Assembly: GCA_027487695.1 (NCBI GenBank)
Contig: JAIYDB010000100.1
Coordinates: forward strand, 1 to 41,558
Direction of reading: 5' to 3'
DNA: 41,558 nt
DNA from: Cytophagaceae bacterium
GTDB lineage: Bacteria; Bacteroidota; Bacteroidia; Cytophagales; Flexibacteraceae
Both the position numbers and the translations under genes were made by a program. A model generated the notes under the pieces. The model was not told the DNA's origin, ran no database searches, and saw only the letters and a list, made by a program, of their open reading frames with translations. Every line of letters starts with the position of its first letter. The stretch's first letter is position 1. Shown here in pieces: positions 1-41,558 of the stretch.

Positions 1-1734
1 AATGAGTACACCCAATACAGTATGCGTGGAAAGGCTGAACTTACGCCAAAAGATAAGTCTATGCCTACCGATGGTGGTTTGAATAGAGATTACGTTTTTG
101 ATTGGAGCCATGAGCAAATGGAGGTATTTACCCTCTTAATTCCAAGCATATATGGCGGTAGTTCTTCAGAAAAGTATGATAAGAACTCCAATGTAGCTAA
201 GGTATTAAAAGCCCAAGGTGTAGATGAAAGTCAACTTCCGGCAGTGCCTTATTATTGGGGTAGTATGCCATTTACTTCAGGACCTATTTATGCTGGAGCT
301 GTGGTTATCTTATTGTTTGTTGTAGGCTTGTTTATTGTAGATAACAGGTATCGTTGGTGGTTACTTACTGCTGCTCTGTTAGGTATTTTGTTAAGTATGG
401 GTAAGCACTTGCCAAGTCTTAACTATACCTTATATGATGTATTCCCGTACTATAACAAGTTCCGTACAGTGGCAATGGCCATATTTATAGCACAGGTTAC
501 AATGCCGCTTTTAGCTGCATTGGCTCTCAATAAACTGTTTGATTCAGAAATAGACAAAGCCCTACAAAAGAAGCTAACCATTGCTGCCGGTATTGTAGCT
601 GCTGTAACAGTGCTATTCTTTTTGATTCCAGATATAGCTGGCGATTTTACCGCTGAAGAAAACGATGCACGTTTGGCAACCCAAGGCTTCCCAGAGTGGC
701 TTATTAGCGCCGTAGGAGAAGACAGAATAGATTTAGTGAAGTCTGATGCTATTCGTTCTTTCTTCTATATTCTGATGGCCTTTGGTGCAATCTATGCAAT
801 GAAGTTTAAAGCAATTCCAAGAGTTGCTTTGGTAGGTATCTTAGGTTTATTAACCCTATCTGACCTTTGGGCTGTTGATAGAAGGTATTTGAACAAAGAA
901 AGTTTCCAAAAGAAATCTGATTGGGAAAACAATGTATCTAAAGATGCAGCTGATGAATTCATTAAGAAGGATACAGATCCTCACTACAGGGTATTGAACC
1001 TGCAAAATCCATTTGCAGAAACAAAGACTTCAGCGTTTCACCATTCATTAGGTGGTTATAGCCCTGCAAAAGTACGTCGTTACCAAGATTTGATTGAAAA
1101 CAACCTCACCGTTGAAATTCAACAACTTACCCAAATGATCAATAGCAGACAGTTTACCATGGATAGTCTTCAAAAGTTGGAGATTATCAATATGCTAAAC
1201 ACTCGCTACATTAAACTTGGCGATACTCCAGATGCTGTAATCAAGAACCCTTATGCAAGAGGCAACGCTTGGTTTGTTAAGGACATTAAAGCGGTAACAT
1301 CGCCTGATGAAGAGATTTTAGCTATCAATCAAATTGATGTGCTTTCAGAAGCTACCGTTGATACTAAGAAGTTCCCTGCTGTAAAGGAATCTGTTTTCGT
1401 TACAGATTCTGCTGCTACCATTAAGCTTACCCAATACAAGCTTAATGATATGGTTTATGAAAGTAATAACCCTAATCCTGGCCTTGCTGTGTTTTCAGAT
1501 ATTTACTATCCTGCAGGATGGGAAGTAACGGTAGACGATAAGCCAGCAGACTATATTAGGGCTAATTATATTTTACGTGGCTTACAATTGCCAGCAGGTA
1601 AACATACCATCCGTTTTCAGTTTAGGCCACAATCTTATTATTTAGGTAATAAAATTATGATGGCTAGCGGATCAATGATTATTTTAATGTTCCTGATAGC
1701 CAGCGTAGTTACGCTTAGGAAGCCAAAAGAGTAA
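1..1734 (+). CDS. YfhO-family integral membrane protein, C-terminal part (5' truncated by window)
   Basis: The reading frame is open from base 1, so the apparent Met at base 22 is internal and the true start lies upstream of the window. About 577 residues are visible. Hydrophobic membrane segments lie roughly at residues 95-185 and 245-290 of the visible part. They are followed by a long soluble domain (about 300-545), which ends in the pattern AGWEVTVDDKPA ... LPAGKHTIRFQF and then a last membrane helix. That closing module and the overall shape fit the YfhO membrane protein family (PF09586), whose members are linked in some bacteria to glycosylation of cell-envelope polymers. The biochemical role in Bacteroidota is not settled. 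It is followed directly by a tRNA operon promoter. The family call is from sequence pattern; the function is uncertain. Confidence 0.8.
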   Translation, partial: NEYTQYSMRGKAELTPKDKSMPTDGGLNRDYVFDWSHEQMEVFTLLIPSIYGGSSSEKYDKNSNVAKVLKAQGVDESQLPAVPYYWGSMPFTSGPIYAGAVVILLFVVGLFIVDNRYRWWLLTAALLGILLSMGKHLPSLNYTLYDVFPYYNKFRTVAMAIFIAQVTMPLLAALALNKLFDSEIDKALQKKLTIAAGIVAAVTVLFFLIPDIAGDFTAEENDARLATQGFPEWLISAVGEDRIDLVKSDAIRSFFYILMAFGAIYAMKFKAIPRVALVGILGLLTLSDLWAVDRRYLNKESFQKKSDWENNVSKDAADEFIKKDTDPHYRVLNLQNPFAETKTSAFHHSLGGYSPAKVRRYQDLIENNLTVEIQQLTQMINSRQFTMDSLQKLEIINMLNTRYIKLGDTPDAVIKNPYARGNAWFVKDIKAVTSPDEEILAINQIDVLSEATVDTKKFPAVKESVFVTDSAATIKLTQYKLNDMVYESNNPNPGLAVFSDIYYPAGWEVTVDDKPADYIRANYILRGLQLPAGKHTIRFQFRPQSYYLGNKIMMASGSMIILMFLIASVVTLRKPKE

Positions 1735-1753
1735 AAAAATATTAAAATTATTT

Positions 1754-1800
1754 GGGTGCAAAGTATTGACAATGGCTTAAAAACCCCTATCTTTGCACCC
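1754..1800. repeat. 10-bp perfect inverted repeat around the tRNA promoter
   Basis: GGGTGCAAAG at 1754-1763 is the exact reverse complement of CTTTGCACCC at 1791-1800. The right arm covers the last five bases of the -7 box, and the left arm ends just before the -33 TTG. The spacer is 27 bases. No T-run follows, so it does not look like an intrinsic terminator for the preceding gene. Confidence 0.7.
1766..1795 (+). promoter_or_regulatory. Bacteroidota-type promoter of the tRNA operon
   Basis: TTG at 1766-1768 and TATCTTTG at 1788-1795 are separated by 19 bases, an excellent match to the Bacteroidota -33/-7 consensus. The -33 side reads TTGAC, as is common in strong stable-RNA promoters. Transcription should begin a few bases past 1800, about 30 bases before the first tRNA. 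Confidence 0.8.
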
Positions 1801-1834
1801 ACTTCTGAAACAACGAAGTAGCCGAAAGGCAAAT

Positions 1835-1907
1835 GCGAAAGTAGCTCAGTTGGTAGAGCGCAACCTTGCCAAGGTTGAGGTCGCGAGTTCGAGACTCGTC
1901 TTTCGCT
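1835..1907 (+). tRNA. tRNA-Gly(GCC), copy 1
   Basis: A full 73-base cloverleaf. The acceptor stem GCGAAAG pairs with CTTTCGC, the discriminator is T, the D arm is GCTC/GAGC, the anticodon stem is CAACC/GGTTG, and the T arm is GCGAG-TTCGAGA-CTCGT. The anticodon loop TTGCCAA gives anticodon GCC at 1868-1870. No CCA is encoded. The gene is identical to the copy at 2085-2157. Confidence 0.97.
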
Positions 1908-1952
1908 CTGAAATAGTGAGATTATTTAGCAATAAATAAGAACACTTTTTTC

Positions 1953-2038
1953 GCCGGGGTGGTGGAACTGGTAGACACGAAGGACTTAAAATCCTTTGAC
2001 CCTTACCGGTCGTGCGGGTTCGATTCCCGCCCCTGGTA
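1953..2038 (+). tRNA. tRNA-Leu(TAA)
   Basis: An 86-base class II tRNA with a long variable arm (about GACCCTTACCGGTC). The acceptor GCCGGGG pairs with CCCTGGT using two G-U pairs, and the discriminator is A. The anticodon stem is AAGGA/TCCTT with loop CTTAAAA, so the anticodon is TAA. The T arm is GCGGG-TTCGATT-CCCGC. It lies between two identical glycine tRNAs in one transcript. Confidence 0.96.
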
Positions 2039-2084
2039 CACCTGCTTAACAGGTTTCTGACAGTCCTAAGGTCAGATAAATTAA

Positions 2085-2157
2085 GCGAAAGTAGCTCAGT
2101 TGGTAGAGCGCAACCTTGCCAAGGTTGAGGTCGCGAGTTCGAGACTCGTCTTTCGCT
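2085..2157 (+). tRNA. tRNA-Gly(GCC), copy 2
   Basis: Identical over all 73 bases to 1835-1907, including anticodon GCC. It is separated from tRNA-Leu by 46 bases. That spacer contains a small stem-loop, TCTGAC...GTCAGA, which may guide processing of the transcript. The gene ends five bases before a strong terminator. Confidence 0.97.
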
Positions 2158-2161
2158 CATC

Positions 2162-2193
2162 AAATCCGTAATCTTATGATTACGGATTTTTTT
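2162..2193 (+). terminator. Intrinsic terminator of the tRNA operon
   Basis: A perfect stem of about 12 bp (AAATCCGTAATC / GATTACGGATTT) with a TTAT loop runs into a T-tract ending at 2193. It closes the Gly-Leu-Gly tRNA transcript. Confidence 0.9.
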
Positions 2194-2526
2194 GTGCTTT
2201 TTAGATTCGCCTACAATTCTTTTGGATTCCCTACTTCTATATGGCGGTACAACTAATTATATACTGCAAAAGGATATTTTTTTACAAGGCTTTGAACAAC
2301 CCAGAGAAGGAGGCTAGAGCTAATGAATTTCCTTGAAATCACTTGGGTAGGTAGAAGTTGTTTATTACTATGGTCGGTTATTTCTTACTTAGAAACGCGT
2401 AGTATTTTTCTAAGAAAAAAAAGAATTATTCTTATATTTTGACTTTGGGCGTTAAAAAATTATTTATTAACTACAAGATAGTCAGTATTTTAAGAATTAT
2501 ACTTAAAATTACCTAGGAAAAAATGA
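2194..2526. other. AT-rich intergenic region without a clear gene
   Basis: No convincing gene is visible. It contains one 39-codon open frame (2323-2442, plus strand) preceded by AAGGAGG, which is treated as doubtful. It also has a short 8-bp inverted repeat, ATTTTAAG (2487-2494) / CTTAAAAT (2502-2509), lying just upstream of the promoter for the following gene. That repeat could be an operator, but there is no direct support. Confidence 0.5.
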
Positions 2527-2554
2527 TTGTTTTTTGGGTAAAAACTTACATTTG
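2527..2554 (+). promoter_or_regulatory. Promoter of the NHL/LRR surface protein gene
   Basis: TTG at 2527-2529 and TACATTTG at 2547-2554 are 17 bases apart and match the Bacteroidota -33/-7 pattern. The implied 5' leader before the ATG at 2586 is about 25 bases. Confidence 0.65.
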
Positions 2555-2585
2555 TAAGCAAATACCTCATTAACCTAACCAAGCT

Positions 2586-5500
2586 ATGAAAAATTTTACT
2601 CGGTTTTTAAGCCTATTTTTAATCTTTACCATTTTTGGAGGGTCCTTGTTATTGGGACAAACCTACACGGTAACCACTATTGCTGGTACTGGAAATCCAG
2701 GTAATACCAATGGACCAGGTGCTCAAGCCTCTTTTGGTTATCCCTCTGGAATTGCTGTAGATCGTTCTGGCAATATTTATATTGCAGACCAGCAAAACAA
2801 TCTTATCCGCAAAATCAACACTTTAGGAGTTGTAAGCACTTTTGCAGGTTCGGGTCCCGGAAATGCAGATGGTTTAGGAACCGCTGCAAGTTTTGGACTT
2901 CCAGCTGGTGTAGCAATAGATGATGATGGTTATTTTTATGTTGTAGATAGAGGTACTGGCATCATCCGTAAAATAAGTCCTGATGGTTTGGTCTCTACTG
3001 TAGCTGGGACAGCAAGTAGTTTTGGATTTAGTGATGGTATTGGAGCAGCTGCTATATTTTATGGTCCTTCAGGAATTGCAGTAGATCGTGCAGGTAATAT
3101 GTATGTTGCAGATCAAGCTAATCATCGTATCCGGAAAATTACTCCTACTAGGGTAGTCACCACTCTTGCTGGTTCAACACAAGGATTTCAAGACGGTATA
3201 GGCACAGCTGCACTATTTAGCAATCCTTCCTCTGTAGTTTTAGACGGTGATAATAATGTATATGTTGCTGATGAAGGTAATCAGCGTATCCGTAAAATTA
3301 CCCCAGCAGGTGTAGTAACCACTGTAGCTGGTGGGGGGTATGGCAGAGATAATGGCGTGGCAACAAGCGCGACTTTTGCAAGACTAACTGGAATAGCAAT
3401 AGACGGTGCTGGAAATATTTTTGTTGCAGATGCAGATAATCATATGATTAGAAAAATTAGTACTGCGGGAATTGTAACTACGATAGCAGGAAATGGTAGA
3501 TATGATTATATTGATGCTGTAGGGACGGCTGCGAGTTTCCAAGTACCTAACGGTATTTCAATAGATAATGCTGGTAATTTATATGTAGTAGAACGTCAAG
3601 GCTGTCGTGTTCGTAAATTAACTCCGTCTTGCGTAACCCCAGCTACGCCTACTATTTCTGGAAGTGCTTCATTTTGTTTAGGTGGTTCCACGGTATTAAC
3701 ATCAAGTGCACCAACAGGCAACCGATGGAGCACTGGTGAAACCACAAGAAGTATCACAGTAAATACAGCAGGAAACTATACAGTAAGAGTAATTTCAGAT
3801 GTTTGTTCGTCAGCGGTAAGTGCAACTAAAACAGTTACTGTAGGTTCAAGTAGTGGTTTCACTATTCCTGATCCTGCTTTTGCTGCAGCGCTCCGCAATA
3901 TTGTGCCAAGTTGCATGAATTGCAATCAGTTAGATACTAATTGCGCTGCTTTGAATACCATCACAAGGTTAGATATTCCTAACGCTGGAATAACCAATCT
4001 TACTGGTATTAAGTATTTTCGCAACCTAAAAGGTTTGTATGCTTCTAGCAACGCCATTACTTTCTTGCCTGAACTACCTGCGTCAATAGAGAACTTATCG
4101 CTGCCTAATAACCAGATATCTTCAATTTCTACTTTACCAACTGGGTTAAACTCATTAGATGTAAGCTATAACCCAATCAATAGCTTGCCTAGTTTACCAG
4201 CATCGTTAGAAACACTTTATATCAATGGTACTGGTATTTCTTCATTATCTAACTTACCGAATACCTTATACCAATTAAATGCAGCTGGTAGCGGGATTAC
4301 ATGTATTCAAAATGTACCTACTGGTCCTTTCCCAGGTTGGAGAACTGAAGGTTTCCAAACTGATATTCAAGTAGGCTTATGTGCACCAGTTTGTAACATT
4401 CCGTCGCCAACAATTTATGCTAACGGACCTACATACTTCTGTCCTGGAACAACTACTACAATAGTTGCGCCAACAGGATATACAGCTTATTTATGGAGTA
4501 ATGGTGAGGTAACAATAACTAACACATTAGATGTAAGCACTAATGCCACTATTTCAGTACAAGTTGTTAGTGGTTCATGTACTTCGCCAAGTAGTAATAG
4601 TATTAGAATTCAAGTGGGTGCAGAAGAAGTACCTGTTATTTTTACTACTCAAACTGCTCCTTTCTGTGAAGGGACTGAGTTTGCAACATTATCTATAGTG
4701 GGTAATGCTACTAATATTCGTTGGAGCAATGGTAGTGTTGGTAATTCTATCCAAGTGCGTATTGGAGGCACTTATTATGCCCAAACTTATAACAGAGATT
4801 GCCAAAGTTTACCAAGTAACTCTATCACAGTAACTTCTTACAACTGTGGCGGTGCAATGATTCCTGATACTGCATTTGCAGCTGCTTTGGAATTAATTAT
4901 TCCAAATGCAATGAATGGTCAGTATATCGATACCTCATTAGCTGAAGTTAAAAACCTAACCTACTTAAATGTAAACAATAGCAATATCCGTTCATTAGAG
5001 GGTATTGGTTTCTTTACAAGTTTAAAGTCGCTATTTGCTTTAAACAACCGAATTACTTGGGTGCCTACTTTCCCTGCTTCTATTAAGCAGGTATCAATGC
5101 AAGGTAACGCAGTAACTTCTATTTCTTCTTTAACTGAAGGTTTGGAGTCGTTTGATATTTCAAGCAATCCACTAACTAGTATTGCTGCTGGTGCTTTCCC
5201 AAGTACTTTAACGGCATTGTATGTTTTAAATACTCCACTTACTAGCGTTCCAACTTTGCCTAATTCGCTATTCATTATGAATGCGAACCAATCAGGTATT
5301 ACTTGTTTACCAAATATCCCTGCGGGTCCTTTCCCAAGTTGGAGAACTCAAGGTTTTGTAACTGATATTAACTTAGGCCTATGTGGTGCTACCCGTACCT
5401 ACGGCTTTGAAGTACCTGATGCCAATTTTGCTGCTTGGCTTCGTGCTAATTATGCCGATTGTATGAATGGCAATTTCTTGGATACTACTTGTACCCCTGT

Positions 5501-7370
5501 TAATCAGGCCAATGCAGTTAATGTTTCAGGTTTAAACATTAGCAACCTAAACGGAATTCAATACTTCCGTAACTTATTAAGCTTGAATGCAAGTAATAAC
5601 AACCTTACTTGGTTGCCTACCTTGCCTAATAGCTTATTACTGTTAAACATTAACAACAATAACTTTACTGCTTTACCAAGTGTACCAACTAATATTAGGG
5701 TGATTAATGCTGCTTCAAATAGAATTAGTAGCATTACTTCTTTCCCTGCTAACTTGGAGACCATCTCTTTGGTAAACAATAACTTGACTTCATTACCAAC
5801 TTTACCAAATGGATTGTACTCAATCTTGGTAGGAATGAACAACATTACTTGTTTACCAAATATCCCAACTGGTCCGTTCCCTAGCTATGCTAATGGTGGT
5901 TTTACTAGTAACCCTTCATTACCTGCTTGTGGTTCAACCCCTGCTGGCTATGTATTAATTCCTGATAACAACTTTGCTGCTTATTTAAGAGGTGTTATCC
6001 CAAGTTGTATGTATGGCAATTACTTAAATCCTGATTGCAACAACATTGTTGATTTAAGAGAGATCTATATCGTAGATAGAAGTATAGCCTCAATTGAAGG
6101 AATTCAATACTTAACTAGTGTTAAAGCGGTTTATGCTGGCGGTAACTTATTAACTACTACCCCTGCTATGCCTGCAAGTGTAAAGAACTTATCATTGAAA
6201 GGTAACCAACTTACAAGCATAGGTGCTTTAAATGCTGGTTTAGAGTCTATTGACGTTTCATTCAATACTGGTTTAACTTCAGTTGGTAATGTTTTACCTC
6301 ATACCTTACAGGTGTTGTATGCCTTAAACACAAGCATCAATTCCCTACCATTATTACCAAATACCGTTTACCAAGTAAGTACTTCTGGTAGCCCAATTAG
6401 ATGCTTGCCAAATATCCCTGTTGGTCCTTTCCCTAGCTGGTGGAACTCAGGTTTTGTGAGCGATGCGGGTCTTGGTCTTTGTGTTCCTGTACCTCCGGTT
6501 GATTTGCCAGAAGGTTTTGTTACAGTAACTGATTCTGCTTTCTTATTGATTTTACGTGAATTGCAACCTCAGTGTTTGAATGGTAACTTGTTAGATACCA
6601 ACTGTGCTGGTTTGTGTAACATTAACACTTTAAACATTGAAGGCAGAGGCGTTGCTAACATAGACGCTTTGCAATACCTAAAGTGCTTAAAATCATTTTA
6701 TGCTAGCAATAACAACATTGCTTCATATATCAAATTACCGGCTAGCCTGTTATCGTTAAGCTTAAAGGATAACCCATTGGATAGCGTTCACAGCCTACCA
6801 GCAAACTTGGAAAGCTTAGATATTAGTGAGACTAATGTACGTAACCTACCTAGCACACTTCCAGCTTTACAAACTTTATATGTGAGAAATTGTGTTGATA
6901 TGCAGAGCCTACCTACTTTACCTAACAGCTTATATTACTTAGAAGCAAATGGTAGTAGTGTTCAATGTATTAGTCATTACCCAATAGGTCCATTCCCTAG
7001 CTGGTATACAGGCGTGTTTGTGAATGACAATGCTTTGCCATTATGTTCTGATTTATTAGGCGGTTTAAGCTCAGCTTCATCGTTCGAAAGTGCTGATGAA
7101 TTGAATATGAATACTAGCGCATTTGAGCAAGAAAGCGGGTTAACTATCTACCCTAACCCTGCTACAAACCAAGTGAACTTACAGGCAGGTTCTTTAACCG
7201 AAGCAGGTACCGTAACCTTGTTAAATGCGGTAGGCCAACAAGTAGCTATGAAAAATATTGCTTTTGGTGCTACAGTTAGCTTTAACCTTGAAGGTTTAAA
7301 TAGAGGTATTTACTTTGTACGTTATACCTTGCCTACGTCAACTAAAGTAATACAGCTTATTGTAAAATAA
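2586..7370 (+). CDS. Large secreted NHL-propeller / Ig-like / LRR protein with T9SS sorting domain
   Basis: A 1594-residue exported protein. A signal peptide covers residues 1 to about 25. Residues 27-348 hold about six NHL repeats with the recurring pattern GIAVDRAGNMYVAD...RIRKI, which should form a beta-propeller. An Ig-like domain follows at about 354-420. Leucine-rich modules lie at about 424-600, 757-934, 940-1116, 1121-1300 and 1310-1488. Two more Ig-like domains (about 603-678 and 681-752) separate the first and second modules. Each module opens with a PDxxFAAxLR-like helix and most end in CLPNIPxGPFPSW. Residues 1515-1594 form a type A T9SS sorting domain (YPNPATNQV ... GIYFVRY). The protein is probably surface-attached or released after T9SS export. 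Adhesion or ligand binding is inferred from the domains; no catalytic motif was seen. It is a single-gene unit with its own promoter and terminator. Confidence 0.93.
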   Translation: MKNFTRFLSLFLIFTIFGGSLLLGQTYTVTTIAGTGNPGNTNGPGAQASFGYPSGIAVDRSGNIYIADQQNNLIRKINTLGVVSTFAGSGPGNADGLGTAASFGLPAGVAIDDDGYFYVVDRGTGIIRKISPDGLVSTVAGTASSFGFSDGIGAAAIFYGPSGIAVDRAGNMYVADQANHRIRKITPTRVVTTLAGSTQGFQDGIGTAALFSNPSSVVLDGDNNVYVADEGNQRIRKITPAGVVTTVAGGGYGRDNGVATSATFARLTGIAIDGAGNIFVADADNHMIRKISTAGIVTTIAGNGRYDYIDAVGTAASFQVPNGISIDNAGNLYVVERQGCRVRKLTPSCVTPATPTISGSASFCLGGSTVLTSSAPTGNRWSTGETTRSITVNTAGNYTVRVISDVCSSAVSATKTVTVGSSSGFTIPDPAFAAALRNIVPSCMNCNQLDTNCAALNTITRLDIPNAGITNLTGIKYFRNLKGLYASSNAITFLPELPASIENLSLPNNQISSISTLPTGLNSLDVSYNPINSLPSLPASLETLYINGTGISSLSNLPNTLYQLNAAGSGITCIQNVPTGPFPGWRTEGFQTDIQVGLCAPVCNIPSPTIYANGPTYFCPGTTTTIVAPTGYTAYLWSNGEVTITNTLDVSTNATISVQVVSGSCTSPSSNSIRIQVGAEEVPVIFTTQTAPFCEGTEFATLSIVGNATNIRWSNGSVGNSIQVRIGGTYYAQTYNRDCQSLPSNSITVTSYNCGGAMIPDTAFAAALELIIPNAMNGQYIDTSLAEVKNLTYLNVNNSNIRSLEGIGFFTSLKSLFALNNRITWVPTFPASIKQVSMQGNAVTSISSLTEGLESFDISSNPLTSIAAGAFPSTLTALYVLNTPLTSVPTLPNSLFIMNANQSGITCLPNIPAGPFPSWRTQGFVTDINLGLCGATRTYGFEVPDANFAAWLRANYADCMNGNFLDTTCTPVNQANAVNVSGLNISNLNGIQYFRNLLSLNASNNNLTWLPTLPNSLLLLNINNNNFTALPSVPTNIRVINAASNRISSITSFPANLETISLVNNNLTSLPTLPNGLYSILVGMNNITCLPNIPTGPFPSYANGGFTSNPSLPACGSTPAGYVLIPDNNFAAYLRGVIPSCMYGNYLNPDCNNIVDLREIYIVDRSIASIEGIQYLTSVKAVYAGGNLLTTTPAMPASVKNLSLKGNQLTSIGALNAGLESIDVSFNTGLTSVGNVLPHTLQVLYALNTSINSLPLLPNTVYQVSTSGSPIRCLPNIPVGPFPSWWNSGFVSDAGLGLCVPVPPVDLPEGFVTVTDSAFLLILRELQPQCLNGNLLDTNCAGLCNINTLNIEGRGVANIDALQYLKCLKSFYASNNNIASYIKLPASLLSLSLKDNPLDSVHSLPANLESLDISETNVRNLPSTLPALQTLYVRNCVDMQSLPTLPNSLYYLEANGSSVQCISHYPIGPFPSWYTGVFVNDNALPLCSDLLGGLSSASSFESADELNMNTSAFEQESGLTIYPNPATNQVNLQAGSLTEAGTVTLLNAVGQQVAMKNIAFGATVSFNLEGLNRGIYFVRYTLPTSTKVIQLIVK
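3855..7049 (+). repeat. Five intragenic repeats of a ~530-bp LRR module
   Basis: Modules lie near 3855-4385, 4854-5387, 5403-5933, 5946-6485 and 6513-7049. Each encodes about 178 residues: a capping helix with paired cysteines, seven or eight short leucine-rich turns of the LPxLPxSL type, and a closing GPFPSW segment. Modules 2 to 5 are almost back to back, while 1 and 2 are split by two Ig-like domains. The pattern suggests duplication of a whole module rather than of single LRR units. Confidence 0.85.
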
Positions 7371-7388
7371 GGAGTATTAATATTCTGC

Positions 7389-7424
7389 AAAAGGCGGGGT
7401 AGGGAAGCCTACCTCGCCTTTTTT
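7389..7424 (+). terminator. Intrinsic terminator after the NHL/LRR gene
   Basis: A 15-bp stem, AAAAGGCGGGGTAGG / CCTACCTCGCCTTTT (one G-T pair), with a GAAG loop and a T-tract ending at 7424, 18 bases after the stop codon. Confidence 0.9.
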
Positions 7425-7548
7425 ATGAATTAAAAACAGCTAACTTGTAAGGAATTGAGCACCAATATTGCAGGTTTAGCGTTAAATTTGTTTTCTTTGC
7501 ATCGCTTGGCAGAATTTCTGCTGTTTTTAGGCACGTATAAAATTACTA

Positions 7549-7767
7549 ATGCGCCATCTGGTAAAGTCCCTATTGTTAATTCTGATTGTGGTAAGTACCA
7601 CAGGTTGCTTCTCTATGAAGCCACCTCGTTGCAAAACTCCCGGATGTCACGTTAAAATGATTCACCCTCACGCAGGCAGAAACTACAGGGGAAGACCTTG
7701 GTGGGTATTTAACCAGAATCCAAAGATTGGGCAGGAATACAAGCCAGGAAAGCGCTCTAAATACTAG
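7549..7767 (+). CDS. Small conserved-looking lipoprotein (72 aa)
   Basis: A 72-residue protein with a classic lipoprotein signal. A basic start (MRHLVK) and hydrophobic core (LLLILIVV) lead to a lipobox-like end, STTGC, with Cys at about residue 20. The mature part is small, basic and rich in Cys, His, Trp and Pro (CKTPGCHVKMIHPHAGR, then RGRPWWVFNQNPKIGQ). Two cysteines spaced CxxxxC and nearby histidines could bind a metal, but this is inference. I do not recognise a named family. A longer frame starting at 7455 overlaps it in another phase and lacks any signal, so this frame was preferred. A TAAATTTG box at 7483-7490 may be its -7 element, although no well-spaced TTG accompanies it. Confidence 0.75.
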   Translation: MRHLVKSLLLILIVVSTTGCFSMKPPRCKTPGCHVKMIHPHAGRNYRGRPWWVFNQNPKIGQEYKPGKRSKY

Positions 7768-7805
7768 AACTTTTTAGTTGATATTAATATGAGATAGTTT
7801 GCTCG

Positions 7806-8465
7806 TTATCTATCAATAATACTTCTGCCAACTACAGTTCCTAAAAGTACTGCTATTAGGATAGCTACAAAAACTGCTACATACATAAGTAGCCTAACTT
7901 GGTTGGCTAATTCTAAGGTGGTTTTTACTTCTTCTGCACCCGTGCTTAGTTCTTCGTCTTCAAGCTTGTCGAGGCGTTTTATCGCATCGGAAAAGGGTAC
8001 ATAGGTTTGGAACTTAAAAACAATATTTGCTGAATCGGTTTTTCCAGTTTCGTGTAAGGAAATTACCTTTCGCTCCAATATTCTGTATTGTTTTAATACC
8101 CTTTGGTACTGCTTTAAATGCTCTTTTTCAACTGGAATAAAGTAATCATCATTAATATGTTTATCCAGAATTGCATCTAATTTTTGGTTATTACTAGATA
8201 TTGCAGTTAAAAGTTCGCTGTGTTTGCTAGCACTTAATCCAGTAAGCAATTCTTCTAAGTGAAACCTATTATCGTACTGTAATTTGGTAATAGTAGCTAA
8301 ATCACGCTCTGGAATTAAGCTATTTTTATATACCGAATTTAAACTTTTACTAAGCTTGTTTAAGCCTAATACTCCAATACCTGCAACAATAAAAACTACT
8401 GTAAAAATACCTATAAAGCCTTGTATTACTCTTTTCGAGCCTAAGCGGCTTATATTCCAAATCAT
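7806..8465 (-). CDS. Four-helix-bundle (4HB_MCP-type) membrane sensor without output domain
   Basis: The start chosen is the internal ATG at 8465 (MIWNISRLGSKRV), because a perfect -7 box (TATATTTG, 8487-8494) lies between it and the upstream in-frame ATG at 8501. The protein has 219 residues. A membrane helix lies at about 14-36, followed by a mostly helical extracytoplasmic region of about 155 residues with the heptad-like character of MCP four-helix-bundle domains (PF12729). A second membrane helix (about 193-214) ends in GRSIIDR, exactly where a HAMP linker would normally begin. Chemoreceptors and histidine kinases with this domain carry HAMP and signalling domains; this one stops. The next gene downstream begins within 40 bases, so no lost partner is visible. 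It may act with a separate partner protein. The ligand is unknown. Confidence 0.75.
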   Translation of the reverse strand: MIWNISRLGSKRVIQGFIGIFTVVFIVAGIGVLGLNKLSKSLNSVYKNSLIPERDLATITKLQYDNRFHLEELLTGLSASKHSELLTAISSNNQKLDAILDKHINDDYFIPVEKEHLKQYQRVLKQYRILERKVISLHETGKTDSANIVFKFQTYVPFSDAIKRLDKLEDEELSTGAEEVKTTLELANQVRLLMYVAVFVAILIAVLLGTVVGRSIIDR

Positions 8466-8486
8466 ATTAAGTTGTTGAGTTTTGTT

Positions 8487-8494
8487 CAAATATA
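8487..8494 (-). promoter_or_regulatory. -7 box for the four-helix-bundle sensor gene
   Basis: TATATTTG is read on the minus strand. No clear TTG sits at -33. The box lies between the two candidate start codons and favours the inner ATG at 8465. Confidence 0.5.
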
Positions 8495-8517
8495 CTACCA
8501 AATGCTAATAAAACTGT

Positions 8518-8548
8518 TTGGTGAGGCTAGGAAGTACACTTACCTTAG
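8518..8548 (+). promoter_or_regulatory. Promoter of the cystathionine beta-synthase gene
   Basis: TTG at 8518-8520 and TACCTTAG at 8541-8548 are 20 bases apart, with one mismatch to TAnnTTTG. The ATG follows at 8567, giving a very short leader. It is back to back with the sensor promoter. Confidence 0.65.
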
Positions 8549-8566
8549 CATCGCAAATCAATAATT

Positions 8567-9937
8567 ATGAAATACCTCAATTCTATTATAGAGGCAGTTG
8601 GTAATACACCTCTTGTGAAAATCAATAATCTTGCCAAAGATATTAAAGGTACCGTTTTGGCAAAGGTTGAATACCTAAACCCTGGCAATTCTGTAAAAGA
8701 CAGAATGGCCATTAAAATGGTGGAAGATGCTGAAAAGGCGGGCTTGTTAAAACCAGGCGGTACTATTATTGAAGGTACTAGCGGTAATACGGGTATGGGC
8801 TTAGCGCTTGCTGCTATTGCTAAAGGATACAAGTGCATCTTCACGATGTCTGATAAGCAAAGCAAAGAGAAAATGGATATCCTAAGGGCGGTAGGGGCCG
8901 ATGTTGTGGTATGTCCTACCAATGTTGCTCCTGAAGATCCTCGTTCTTACTATTCTGTTGCTAGGCGTTTGAAGGCTGAAATTCCTAATTCCTTTTATCC
9001 AAATCAGTATGATAACCTAAGTAACGCCGCTGCGCATTACGAAACTACTGGTCCTGAAATTTGGAACGATACAGATGGTAAAATCACCCATTATGCTGCC
9101 GGTGTTGGTACTGGTGGTACAATGTGCGGTGCAGCGAAATATTTAAAAGAACAAAACCCTGATATAATATCAGTAGGTATAGATACTTACGGTTCTGTTT
9201 TTAAGAAGTATAAGGAAACAGGTATTTTCGATGAAAACGAAATCTACCCTTATATGACAGAAGGTATTGGGGAAGATATTTTGCCTAAGAATGTAGATTT
9301 TTCAGTGATTGACCATTTTGTAAAGGTTACTGATAAAGATGCTGCCATTATGACCCGTAGACTTGCCAAAGAAGAAGGCCTGTTTATCGGTTGGAGCTGT
9401 GGTTCTGCTATGGCAGGGGCATTAGAGTACGCTAGAGAAAACCTGAAAGAAGGCGATGTGATGGTGGTAATTCTACCAGATCACGGTACCCGTTATTTGG
9501 GTAAAGTTTACAATAACCAGTGGATGGAAGACCACGGCTTCCTAGAAAACAGAGAATTTGCCACCGCACGCGATGTAATTGCAAAGCGTAGTGCTGCATA
9601 TGAATTAGTATCGGTAGGTAAGACCGAAACTGTTGCCGCTGCAATTCGTAAAATGCAACAAGTAGGTATTTCACAAATTCCTGTTTTGGATGCCGATCAA
9701 GTTGTGGGTAGTATCAACGATATTGAAATTCTAGCTCAGCTATTAGATAACCCTGTTGTTGCCTCAGAACCTGTTGAAAAGTACATGAGCAAAGCCTTTA
9801 AGTTTGTGGCTTTAGATAATACTGTAGATGTACTTAGCGGTCACCTTAAGGAAAACAAGGCATTACTAGTTCGTGATGAAGCTGGTAAGATTCATACCAT
9901 TACCCAAGCAGATATTTTGGCAGCCTTAACGGCATAG
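8567..9937 (+). CDS. Cystathionine beta-synthase-type PLP enzyme with C-terminal CBS pair
   Basis: A cytoplasmic enzyme of the fold-type II PLP family, predicted to condense serine (or O-acetylserine) with homocysteine or sulfide in transsulfuration/cysteine metabolism. The PLP lysine is K44 in NPGNSVKDRMA, the substrate loop is EGTSGNTG (69-76), and the phosphate-binding loop is GVGTGGT (179-185). The WSCGSA segment near 276-281 supplies the serine that contacts the pyridine ring. Residues about 335-456 form two CBS domains, as in non-haem bacterial and eukaryotic cystathionine beta-synthases of similar length (456 aa). No N-terminal haem motif is present. The CBS pair points to cystathionine beta-synthase rather than a plain CysK/CysM cysteine synthase, but the exact acceptor cannot be settled from sequence. 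Confidence 0.9.
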   Translation: MKYLNSIIEAVGNTPLVKINNLAKDIKGTVLAKVEYLNPGNSVKDRMAIKMVEDAEKAGLLKPGGTIIEGTSGNTGMGLALAAIAKGYKCIFTMSDKQSKEKMDILRAVGADVVVCPTNVAPEDPRSYYSVARRLKAEIPNSFYPNQYDNLSNAAAHYETTGPEIWNDTDGKITHYAAGVGTGGTMCGAAKYLKEQNPDIISVGIDTYGSVFKKYKETGIFDENEIYPYMTEGIGEDILPKNVDFSVIDHFVKVTDKDAAIMTRRLAKEEGLFIGWSCGSAMAGALEYARENLKEGDVMVVILPDHGTRYLGKVYNNQWMEDHGFLENREFATARDVIAKRSAAYELVSVGKTETVAAAIRKMQQVGISQIPVLDADQVVGSINDIEILAQLLDNPVVASEPVEKYMSKAFKFVALDNTVDVLSGHLKENKALLVRDEAGKIHTITQADILAALTA

Positions 9938-9961
9938 TCGATAAGGTTCTATACAAATACA

Positions 9962-9995
9962 AAAGGGGGCAATTCATTCAGAATTTGCCCCCTTT
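9962..9995. terminator. Shared terminator between convergent CBS gene and porX
   Basis: AAAGGGGGC (9962-9970) pairs with GCCCCCTTT (9987-9995), and the stem extends inward through AATTC/GAATT with one bulged base. The T-run is better on the minus-strand side (TTTTG after the stem) than on the plus side, so it probably serves both converging transcripts. Confidence 0.75.
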
Positions 9996-10017
9996 CCGGT
10001 TTTAGAATAACTAAATA

Positions 10018-11571
10018 TTACTTAGGTTCTAAAGAAATAAATGGTATAATCATTTCTTCTAATGAAATACCACCGTGTTGGAAGGTATTTCTGAACATAT
10101 TAGCAAAGTGGTTGTAGTTGTTCGGATATACAAAATACCCATCTTTCCAGGCAAATACATAGCTGGTGCTCATATTTGGTGCGGGTAGTTTAATATCTTC
10201 CGGACGGTGAGCTACCATTACTTCCTTTTCATCGAAGCCTAGGTTTTTGCCTTGCTTATAGCGGAGGTTGCTATTTACATTTCTATCGCCAACAATTCTG
10301 AGGGTTTTATTTACCCTTATTGTACCGTGGTCCGTGGTAATAATCAGACGACCTTTTTGCTTGGCAATTTCTTGCATCATTGCAAATAAGGGTGAGTGCT
10401 CAAACCAGCTATAAGTCAAACTACGATAAGCAGCTTCATCTGGAGCTAGTTCCTTAAGCATTTCGCTATCAGTACGAGCGTGACTTAGCATATCCATAAA
10501 ATTATAGACGATTACGTTCAGGTCGTTGGTTTTTAGCTTATTCATATTGTTCGCTAATTCCTGACCCTTATCGGTCTGTAAAATTTTATTGTAACTTGTT
10601 TTAATGGTTAGCCTATTGCGTTCCACTTGCTTGGTTAGCAATTCGTGTTCATGCAAGTTTTTGCCATCATCGTCATCGTCATTTTTCCAGTATTGTGGGT
10701 ACTGCTTGGCTATTTCGCTAGGCATTAAACCACTGAAGATAGCGTTCCTTGCATATGCAGTAGTTGTTGGCAGAATGCTGAAATAGGTTTCCTCCTTTTC
10801 AACAGTAAATAAATCTGCAAGCAAAGGCTCAATGGTTTTCCATTGGTCATAACGTAGATTATCAATCAATATGAAGTATAAAGGTCTTCCCGCTTGTAGT
10901 TGAGGAAATACCTTTTTCTTCATTATCTCATGACTCATTGTTGGGCGTTCTGCCTTAGGATCGTTCAGCCAATATTTGTACTCTTCAGTAATAAACTTTC
11001 CGAAGTTGGTGTTTGCCTCATCCTTTTGCATCTCCAGAACTGTAGCCATAGAACTGTTCTTGGTGCGTTGCATTTCCAGCTCCCAGAAAACCAGTTTCTT
11101 ATAAATTTCGGTCCATTCTTCGTGATCTATGCGTTCGCTATAGGCCATAGAAATGTTCCTAAAATCTTCCTGATAGCCACGGGTAGTAGTTTCAGAAATT
11201 AAAGCTTTACCATCCAAAATCTTCTTTACTGATAGCAGAATTTGATTTGGGTTTAATGGCTTAATCAGGTAATCTGAAATTTTTGCCCCAATGGCATCTT
11301 CCATAATATTTTCCTCTTCGCTTTTGGTAATCATTACCACTGGAAGATTGGGCTTTATGGTTTTTAGCTGTGCCAAGGTTTCTAAACCGCTTAGGCCAGG
11401 CATATTTTCATCTAAGAAAACAATATCAAAAGGGGTAGATTCTATAAGGTCTAGGGCATCGGCACCGCTATTTACCCCTGTTACTTTAAAGCCTTTGTTT
11501 TGTAAAAAAAGGATATGTGGCTTTAGGAGGTCTATTTCATCGTCGGCCCATAAAATGGTGTATTGCTGCAT
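10018..11571 (-). CDS. porX: PorX: T9SS two-component response regulator with PglZ phosphatase-like domain
   Basis: A 517-residue regulator of the type IX secretion system. Residues 1-120 are a receiver domain with acidic residues D10/D11, phosphoacceptor D54 in VFLDENMPG, and K104 in YLIKPLNP. Residues about 150-215 form a helical linker. Residues about 220-517 are a PglZ/alkaline-phosphatase-superfamily domain with the expected metal and catalytic positions: D237 (LIDNLR), the LPTTTAYAR threonines (269-271), D360 and H364 (NFMDMLSHAR), D414/H415 (TTDHGTIRV) and H499. In Porphyromonas gingivalis, PorX works with the PorY kinase and sigma factor SigP to control T9SS genes, and its PglZ domain is a nucleotide phosphodiesterase. 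An unusual run of five Asp lies near residue 300. It sits 39 bases downstream of an M50 protease gene on the same strand, probably co-transcribed with it. Neither porY nor sigP is in the window. Confidence 0.96.
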   Translation of the reverse strand: MQQYTILWADDEIDLLKPHILFLQNKGFKVTGVNSGADALDLIESTPFDIVFLDENMPGLSGLETLAQLKTIKPNLPVVMITKSEEENIMEDAIGAKISDYLIKPLNPNQILLSVKKILDGKALISETTTRGYQEDFRNISMAYSERIDHEEWTEIYKKLVFWELEMQRTKNSSMATVLEMQKDEANTNFGKFITEEYKYWLNDPKAERPTMSHEIMKKKVFPQLQAGRPLYFILIDNLRYDQWKTIEPLLADLFTVEKEETYFSILPTTTAYARNAIFSGLMPSEIAKQYPQYWKNDDDDDGKNLHEHELLTKQVERNRLTIKTSYNKILQTDKGQELANNMNKLKTNDLNVIVYNFMDMLSHARTDSEMLKELAPDEAAYRSLTYSWFEHSPLFAMMQEIAKQKGRLIITTDHGTIRVNKTLRIVGDRNVNSNLRYKQGKNLGFDEKEVMVAHRPEDIKLPAPNMSTSYVFAWKDGYFVYPNNYNHFANMFRNTFQHGGISLEEMIIPFISLEPK

Positions 11572-11610
11572 AAAATTATTATTTGTTCTGAAAACTAAGA
11601 ACGCTAATCT

Positions 11611-12807
11611 TTAAATAACCGTATTGGTTTGGGTAGAAACTTTTGGAACTACTATTTCATTGGCCTTCATAATTTGAAGTGGCCTAGGCGTAAAACTGAT
11701 GATGAAGATGATAATCCCTATTACCCCAATTATTTTACGAACAGGATCTAAGGGTGCTTCAAAATAAACAGGTGGGTGGTCTATCCCTAGAAAACGAGCT
11801 AAGATAAAGGCAAACATAAGCCAAGCATCGTAACCTTGAATGGGTAAACCAGTAAGTTGCAAGGCATATTGCGCTGTGAAAAACGCCATAGTTAATGATA
11901 GAGCAGCCATATTGGTTACTGCAACTTTCTGGAATATCAGAAACAGAAAACCGATATAGACCAAATTGCCAAATAGCTTATCGGTAAGAAGGGAATCGTA
12001 GTTAAGGTCAATTACTGAGGGTACGCTCATTCCTCCAAAGAATAAGAATACCATAAAAATGAATCTGCTTATGTAATAGTGCAACTTTGCACCAAATAGT
12101 CCATACAATACGTGCCCACCATCTAGCTGACCTATAGGCAATAAGTTCATTGCAGTAAATACCAGCGCCCAAAAACCTGCAAATAATATGGGATAATGCT
12201 GCAATTCAGCAGGGTGGGGAAGTAGGTTTGGATCGGCAAATACGCTACCTAGGAAGTTGAATAGCAGGTTATCGCCCGCTAAAAATACTTGCACTTGGTC
12301 TGGCATTTGAGGGTAAGATAGACGGTAATCTCCAGTAATTTGTTGGTATTCAGGGTGTATTTGATACAGGTAATCTAAAGGAGGTAGGTTGGTAAAGCCA
12401 TAAATTAGAACCACAATAGCTGCAATAAACCCTGCAATAGGTCCGGCAATACCCACATCAAAAACCTGAACCTTACTGCTTTGCGGTGTCTTTAATTTGA
12501 TAAATGCACCCCCCGTACCCAAGGTAGGAAAGCCTATAAAGCCTAACCATAATGGTATATAATAAGGAAGGGTAACTCCAATTTTATAAATTCTGGCAGC
12601 GAAATAATGTCCAAATTCATGGATGGTAAGAATGCCTAAAAATGGTATTGAAAACTGCAATCCAGATTGTAAGTTCTCCCAAACAATACCGCTTTCATTA
12701 TAAAAATAGCCATGTACCCATTCCGCCCCTGCGAAAGTTGTGGTAATGAAAGTTACCAAAAATAAGGCACCGTGTATCGCTATTTCTTTTCCAGTAATTT
12801 TATTCAT
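11611..12807 (-). CDS. M50-family (site-2) intramembrane metalloprotease
   Basis: A 398-residue polytopic membrane protein. The zinc motif HEFGH lies at residues 63-67 inside a hydrophobic helix. The second M50 hallmark, NLLPIGQLDGGH (221-232, with D229 as third zinc ligand), follows in a later membrane segment. A GGAFIKLK segment around residue 100 and several more hydrophobic stretches complete the core, with membrane helices also in the last 120 residues. No PDZ domain is visible, which separates it from RseP-type proteases. Members cleave membrane-bound substrates such as anti-sigma factors; the substrate here is unknown. It is transcribed just ahead of porX with a 39-base gap, suggesting a shared transcript. 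Its start lies 67 bases from the divergent thioesterase gene. Confidence 0.88.
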   Translation of the reverse strand: MNKITGKEIAIHGALFLVTFITTTFAGAEWVHGYFYNESGIVWENLQSGLQFSIPFLGILTIHEFGHYFAARIYKIGVTLPYYIPLWLGFIGFPTLGTGGAFIKLKTPQSSKVQVFDVGIAGPIAGFIAAIVVLIYGFTNLPPLDYLYQIHPEYQQITGDYRLSYPQMPDQVQVFLAGDNLLFNFLGSVFADPNLLPHPAELQHYPILFAGFWALVFTAMNLLPIGQLDGGHVLYGLFGAKLHYYISRFIFMVFLFFGGMSVPSVIDLNYDSLLTDKLFGNLVYIGFLFLIFQKVAVTNMAALSLTMAFFTAQYALQLTGLPIQGYDAWLMFAFILARFLGIDHPPVYFEAPLDPVRKIIGVIGIIIFIISFTPRPLQIMKANEIVVPKVSTQTNTVI

Positions 12808-12874
12808 AGAAATTATATCTTGCCTGCCATTTCAATACCGAAAGGTACTTATTCCAAACCACAAAACAGAAACG

Positions 12875-13333
12875 ATGACCGACGAACGCATAGATATACA
12901 CCAATGGTTACAAGACCGTCTTGGTAAGCATATCACTGATACCCCAAGTGGCTTCGGTAAATGGCTAAATATGCACTTGATTGAAGTGAATGAACAACAA
13001 ATTACCATTGAAATAGAAGCCAGAGAAGAAATGAGCAACCCAATGGGCTTACTTCATGGCGGACTAATGGCTGGTATTTTAGATGAGATTATTGGGTTGC
13101 GAGTAGCCTCATTAAACTTACCAGATTACTATATCACGGTTAATTTACATACCGATTTTTTAGAGGCAGTTCCCATCAATACCAAAGTAAGAGCACAAGC
13201 TTCAATAGTTAGACAAGGACGCACAATGATTTTTGTAGAAGGGGTAATTTTAAACGATAAAGGGGTGGTATGCGCTAAAGCCAATAGTCATTTACTGCGC
13301 TATAAGCCCCGGCCTATGCTTGGAAATAGTTAG
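12875..13333 (+). CDS. PaaI-type hotdog-fold thioesterase
   Basis: The start is set at the ATG at 12875 (MTDERIDIHQWL), giving 152 residues. The longer frame from 12740 would run into the divergent M50 gene, and its extra N-terminus has no homologous look. The body shows the PaaI/YdiI hotdog pattern: NPMGLLHGGLMAGILDEIIG (residues about 52-71) with the HGG motif and a following Asp/Glu as likely catalytic acid. It is followed by TVNLHTDFLEAVP and a final strand with GVVCAKANSHL. Such enzymes hydrolyse acyl-CoA or aryl-CoA thioesters in the cytoplasm as homotetramers. The substrate cannot be read from sequence. It is transcribed alone, and the next element downstream is the cobalamin riboswitch. 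Confidence 0.85.
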   Translation: MTDERIDIHQWLQDRLGKHITDTPSGFGKWLNMHLIEVNEQQITIEIEAREEMSNPMGLLHGGLMAGILDEIIGLRVASLNLPDYYITVNLHTDFLEAVPINTKVRAQASIVRQGRTMIFVEGVILNDKGVVCAKANSHLLRYKPRPMLGNS

Positions 13334-13405
13334 TTGAACTACCTAATTCTATATTTTACTTGCTAGAGATTGGTATTTTTAAGAAAAAGTGCCAGTTTTG
13401 CTACC

Positions 13406-13580
13406 GATTTAGGTACCAATTTGCCTTGTAAGCATTTTGGTTTAAAAGGGAACTGAGTGTAACTCTCAGGCTGTCCCCGCAACTGTAAGTCTATAAAAGC
13501 TACAACATTTTTTACACCACTGGCATTTGCTGGGAAGGTTGTTGTAGTAGATGAGCCAGGAGACCTGCCCAAGTCTAATC
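13406..13580 (+). promoter_or_regulatory. Cobalamin (B12) riboswitch aptamer
   Basis: The conserved core of the cobalamin riboswitch (Rfam RF00174 type) is present in order: AAAAGGGAA near 13444, GCTGTCCCCGCAACTGTAAG near 13472-13491, CCACTGG near 13517, TGGGAAGG near 13531, and the B12 box GATGAGCCAGGAGACCTGCC near 13550-13569. The closing P1 stem can form between GATTTAG (13406-13412) and CTAATC (13575-13580). It lies on the plus strand ahead of a five-gene operon that ends in a TonB-dependent receptor and a surface propeller lipoprotein, so binding of adenosyl- or other cobalamin should repress corrinoid uptake genes. Confidence 0.95.
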
Positions 13581-13707
13581 TTACCAAGCTTTCGGAGGAA
13601 AGGCTATGGGAGCATCAGACCATCGTTAAGCTAGCAACGATACCTCATTCTCCGTATAGTTACCCGGCCGGAAGTGTATTTGTTCACACAAACACTTCTA
13701 TCCAAAA
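13581..13707 (+). promoter_or_regulatory. Structured leader (likely expression platform) between riboswitch and first gene
   Basis: This stretch of 127 bases between aptamer and ATG can form several stems. AGCTTT/AAAGGCT lies around 13588-13605. CTAT-GGGAG (13604-13612) can pair with CTCCGTATAG (13650-13659) around an inner hairpin ATCGTT/AACGAT (13622-13641). GAAGTGT (13671-13677) pairs with ACACTTC (13692-13698), extended by TTGT/ACAA, and ends nine bases before the start codon. No stem is followed by a T-run, so control at translation initiation is more likely than termination. The pairing scheme is read by eye only. Confidence 0.55.
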
Positions 13708-14958
13708 ATGAAGAAAATCATTACCCTCATTTCCTTGTTGGCAATAAGCAGTATAGCTATTGCCCAAACAGGAACAAGTGCCATTGTAGTTTCTGGAGGT
13801 CCATTTGGGGCACTAAACAACCGAGTTGTTGTTCAGAAATATACTTATCCAAATCAATTGGTTTCCATTGATTCTATTCCTTCAAGTTCTGTTACAGGTT
13901 TGTTTTGCACCGCATCAAAAACAGTTGTAACTACCACAGCTGAACTAAGTATTTACAACCAATCAGGGACCAGATTAGCAAGAACTTCTAACCTAAGCGG
14001 TGTTAGAGCCCCAATTTTAATTAACGATTCTGTTGGTGTTGCCTTATTTGGGTTTGGTGTAGGTGCAGGCAAAAGCACTATCAGATTCTTTAATGCAAAC
14101 ACTGGTGCAATTACTGATACTATTGCTGTAACTCGTGAAGCGGGTTATGCACTAGTTCAAAGTGGAAAGTTATTTGTGAGTTTACCTGGAGGCTTTCCAA
14201 GCACTGAAGGACAAGTAGCAGTGATTGATCTTTCAACGAGAACCGTGCAAAGAACACTCAATTTAGGTTCAAGAATGGCGAGTATAGGTCAGCTTTTTAC
14301 AATAGGCGATAGCGTTTTAGCTTTAGCAACAATATCATTCGGAAGTCGAGTAGGAGGTATAGCAAGAATTAATAATCAGAACTTTAACTTTAAAGTAGAT
14401 ACCACAGTATTCCCAATTGGATCTGGAAATACCTTCGGAGTAATTCCTTCAGCAAATGATAGCTACTCTTTAATTGGTAGTTTTAATACAGCTGGAACTA
14501 TATCGCTGTTAAACTTACCAACAAGGCTGCTAACGAGTCAGTTTATCAATAAGCCTGTAACAGGTGCAGATATTGATAGAGTGAATAATCGTTTAGTATT
14601 TACTGATGCGGCAGGGTTTACAGGCAGGGGCAAGTTATATGTTTACAACCTGAATGGTGAAGCCCTTGATAGCGTTACCGTAGGTGTTTCTCCAGAATGG
14701 GTAAAAGTAATTCCTGCTGGTCCTAATTCAGTACGTCCACAGTTTTCAGAGGCAGGAATTAAACTATACCCTAACCCTGCAACCAACCAAGTTCAGGTAA
14801 TAGGAGAAGTAAAAGAACTATCGTTTACTGATATTTCTGGAAGGTCAACAGTTTTGCCAGTAATTAATGGTGCAGCGACTATAAGCCATTTACAAGCAGG
14901 TATTTATATGGTTAAGCCTGTGGGTAGCTATAAGCCTATAAAACTTATAGTAAGGTAG
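13708..14958 (+). CDS. T9SS-exported beta-propeller protein, first gene of the B12-riboswitch operon
   Basis: A 416-residue secreted protein. Residues 1-19 are a Sec signal peptide (...ISSIAIAQ). Residues about 22-335 are rich in short beta strands with recurring D-S/T and G-x-V-x-V-x-D/N units (for example GQVAVIDLSTRTVQRTLNLG and GKLYVYNLNGEALDSVTVG), the look of a seven-bladed YncE/DUF5074-like propeller. Residues about 345-416 are a type A T9SS sorting domain (LYPNPATNQV ... LQAGIYMVKPV ... KLIVR). The next gene starts two bases after its stop. Given riboswitch control and the BtuB/BtuG-like genes downstream, corrinoid capture at or beyond the cell surface is a reasonable inference, but no binding residues can be named. 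Confidence 0.82.
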   Translation: MKKIITLISLLAISSIAIAQTGTSAIVVSGGPFGALNNRVVVQKYTYPNQLVSIDSIPSSSVTGLFCTASKTVVTTTAELSIYNQSGTRLARTSNLSGVRAPILINDSVGVALFGFGVGAGKSTIRFFNANTGAITDTIAVTREAGYALVQSGKLFVSLPGGFPSTEGQVAVIDLSTRTVQRTLNLGSRMASIGQLFTIGDSVLALATISFGSRVGGIARINNQNFNFKVDTTVFPIGSGNTFGVIPSANDSYSLIGSFNTAGTISLLNLPTRLLTSQFINKPVTGADIDRVNNRLVFTDAAGFTGRGKLYVYNLNGEALDSVTVGVSPEWVKVIPAGPNSVRPQFSEAGIKLYPNPATNQVQVIGEVKELSFTDISGRSTVLPVINGAATISHLQAGIYMVKPVGSYKPIKLIVR

Positions 14959-14960
14959 TT

Positions 14961-16340
14961 ATGAAGTTCAGGCTGCTTATGATGGGCTTGTTTATTTCAC
15001 TGGTTGCGAATTGTTCAAATTTGCAACTGGGTGAAGTGCGCATACTTAATCATAGGCAGCTTTCTATAAACCTTGGTTGGAGTCAATGCTGGAATTTAGA
15101 AGGCAAAAGAGCTCCGTTTAACCACGATGCGGTCTATCTGTTTTTAAAAGGAAAGCAGTCAAATACCGAATCTATCTCATTGCCAATAGCTTCAGTAAGC
15201 TTGAAATCGACTTTGGTTTCTGCGAAGCTAAAATCTATTGGGGTAATTTTTGAAACTGAAACTCAAGATACTGCCCTCAGGTTTACCGCTATCATTGATT
15301 TGGTAACGCCTTTATCTCAAGGCAGTTGGGAAATTTCAGCTTATGCTATTGAAATGGTTTATATCCCAGAAGGTAGTTTTTGGATGGGCGATAGTCTTAG
15401 TAATAATACATTAGGAGGTAAAAATAGTAGTCTGTTACTGGTTGATGGTAACCCAAAACCTATCTTTCAGATGGGAGATACTAATGCCTTGAGCAATAAT
15501 AACACTTCTGGTTTCTCATCCTTTTATTTGATGAAGCAAGAGGTAAGCCAAGCTAGTTATACAGATTTTCTGAATAGCATTTCTAAAGAAGAAGCGGAGG
15601 TATTGGCACCAAGTATTTTAAACTTATCTATTGCCGATTCTCGAAGAAATAGGTGCTTTATTACAAAGGTGAAGGGTAAATATGGTACGGATGCCAACCA
15701 AAATGGCATTTTAAACGAGTGGAACGATGGCGGAAGTATTGCCTGTAATTGGTTAACAAACAAACAGTTACTCGCTTATCTAAGCTGGGCTGGATTAAGA
15801 CCTTTTACCGAACTTGAATTTGAAAAAGCTTGTCGAGGTTCTTTAAAGCCTAAGGCAAAGGAATTTGCTTGGGGTACTCAATATGCTACCGATGGAAATA
15901 CAATTACACAACTAGGCACAGCAGTTGAAAAAGTATCAGAAATAGGTAATGATAGTTCTGGTTTAACTAATCACGCATTATTGGCGGGCAATCTTTACTT
16001 AGAAGGACCTTTAAGAAGTGGATTTGCTCTTTCTATTACAAGTAATAGAGTTACTGCAGGGGCTGGATACTACGGAAATGCTGATTTAAGCGGAAACTTA
16101 TGGGAGCAATGCCTTAAAGTAAATATCAATACCACCCTTCCATTAGGTAATGGAACAACCAATTACACAACAGAATGGGGAACGGGAAAGGATTATATCC
16201 CTAGAGGTGGAGCTTGGTTAAGCTTGGTATTCAATATCTTAGGATATGGATTTAGAGATTTAGCTATTAGCGACCGCTTTTATATTGATTACGATTTGAA
16301 CGAGCCAAGAGGCACTATAGGAGGTAGGGGAGCGCTATGA
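14961..16340 (+). CDS. Exported FGE-fold (SUMF1/PvdO-like) protein lacking catalytic cysteines
   Basis: A 459-residue protein with an N-terminal signal sequence (about 1-19). Residues about 24-125 form an N-terminal beta domain with a GWSQCWN...DAVYLFLKG pattern, common ahead of FGE domains in Bacteroidota exported proteins. Residues about 131-455 carry the formylglycine-generating-enzyme fold (PF03781): MVYIPEGSFWMGD, LSWAGLRPFTELEFEKACRG (about 274-293), ADLSGNLWEQC (374-384), RGGAW (415-419) and GFRDLAISDR (430-439). The Cys pair that active FGE enzymes use near the RGGxW segment is absent, so a structural or binding role is likelier than catalysis. The T9SS core proteins GldK/PorK and GldJ are known FGE-fold proteins of this non-catalytic type. 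No T9SS tail is seen. It overlaps the next gene by four bases (ATGA). Confidence 0.82.
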   Translation: MKFRLLMMGLFISLVANCSNLQLGEVRILNHRQLSINLGWSQCWNLEGKRAPFNHDAVYLFLKGKQSNTESISLPIASVSLKSTLVSAKLKSIGVIFETETQDTALRFTAIIDLVTPLSQGSWEISAYAIEMVYIPEGSFWMGDSLSNNTLGGKNSSLLLVDGNPKPIFQMGDTNALSNNNTSGFSSFYLMKQEVSQASYTDFLNSISKEEAEVLAPSILNLSIADSRRNRCFITKVKGKYGTDANQNGILNEWNDGGSIACNWLTNKQLLAYLSWAGLRPFTELEFEKACRGSLKPKAKEFAWGTQYATDGNTITQLGTAVEKVSEIGNDSSGLTNHALLAGNLYLEGPLRSGFALSITSNRVTAGAGYYGNADLSGNLWEQCLKVNINTTLPLGNGTTNYTTEWGTGKDYIPRGGAWLSLVFNILGYGFRDLAISDRFYIDYDLNEPRGTIGGRGAL

Positions 16341-16723
16341 TCAAGTTTCTAGTATTTGTAGTTTGCCTTTGCTTTGCTCAAAATGTTTTTGCCCAAGGAC
16401 TAGGCGAGCAATCGGCTTACCGCGGGGGGCAGGGTAGTGGTTACGCGGTAAATATAGTAACGGTAACCATTGGTTCTAACGGTAACGTGGAAAGTGATTT
16501 TGCCAAACCACAAAACAAATTGCTATCAGAAACTAACGCTATCTTATTTACCGATACACTTGGTAATTATACACTTAGCGCTTTCTCTAATGAAGGAAAG
16601 CAAGTAAAACTCCTAGTAAAGAACAATGAAGTTCAGCTATTGGGTAATCTGAAAACAGGGATTTATTGGGTAACTCTTACAAGGTCTGGAAGGAAAGAGG
16701 TTTATAAAGTCATTAAAGGTTAA
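16337..16723 (+). CDS. Mini T9SS-sorted secreted protein (128 aa)
   Basis: A signal peptide at residues 1-19 (...QNVFAQ) is followed by about 35 residues with a glycine-rich patch (YRGGQGSGYAVNIV). The remaining 70 or so residues resemble a type A sorting domain (LFTDTLGNYTLSAFSNEGKQV ... LKTGIYWVTLTRSGRKEVYKVIKG). There is almost no room for a passenger domain, so the mature product is a short Gly-rich peptide on a T9SS tail. It overlaps the FGE-like gene by four bases and the receptor gene by one (TAATG), which implies translational coupling. It could act as a partner or surface anchor for the FGE-like protein, which lacks its own tail. That is inference, and I know no characterised homolog. 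Confidence 0.75.
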   Translation: MIKFLVFVVCLCFAQNVFAQGLGEQSAYRGGQGSGYAVNIVTVTIGSNGNVESDFAKPQNKLLSETNAILFTDTLGNYTLSAFSNEGKQVKLLVKNNEVQLLGNLKTGIYWVTLTRSGRKEVYKVIKG

Positions 16724-18519
16724 TGCAAAAATGGATTGGTCTTTTCTTGCTATTCAGTATTGGGCTTGCCAAGGCGCAACCTGTACATACTTTGCCAGTG
16801 TTTACGCTTAATGAAAAATCTATCCAAAAGCTAAATAGAGCAGATTCTTCTAAGCTGCTCAATATCAGTGAAAAAGTAGTTCAGTTGCAAGGAATATCCT
16901 TTAGAAGTTACGGACCTGGAGGTTTACAAACACTCTCGTACAGGGGTGGGGGAGCAAGTCAATTGCTCACTACTTGGGAAGGAATGCCAATCAATTCTTC
17001 CATGAATGGACAAACGGATATTAGTAATTTCAATGGGGCGGCTTTGTTGCCAGGCATTGAAAATCAAAGTTCTGGATTTTCAGGGGCATTATCTGGTCAG
17101 CTTGACTTAAAGAACCATGTCGGGGGGGGTAATTTCTTAAATGTAATTGTTGGTTCAATGGGTGAATATGCGAGCAGTGTTTCTGTCTCTCAGTCATTGA
17201 AAAGGGGTTTTTATTCGCAAACCAATCTTGGTGGTAGCTATAACCCTAATCAATACCCATATAGAAACACATTTACCAACGAGCTTCAAAGCCGACAAAA
17301 TGCAGCTTGGCAATCGGCCACAATTTTTCAAGCTTTTGGTTGGAAGGGTAAAAACATTGAAACCGAAGGCAAGTATTGGTTTCAGAATACCTTTAGAGAA
17401 ATTCCAGGAAGTTTAACTACTGGCTTTCAGAATGATAAGCAGCTTGATAGAAGCCACAAGTACCTGCAAACCTTTTCTTACAACCGCTCACGGACAAGTT
17501 ATAAGGCTAAAATTTTAGCAGGTTCAGATTTACTTCACTTTCATCACGGGCAACAAAGGGAGGTATTACCATCTATAAATAGGTATATCCGAAGTTTGCT
17601 CAGTGCCGATTATAGTCTCTTACCCTTGGTAAAAGCAAATATAACGGCAACAGGCACAACAGATTGGGCACACAATAAAGAGTATTCCACATGGCGCAAT
17701 AGAAGTATTTATAGTGTTAATACTGGTTTGCTCGTGAAGACTAATTTGAATCTTCAAGTTAAGGTTGCCAATAGAGCCGATATTCAGCGGAACGTTTGGA
17801 ACCCTTCGGTAACCGTGGTGTATCAATTAAAGGCGGTTTATTTAGATGCAGCTTTTGAAGAAACAACTAGATATCCAACTATGAACGAGCTATTCTGGAG
17901 TGTGGGTGGCAATCCTAACCTATTACCAGAACGCGCTCAAAAATGGAGAGGTAGTTTTGGGTACCAGAAAAACAGACTTGCTTTTAAAGTTGAAGCTTTT
18001 AAGTATTTAGTAAACAACTATTTACTTTGGTATCCTTCAGACTTAGGTATTTGGCAGGCGCAAAGTGCGGGAAATGTTTTGCAACAAGGTGTAGAACTAA
18101 GTGCTGCCTATGATTTAGGTAAGAATGTTGGAACCTTTTGGCCAGAACTTTCAGTTAATGCAAGTTTTACCCAAGCAGAGGCTAAGGACGAAAATGGCTT
18201 TCTAGCTAATAATCGTCAATTGATATTCATACCAAAATATCAGTACTTAGCTCAATCCAAATGGTCTTTACCCAAACAATTGCAAGCCATGGTACAATGG
18301 CAGTGGGTAGGCGATAGGTACATCGGCTTTTCAGGCGAGGGTATTTTGGAAGGATATGGTCTTTTTAATGCCAGTATAGAAAAGAGGCTAACTGCTTTTA
18401 AGCGCAGCTTTGATATAGGAATTAGGGCAGATAACCTTTTGAATAAGGAGTATTATACCTTGCCTAATTTCCCTATGCCACTACGGTCTGTTCGAATTTC
18501 AATTACAAGTAAACTATGA
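16723..18519 (+). CDS. TonB-dependent outer-membrane receptor, BtuB-like
   Basis: A 598-residue outer-membrane receptor. The signal peptide ends at about residue 19 (LAKAQ). VHTLPVF follows as a candidate TonB box. The plug domain at about 45-150 shows GISFRSYGPGGLQTLSYRGGGASQLLTTWEGMPIN, the typical plug pattern. The remaining residues form a barrel with alternating amphipathic strands and a terminal strand (PMPLRSVRISITSKL), and a VGDRYIGF-type late-barrel strand lies before it. The length is close to that of E. coli BtuB (about 600 aa). Position in a B12-riboswitch operon and the following BtuG-like gene argue for corrinoid import across the outer membrane with TonB-ExbBD energy. No btuF/C/D inner-membrane genes are in the window. 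Confidence 0.87.
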   Translation: MQKWIGLFLLFSIGLAKAQPVHTLPVFTLNEKSIQKLNRADSSKLLNISEKVVQLQGISFRSYGPGGLQTLSYRGGGASQLLTTWEGMPINSSMNGQTDISNFNGAALLPGIENQSSGFSGALSGQLDLKNHVGGGNFLNVIVGSMGEYASSVSVSQSLKRGFYSQTNLGGSYNPNQYPYRNTFTNELQSRQNAAWQSATIFQAFGWKGKNIETEGKYWFQNTFREIPGSLTTGFQNDKQLDRSHKYLQTFSYNRSRTSYKAKILAGSDLLHFHHGQQREVLPSINRYIRSLLSADYSLLPLVKANITATGTTDWAHNKEYSTWRNRSIYSVNTGLLVKTNLNLQVKVANRADIQRNVWNPSVTVVYQLKAVYLDAAFEETTRYPTMNELFWSVGGNPNLLPERAQKWRGSFGYQKNRLAFKVEAFKYLVNNYLLWYPSDLGIWQAQSAGNVLQQGVELSAAYDLGKNVGTFWPELSVNASFTQAEAKDENGFLANNRQLIFIPKYQYLAQSKWSLPKQLQAMVQWQWVGDRYIGFSGEGILEGYGLFNASIEKRLTAFKRSFDIGIRADNLLNKEYYTLPNFPMPLRSVRISITSKL

Positions 18520-19595
18520 AAAACCTGATTCTATTTGTCTGGGGCTTGGTTTTGATTGGTTTTACAAGTTGTAATTCTAATGATAAGGAACCTACTACAA
18601 ATTGCTTAACCGAGAAAGCAGTTAGTAAGCTATTGATAGGTAATGAAGGTAATTTTAACTGGGGAATTGGTACGCTTTCACTATACGACTCTGTTTCTCA
18701 AGCCACTGTAAATGATGTGTTTGCTTGCCAAAATGGAGAACCTGCTGGTAATGTGGTGCACAGTCTTTACCAATACGAAGATGAAATTTTTGTGGTGGTG
18801 AATAATAGTCGTAAGGTAGAAGTTTTGAATAATGAAACTTTGAAAAGAAAGCGGACCATCACTAATCTGAATTCACCTCGCCATATTATTAATGTAGGTA
18901 ATAAGCTATTTATTAGTGACTTATATAACAATAGAATTTCAGTATTGGGTAGTAGTGCTACCCATGTGGAACGTCAAATTCCTGTTTATGGTTGGGTGGA
19001 GAAGTTGTTTCCTTTTTCAAATAATAAGCTACTCGCAATCAGAACTTTCAGAATGGGGGTAAGTGTTTTTGCCTTATCTGTTATTTTATCAATAAATGCT
19101 GAAAATGAAGTGGTTACAGATAGCTTACTAGTGCCTAATGCCATAACCGATACACATTTAGAAGGTAACTATTTACTCATATCTACAACCGACTATAATT
19201 CAACTGCCAATGATAGTTTGCTAATAATGGATATAACTACAAACAAAATTATTACAAGAGCTTCATTATCAGGCACAAAGGGACGAGTAAGAAGAATAAC
19301 CTATTCAGCGCAGACAAAGTCAATATATTATGTTAAGTACGATGTTCATAAAATAGGCTGGGATGCTGAAAATCCTACAATCATTGGGGAGTCATCAATT
19401 TTGCTAGCCAAGCAACAAGGACAAGAATTTTACAGTTTGGCTTGTTTTAACAATCAAGCAAATACTTTATATATAGCTGATGCTAAGAACTATACATCAA
19501 ATGGCGAGCTGCTAATCTATAATCTAAACCAAGGTAAGGTAATTAAGGAAATACCTACGGGTATAATACCTAGCAGCTTACTTTGGATAAAATAG
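18516..19595 (+). CDS. Surface beta-propeller lipoprotein, BtuG-like
   Basis: A 359-residue lipoprotein. Its signal ends in a lipobox, LIGFTSC, with Cys at about residue 19 and acidic/Asn residues after it (NSNDKEP), as in surface-exposed Bacteroidota lipoproteins. The mature part starts with LLIGNEGNFNWGIGTLSLYD, the typical opening of DUF5074/YncE-like propellers. Repeats such as KVEVLNNETLKRKRTI, HIINVGNKLFISDLYNNRISV and LLIYNLNQGKVIKEIPTG follow, consistent with a seven-bladed propeller. In Bacteroides thetaiotaomicron the propeller lipoprotein BtuG binds B12 very tightly and caps BtuB. This gene overlaps the BtuB-like receptor by four bases under the same riboswitch, so the same role is likely. 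The corrinoid contact residues were not identified. Confidence 0.83.
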   Translation: MKNLILFVWGLVLIGFTSCNSNDKEPTTNCLTEKAVSKLLIGNEGNFNWGIGTLSLYDSVSQATVNDVFACQNGEPAGNVVHSLYQYEDEIFVVVNNSRKVEVLNNETLKRKRTITNLNSPRHIINVGNKLFISDLYNNRISVLGSSATHVERQIPVYGWVEKLFPFSNNKLLAIRTFRMGVSVFALSVILSINAENEVVTDSLLVPNAITDTHLEGNYLLISTTDYNSTANDSLLIMDITTNKIITRASLSGTKGRVRRITYSAQTKSIYYVKYDVHKIGWDAENPTIIGESSILLAKQQGQEFYSLACFNNQANTLYIADAKNYTSNGELLIYNLNQGKVIKEIPTGIIPSSLLWIK

Positions 19596-19667
19596 CTGAA
19601 TCAAGGTCCAAAAAGAGGTCTTTAAAATTGTTGTATAATTTATATTATGTTAAGTAAAGTTATCCAA

Positions 19668-19698
19668 GCAAAGCCCAGTCGATTTTACTGGGCTTTGC
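19668..19698 (+). terminator. Hairpin closing the B12 operon, possibly bidirectional
   Basis: A perfect 12-bp stem, GCAAAGCCCAGT (19668-19679) / ACTGGGCTTTGC (19687-19698), with a 7-base loop, lies between the converging riboswitch operon and amylase gene. Neither flank has a strong T-run directly after the stem, so efficiency is uncertain. A further 8-bp inverted repeat, ATTGGCTA (19700-19707) / TAGCCAAT (19735-19742), follows. Confidence 0.6.
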
Positions 19699-19772
19699 GA
19701 TTGGCTAAGTAGATTTTTTAGCTGATTAATAATGTAGCCAATTTTAACATTTAGCTTTCTTTAAGAAAACGA

Positions 19773-22580
19773 TTATTGTACGGCTAGCTTCTTAAGTCCT
19801 GTGCCACGGCTATGCTCAATCCTAATGAGGTACATTCCAGATGCTAATCCTTTAGCTTGATTTATTTCAGCTGAATAACCAATTAAAGTAGTTTTAAAGA
19901 TCGTTTTACCTTGTAAATCGGTAATAATTAGGTTGCTTCCTTCAAAACGTTCTGGTAAGGTTAACTTGAAGCTACCATTATTTGGATTTGGGAATACTTC
20001 AATCTCAGAGGCTGTTAAGGTTTCGTTTAAGTTTGTAACTAATATGCTTCCAGTTGAAAGACCGCATCCTGCATTACTGCGCACAGTTACCCAATACACC
20101 CCATTACCATTGATAGGTAAAGCTGTGGTGGTAGAATCTACAGCCAAGGTATCATTTCCTCTACGCCAAGTATAGTTCATTCCTGCCTGTGGCGTAATGA
20201 ATAAGGTATCGTTTCGTTGGGTGATGGTGCTTCTTGGCGACGCATTTACTGAAGTAATGTTCACTGAGTCAACTACCTGACAGCCAGTTCTATTATTAGT
20301 AATTTTCAAGCGATATAGACCTGGAACACTATAGCTTTGTAAGCTATTGGTACTAATTGTTCCGCTTGGTAATCTCCATTCATAGCTACAATCCGCATCT
20401 ACAAAGGCATTTACAACGGCATTATTGGAGCATACTCCCCTATCTAATCCTAAATCAAGACTTAAGGCAAGTCTGCTTGCATTTGCTCTTGAATCAACTA
20501 CTCGAGGGGCGGTATAGGTTACATTTATCCAACATCTATTGCTGTTAGCAACGGTATCGGCAGTATGTTGTGCTTTTAATACATGCCAGCCTGTGAATGT
20601 GGCTGTAAATTCTTTAGTAAGATTGCCCACCCCTACCACGCTATCAATAACCCTTCCACAAAAATCAGTTAAGGTGAGTTTAATAGGTGCATTTGGGTTG
20701 GTGCTAAAAATCCTGTAAGTAATTAAGCTGCCAGCTGCTGGATATATTTTACCAGCGGTTCTGGTGGCCGTACTACGTGCAGGCAATGCCCCGCCCTGCT
20801 GTAAACTACCTGGGTGGCTATCGCCAAGGTCGTCGGCCATTTCCCATTCTTGTTGGGTTGTTCTTACAGGGATGTTTAAAGGAGCATTAAAGTTCAAACC
20901 TTCTGGTCCCCATACAGAAAACCCTCTTCTGCGGGCGGTTCCATTACACGGAGGTGTACTAATTTGAACTCTTCTATCGGCAGCAACAACTCTAACATCA
21001 TTTGCTCCACTAGAACCTGCATAGTCAATTAGTCTGGTTCCTGCTGGGAAACTGGTAGTTATCCAAGTGCCTTGCCAAGTATTCCAGTTATCGTTAATAC
21101 CGATGATGGCTTTATTATTACGCTCAATAATTAGATGATCAGTACTTTGATGAGGAACTAAATAAGCTCCGCCTTTCCAATCCATTACTTTATGTGCCCT
21201 AGTTAGGAAAGCAATATCATCCCGTACAGGTAAAGTGGTATCGTTAGGTCTATGGTTATATCTGTTACCTCTGGTACCAATATCAAATAAATCTTCAAAG
21301 AATATCTGTGGGCTACCATCAACCGCCATAGCTACAGCATAAGCAGCTGCAAGTCTTGGCTCGCGTGGGTCTATGTTAGCTGAAAGTTCACTTCCAGAAC
21401 TCCATCTATTAGTAGGATAATTTCCATTTGGTAAAAGTGGTGGACGGAAGGTATCGTGGTTATTTACAAAAGGTACAGTTCTGGAACGTCGGCCTTGTTG
21501 AGCACCTGGTAGGTTACCAATATTGTAATTGCCTAATCCATAAACCATTTCAACTAATCCTGTAGTTCCGGTAAATCCTCTTAACGAAAAATCAAAAGTA
21601 CCTGCCCTACCTAAAACAGCATCTACCCAAGCATCCATTTCGTTTGAACCACCCACCCATTCACCAACGGTAAACATATCGGTTCCGCCATTGGCAAAAG
21701 CAGCATTAAACTGAGTATTGAATATTATATCTTCACAAACTGCTGCAGGAAAATGCTTGATTGCATCTAATCGCCAACCATCTACACCAGTTTGTTTCTT
21801 CAACCAAACCATCCAATTGCGTGCTTCGTTGCGCATATAATTATCGCCTTGGGCAGGATTAAATGTGGCGTTTGTTGCTAAACCGCGAGCCCCAGCATTG
21901 TATGAAATATCTGGTCCGAAGGTAATTCTGCTTAAATCTTCGCCTGAAAATCTGTTATCTGCAGGGTTTGGGTGAAAGTTCTGCCAGTTTTTTGACCAAC
22001 GACCATTTCGTGCTAAATAGTTGGCTGCATTTTCGCTAGTCGCAGGCGTGCTAAAGGAAGAATACCTGAAGGTTTTAGTGCCATTAGTAGGGTCAATTGG
22101 GATGTTTCCGTAGTTTGACCTATTCACATTTTCTGAATAGAAGGTTAGTGCTGCTGGGTCTTGTCCTCCTGCACCATTTGCACTTCCAGCTTGGTCACAA
22201 TGGTTAAGCACAATATCTTGTATTACATCTATCCCATTAGCGTGTAATACAGCTACCATTCTTAAGAATTCGTCCTTATCGCCAAAATTAGTTTTTAAAC
22301 GACCTTTTTGGAATTTATCGCCTAAGTCATAGTGATCAAAAGGTGAATATCCAACGCTAAATGGGTTAGCATTTTTACTAGAAACAGGAATCCAGACTGC
22401 TTCAACGCCCATTTCGCGTAATCGGGGCGCCATATCGGTTAGGTAATTAGCCCAACCACTTGGGTAATTATCGTTTCTAAAATCCCACCAAAAGCCTTGT
22501 AAAAGTACTTTTCTAGGTTGTGCTTGTAGCAGCTCGGCTCCTAGCAGGAGTACGAATATGAAAATAATGATTCGTTTCAT
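19773..22580 (-). CDS. Secreted alpha-amylase (GH13, liquefying type) with T9SS sorting domain
   Basis: A 935-residue exported glycoside hydrolase. The signal peptide is at 1-20 (LLQAQ). The GH13 barrel (about 24-480) has region I DIVLNH (122-127), region II GWRLDAIKH with nucleophile D272, region III TVGEW with acid E307, and region IV FVNNHD with D376. Segments such as AVWIPVSSK and YDLGDKFQKG resemble the bacterial liquefying amylases (GH13_5-like), which cut internal alpha-1,4 bonds of starch. A C-terminal amylase beta domain follows to about 540. Residues 600-700 form a further beta domain. Two Ig/PKD-like domains lie at about 706-775 and 780-848, and a type A T9SS tail at 859-935 (VFPNPNNGSFKL ... 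GMYLIRIEH). It is oriented opposite to the other two GH13 genes and separated from them by a divergent promoter region. Confidence 0.93.
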   Translation of the reverse strand: MKRIIIFIFVLLLGAELLQAQPRKVLLQGFWWDFRNDNYPSGWANYLTDMAPRLREMGVEAVWIPVSSKNANPFSVGYSPFDHYDLGDKFQKGRLKTNFGDKDEFLRMVAVLHANGIDVIQDIVLNHCDQAGSANGAGGQDPAALTFYSENVNRSNYGNIPIDPTNGTKTFRYSSFSTPATSENAANYLARNGRWSKNWQNFHPNPADNRFSGEDLSRITFGPDISYNAGARGLATNATFNPAQGDNYMRNEARNWMVWLKKQTGVDGWRLDAIKHFPAAVCEDIIFNTQFNAAFANGGTDMFTVGEWVGGSNEMDAWVDAVLGRAGTFDFSLRGFTGTTGLVEMVYGLGNYNIGNLPGAQQGRRSRTVPFVNNHDTFRPPLLPNGNYPTNRWSSGSELSANIDPREPRLAAAYAVAMAVDGSPQIFFEDLFDIGTRGNRYNHRPNDTTLPVRDDIAFLTRAHKVMDWKGGAYLVPHQSTDHLIIERNNKAIIGINDNWNTWQGTWITTSFPAGTRLIDYAGSSGANDVRVVAADRRVQISTPPCNGTARRRGFSVWGPEGLNFNAPLNIPVRTTQQEWEMADDLGDSHPGSLQQGGALPARSTATRTAGKIYPAAGSLITYRIFSTNPNAPIKLTLTDFCGRVIDSVVGVGNLTKEFTATFTGWHVLKAQHTADTVANSNRCWINVTYTAPRVVDSRANASRLALSLDLGLDRGVCSNNAVVNAFVDADCSYEWRLPSGTISTNSLQSYSVPGLYRLKITNNRTGCQVVDSVNITSVNASPRSTITQRNDTLFITPQAGMNYTWRRGNDTLAVDSTTTALPINGNGVYWVTVRSNAGCGLSTGSILVTNLNETLTASEIEVFPNPNNGSFKLTLPERFEGSNLIITDLQGKTIFKTTLIGYSAEINQAKGLASGMYLIRIEHSRGTGLKKLAVQ

Positions 22581-22650
22581 ATTATCAGGTAGATCTATTG
22601 ATCTTGTTTTTCTGGTTAAATAGTGATTTAATGCAATGACACTATAACTG

Positions 22651-22658
22651 CAAATATA
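22651..22658 (-). promoter_or_regulatory. -7 box of the alpha-amylase gene
   Basis: A perfect TATATTTG is read on the minus strand, about 70 bases before the ATG. The -33 position holds no clear TTG. It faces away from the promoter at 22753-22781, so both glucan genes are driven divergently from the same 238-base gap. Confidence 0.55.
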
Positions 22659-22752
22659 GTTTGAGGCTAAGCATATAAAGGATAAATAAGCTGAAATATT
22701 ATTTTGATTGTCTAAATTCTAAACTTCATTTGGTGTTTTTTTTATTTGACAG

Positions 22753-22781
22753 TTGTTTGATATTATTTTTTTGTATTTTTG
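22753..22781 (+). promoter_or_regulatory. Promoter of the stand-alone binding-module gene
   Basis: TTG at 22753-22755 and TATTTTTG at 22774-22781 are 18 bases apart, a perfect -7 match. The leader to the ATG at 22819 is about 30 bases and A-rich. Confidence 0.75.
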
Positions 22782-22818
22782 TTCCTGTAAAAACAATTAA
22801 CCTTAAAGTTCAACACGT

Positions 22819-23658
22819 ATGAAACTACGTTTACTCTTCGCTTCAGCTGTAACTAGCCTTTTAGTAGGTACAACAGCAATGGCACAAGTTGCATTCAGTG
22901 GTATAACTGTAACTCCTGTGGGTGCTACTGCCGATCAGGAAATTACAATCACTGTTAACCCAAATCAAACTTGCCCAACTGCAGCCGCAGATCCTAACAA
23001 AACTCTTGCTACCTCTACATTCGTAAGAATGCACGGTGGTGTTAGAATTGATGGTGCTAACTGGCAGAACGTTGTTGAGGCTATCAACAACTCAGAACCA
23101 ACCAACATTACTGGTTTTACTTTAGAAAATGGCGTTTGGATTAAGCGTTTAACTCCACGTATTTACTTCAATATTACTGATCCTTTAACTCGTATCGATG
23201 CTATCACTTTCGTATTGAATGGTGGTCCTGAAGGTAACATGTGGGATCGCGAAGGTAAAGGTTGTAATGCTGATGGCACTAACGGTTCAGGTGGGGATGG
23301 CGACTTAATGATCCGTTTCCCAGTTCCTTCTCAAATTTCTAGTGTACGTGTTGGTGATAGTATTATCGTTGCTAGCACTGCTGGTAAATTACAAGCTGCT
23401 AAATTATTTGGTTCAGTTCAACCAAACCCATTTGCTGGTTCTACTTCATTAAAGTATAACTTAACTAGCAATGAAAACGTATCTATCAAAGTTTACAACG
23501 CTATTGGTGTTGAAGTAGCTACTTTAACTGAAGGCACTCAAACTGCTGGTAATCATGCTATTACTTGGAATGCTGCTAACGCTTCTAAAGGTATTTACTT
23601 AGTACGTATTGTTGCTGGTAACAAAACTGATAGCCGTCGTCTTGTAAAGATTGACTAA
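22819..23658 (+). CDS. Secreted stand-alone glucan-binding-type module with T9SS sorting domain
   Basis: A 279-residue protein with no catalytic domain. The signal peptide is at 1-22 (GTTAMA). Residues about 28-168 form a beta domain with the pattern DQEITITVNPN ... STFVRMHGGVR ... NWQNVV ... LTPRIYFNI ... DREGKG. The same order of features (DSVTI, a Gly-Val strand, W, RSYFNI or RSFF, then a Gly-Arg strand) appears at the N-terminus of the two GH13 enzymes at 23843 and 28993. Residues 199-279 are a type A sorting tail (QPNPFAGSTSLKYNL ... KGIYLVRIVAG). It is probably a surface or extracellular starch-binding accessory; binding is inferred from the shared module and the neighbours. It is monocistronic, with a strong promoter and terminator, and may be highly expressed. 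Confidence 0.8.
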   Translation: MKLRLLFASAVTSLLVGTTAMAQVAFSGITVTPVGATADQEITITVNPNQTCPTAAADPNKTLATSTFVRMHGGVRIDGANWQNVVEAINNSEPTNITGFTLENGVWIKRLTPRIYFNITDPLTRIDAITFVLNGGPEGNMWDREGKGCNADGTNGSGGDGDLMIRFPVPSQISSVRVGDSIIVASTAGKLQAAKLFGSVQPNPFAGSTSLKYNLTSNENVSIKVYNAIGVEVATLTEGTQTAGNHAITWNAANASKGIYLVRIVAGNKTDSRRLVKID

Positions 23659-23676
23659 TTATTAGATAAAGCTTTC

Positions 23677-23708
23677 AAAAAGCACCTTCAAACGAAGGTG
23701 CTTTTTTT
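23677..23708 (+). terminator. Intrinsic terminator after the binding-module gene
   Basis: A stem, AAAAAGCACCTTC / GAAGGTGCTTTTT, with an AAAC loop and seven Ts, ends at 23708 and starts 18 bases after the stop codon. Confidence 0.93.
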
Positions 23709-23842
23709 GTGTCTATAAGTTATTGAAAGCTAAGCATACTTGTTTTTTACATTTTTGACACAAAAAAACGTAATGCGTAGGCTGTCAATGCGTTTTCTGT
23801 GTAGTTTTACATACAGTTTAACTGTTTAACCAAATTATACAA

Positions 23843-26692
23843 TTGAAGAAGCTTTCTATTGGCATACTAGCCACCACTTTGGGCTGGCTGCTGCCCTACT
23901 CTTTTGCCTCGGGGCAAATTATAACTACCGACCCTGTTTTTCCTACAGCGAGTGATAGTGTTACAATTACTTACGATGCCAATCAAGGCAATGGAGCCTT
24001 AAGAGGTACCACAGCTACTGTTTTTGCCCATATTGGTGTTGTTACTTCTAGCAGAACAGGAACAGGTTGGCAGTTTGTACAAGGTAACTGGGGTACTAAC
24101 GATGCCCGGGTTCGTATGACAAGCCTAGGTAATAACCGATTTCGCTTAGGTTTTAGAGTGCGCTCGTTTTTTACTGGTTTGGGTGCTAATACACCAGTAT
24201 TCCGTTTTGGAATGGTATTCCGTAATCAAGCAGGCGATATCGTTGGTAGGTCATCTACTGGCGAAGATATATTCGTTCAGTGCTTTCAGCCAGGTGAATT
24301 TGGCTTGAAACTTGTTAGCCCAGGTGGTACTGCTATTTCCTCCTCAATAGGTGGAACGGTAAATTTAGATGCTAGAACAACCATTCCAGCAACTATTTCA
24401 GTTACAGCAAATGGAGTGCAAGTGGGTACAGTAAGTAGTGCCACTAGCCTTACTCAACCAATTACAGCTAATTTTGGCAATACTAAGGTTGTAGTAACAG
24501 CAACAAATGGAACTGATGTTAGGCGCGATAGCTTCAACATAATAGCCTTTGGTGCAGCACCAACTGTAGCTATGCCAGCTGGTTTAGAACCAGGAATTAC
24601 GTATGATTCAGATACTTCTGCAATCTTATGTTTGTTTGCTCCTGGTAAATCTAATGCATTTGTTATTGGTGAATTTAACAATTGGGAGCGTACCGTTGGC
24701 GGTTTCATGTTCAAATCAACTGATGGTAATTACCTTTGGAAGCGTATAACTGGCTTAGAACCAGGCAGAGAATATGCCTTTCAATATTTAGTGGATAGCA
24801 CCATTAGAATTGCCGACCCTTATTGCGAAATTGTTTTGCACGAAGATGATAGGTTTATTCAGGCTACTACTTACCCTAATCTTAAGCCGTACCCAACAGG
24901 TAGAACAAATGGCTATGTAGGTATCTTGCAAACTGCCAGACCAGCTTACCAATGGCGATATCCTAATTTTGTGCCTGTGAAAAAGGAAGATATGGTGGTT
25001 TACGAACTGCATATCAGAGATTTCTTTGGAAACAACCGTCAGAACTTTCAATCAGTAATAGATACCCTACCCTACTTGTTAAAGTTAGGTGTAAATGCTA
25101 TTGAATTTATGCCTTTAAATGAGTTTGAAGGTAATTTAAGTTGGGGATACAATCCTTCTTATCACAATGCTTTAGATAAATATTATGGTACTAGAGAAGC
25201 GTTCCAAGCTATGGTTGATTCTTGCCACGGCAGAGGTATTGCTGTTATAGTTGATCAAGTATTAAATCACGGTTTTAGTCAGAATCCACTTGCAAGATTG
25301 TGGTGGAATAGTGCCACTTCAAAACCAAGTTCTGATTCTCCTTATTTTAATGTTGATGCAAGACATCCTTTCAATGTAGGAAGCGACTTTAACCACGAAT
25401 CGGCCGCTACTCAGTATTATGTAGATAGGGTAAACAGACATTGGATACAAACCTATAACATTGATGGATATCGTTTTGACCTTAGTAAAGGATTTACTCA
25501 GGTTAATTCAGGTACAGATGTTGGTCGTTGGGGTAATTACGATGCTTCCAGAATACGTTTATTAAGCAGAATGAGCAGTGCTATAAGAGGTTATAAGCCA
25601 AATGCTTTACTTATTTTGGAACACTTTGCAGATGGTACAGAAGAACGCGAACTATCTAATACCCATAACTTTATGTTCTGGGGAAATATTGTGAACAACT
25701 ACACAGAAGCAGCTATGGGTTATTCAGATAACTCAAATATCTATGGTAGCTCTCATGTATCTAGAGGTTGGAACGAGTTTAACTTGCTTTCGTATATGGA
25801 AAGCCACGATGAAGAGCGTATTTCCTTTAAGTTAAAGCAGTTTGGTAATTCTTCTGGCAGCTATAATACACGTACTCCAGGTACAGCTTTGGATAGAAAA
25901 AAGCTTGCTGCGGCATTCTTTTTCACAATTCCAGGTCCTAAAATGATGTGGCAGTTTGGTGAACTTGGCTATGATTTCTCTATTAACCATTGTGGTAATG
26001 GAACAATTAACGAAAGCTGCCGTACCGATGCTAAACCTGTTCGTTGGGATTACCTTCGCCAACCAGATAGAAAGAAGTTATATGATACTTATTCGGCTCT
26101 TATTCGTCTGAAAAAGGAAGAAGAAGTATTTGAAGCTAGGAACTTAGACTTATTCCAAAGTGGCGATTTAAAGCGTATCAGACTAAGTTATGGTTCTGAA
26201 CACGTAATGATTGTGGGTAACTTTGGCGTTGTAAGGAGGTCAATTACTGCAAACTGGCAAAGAACTGGACGTTGGTACAACTTCTTTGCTGGCGATAGTA
26301 TTGAAGTTACAGGCAATAATACCTATGATTTAGCTCCTGGTGAATTTAGGATTTTCACTACCCGCAGGCAGTTTAAACCAGCCAATGATTTACTAATCAG
26401 CAGTACTACTGAAAGAATAAAGGCAGTGGAGGGAGTTACTATTCAATCGGTTTACCCTAACCCAATTTCAGGAATGGGCAAAATGGAAGTCTTCACTGAA
26501 ACCTTCCAAACCATTCAAGTAAACCTATTTGATTTAACTGGTCGTAAGCTTGCCAATATTTATGATGGCACTATTGTTCCTGGAGCAAACCTAATTGAGT
26601 TTACTAAACCAGCCCAAATAAAGGCAGGTGTATATCAGTTAGTAAGCACAGTAAATGGTCAGGCAATAACCCAATCTATTGTGATTGAATAG
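23843..26692 (+). CDS. Secreted GH13 glucan hydrolase (pullulanase/isoamylase-like layout) with T9SS sorting domain; TTG start
   Basis: 949 residues, starting at TTG. The next in-frame ATG is about 90 codons in, and the TTG start gives a proper signal peptide (MKKLSIGILATTLGW ... FASGQ). Residues about 30-146 are the N-terminal module shared with the proteins at 22819 and 28993, followed by an Ig-like domain (about 150-235). Residues about 250-345 form a CBM48-like domain (FVIGEFNNWERTVGG ... YAFQYLVDS ... ADPY). The GH13 barrel (about 385-840) has DQVLNH (471-476), GYRFDLSKG with nucleophile D546, LILEHF with acid E593, and MESHD with D656. A CBM48 domain ahead of the barrel is typical of debranching and branching-type enzymes, so alpha-1,6 activity is possible. 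The T9SS tail is at about 866-949 (VYPNPISGMG ... KAGVYQLVST). Specificity is not provable here. Confidence 0.9.
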   Translation: MKKLSIGILATTLGWLLPYSFASGQIITTDPVFPTASDSVTITYDANQGNGALRGTTATVFAHIGVVTSSRTGTGWQFVQGNWGTNDARVRMTSLGNNRFRLGFRVRSFFTGLGANTPVFRFGMVFRNQAGDIVGRSSTGEDIFVQCFQPGEFGLKLVSPGGTAISSSIGGTVNLDARTTIPATISVTANGVQVGTVSSATSLTQPITANFGNTKVVVTATNGTDVRRDSFNIIAFGAAPTVAMPAGLEPGITYDSDTSAILCLFAPGKSNAFVIGEFNNWERTVGGFMFKSTDGNYLWKRITGLEPGREYAFQYLVDSTIRIADPYCEIVLHEDDRFIQATTYPNLKPYPTGRTNGYVGILQTARPAYQWRYPNFVPVKKEDMVVYELHIRDFFGNNRQNFQSVIDTLPYLLKLGVNAIEFMPLNEFEGNLSWGYNPSYHNALDKYYGTREAFQAMVDSCHGRGIAVIVDQVLNHGFSQNPLARLWWNSATSKPSSDSPYFNVDARHPFNVGSDFNHESAATQYYVDRVNRHWIQTYNIDGYRFDLSKGFTQVNSGTDVGRWGNYDASRIRLLSRMSSAIRGYKPNALLILEHFADGTEERELSNTHNFMFWGNIVNNYTEAAMGYSDNSNIYGSSHVSRGWNEFNLLSYMESHDEERISFKLKQFGNSSGSYNTRTPGTALDRKKLAAAFFFTIPGPKMMWQFGELGYDFSINHCGNGTINESCRTDAKPVRWDYLRQPDRKKLYDTYSALIRLKKEEEVFEARNLDLFQSGDLKRIRLSYGSEHVMIVGNFGVVRRSITANWQRTGRWYNFFAGDSIEVTGNNTYDLAPGEFRIFTTRRQFKPANDLLISSTTERIKAVEGVTIQSVYPNPISGMGKMEVFTETFQTIQVNLFDLTGRKLANIYDGTIVPGANLIEFTKPAQIKAGVYQLVSTVNGQAITQSIVIE

Positions 26693-26707
26693 CCTAAATG
26701 GATACTT

Positions 26708-26743
26708 AAAAGCCCTACTCAAAGTGATTTGGGTGGGGCTTTT
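26708..26743 (+). terminator. Intrinsic terminator after the CBM48-GH13 gene
   Basis: A 16-bp stem, AAAAGCCCTACTCAAA / TTTGGGTGGGGCTTTT (including two or three G-T pairs), with a GTGA loop, starts 15 bases past the stop. Confidence 0.85.
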
Positions 26744-26903
26744 CTTGTTTATATCCCTAAGACTTAATTAAGCAATTACTTAGTATTAACATAAAATGCT
26801 GTATTTTTACCTGACTGATAAAGTTCATTTTTTAACAAGTACTTTATGGCTTACTTTGCCTTAGAATACAACCAACAACTACAACAACCTATAAAATATT
26901 AAT

Positions 26904-28634
26904 ATGGAAGCAACAACCCAAGCCCGAATCCAGACTTGGTTATCTGGCAACTACGATGCTGAAACAAAAGCTACTATCCAAAAATTACAAGCTGAAGGCA
27001 ACGAAAAAGAATTAGACGATGCCTTTTACAGAACCTTAGAATTTGGCACAGGTGGCTTAAGAGGTATTATGGGTGTGGGTAGCAATAGGGTGAACAAATA
27101 TACCATTGGCGCTGCAACACAGGGTCTTGCTAACTATTTGAAGGCAACTTATACTAATGAGCCAATTAGCGTTGCCATTGCATACGATAGCAGAAACAAC
27201 AGTAAATACTTTGCAGAAATAACCGCTGCAGTATTTACCGCTAACAATATTAAAGTATTCCTTTTTGAAGCCTTAAGAGCTACTCCTGAATTATCCTTTG
27301 CTATCAGATATTTAGGTTGTAAAAGTGGTGTAGTACTTACTGCAAGCCATAATCCTAAGGAATACAACGGTTACAAGGCTTATTGGAATGATGGTGCTCA
27401 AGTAGTAGCACCTCATGATAAGAACATTATTGCCGAAGTAGAAAAAATAGCATCAGTAGATGATGTGAAGTGGGATTTAAAACCAGAACACCTTATCCAT
27501 ATTGGTGCTGATTTAGACGAAGCCTATATGGCAGAAGTGTTAAAGCAGTCTATCTCTAAAGATGCTATTGCTAGGCAGCACGATTTAAAGATTGTATATA
27601 CACCAATTCACGGAACAGGTATTACCCTAATTCCTGAATTATTAAAGCGTTTTGGGTTTACTAATGTAAATGTAGTTGCTGAACAAGCTACACCAGATGG
27701 CAATTTTAGTACAGTAGTGTACCCTAATCCGGAAGAAGCAGAGGCCCTAAGTATGGGTGTTGCACTTGCCAAAAAGCTTGATGCCGACCTTTTAATGGGA
27801 ACTGACCCTGATGCTGACCGTGTTGGTATAGCTGCTAAAAACCGTAAGGGCGAATGGCAGTTGCTTAATGGAAATCAAACCGCTGCCCTACTCTTCTATT
27901 ATATGCTGAATGCATGGTCTGAGGCAGGTAAACTTACTGGTAATGAGTTTATTGCCAAGACTATTGTGACTTCTGATATCCTCAATAAAATGGCTGCCCA
28001 CTATGGGGTTAAGGCTTATAACACGCTAACAGGCTTTAAATATATTGCAGGTGTAATCCGTGAGAAGGAAGGTAAAGAGCAATTTATTGTAGGTGGCGAA
28101 GAGAGCTACGGCTACTTAATTGGCGACTTTGTACGTGATAAGGATGCCCTTTGCAGTGCAGTAATGATTGCAGAAATGGCAGCTTATGCAAAAGATAAAG
28201 GTCTTACCTTATTTGACTTGTTAGTAGATATTTACGGTAAGTTCGGTTTCTACAAAGAAAGCCTAATAAGCCTTACCAAAAAGGGTAAAGATGGCGTGGC
28301 TGAAATCGCCGCAATGATGGAAAACCTACGCAACAATCCACCAGCGGAAATTGCAGGTAGCAAGACAATGACTATGCTTGATTATCACCTTCAAGAAGAA
28401 ACTGATTTGTTCTCAGGCAATAAATGTCCGCTACACTTTGAAAAGAGCAATGTTTTACAATTCATTTTAGAAGATGGCTCTAAAATTTCTGCTCGTCCTA
28501 GTGGTACTGAACCTAAGATTAAGTTCTATTTTTCAATTGTAGAACCGCTAACGAATCCAGATAACTTTGAAGAAACAGAAGCTGTTCTAGATGCCAAGCT
28601 CCAGCAAATCATTTCCGAACTGCATTTGAATTAA
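26904..28634 (+). CDS. Phosphoglucomutase/phosphomannomutase (alpha-D-phosphohexomutase)
   Basis: A 576-residue cytoplasmic enzyme interconverting hexose 1- and 6-phosphates. The four signature loops are present. The phosphoserine loop is TASHNPKEYNGYK with S148, the Mg loop is GTDPDADRVG (299-308), the sugar loop is GGEESYG (397-403), and the phosphate loop is RPSGTEPKIKFY (531-542). The N-terminal FGTGGLRGIMGVGSNR motif (47-62) and the length match the PGM2/PgcA-like subgroup rather than the shorter AlgC or GlmM types. Lying between two secreted GH13 genes, it probably links imported glucose or glycogen metabolism to glycolysis, although it has its own terminator and a 211-base upstream gap. 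It is the only cytoplasmic enzyme in the glucan block. Confidence 0.93.
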   Translation: MEATTQARIQTWLSGNYDAETKATIQKLQAEGNEKELDDAFYRTLEFGTGGLRGIMGVGSNRVNKYTIGAATQGLANYLKATYTNEPISVAIAYDSRNNSKYFAEITAAVFTANNIKVFLFEALRATPELSFAIRYLGCKSGVVLTASHNPKEYNGYKAYWNDGAQVVAPHDKNIIAEVEKIASVDDVKWDLKPEHLIHIGADLDEAYMAEVLKQSISKDAIARQHDLKIVYTPIHGTGITLIPELLKRFGFTNVNVVAEQATPDGNFSTVVYPNPEEAEALSMGVALAKKLDADLLMGTDPDADRVGIAAKNRKGEWQLLNGNQTAALLFYYMLNAWSEAGKLTGNEFIAKTIVTSDILNKMAAHYGVKAYNTLTGFKYIAGVIREKEGKEQFIVGGEESYGYLIGDFVRDKDALCSAVMIAEMAAYAKDKGLTLFDLLVDIYGKFGFYKESLISLTKKGKDGVAEIAAMMENLRNNPPAEIAGSKTMTMLDYHLQEETDLFSGNKCPLHFEKSNVLQFILEDGSKISARPSGTEPKIKFYFSIVEPLTNPDNFEETEAVLDAKLQQIISELHLN

Positions 28635-28640
28635 TAATAT

Positions 28641-28667
28641 AAAGGGCTGATTTTCAGCCCTTTTTTT
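28641..28667 (+). terminator. Intrinsic terminator after the phosphohexomutase gene
   Basis: AAAGGGCTGA (28641-28650) pairs with TCAGCCCTTT (28654-28663), and Ts continue to 28667. The stem begins seven bases after the stop codon. Confidence 0.93.
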
Positions 28668-28992
28668 ATGCCATTTTAAACTTTCCTTAAATTATTGGAC
28701 AACTAGTTTTTAGTAATGCTTTGTCTAATCCTTATGTTGAACTGTTAATAATGAAGTATTTTAAGCCTAAAAAAAGATTACTGTAGGTTCTGCGTTTAGA
28801 ATTGGATTATCTCTGAACTATCTTTAATTCTTAACCTGACTATAGATTATTAAGGAACGGCAATTCAACAGTTTTACATACATACTAGGTTTTGTATCAT
28901 CCGTATTTTTTACCTACCTCACTTTGAATTAGTTTTTTAAAATTCGATGGTGTAACTTTAATTAACCAAATGCTAAACAACTCAAGATCACA
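28668..28992. other. Intergenic AT-rich stretch ahead of the third GH13 gene
   Basis: No gene or RNA was recognised in these 325 bases. Several partial promoter-like pieces occur (TATCTTTA near 28820, TAACTTTA at 28953-28960), but none has a TTG at the right spacing. I could not find repeats or a riboswitch core here. Confidence 0.5.
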
Positions 28993-31242
28993 ATGAATCA
29001 AATACCCAAGTCGATTGCACTATTTTTAGGTGCAATCCTCCTTTGCTTAGGGAATACCCTTGCACAAAACCCAGTACGAACAGAACCTGAAGTTTTTACA
29101 ATAGACGACTCCGTTACTATTTTTTACAATGCCAATTATGGCAATAAGGCGCTTAGAAACTTTAGAGAAGATATTTTTTTATATGCAGGTGTTATAACCC
29201 AAGCAAGTACAAGCGAAACCGACTGGAAAAACGTTACTCCAAGCCATTGGGCGGCATTTCCAGAAAGTTCAAGACTTACAAGGTCGGCGACCGATAGTAA
29301 TGTGTATAGTATTAGAATTTTACCAAGAAGTTATTTTAATATTCCTACTGGTACATTTGTGAAGAGCCTAAAAATGCTATTCCGTAATAATGGGGCTATT
29401 TTAGTTGGCAGAGAAACCAGAAATGCCGATATCGCTTATCCAGTTAAAACACAGGGAACTTGGTGGAACGAGGCTATCTTCTATGAGATTTTCGTCCGCA
29501 GTTTTCAAGATAGTAATGGCGATGGTATAGGCGATTTTCCAGGTCTTACTAGCCGATTAGGTTACTTGAAAGAACTTGGCATTAACGCTATTTGGCTTAT
29601 GCCTATCAGTTCATCGCCAACTTATCATGGATACGATGTAATAAATTACAAGAGTATTAACCCGCAATATGGTACTATGGCGCAGTTTGAGCAGTTCTTA
29701 GATTCAGCTCATAGTCTTGGTATTAAAGTGGTTATTGACTTTGTGATGAACCACTCCAGTACACAGCATAATTGGTTCCAACAATCCGCCAGAAGGGTGG
29801 AGCCTTATACCAACTTTTACCGATGGTCTGAAACGCAACCTACTGCATTAGGACCTTTAGGAACTGTGGCTTGGCACTGGAACGCTACCAGAAGGCAATA
29901 TTACTATGGTGCATTTTTTAGCGGAATGCCCGATTTGAATTACGATAACCCTGCCGTAAAAGACTCTATTTTCGATGCATCCCGTTTTTGGTTGCAGAAA
30001 GGTGTAGATGGCTTTCGGATAGATGCAGTTCAGTATTTGGTTGAAACAGGTGGTCAACAAGCCAATACCGCTCAAAGCTTAGCTATTTGCAGGGAGTTTA
30101 ATCAGTTTATCAAAACGATAAATCCTGAGGCAATGACAGTAGGTGAGGTATGGAGTAACCTTAACAATATGCTTCTGTACAGAAATAGGCTTGACTATTG
30201 CTTTGAATTTAACCTTGCTGAATTTAATGCTCAAGCGGCTAGAAATAACGATAGTGTATCGGTTAGGAATCTAAGAAACTACACCCAAGGGATAAACTAT
30301 AACAACTATCCAAACCAGCAATACGGTAATTTCTTAACCAATCATGATCAGAACCGCATTTTTGGTGTGCTTGGTCAAAGTATTCTGAAAAGTAAAATAG
30401 CTGCTACCCTACTCCTAACTACTCCTGGGTTACCTTACTTATACTATGGTGAAGAAATAGGAATGTCAGGTACAGGTGTTGATGAAGAAAAGCGTTTGCC
30501 AATGCCATGGTCCACATCAACCAGAGGTGCAGGTTCTTTTACAACAGGAAACCCTTGGCGAACCACTAATCAGAACAACAATTCCCGCAATGTGGCTTCA
30601 ATGAATTCAGATCCTAATTCATTACTAAACCATTACAAGAAGCTTATTCAATTACGGGCTAATAACTCAACCTTAAACAAAGGGGAGTTTAGGTTTTTAA
30701 CTGTTAATTCTCCCTTAGTAATTGCCATTGAACGCCGTTATGGCAATAAAACCTTGTATGTGATATGTAATGTAGGAACCGTAGCTGTGGAAGGGCTTTC
30801 AGTGAACTTAATGCACGAATACCTTAATCCTGAAAGCACTAACTTCCTGAATTTGATGGATAGTAGTGTGGCAAATTATTATTTAGGACCTGATAACAAT
30901 GCCATTTACGGGATGCAATTAGCTCCTGGAGAGGTTAAAATTCTTGAAGTAACGAATAGCCCAGTAACAAGTGCAAAAAGCGAGGCAACACTTGGAGCCA
31001 TTCAACTTTACCCTAATCCAGTATTAAATGAACTGTACATCTTATTGCCAGAAGTTGCCAATCAAAAGAAAGTAACTATCCAAATTACTGACCTTCAAGG
31101 CAGAATTATACAACAATCTGATGAGCAGGTAGAAGGAAAGCAAATATCTTTAAAGCTTGCTAATACTATGAAAACTGGAACCTACTTGGTTACTGTGATT
31201 ACCGATAAAGGCATCTTCAATAAAAAAGTGGTGAAGCAATAA
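28993..31242 (+). CDS. Secreted GH13 alpha-glucan hydrolase (oligosaccharide-type) with T9SS sorting domain
   Basis: A 749-residue exported enzyme. The signal peptide is at 1-24 (GNTLAQ). Residues about 33-148 are the N-terminal beta module also seen at 22819 and 23843 (DDSVTIFYNANYGNKAL ... PRSYFNIPTG). The GH13 barrel starts at WWNEAIFYEIFVRSF (157-171) with a calcium-type loop DSNGDGIGD (173-181). It has region I DFVMNH (249-254), region II GFRIDAV with nucleophile D344, region III TVGEVW with acid E385, and region IV FLTNHD with D452. The calcium loop and the order of motifs resemble enzymes acting on maltooligosaccharides rather than the liquefying amylase at 19773. The T9SS tail is at about 672-749 (LYPNPVLNELYI ... 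KTGTYLVTVI). The terminator stem begins inside the last codons. Confidence 0.91.
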   Translation: MNQIPKSIALFLGAILLCLGNTLAQNPVRTEPEVFTIDDSVTIFYNANYGNKALRNFREDIFLYAGVITQASTSETDWKNVTPSHWAAFPESSRLTRSATDSNVYSIRILPRSYFNIPTGTFVKSLKMLFRNNGAILVGRETRNADIAYPVKTQGTWWNEAIFYEIFVRSFQDSNGDGIGDFPGLTSRLGYLKELGINAIWLMPISSSPTYHGYDVINYKSINPQYGTMAQFEQFLDSAHSLGIKVVIDFVMNHSSTQHNWFQQSARRVEPYTNFYRWSETQPTALGPLGTVAWHWNATRRQYYYGAFFSGMPDLNYDNPAVKDSIFDASRFWLQKGVDGFRIDAVQYLVETGGQQANTAQSLAICREFNQFIKTINPEAMTVGEVWSNLNNMLLYRNRLDYCFEFNLAEFNAQAARNNDSVSVRNLRNYTQGINYNNYPNQQYGNFLTNHDQNRIFGVLGQSILKSKIAATLLLTTPGLPYLYYGEEIGMSGTGVDEEKRLPMPWSTSTRGAGSFTTGNPWRTTNQNNNSRNVASMNSDPNSLLNHYKKLIQLRANNSTLNKGEFRFLTVNSPLVIAIERRYGNKTLYVICNVGTVAVEGLSVNLMHEYLNPESTNFLNLMDSSVANYYLGPDNNAIYGMQLAPGEVKILEVTNSPVTSAKSEATLGAIQLYPNPVLNELYILLPEVANQKKVTIQITDLQGRIIQQSDEQVEGKQISLKLANTMKTGTYLVTVITDKGIFNKKVVKQ

Positions 31243-31260
31243 GCCTCACCACTTTTCTTA
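31224..31260 (+). terminator. Terminator overlapping the 3' end of the GH13 gene
   Basis: AAAAGTGGTGA (31224-31234) pairs perfectly with TCACCACTTTT (31246-31256). The left arm encodes part of the last residues (KKVVKQ), and the stop codon lies in the loop. Weak Ts follow (CTT). Confidence 0.7.
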
Positions 31261-31277
31261 AACTCTTAATATCTTAT

Positions 31278-31817
31278 TTAAAGGATATTAACAGCTTTAT
31301 CTATGGCTTTAAGGTCCTCATTTTTTGGTGCAAGGCTCCAGCAAACATAGGTTATGGTCCATTGGCAATCGCTATAATTAACCAAATAGGTAATTCTGGA
31401 TTGTATGGTTTTGCTTAAGCTTTCATTGATTAAATGCTCAGTAACCACTACAGAAGTTCCAGACAATACCTTGATGTTTCGTGATAAAAGCGTAAGTTTT
31501 AGAGGGTCCCTGCCAGGTTTATCTGCCTTATGCATGTAGGTAATTATTTGTGCCTTTCCCCATATTTCTGAAGGGTCAGTTCCAATGTATTGCACACTAT
31601 CATTCAATAAGTGGGCTAAAGCAACCGTATCGAAATTGCTCATTGCAGCTAAATGCTTCTCGCAAATAGCTTCTACGGTTTTATAGTTGCCAGCGGTATC
31701 GTTGGTTATTTCGGCTTTCTCGGGCTTTTCTGTGGCTGCTTCTGAAGCTGTTTCTGGCTTTTTGCAGGCGGAAACTAATACGATAGTTGAAAGCAAAAGG
31801 GCAATTAGTTTTTTCAT
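31278..31817 (-). CDS. NTF2-like/SnoaL-type lipoprotein
   Basis: A 179-residue lipoprotein with signal MKKLIALLLSTIVLVSAC and Cys at residue 18. A Glu/Lys/Thr-rich linker (about 19-48) is followed by an NTF2-like domain (about 48-165). This contains YKTVEAICEKHLAAMSNFD, DTVALAHLLNDSVQYIG and WGKAQIITYM, with a final VNYSDCQWTITYVCWS strand. Proteins of this fold include DUF4440/SnoaL enzymes and small ligand-binding proteins. No catalytic residue set is obvious, so a periplasmic or outer-membrane binding role is a guess. It is convergent with the GH13 gene and downstream of tRNA-Thr, whose terminator separates the two. Confidence 0.72.
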   Translation of the reverse strand: MKKLIALLLSTIVLVSACKKPETASEAATEKPEKAEITNDTAGNYKTVEAICEKHLAAMSNFDTVALAHLLNDSVQYIGTDPSEIWGKAQIITYMHKADKPGRDPLKLTLLSRNIKVLSGTSVVVTEHLINESLSKTIQSRITYLVNYSDCQWTITYVCWSLAPKNEDLKAIDKAVNIL

Positions 31818-31833
31818 TCTTAAATAGTTTTCC

Positions 31834-31860
31834 CAAACATAACAAAAAAAGCACCTACAA
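31834..31860 (-). promoter_or_regulatory. Possible promoter of the NTF2-like lipoprotein gene
   Basis: On the minus strand, TATGTTTG (31834-31841) is a perfect -7 box. A TTG at 31858-31860 lies 16 bases upstream, slightly short, and falls within the tRNA-Thr terminator hairpin. Confidence 0.4.
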
Positions 31861-31876
31861 TTTCTTGTAAGTGCTT
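31844..31876 (-). terminator. Intrinsic terminator of tRNA-Thr
   Basis: Read on the minus strand, AAAGCACTTACAA pairs with TTGTAGGTGCTTT (two G-T pairs) around a GAAA tetraloop, followed by a run of Ts. It lies 11 bases past the tRNA 3' end. Confidence 0.85.
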
Positions 31877-31887
31877 TGTAATTTAAG

Positions 31888-31960
<73 letters not shown>

Positions 31961-31975
31961 TTCTTTAATGTGATG

Positions 31976-32006
31976 CAAAGGTAGCAAACACATTAATCAA
32001 TGTCAA
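31976..32006 (-). promoter_or_regulatory. Promoter of tRNA-Thr
   Basis: On the minus strand, TTG (32004-32006, in context TTGACA) and TACCTTTG (31976-31983) are separated by 20 bases, a near-ideal Bacteroidota stable-RNA promoter. It overlaps the last bases of the upstream DUF349 gene. Confidence 0.8.
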
Positions 32007-34387
32007 GCATTATTTTCAGTTTGTGCATCTTTCATCGCTTTAATTTCAGCTTGTACAGCTTTCATTTTTTCACGATGCTTCTTCATTTCTGCTTCTAAGC
32101 CTTCTATTTTCTTCTGAACGTCAGCACGTAAGGCGTCTGCATTACGGCTCATCTTAAAGAATTCGAGGTTGTTATTCCAAAGGTGAATTTGGTTTTCCAT
32201 TTCCTCAATTTTTTTCTTGATACCGTATTCTTCGTTCTTTAGCGCACTTGCAGGATCATTAGCACGGTTGTTATTGCCACGGTTATCACGGTTGTAGTTA
32301 CCACCACCACGGTTGTTATCGCGGTTATAGTTGCCTCCGTTATTATCGCGGTTGCCGCCACCTTTTGCTCCTGAAAGGATATTCATTTTTAGCTTAAAGC
32401 TAGTCTTCTCAAACTCATCAACTTCTTTACCTGCACGGAAAAAGTTATCTATGGCCTTAGAAAGCTTATTAGCGGTATCTCTTATATCATCTCTTGGTAC
32501 ATAACCAATTTGGTTGTACTCTTCTATTACTGGCTCTAAAACAGGAATTGAATGGCTAATGGTTTGGTCTTCTGCCATTGCCTCAATACGTGCAATGATA
32601 GCTAGCTTAGCTTCAAGGTTTTTCTTGTCTTCAGCATCTCTATCATTACGCTGACCTCTCATAGCCTCAAAGAAGCCATCTACAGCCTTCTTAAAGCGTT
32701 CAAAGGTAGTTTTGTTATCCTTGCCAGGTACAGGGCCAACGGTACGCCACTCTTCCTGCAATTCTTTCATGCGTTGGGTTGTGGTTTTCCAATCGGTGCT
32801 TTCTTGTAAAGATTCTGCCTCTTCTATTAAAGCAATTTTCTTTTCAAGGTTTACCTTACGTTCTGCTTCAAGGGTATTTAGGAATTTGGCCTTGTTACGG
32901 AAGAATTTCTTAATAATTCCCCAGAAACGCTTACGCAATTCACTTTGCTCAGCTTCAGGTGCAGGACCTATTTCATTCCACTGATCTTGCAGCTTCTTAA
33001 GTTCGTCAGATACCTTATTCCAATCGCTTAGTTTTTCGGTTTCAAACTCCTCGTAAGGTTCTACAGCAGCAAGTAATGCTTTCTTTGCTTCAAGGTTGCC
33101 TTTAAACTTAGCATCTTGTTCAGCAAGGAAATCTCTACGCTTTTGGAATAGATAATCGCCAATGGCTTTTAACTGGCTCCAAAGTTCTTCACCTTCTTCC
33201 TTAGTAGTTACAGGACCAATATGGGTGAACTCATCCTGAATATCTTTCCACTGCCCAATGGCACGGCTAATATTCAAGTTTGGTTCGTTAATTATTACTT
33301 TTAGTTTTTCAATCAGAACCTTCTTAGCCTCTAAATTACGTTGTCTATCTAGGTCACGTAATTCTTTGTAGATTTCTCTGTTAGCAAAGAATCTATCTAC
33401 TAAGGCACGATAGGTCTGGTTAATTTCTTGGGCGGCACCTTGTGGTACGTGACCTGCTTTGCGCCACTCGTCTTGTAGTTCGCGCAGTTGGTTCAGATTA
33501 GTGCTTGGAGAAGCACCATCTAACATTTCCTTAATCTTTTTAAGGATTGTATGTTTTATTTCTAGCGCCTTTTCACGTTGCTTTTCTTGCGATTGGCGGT
33601 AATCTCTGAATGCCCCTAGGTAACCTTTGAATAGTAATTCAAACTGTTGGGTAGTTTCATCTTTCTTTAAGCGGAAACCATCTTCTTCGCCACCCTCCTC
33701 AATAAATTGATTTAAGGCAACTTCACGCTCAGCATTAGTACGCTCTTCGAAGGCTTCTTTAATTTTTCTGATGTAGGCATCATTTCTCGCATTAAGCGAT
33801 TTTTCAGCCATATTTTTCAGTTTTACTAGCAGTTCTTCCTTATTGAATAAAGAAACATCTGGCAGCTCTTCTTCGCTTCCAATTTCTTCGGCTTGCTCGT
33901 ATTCTTCTTCAGTGGCGTTTACTTCAGCTAAAACTTGGGCTTCAAGTTCTTCTGAATGTTCCACCTCTGTGCCTGCATTTAACATAGCCAAGGCTTCTTC
34001 CTTAGCCTTTCTAGCATGCTCAATACTATTGTGCAAATCATTTATATGCGAAGGTATATTGGCTGGCTCACCATGTTCTGCCATATCAACAATTTCCTCA
34101 GTAATTTCTTCCACAATTGCGTGTGGGGTGCTATGCGCAGCTTCTTCTACAATGATATCTTCTTCGGTTGTAGCTAGTTCGTTATCGTCTAAAAAAGCAT
34201 CTTCATCTGCTATTGCACTTGGAGCATTAGCATAATCGTCGTTTTCTAAACTGATAGGCTCTATGTTTTCTACCGGAATAATATCTTCTGGCGTAATTTC
34301 ACTGGCATTGTCCAATGAGGCGTTCGGTTTAGTTGAATCGTTGTTCAATTCGTCCGGATGTTGGTTTTCTTTATTCACGTTTTCCAT
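32003..34387 (-). CDS. DUF349-repeat protein with acidic N-terminus and Asn/Gly/Arg-rich linker
   Basis: A 794-residue, probably cytoplasmic protein with no signal peptide. Residues 1-180 are highly acidic and low in complexity. From about 215 to 680 there are about six helical DUF349 repeats (PF03993), each with a core like LQDEWRKAGHVPQGAAQEIN, LQDQWNEIGPAPEAEQSELR or LQEEWRTVGPVPGKDNKTTF, followed by a basic helix (RFFANREIYKELRD). Residues about 675-715 are a run of NRDN/GGNYNRDN units. The last 75 residues are a predicted coiled coil. DUF349 proteins are widespread in Bacteroidota; their function is poorly known, and RNA or nucleic-acid contact has been suggested by the basic helices. 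It lies 91 bases downstream of yqgE with its own promoter-like box. Confidence 0.88.
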   Translation of the reverse strand: MENVNKENQHPDELNNDSTKPNASLDNASEITPEDIIPVENIEPISLENDDYANAPSAIADEDAFLDDNELATTEEDIIVEEAAHSTPHAIVEEITEEIVDMAEHGEPANIPSHINDLHNSIEHARKAKEEALAMLNAGTEVEHSEELEAQVLAEVNATEEEYEQAEEIGSEEELPDVSLFNKEELLVKLKNMAEKSLNARNDAYIRKIKEAFEERTNAEREVALNQFIEEGGEEDGFRLKKDETTQQFELLFKGYLGAFRDYRQSQEKQREKALEIKHTILKKIKEMLDGASPSTNLNQLRELQDEWRKAGHVPQGAAQEINQTYRALVDRFFANREIYKELRDLDRQRNLEAKKVLIEKLKVIINEPNLNISRAIGQWKDIQDEFTHIGPVTTKEEGEELWSQLKAIGDYLFQKRRDFLAEQDAKFKGNLEAKKALLAAVEPYEEFETEKLSDWNKVSDELKKLQDQWNEIGPAPEAEQSELRKRFWGIIKKFFRNKAKFLNTLEAERKVNLEKKIALIEEAESLQESTDWKTTTQRMKELQEEWRTVGPVPGKDNKTTFERFKKAVDGFFEAMRGQRNDRDAEDKKNLEAKLAIIARIEAMAEDQTISHSIPVLEPVIEEYNQIGYVPRDDIRDTANKLSKAIDNFFRAGKEVDEFEKTSFKLKMNILSGAKGGGNRDNNGGNYNRDNNRGGGNYNRDNRGNNNRANDPASALKNEEYGIKKKIEEMENQIHLWNNNLEFFKMSRNADALRADVQKKIEGLEAEMKKHREKMKAVQAEIKAMKDAQTENNA

Positions 34388-34451
34388 AAAAACGTACCGT
34401 TTAAGCGCGGCAGGGGTGGGTTAACTGTTATTGGTTTCTGAAACTTAAAGG

Positions 34452-34459
34452 CAAATATA
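34452..34459 (-). promoter_or_regulatory. -7 box of the DUF349 gene
   Basis: A perfect TATATTTG lies on the minus strand, with TTA instead of TTG 20 bases upstream. The leader to the ATG at 34387 would be about 60 bases. Confidence 0.5.
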
Positions 34460-34478
34460 ATGCAATAACCATACTCCC

Positions 34479-35033
34479 CTAATTCATTGAAGGGTCTAAT
34501 GGATAATTTGCCATTTCTTTATAAGTACCGCCAAGCTCATTCATTAGCGTTCGCCAGAGTTGGTGGTGTTCAATTTGTAATAAATTGGTGAGGTTGCGGT
34601 TGTAAACTATCCAAGCTTTTTCGTCTAGTTCACTTTCTAACTGACCTGTATCCCAACCACTATAGCCAATGAAATACCTTATTTGGCTTTCATCTAACTT
34701 ACCAGAAAGCATATTAACACGCATTTCTTCAAAGTCGCCGCCCCAAATAAGTCCATCTGCAATAGGGATACCTCCTTGAATATCGCCTCCTTGTGCATGA
34801 AGAAAATGTAAGGTGTTGATTTCAACTGGTCCACCTACAAACAAAGGTATGGGCAAGTTTAAATTTACTTCGGCTACATCGGTTAATTGGAAGGTGGTTT
34901 CTTTGTTAAGGACCAATCCAAAAGAACCCTGTTCGTTATGCTCGCATATAAGCACAACAGACCGCACAAAGTTTTCATCGGCCAAAAATGGCTCCGAAAG
35001 TAATAGGGTTCCTCTTTGGATGATTTCTGTCAA
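34479..35033 (-). CDS. YqgE/AlgH family protein (UPF0301)
   Basis: A 184-residue cytoplasmic protein matching the YqgE/AlgH family in length and pattern. RGTLLLSEPFLADENFVRSVVL at the start is followed by GSFGLVLNKET, PLFVGGPVE and LIWGGDFEEM, with YSGWDTGQLESELDEKAW in the second half. The family has a known fold, but its biochemical role is unclear; AlgH was linked to alginate regulation in Pseudomonas. It is divergent from pdxH across 118 bases. The start at 35033 gives the canonical N-terminus. Confidence 0.9.
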   Translation of the reverse strand: MTEIIQRGTLLLSEPFLADENFVRSVVLICEHNEQGSFGLVLNKETTFQLTDVAEVNLNLPIPLFVGGPVEINTLHFLHAQGGDIQGGIPIADGLIWGGDFEEMRVNMLSGKLDESQIRYFIGYSGWDTGQLESELDEKAWIVYNRNLTNLLQIEHHQLWRTLMNELGGTYKEMANYPLDPSMN

Positions 35034-35151
35034 GGTTATTGTTGTTTCTTTGGTCTATACTTGTGGCTGCAATAAAGTAATTGGAAAACACAAATGCTTG
35101 TTTTTTGATTTGTAATTTACAATTATTTATGAGTTCACTTAAAAACATCTA

Positions 35152-35805
35152 ATGAACGAACAATCTAAATTACTGGCCGATTTAAGGAAAGATTATAAGT
35201 TAGCCTCTCTTTCTGAAACAGATATTGATCTTAATCCGTTCAATCAGTTTAACTTATGGTTTGCCCAAGCTGCTGAAAGCGGACAATTAGAGCCATCGGC
35301 TATGCACTTATGTACGGTAGCAGAGAATGGAAGACCTTCTGGCCGAATTGTCTTGCTAAAAGGTATTGATGAGGGCTTTATTTTCTATACCAACTACCAA
35401 AGCAGGAAAGGACAAGACATTATTTCCAATCCAGTAGCTGCAATTACCTTCTTTTGGGATACTTTAGAGCGTCAGGTTCGGATAGAAGGCAAAATTGAAC
35501 GAGTTGAAGAAAGCCTAAGCGAGCAATACTTTCATTCCAGACCTTTTGAAAGCCAAATAGCTGCGGTTGTTTCGCCTCAAAGCCAGGTAATTTCAGATAG
35601 AAATGCGCTCGAAAAACCTTGGGCAGAATTAAAGGAACAATATCTAGAGGCTCAAAAAGCACCAAAGCCACCTTATTGGGGCGGCTTTAGAGTAATTCCA
35701 GATTATTTTGAGTTTTGGCAAGGCAGGCGATCTCGTATGCACGATCGCTTGGTTTACAAAACTGATCATGACAACAATTGGTCAATTAAACGTTTAGCAC
35801 CTTAA
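35152..35805 (+). CDS. pdxH: Pyridoxine/pyridoxamine 5'-phosphate oxidase
   Basis: A 217-residue FMN enzyme that oxidises pyridoxine or pyridoxamine phosphate to pyridoxal 5'-phosphate, the last step of PLP synthesis and salvage. GRIVLLKGIDEGFIFYTNY (about 62-81) and SRKGQDI form the FMN-binding part. WDTLERQVRIEGKIERV follows. The C-terminal family signature FEFWQGRRSRMHDR (about 185-199) carries the substrate-contacting Arg and His. The length matches the usual 210-220 residues. The stop codon sits in the loop of its own terminator. It is convergent with bshB1. The window also encodes a PLP enzyme (the cystathionine beta-synthase), but the two are not linked. Confidence 0.96.
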   Translation: MNEQSKLLADLRKDYKLASLSETDIDLNPFNQFNLWFAQAAESGQLEPSAMHLCTVAENGRPSGRIVLLKGIDEGFIFYTNYQSRKGQDIISNPVAAITFFWDTLERQVRIEGKIERVEESLSEQYFHSRPFESQIAAVVSPQSQVISDRNALEKPWAELKEQYLEAQKAPKPPYWGGFRVIPDYFEFWQGRRSRMHDRLVYKTDHDNNWSIKRLAP

Positions 35806-35819
35806 AAGGTGCTTTTTTT
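35796..35819 (+). terminator. Terminator containing the pdxH stop codon
   Basis: AGCACCTT (35796-35803) pairs with AAGGTGCT (35806-35813), leaving a two-base apparent loop that must open in practice, and is followed by Ts to 35819. The TAA stop at 35803-35805 lies across the stem and loop. The T-tract abuts the stop codon of the convergent bshB1 gene. Confidence 0.85.
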
Positions 35820-36537
35820 ATATGAACATTCCTAAATCGGCAACTCCTAAGGTTCCGTTTGAAATGAAACCTTCCCCAAATTCAACACCTATGGCATGTC
35901 CCATTTCTCTTGCTCTAGCATCCATTGCCAACAAAAATTCAGGACGTGCAATATGGGTGATTGGCTCTTGAGATAACGGATCGTAAAACTGTGATTTATA
36001 GGCTTTTATTGCCATCTTTCTCAACTCATAAACAGGGCTAATATCAACCACAAAGTCTGGCTTTAGATAGTTGTTCTGCATATAATGAAAAAGGTGCTTT
36101 GGGCGATAAGCTTCTTGTTGATTGCCTTGCTCATCAGTAGTTTCTATCATTCTTAAGCCACTTAAAAAGAATGCATCTCTTACTAAATCTGCCCCTTTGC
36201 CATGGTCAGGATGTCTATCAGAAGGTGCATTGGCCAATACAATCTCTGGACGAAATTTTCTTATCGCAGCAATTACTTTGAGTTGATGTGCCTTATCGTT
36301 TACGAAAAATCCATCCGCCATCATTAGATTTTCTCTTGCGCATACACCAAGAATTTCAGATGCTGCCTTTGCTTCAGCTGCTCTTATTTCTGGTGTTCCT
36401 CTCGTGCCAAGTTCGCCAGCAGTTAAATCTACTATGGCCACTTTATGCCCTTTTTGCACGTGTAAAGCTATTGTTCCGGCACAAGCCAGCTCTACATCGT
36501 CAGGATGGGCAGCAAAGGCAAGGATATTTACTTTCAT
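35818..36537 (-). CDS. bshB1: Bacillithiol biosynthesis deacetylase BshB1
   Basis: A 239-residue zinc-dependent deacetylase of the LmbE/PIG-L family, predicted to remove the acetyl group from GlcNAc-malate in bacillithiol synthesis. The zinc motif AAHPDDVE is at 9-16 (H11, D13/D14). VDLTAGELGTRGTPEIRAAEA (about 36-56) is the BshB1-specific stretch. SDRHPDHGKG (106-115) provides the second histidine motif. The length matches characterised BshB1 proteins. Other bacillithiol genes (bshA, bshC) are not in the window. It starts 53 bases from the divergent exonuclease gene and ends against the pdxH terminator. Confidence 0.92.
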   Translation of the reverse strand: MKVNILAFAAHPDDVELACAGTIALHVQKGHKVAIVDLTAGELGTRGTPEIRAAEAKAASEILGVCARENLMMADGFFVNDKAHQLKVIAAIRKFRPEIVLANAPSDRHPDHGKGADLVRDAFFLSGLRMIETTDEQGNQQEAYRPKHLFHYMQNNYLKPDFVVDISPVYELRKMAIKAYKSQFYDPLSQEPITHIARPEFLLAMDARAREMGHAIGVEFGEGFISNGTLGVADLGMFI

Positions 36538-36574
36538 AAACTTTTAATTCGATGACAAGAATTGGCGTTCAACT

Positions 36575-36588
36575 CTGCAAATTTGCAG
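36575..36588. repeat. 14-bp perfect palindrome upstream of the exonuclease/GIY-YIG gene
   Basis: CTGCAAATTTGCAG is its own reverse complement. It ends two bases before the preferred start codon at 36591 and lies in the short gap shared with the divergent bshB1 gene. Confidence 0.7.
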
Positions 36589-36590
36589 CA

Positions 36591-38003
36591 ATGTATGCCA
36601 TTGTGGACATAGAAACTACTGGTAGCCGAGTAGGTAGCGATAAAATTATTGAAATAGCCATTGTAAAACACGATGGTAAACAGATAGTTGATTCCTTTTC
36701 AAGTCTTATAAATCCTGAAATTGGGATTCCGTATTTTATTACGCAACTCACAGGTATTAATTCTGAGATGCTGCAAAATGCTCCCAGGTTCTATGAGGTG
36801 GCTAAGCAAATAGTTGAATTTACAGAAGGGTGCATTTTTGTTGCTCACAACGTAAGGTTCGATTATTCTTTTGTAAAACGTGAATTTTTAGATTTAGGTT
36901 TCCATTACCATAGGAAAAGGCTGTGCACAGTTAGGTTGAGCAGAAAGCTAATTCCAGGTTTAAAATCATATAGTCTTGGCAGACTGGCCGATTCTCTTGG
37001 CTTTTCTATTGCTAAAGAAGAACGCCACCGCGCCTATGGCGATGCTTATGCCACTGCCCAAATATTTGGGTTGTTATTGGAAAGAAGTTCAGATTTAATG
37101 GGTCCACAACTTGAATGGGCCATTGAAGATGAGATAAAATCGGCCTTGTTGCCTCCTGCTATTCCTGCTGAAAAGGTAGAAGCTATCCCTCAAACTGCTG
37201 GGGTTTATTTGTTTCATGGGCAAAACGGCGAACCTATTTACATTGGCAAGGCACGCAACATCAGAAAGCGCATTTACGAACACTTTAAGCCAGACCATAA
37301 GTCCAATAAAGATATCCACTTCAAAAACTTTATTTCTGAAGTTACCTATCAAGAAACTGGCAATGAACTTACTGCACTCTTACTAGAAAACCATTTAGTA
37401 AAGCAGCATAAGCCGCAGTACAATGTGGCTTTAAAGCGTAGTGAGTTTACCTATGGCTTGTTTTATGACTTTACTAAAACTGGTTATATCCGTTTCTTTA
37501 TTAAACGTGCAGCTAAAAACAGCCAACTGGTAACTCCATTGAGCGAAAAAGTAAACAAGCGGGCTTACTTAGAAAACCTGGTGTTGCAATACAACCTTTG
37601 CCAAAGCCTATGCGAGGTACATTCAGGCGTTGGCCGATGTATGAATAGGCAGTTTGGTATCTGTTTAGGTGCCTGCGTAGGCGCAGAAGAGGTTGAAACC
37701 TACAATGAAAGGGCAATGAAAGTGATTGTAAATCATAGCTTTCCTGAGCCTTCTTTTTTTATCTTTGGAAAAGGTAGAACTTTGGATGAGCAAACTGTTG
37801 TTTGGGTAGAGGATGGTTTCTTTAAAGGTTGGGGATTTTTCGATCCTCAATTTAACGATGGCAGTATTGGCTTTTTAAAAATGGCCGTTGATAAATACCC
37901 TCACGATAAGGACGCTCAAACTATAATTAGAGCGGCAATCAAGAAAATTCCTGAATCGGAAATCTTGTATTACCAATCTGAATTGCAGCAAAACAACCTT
38001 TAA
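36591..38003 (+). CDS. DnaQ-like 3'-5' exonuclease fused to GIY-YIG (UvrC/Cho-type) nuclease domain
   Basis: The start is set at the ATG at 36591 (MYAIVDIETTG), because homologous exonuclease domains begin there; an in-frame ATG at 36552 would add 13 residues. The product is 470 residues. The N-terminal DEDDh exonuclease has D6/E8 in DIETTG, HNVRFDYSF (D91) and HRAYGDA (H146, D151). Residues about 198-282 are a GIY-YIG domain: GVYLF (204-208), YIGKARNIRKRI (217-228), then the ELTALLLENHLVKQ segment with catalytic Glu. The remainder resembles the UvrC N-terminal half with a Cys-containing patch (CEVHSGVGRCMNRQFGIC). Such fusions are seen in Bacteroidota and Actinobacteria and are thought to act in nucleotide excision repair like Cho. 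The next gene starts 11 bases on. Confidence 0.88.
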   Translation: MYAIVDIETTGSRVGSDKIIEIAIVKHDGKQIVDSFSSLINPEIGIPYFITQLTGINSEMLQNAPRFYEVAKQIVEFTEGCIFVAHNVRFDYSFVKREFLDLGFHYHRKRLCTVRLSRKLIPGLKSYSLGRLADSLGFSIAKEERHRAYGDAYATAQIFGLLLERSSDLMGPQLEWAIEDEIKSALLPPAIPAEKVEAIPQTAGVYLFHGQNGEPIYIGKARNIRKRIYEHFKPDHKSNKDIHFKNFISEVTYQETGNELTALLLENHLVKQHKPQYNVALKRSEFTYGLFYDFTKTGYIRFFIKRAAKNSQLVTPLSEKVNKRAYLENLVLQYNLCQSLCEVHSGVGRCMNRQFGICLGACVGAEEVETYNERAMKVIVNHSFPEPSFFIFGKGRTLDEQTVVWVEDGFFKGWGFFDPQFNDGSIGFLKMAVDKYPHDKDAQTIIRAAIKKIPESEILYYQSELQQNNL

Positions 38004-38014
38004 TACGCACCAAT

Positions 38015-38962
38015 ATGGCTCTGATAGGAACCGACTTAGAAAAAGCAATTTCCCTCTTAAATGCTGATAGACTTGTATCCATACCAACTGAAACAGTCTA
38101 TGGCTTGGCTGGTAATGCCCTTTCTGAAAAAGCGGTACTAAAAATTTATGAAGCCAAAGAACGTCCTAGGTTTAATCCTTTGATTATTCACGTTTCCCAT
38201 ATTGATAGATTAAAAGGTTTAGTGGCGGAAATACCTGAAACTGCGAAGGTAATTATTGAAAAATTTTGGCCAGGTCCTTTAACGCTTTTGTTACCTAAAA
38301 CTGATTTAGTACCTGATATTATTACCGCTGGTAGTCCGTATGTTGCAGTGCGTATCCCCAAGCACCCACTTACTTTGGCGCTCCTTGAAAAGCTAGATTA
38401 TCCTCTTGCAGCACCCTCTGCAAATCCTTCAGGATATGTGAGTCCTACCACGGCGCAGCACGTGCAAGACCAACTAGGCGAAAAAATTGAGTATATTCTG
38501 AATGGTGGCACCTGCGAAGTAGGCATAGAAAGCACTATTATTGGCTTCCCTTCCGAAAAAGATGTTAGAGTTTATAGACTAGGCGGCATTGCATTAGAAG
38601 ACCTACAAGCTTATGTACAGGGCGAATTAATGGTAAATACCAAGGCGGTTCAAAATACCGATGCACCTGGAATGCTTGAAAGTCACTATGCACCCACTGT
38701 AAAACTGATTATTGGAGAGCCTAATAACCTGAATTATGAAAGGATTGGCGCTTTAAGATTCAGTACTTATCATCCTGAAATACCAAGAGATAAGCAGATT
38801 ATTTTAAGCAAAAATGGAAGTCTGAAAGAGGCGGCTTTAAACCTCTTCGCTTCGCTCAGATTGTTAGATACACTCGGTGTTAATACAGTGTACGGGGAAT
38901 ATGTGCCAGATTATGGACTAGGTAAAGCCATTAACGATAGACTAAGAAGAGCTAGTTTTTAG
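38015..38962 (+). CDS. sua5: L-threonylcarbamoyladenylate synthase (Sua5 type)
   Basis: A 315-residue cytoplasmic enzyme making threonylcarbamoyl-AMP for the universal t6A37 tRNA modification. The YrdC/TsaC core (about 1-200) shows LVSIPTETVYGLAGNAL near residue 20, AKERPRFNPLIIH near 47-59 (the nucleotide/threonine-binding KxRPxxxPL pattern), KFWPGPLTLLLP, and PSANPSGYVSPTTAQHV. After about residue 205 a Sua5 C-terminal domain follows (APGMLESHYAPTVKL). Two-domain Sua5 is longer than single-domain TsaC (about 190 aa). It starts 11 bases after the exonuclease/GIY-YIG gene, which suggests co-transcription. Confidence 0.94.
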   Translation: MALIGTDLEKAISLLNADRLVSIPTETVYGLAGNALSEKAVLKIYEAKERPRFNPLIIHVSHIDRLKGLVAEIPETAKVIIEKFWPGPLTLLLPKTDLVPDIITAGSPYVAVRIPKHPLTLALLEKLDYPLAAPSANPSGYVSPTTAQHVQDQLGEKIEYILNGGTCEVGIESTIIGFPSEKDVRVYRLGGIALEDLQAYVQGELMVNTKAVQNTDAPGMLESHYAPTVKLIIGEPNNLNYERIGALRFSTYHPEIPRDKQIILSKNGSLKEAALNLFASLRLLDTLGVNTVYGEYVPDYGLGKAINDRLRRASF

Positions 38963-39189
38963 ATTTTAAATGTGTTTTGGTTTTATACTTAGTTTTATCA
39001 TTAATCTTTTTTATTATAAGCCTAAGAAAAAGTCAAATTTTTCTTATAAAGGTACAAGTGTGCTTTTCTTAAAGGCTTTTGATGAGACATTGAAATGCCT
39101 TGCCTTATGTTTGTTATAGTAATAGCATTAGAAAAAAAGGCAATTACCTTTTGGTTTAAGGCTTTGGTTAACTTGCAAGCCAAACCGAG

Positions 39190-40236
39190 ATGAAAACTAA
39201 AAGAAAAAAAATACTGCTCTGTTCTTTGCTAAAGCCTGCTGATGATGTTCGGCAGTGTGTAAAGTTAGCAGGTTCTTTAGCTAAAATTCCGAACACCGAG
39301 GTGGTTTCAGTAGGTAGTAAAGCCAATACTAAAGCCAATTTTTACCATAATATCCGACTAATTCCAGCGTTTTACTACAAGAGAGGGCTACTATATAGGG
39401 TTTTTAATTTCTTTAAATTGTTCAAAATATTACTTAAAGAAAAACCTGAAGTAATTATAGTTAGTAGTGCTGATTTATTATTAGTTACAAGCATATACAA
39501 AATATTATTTGGCTGTGTTTTGTGCTATGATGTGCAAGAAAATTACAGTTTAAATTTATGGTACAGTAAAAGTTGGCCGTGGTTTTTGAAGTTTCCTTTA
39601 GCCGTTTCTGTACGAGCTGTGGAATGGTTAGTATCGCCATTAATTGATCGGTTTTTTTTAGCAGAAAGTGTTTATGCCAGGCAGCTGGGCTTTCTCTCCC
39701 CTACCCGTTCAATTATTCTTGAAAATAAATTTCAGCCTTACAATGGCTATGAGAATAATAAAGCTGCAATCATTAAACATCCCCACCTTTACCTCATTTC
39801 TGGAACCTTAGGACCTTCCTATTTGATTCTGGAGAGTATTACGTGGTTTTTAAAAGAAGTACAGCCTAATAACCCTCAAGCGCAGCTGGTTATCGCTGGC
39901 TATGCGCCTGATCGGCAGTACCTAGCCAAAATACAGGATTTAGTAGCTGCTCACCCAAGTATTTCCTTATTGGGTGGCGATTCATTAGTTCCGTACGAGG
40001 AAATTATAAGGCTTCAATTAAAAGCAACCTACGGCATTATTAACTTAGCAAAAATACCTGCTATGGAAGGTAAGGTTGCTACTAAAGTATTTGAATATAA
40101 AGCTAATAGCTTAATAATCATTGATTTAGGAATTATTACTAATAATGCTAAATCGGATTTAGTAAACAATTTTAGTAATACTAATCTTTGGGAAAGTAAT
40201 ACTAAAGTCATACTAGATATCTTTACTAAATACTAA
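39190..40236 (+). CDS. Glycosyltransferase, GT-B fold (family 4-like)
   Basis: A 348-residue protein. The N-terminal Rossmann half shows ILLCSLLKPADDVRQCVKLAGSL, then KPEVIIVSSADLLLVTSIYK and CYDVQENY, the usual GT4 acceptor-side pattern (D-x-x-E-N-Y). A membrane-associating amphipathic/hydrophobic stretch lies near 130-155. The C-terminal half has LYLISGTLGPSYLILESITWFL, AQLVIAGYAPDRQY, ISLLGGDSLVPYEEIIRLQLKATYGIINL and TKVFEYKAN, matching the donor-binding side with its late Glu. It would transfer a sugar in polysaccharide or glycolipid assembly; donor and acceptor are unknown. The last 40 residues are Asn/Ser/Lys-rich, encoded by DNA full of TAGTA/TACTA, and look less constrained. It is a solitary gene with 227 bases of non-coding DNA upstream, in which I saw no clear promoter. 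Confidence 0.82.
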   Translation: MKTKRKKILLCSLLKPADDVRQCVKLAGSLAKIPNTEVVSVGSKANTKANFYHNIRLIPAFYYKRGLLYRVFNFFKLFKILLKEKPEVIIVSSADLLLVTSIYKILFGCVLCYDVQENYSLNLWYSKSWPWFLKFPLAVSVRAVEWLVSPLIDRFFLAESVYARQLGFLSPTRSIILENKFQPYNGYENNKAAIIKHPHLYLISGTLGPSYLILESITWFLKEVQPNNPQAQLVIAGYAPDRQYLAKIQDLVAAHPSISLLGGDSLVPYEEIIRLQLKATYGIINLAKIPAMEGKVATKVFEYKANSLIIIDLGIITNNAKSDLVNNFSNTNLWESNTKVILDIFTKY

Positions 40237-40260
40237 AAATACAACTAAGTTTTAGTATTT
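40228..40260 (+). terminator. AT-only hairpin at the glycosyltransferase 3' end
   Basis: AAATACTAAAA (40228-40238) and TTTTAGTATTT (40250-40260) are perfect 11-bp complements around an 11-base loop, and the stop codon at 40234-40236 lies in the left arm. No clean T-run follows. It could be a weak terminator or a by-product of the local TAGTA-rich composition. Confidence 0.5.
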
Positions 40261-40262
40261 AT

Positions 40263-40278
40263 TTAGTATTAATACTAA
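40263..40278. repeat. 16-bp perfect palindrome in the gap before alaS
   Basis: TTAGTATTAATACTAA equals its own reverse complement. It follows the hairpin at 40228-40260 and repeats the same TAGTAT core. It could be an operator for alaS or a product of simple-sequence expansion. Confidence 0.7.
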
Positions 40279-40374
40279 GTGTTTTACTAAATCCTTTTAA
40301 GGCTTTATTCAGGGTTTTAATGCCTTTTTTGGTATTTTTACCGATATTTTAATTTAGTTATTCAACAGCCTAAT

Positions 40375-41558
40375 ATGACTGCTGCCGAAATTCGTAAGGC
40401 ATTTCTTGATTTCTTTGCCTCTAAAGGACATTCCATAGTACCTTCTGCTCCTTTGGTAATTAAAAACGATCCTACCCTAATGTTCACCAATAGCGGTATG
40501 AATCAGTTTAAAGACTATTTCCTAGGCAATAAGTCTGCTGTAAATAAGCGTGTAGCTGATACGCAAAAGTGTTTGAGGGTAAGTGGAAAGCATAACGACT
40601 TGGAAGAGGTGGGAATTGATACTTATCACCACACCATGTTTGAAATGCTTGGGAACTGGTCGTTTGGCGATTATTTCAAGAAAGATGCTCTAGAATGGAG
40701 CTGGGAGTTACTAACTGAGGTTTACAAATTACCTAAAGATAGATTGTATGTGACTGTTTTTGAGGGCGATGCCAAAGAAAACTTAGCATTTGATCAAGAG
40801 GCTTATGATATATGGAAAGGGCTAATTGCCGAGGACCATATTTTAATGGGCAATAAAAAGGATAACTTCTGGGAGATGGGCGACACTGGTCCTTGTGGTC
40901 CTTGTTCTGAAATACATATTGATTTACGTACGGAAGCAGAAATAGCTGCCAAGCCAGGCAAAGAACTAGTTAACGATAGCCACCCTCAGGTAATTGAGAT
41001 TTGGAATAATGTGTTTATGGAGTTTAACCGTAAGGCCGATAGTTCTTTGGAAAAACTACCAAACCAGCACGTAGATACAGGTATGGGTTTTGAACGTCTT
41101 TGTATGGCAATGCAAGGCAAAACTTCAAACTACGATACCGATGTTTTCCAGCCGCTTATTCAGTTTATTAGTAAGACCGCAAATAAACCTTACGAACAGT
41201 CAGACTCTCAGACTGATATAGCTATGCGTGTACTAGCCGACCATATTAGGGCGGTTGCATTCACCATTGCCGATGGACAATTACCTAGTAACAACAAAGC
41301 AGGCTATGTAATCCGCAGGATTTTACGTCGTGCGGTGCGTTATTACTACAATTTCTTAGGATTTAGAGAGCCATTTATGTACAAAATGGTGGCAATCTTA
41401 TCAGAGCAATTCCGATCTGTTTTTCCAGAACTAGCTGCACAGCAGGCATTTGTGGAGAAAGTAATTTTAGAAGAAGAAAGTAGCTTCCTCAGAACCTTAG
41501 AAACAGGCTTAAAGCGTTTGGAAGTAGCTTTTGAAGGCGGCATTACTACAATTGACGG
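40375..41558 (+). CDS. alaS: Alanyl-tRNA synthetase, N-terminal part (3' truncated by window)
   Basis: The frame starts at the ATG at 40375 ([19 protein letters not shown]) and stays open to the window end, showing about 394 of the usual 870 or so residues. Class II AlaRS motifs are clear: [19 protein letters not shown], the [13 protein letters not shown] and [18 protein letters not shown] blocks, [20 protein letters not shown], and [17 protein letters not shown]. The enzyme charges tRNA-Ala in the cytoplasm. The editing and C-Ala domains lie outside the window. No tRNA-Ala and no T-box-like leader is visible upstream. Confidence 0.97.

Follow-up and report, generated by a model that had tools for sequence, protein, structure and literature searches.

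We consider it fairly probable that five adjacent genes, P1 to P5, in the DNA analysed here (the window; 41,558 nucleotides from a Cytophagaceae bacterium) form a Bacteroidota BtuB–BtuG-type corrinoid uptake operon under a riboswitch, with an accessory capture layer exported through the type IX secretion system (T9SS). Genes four and five are the known B12 importer. Of the other three, P1 is probably a further catcher of B12 at the cell surface, and P2 and P3 are a docking-like pair with a new, putative role in B12 uptake. The five genes recur as a set in Bacteroidota that are only distantly related.

Riboswitch, gene layout and importer genes

The five genes follow one another at spacings of +2, −4, −1 and −4 bases (Table 1), and the aptamer upstream of them is the only RF00174 match found in the assembly. 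An earlier, sequence-only reading of this DNA had reported a complete cobalamin aptamer followed by five tightly spaced genes. Both are real, with the correction that the aptamer starts 12 bases earlier than had been placed. A terminator scan found no site on the plus strand, promoter and terminator scans in general gave chance-level results only, and folding of the leader revealed no stability beyond that of shuffled sequences (z −0.95). We therefore do not claim an expression platform.

Table 1 Features of the riboswitch operon, in positions of the window
Feature	Position	Strand	Basis
Cobalamin riboswitch aptamer RF00174	13394–13586	+	106.9 bits (gathering score 31.5); end-to-end, model 1–189
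P1: signal peptide, BtuG-type β-propeller, T9SS type A sorting domain	13708–14958	+	Sorting domain over cut-off; AlphaFold; Foldseek
P1 sorting domain (residues 353–403 matched)	about 14764–14916	+	Pfam/NCBIfam
P2: secreted, N-terminal β-sandwich and FGE fold	14961–16340	+	PF03781; predicted structure; tree
P2 signature RGGxWxS...FRDLAISDRFY...RxTxGGRG (residues 415–457)	16203–16331	+	35/36 clade rows, 0/78 others
P3: mini protein with signal peptide, one GGxG(D/S)GYA motif and putative T9SS-type C-terminal domain	16337–16723	+	Alignment of 14 mini proteins
P3 motif YRGGQGSGYA (residues 28–37), directly after the signal peptide	16418–16447	+	Sequence, alignment
P4: BtuB-type TonB-dependent receptor	16723–18519	+	PF00593 (barrel) and PF07715 (plug) over cut-off
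P5: BtuG-type surface lipoprotein propeller, lipobox C19	18516–19595	+	Profile of 10 homologues

The last two genes, which overlap by 4 bases, had been read as BtuB and BtuG, and profile comparisons bear this out. A P4 profile built from 12 homologues matches BtuB structures 8bmx (E = 3.3e-121) and 8p98 (E = 1.2e-120), and the P5 profile matches BtuG chain 8p97 (E = 1.1e-95) as well as others. P4 is not an equivalog of NCBIfam TIGR01779, because it reaches only 40.7 of 599.7 bits. The sole Pfam match of P5 is to DUF5074, at a sub-threshold 14.8/27.2, and its lipobox C19 is invariant in the homologues.

The P1 propeller and linkage to cobalamin riboswitches

The T9SS sorting domain of P1 exceeds the cut-offs of both Pfam (PF18962, 30.2/27) and NCBIfam (TIGR04183, 30.5/23). 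With an AlphaFold model of moderate confidence (pLDDT 73.1), the first 13 rows returned by Foldseek are all BtuG-family structures (best E = 1.6e-12). Comparison with a BtuG structure gives a VIA Z of 28.1 over 299 residues at 3.0 Å. Propellers do resemble one another: non-BtuG propellers reach up to 26.2. Along with sorting domains, the P1 profile also matches BtuG chains (E about 1e-4). We do not file P1 as a BtuG, since the sorting domain is in place and its N-terminus has no lipobox cysteine. BtuG2 holds B12 on a negatively charged face, according to the available part of PMC10404256. This counts against the P1 of the window, which is basic (pI 9.6), as are those of two further loci (L085 and L100), although ten of 13 P1 proteins are acidic. 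Going by sequence and modelled fold, P1 is likely to bind corrinoids. The source genome encodes SprA (2350 bits) and three proteins with B12-binding domains, and PorX is encoded inside the window.

When sought by its own sequence, P1 lies directly 3′ of a cobalamin riboswitch in six of seven genomes among the matches listed. In two genomes (G043 and G138) the riboswitch is followed by P1 and no other gene, in G188 P1 is followed on the same strand by a phosphoribosyltransferase gene, and for the P1 of G309 no cobalamin riboswitch was found. A profile that retained the sorting domain mainly recovered unrelated T9SS proteins; these counts use propeller-covering rows only. In two further loci (L165 and L169) a DUF5074/BtuG-type propeller beside BtuB bears a sorting domain over cut-off, so that export through the T9SS extends beyond P1 to other propellers of this kind.

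A tree of the FGE proteins was made by a quick method, and seven contig-duplicate loci and two rows of more than 700 residues were dropped before counting. Among the matches listed, every riboswitch-linked row falls in one clade of 36 rows, of which 21 have an Rfam-confirmed cobalamin riboswitch, and no B12 box was found on either strand of the 959 kb covering the 64 loci to which the 78 non-clade rows belong. The riboswitch label changes seven times on the tree, compared with a mean of 18.7 for shuffled labels (0/500 shuffles as low). No riboswitch was found for the other 15 clade rows among these matches: ten belong to one family (f2), three have no B12 neighbour (L087, L088 and L094), one is truncated by the contig start (L089), and one has P1 and BtuB with no aptamer match (L103). 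We left out a B12 box 5.9 kb from the FGE gene in L052/L104, because it sits within a gene on the opposite strand and the RF00174 search gives only a different place for that genome.

Among the matches listed, the order riboswitch–P1–FGE–mini–BtuB–BtuG is present in seven loci (the window, L042, L085, L093, L100, L105 and L111). At P2 identities of 33–39%, the order, or large parts of it, is kept in records whose titles name Cytophagales, Cyclobacteriaceae, Chitinophagales, Sphingobacteriales and Perlabentimonas. By this conservation of sequence and order, the first three genes are a conserved system and not a chance neighbourhood. The sequence-only reading had held that infrequent linkage of these genes to B12 riboswitches elsewhere would count against it; among the matches listed, the linkage is instead recurrent for P1 and the FGE clade (6/7 and 21/36) and absent from the 78 other rows. 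The context thus gives good support to a part for the T9SS cargo P1 in capturing corrinoids.

Some of the loci have a different gene instead of P1. Among the matches listed, 23 FGE-containing loci have a B12 context, and these comprise 15 with P1, seven with DUF4465, none with both, and one with neither, which has two BtuG. The DUF4465 assignment was verified with Pfam in all seven; the gene takes the first slot five times and the end twice, and its product carries a T9SS sorting domain in two loci (L082 and L092). B12 binding by DUF4465 proteins is described in the available parts of PMC13398666 and PMC12751083. That P1 and DUF4465 do not occur together in these loci is in part a matter of phylogeny.

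The arrangement is patchy. It occurs in 4/148 genomes of the order, where the best FGE locus was inspected in each of the 29 positive genomes (those of G092 and G120 being on contigs shorter than 6 kb), and in 1/395 genomes of a phylum sample, namely the source genome itself. B12-type FGE proteins were detected in 22 of these 395 genomes (E ≤ 1e-40), and inspection of all 22, with Rfam applied to 13, found no further B12-linked locus. Four same-family relatives have riboswitch–BtuB–DUF4465 instead. This rarity and these relatives favour a bystander view, in which P1 to P3 are ordinary secreted proteins whose genes lie behind a riboswitch by chance. That view is already hard to hold, and we find it barely credible, given that the order or large parts of it are conserved over five record groups at such low P2 identity and that P1 can stand alone after the riboswitch.

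The FGE-fold protein P2 and the motif protein P3

P2 matches the FGE-sulfatase domain PF03781 above cut-off (43.7/23.3 bits), and its model has a pLDDT of 87.5 and a pTM of 0.90. Pfam and NCBIfam domain searches gave no sorting domain in P2, and it is therefore not itself recognisable T9SS cargo. We take the catalytic cysteine pair of FGE to lie in the C-terminal part, and the FGE active site presumably corresponds to the last 45 residues of P2, behind the GG motif. The last cysteine of the window P2 is at residue 384, and past this point no column of a 46-sequence alignment is more than 40% cysteine in either group; the FGE pair is thus absent. S421 presumably occupies one of the FGE cysteine positions, a placement made from the GG anchor because the alignment to solved FGE stops short of the catalytic cysteines. 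Inspection for a conserved set of metal ligands recognised none. At eleven positions of P2 the B12 clade has residues of its own, against at most 1 such position in any of 100 random splits; seven of the eleven are within the last 45 residues, and S421 and D433 are conserved in 24/24.

In the alignment of 14 P3-type mini proteins, Q25, G30, G31 and G35 are invariant. The sorting domain of P3 scores under cut-off (18.4/27 in Pfam and 22.7/23 in NCBIfam; 24.0/27 in Pfam for the L083 homologue). The mini genes of L084 and L100 were detected by six-frame reading, with overlapping reverse ORFs in L084, and none was seen in L082, L086 or L098. Outside the B12 clade the motif is present in 47/58 non-FGE downstream ORFs, compared with 42/1105 other ORFs, with copies mostly 25–27 residues apart, and the FGE–motif pairing extends to an Omnitrophica record (L117) and a Glaciecola record (L131), as named in their titles.

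A P2–P3-type pair therefore occurs family-wide, in B12 context or not, and the earlier suggestion that T9SS cargo contributes to corrinoid capture stands, by context, for P1. For P2 and P3 docking is at least as likely as corrinoid capture. Their sequences suggest that they probably, if less certainly, dock with one another as a pair that B12 uptake has co-opted; that P2 docks on P3 itself we put forward tentatively. PorK provides a precedent in which an FGE fold without catalytic cysteines serves as a protein docking hub, as described in the available part of PMC12421860.

P2 could instead be a maturase. It would then act chemically on the GGxGDGY motif in its partner, which is P3 in the window and a repeat protein in other cases, much as FGE does on the motif of sulfatases, and the modified peptide would be what binds or anchors. 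The family-wide pairing, its reach into Omnitrophica and Glaciecola records and the presence of the enzymes FGE and EgtB among the nearest folds would all suit a maturase, but the missing cysteine pair, the lack of a recognised metal-ligand set and the use of the same fold by PorK without catalysis make it improbable. A part for P2 in corrinoid binding of any kind is doubtful, and so is its specific form, in which P2 is a second binder with a rebuilt C-terminal pocket (S421, R432, D433, A435, R450 and T452) and P3 merely an anchor. The clustering of clade-specific positions near the C-terminus points towards such a pocket; however, the signature also occurs in L087, L088, L094, the f2 rows and L253, where no B12 neighbours were found, and a single-motif partner could equally explain the clade-specific residues. 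RTX nonapeptides are glycine–aspartate-rich, and GGxGDGY might by that likeness be an RTX-like calcium-binding turn, with P3 a small structural cap functionally unrelated to P2. We regard this as highly improbable, because the RTX register is different, the copies are 25–27 residues apart and the motif lies specifically 3′ of FGE-fold genes.

The docking reading could be extended to a broader scheme, which is unlikely as a whole. FGE-fold and GGxxDG(Y/F) proteins would be a general Bacteroidota surface-display system, in which T9SS cargo bearing the motif carries or tethers a partner without a sorting signal. In the B12 branch the FGE pocket would have been rebuilt, giving a new corrinoid-handling component between T9SS-exported capture proteins and BtuB–BtuG. 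Such a system would resemble a cohesin–dockerin pair.

Proposed mechanism and comparison with known systems

At low cobalamin the riboswitch would permit expression of all five genes. P1 would leave through the T9SS, lose its sorting domain, become anchored at the surface and catch corrinoids, passing them to BtuG (P5), the lid on BtuB (P4), for import by BtuB. P3, once its sorting domain is removed, would expose GGxGDGYA as a short surface peptide, on which P2 might dock via its former substrate groove, adding another surface element to the complex.

Bacteria compete for B12. In Bacteroidota, the capture layer described so far consists of lipoproteins of gut Bacteroides, and here T9SS-exported proteins appear to do the same job in other lineages; if true, this widens both the model of B12 uptake and the known uses of the T9SS. 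The P2 signature and the motif also offer a sequence handle on an uncharacterised FGE-fold/GGxGDGY protein pair, which the named strains Nafulsella turpanensis ZLM-10 and Perlabentimonas gracilis M08_MB carry.

P2 shares its fold with FGE (5nyy/1y1e, VIA Z 19.8), EgtB (18.8) and the DGR variable protein TvpA (17.9), and differs from them in the absent FGE cysteine pair, the added N-terminal β-sandwich and the motif protein as partner. PorK/GldK of the T9SS ring likewise has an FGE fold without catalytic cysteines (PorK 9mzu, VIA Z 18.6) but belongs to the export machine, and P2 scores 19.5 of 350 bits on the GldK model, far below cut-off. DUF4465 (BtuJ) shares with P1 its presence in B12 loci, mostly in the first slot, and, in two loci, the sorting domain. 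Its fold is different, a jelly roll in the available part of PMC12751083, and it is never beside P1 in the 23 loci among the matches listed. There is also a parallel with the Bacteroides thetaiotaomicron cobamide operons (BtuB–BtuG with BtuH, BtuJ, BtuK and BtuL), which, in the available parts of PMC12751083, PMC10404256 and PMC8941943, also combine cobalamin riboswitches, BtuB/BtuG and extra surface corrinoid binders. The extra binders described there are lipoproteins, whereas the extra propeller of the window has a T9SS sorting domain, and the window adds the FGE-fold protein and the GGxGDGY mini protein. The term 'type IX' does not occur in the available parts of PMC8941943 and PMC12751083, nor do 'formylglycine' and 'sorting' in that of PMC8941943. 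The first three genes are best read as a T9SS-based form of the layer that captures corrinoids in Bacteroides.

The cobalamin operon and the fold of P1

The window's cobalamin aptamer (RF00174, 106.9 bits, full length) is the sole one found in the 2.89-Mb source assembly, and is followed by five ORFs, P1 to P5, spaced at +2, -4, -1 and -4 bases. Domain searches place a T9SS sorting domain on P1 and an FGE-sulfatase domain on P2 (both above cut-off), a T9SS sorting domain below cut-off on the mini protein P3, and a TonB receptor barrel and plug on P4. Profiles of operon homologues match 8bmx for P4 (E 3.3e-121) and 8p97 for P5 (E 1.1e-95), identifying them as BtuB and BtuG, as the sequence-only reading had proposed. 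SprA is present in the source genome, which therefore has a T9SS; a B12-binding domain above cut-off in three of its proteins makes a use for B12 likely.

Between aptamer and P1, GGAGG precedes a seven-codon ORF (ATG to TAA), a leader peptide or a chance occurrence. Two genes separate the riboswitch from the T9SS response regulator PorX (NF052313, 829.7 bits, cut-off 300). Three alpha-amylase-family proteins of the window have T9SS-type C-terminal ends by the P3 profile; the NCBIfam sorting domain is listed for the first only.

Coordinates of features in the window and in related loci (L numbers)
Feature	Location	Strand
Cobalamin aptamer RF00174	window 13394-13586	+
GGAGG and seven-codon ORF	window 13606-13629	+
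PorX	window 10018-11571	-
Alpha-amylase-family protein, first	window 19773-22580	
Alpha-amylase-family protein, second	window 23843-26692	
Alpha-amylase-family protein, third	window 28993-31242	
DUF5074/BtuG-type propeller with T9SS sorting domain	L165 1486-2832	-
DUF5074/BtuG-type propeller with T9SS sorting domain	L169 706-2052	+
FGE/motif pairing, Omnitrophica by title	L117 9874-19779	
FGE/motif pairing, Glaciecola amylolytica by title	L131 11422-12423	

The P1 model is of moderate quality (pLDDT 73.1, pTM 0.66). Its top 13 Foldseek rows are all BtuG-family structures (best E 1.6e-12), and its VIA Z scores are 28.1 against BtuG1, 24.8 against BtuK1 and up to 26.2 against other propellers. 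A P1 profile search retrieves BtuG chains at E of about 1e-4, plus sorting domains. Because P1 lacks a lipoprotein signal, we do not class it as BtuG.

P1 and DUF4465 in the accessory position

Among 23 loci with B12 context, P1 occurs in 15 and DUF4465 in seven (Pfam-confirmed in all seven; first in five loci, last in two), never both; the one locus with neither has two BtuG genes. Like P1, the DUF4465 proteins of L082 and L092 bear a T9SS sorting domain. DUF4465 proteins bind B12, according to the excerpted text of PMC13398666 and PMC12751083, and their replacement of P1 among loci is the strongest argument for P1 as a candidate corrinoid-capture protein, although it partly follows phylogeny.

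Taken alone, P1 also supports such a putative role: near-full-length matches occur in seven genomes (the source genome, G008, G027, G043, G138, G188 and G309), and a cobalamin riboswitch lies directly upstream in six. The lone exception is G309, where no cobalamin riboswitch was found near the full-length P1 (L162). P1 is the only gene behind the riboswitch in G043 and G138, and in G188 a phosphoribosyltransferase gene follows it by 48 bases. In a sample of 11 genomes from family f1 of the same order, with one riboswitch examined per genome (four genomes have second riboswitches besides), we found three five-gene operons, two P1-only arrangements, four of riboswitch-BtuB-DUF4465 and one of riboswitch-BtuB with no DUF4465 match; the remaining genome had no riboswitch match. 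In L165 and L169 (genomes G418 and G433) a DUF5074/BtuG-type propeller adjoining a BtuB match carries a T9SS sorting domain above cut-off, suggesting that T9SS export of BtuG-type propellers occurs also outside P1 loci.

Gene order in the 23 loci with B12 context (mini, P3-type gene)
Loci	Layout
window, L042, L085, L093, L100, L105, L111	riboswitch-P1-FGE-mini-BtuB-BtuG
L092	riboswitch-DUF4465-FGE-mini-BtuB-BtuG (DUF4465 where P1 stands elsewhere)
L083, L084	riboswitch-FGE-mini-BtuB-BtuG-DUF4465
L090	riboswitch-FGE-mini-BtuG-BtuG; no BtuB match
L096, L102	divergent arms, P1-FGE and mini-BtuB; BtuG in mini arm of L096
L106	no BtuG match
Remaining loci	truncated at contig ends, or shorter

Of the 23 loci, 18 have the mini gene; none was seen in L095 and L099, where the contig stops less than 600 bases past FGE, or, when looked for, in L082, L086 and L098. 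Carriers are mostly metagenome-assembled genomes by title and include Cytophagales, Cyclobacteriaceae, Chitinophagales and Sphingobacteriales, with Nafulsella turpanensis (L084) and Perlabentimonas gracilis (L101) as named strains.

A clade of FGE-fold proteins behind B12 riboswitches

Of 148 genomes of the order, 125 have an RF00174 match and 29 a P2 match. An FGE homologue stands behind a riboswitch in four (the source genome, G008, G018 and G027), and the best FGE locus of each of the other 25 has no riboswitch (one locus per genome, the L052 box not being counted). The distribution of the arrangement is patchy: these 4/148, and in a phylum sample 1/395, the source genome itself.

Four linked P2 proteins, used as queries against GTDB contigs, gave at least 452 confirmed relatives, of which the best 80 were kept. 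In the resulting 114-row FGE tree (built after removal of seven duplicate loci and of two rows longer than 700 residues), a 36-row set with starred support 100, the B12 clade, holds all 21 B12-linked rows. The aptamer is Rfam-confirmed in all 21, the linkage of L097 having come from Rfam. The 64 loci of the 78 rows outside have no B12 box (up to 2 mismatches, both strands, 959 kb). Ten of the 15 unlinked clade rows come from family f2, named Bernardetiaceae or Cytophagales wherever record titles are known; L089 is truncated by the contig start, L103 has P1 and BtuB adjoining FGE yet no aptamer match, and L087, L088 and L094 have no B12 neighbour at the locus. L107, recorded as a Bifidobacterium breve MAG, holds a Bacteroidota-type FGE gene, and its label is probably wrong.

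The P2 model is good (pLDDT 87.5, pTM 0.90) and has a beta-sandwich ahead of an FGE fold; its Z scores are 19.8 against FGE, 18.6 against PorK and 17.9 against TvpA, a DGR variable protein. The enzyme's cysteine pair is absent: the last cysteine of P2 is residue 384, past which no alignment column has cysteine in more than 40% of either group. Comparison of 24 clade rows, which take in L087, L088 and L094 despite their lack of B12 context, shows that the C-terminal end of P2 is rebuilt in the clade. S421 and D433 are invariant (24/24), R432 (22/24), A435 (23/24), R450 (21/24) and T452 (23/24) nearly so, and all six positions vary in 22 other rows. Eleven positions are clade-specific, against at most one in 100 random splits, and seven fall within the last 45 residues. 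The pattern occurs in 35/36 clade rows versus 0/78 others, a description, since it was derived from the rows counted. Family f2 (L045, L047-L053, L055, L060, L253) has this signature in its FGE proteins with no riboswitch found nearby; the L253 protein, found later, again combines the pattern with no B12 linkage.

The FGE partner and comparison with known B12 uptake

FGE-family genes often precede a gene for a protein in which a GGxxDG(Y/F)-like motif occurs once or many times, usually right after the signal peptide, with mostly 25-27 residues from copy to copy and frequently accompanied by a T9SS sorting domain. The motif occurs in non-FGE downstream ORFs at 47/58 outside the B12 clade, 14/18 within it and 0/4 in family f2, and in 42/1105 other ORFs of the same loci, some of them misplaced partners. 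A separate phylum-wide search found the pairing in 12/18 loci (one miss, L228, is the same contig as L152), and 16 further loci yielded eight (L243, L246, L248, L251, L252, L254, L255 and L257); by title, it extends outside Bacteroidota (L117, L131). Given this family-wide pairing, P3 is the short one-motif form of the FGE partner. L091 has a motif mini gene 9 kb away from FGE, on the opposite strand. Tandem FGE genes before a single downstream gene, mostly motif-repeat (L061, L119, L123, L125, L133, L140, L141, L145 and L147), give the impression that a single repeat protein is served by several FGE proteins. Because PorK uses the same fold as a docking hub (excerpted text of PMC12421860), we prefer docking to catalysis as the putative function of P2.

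We infer the functions of P1 to P3 from genomic context and fold. In the portions of the literature consulted, BtuG is a lid on BtuB that passes B12 on to it (PMC10404256), the accessory lipoproteins BtuH, BtuJ and BtuK bind corrinoids (PMC8941943, PMC12751083), and T9SS cargo loses its sorting domain, type A cargo being joined to A-LPS (PMC8545088, PMC9143113). Among the matches listed in searches of open-licence full texts, no paper connects FGE-fold proteins or T9SS-exported capture proteins to BtuG or to the uptake of B12. The operon may represent the known B12 uptake operon in a new form, and the FGE/motif pair possibly more.
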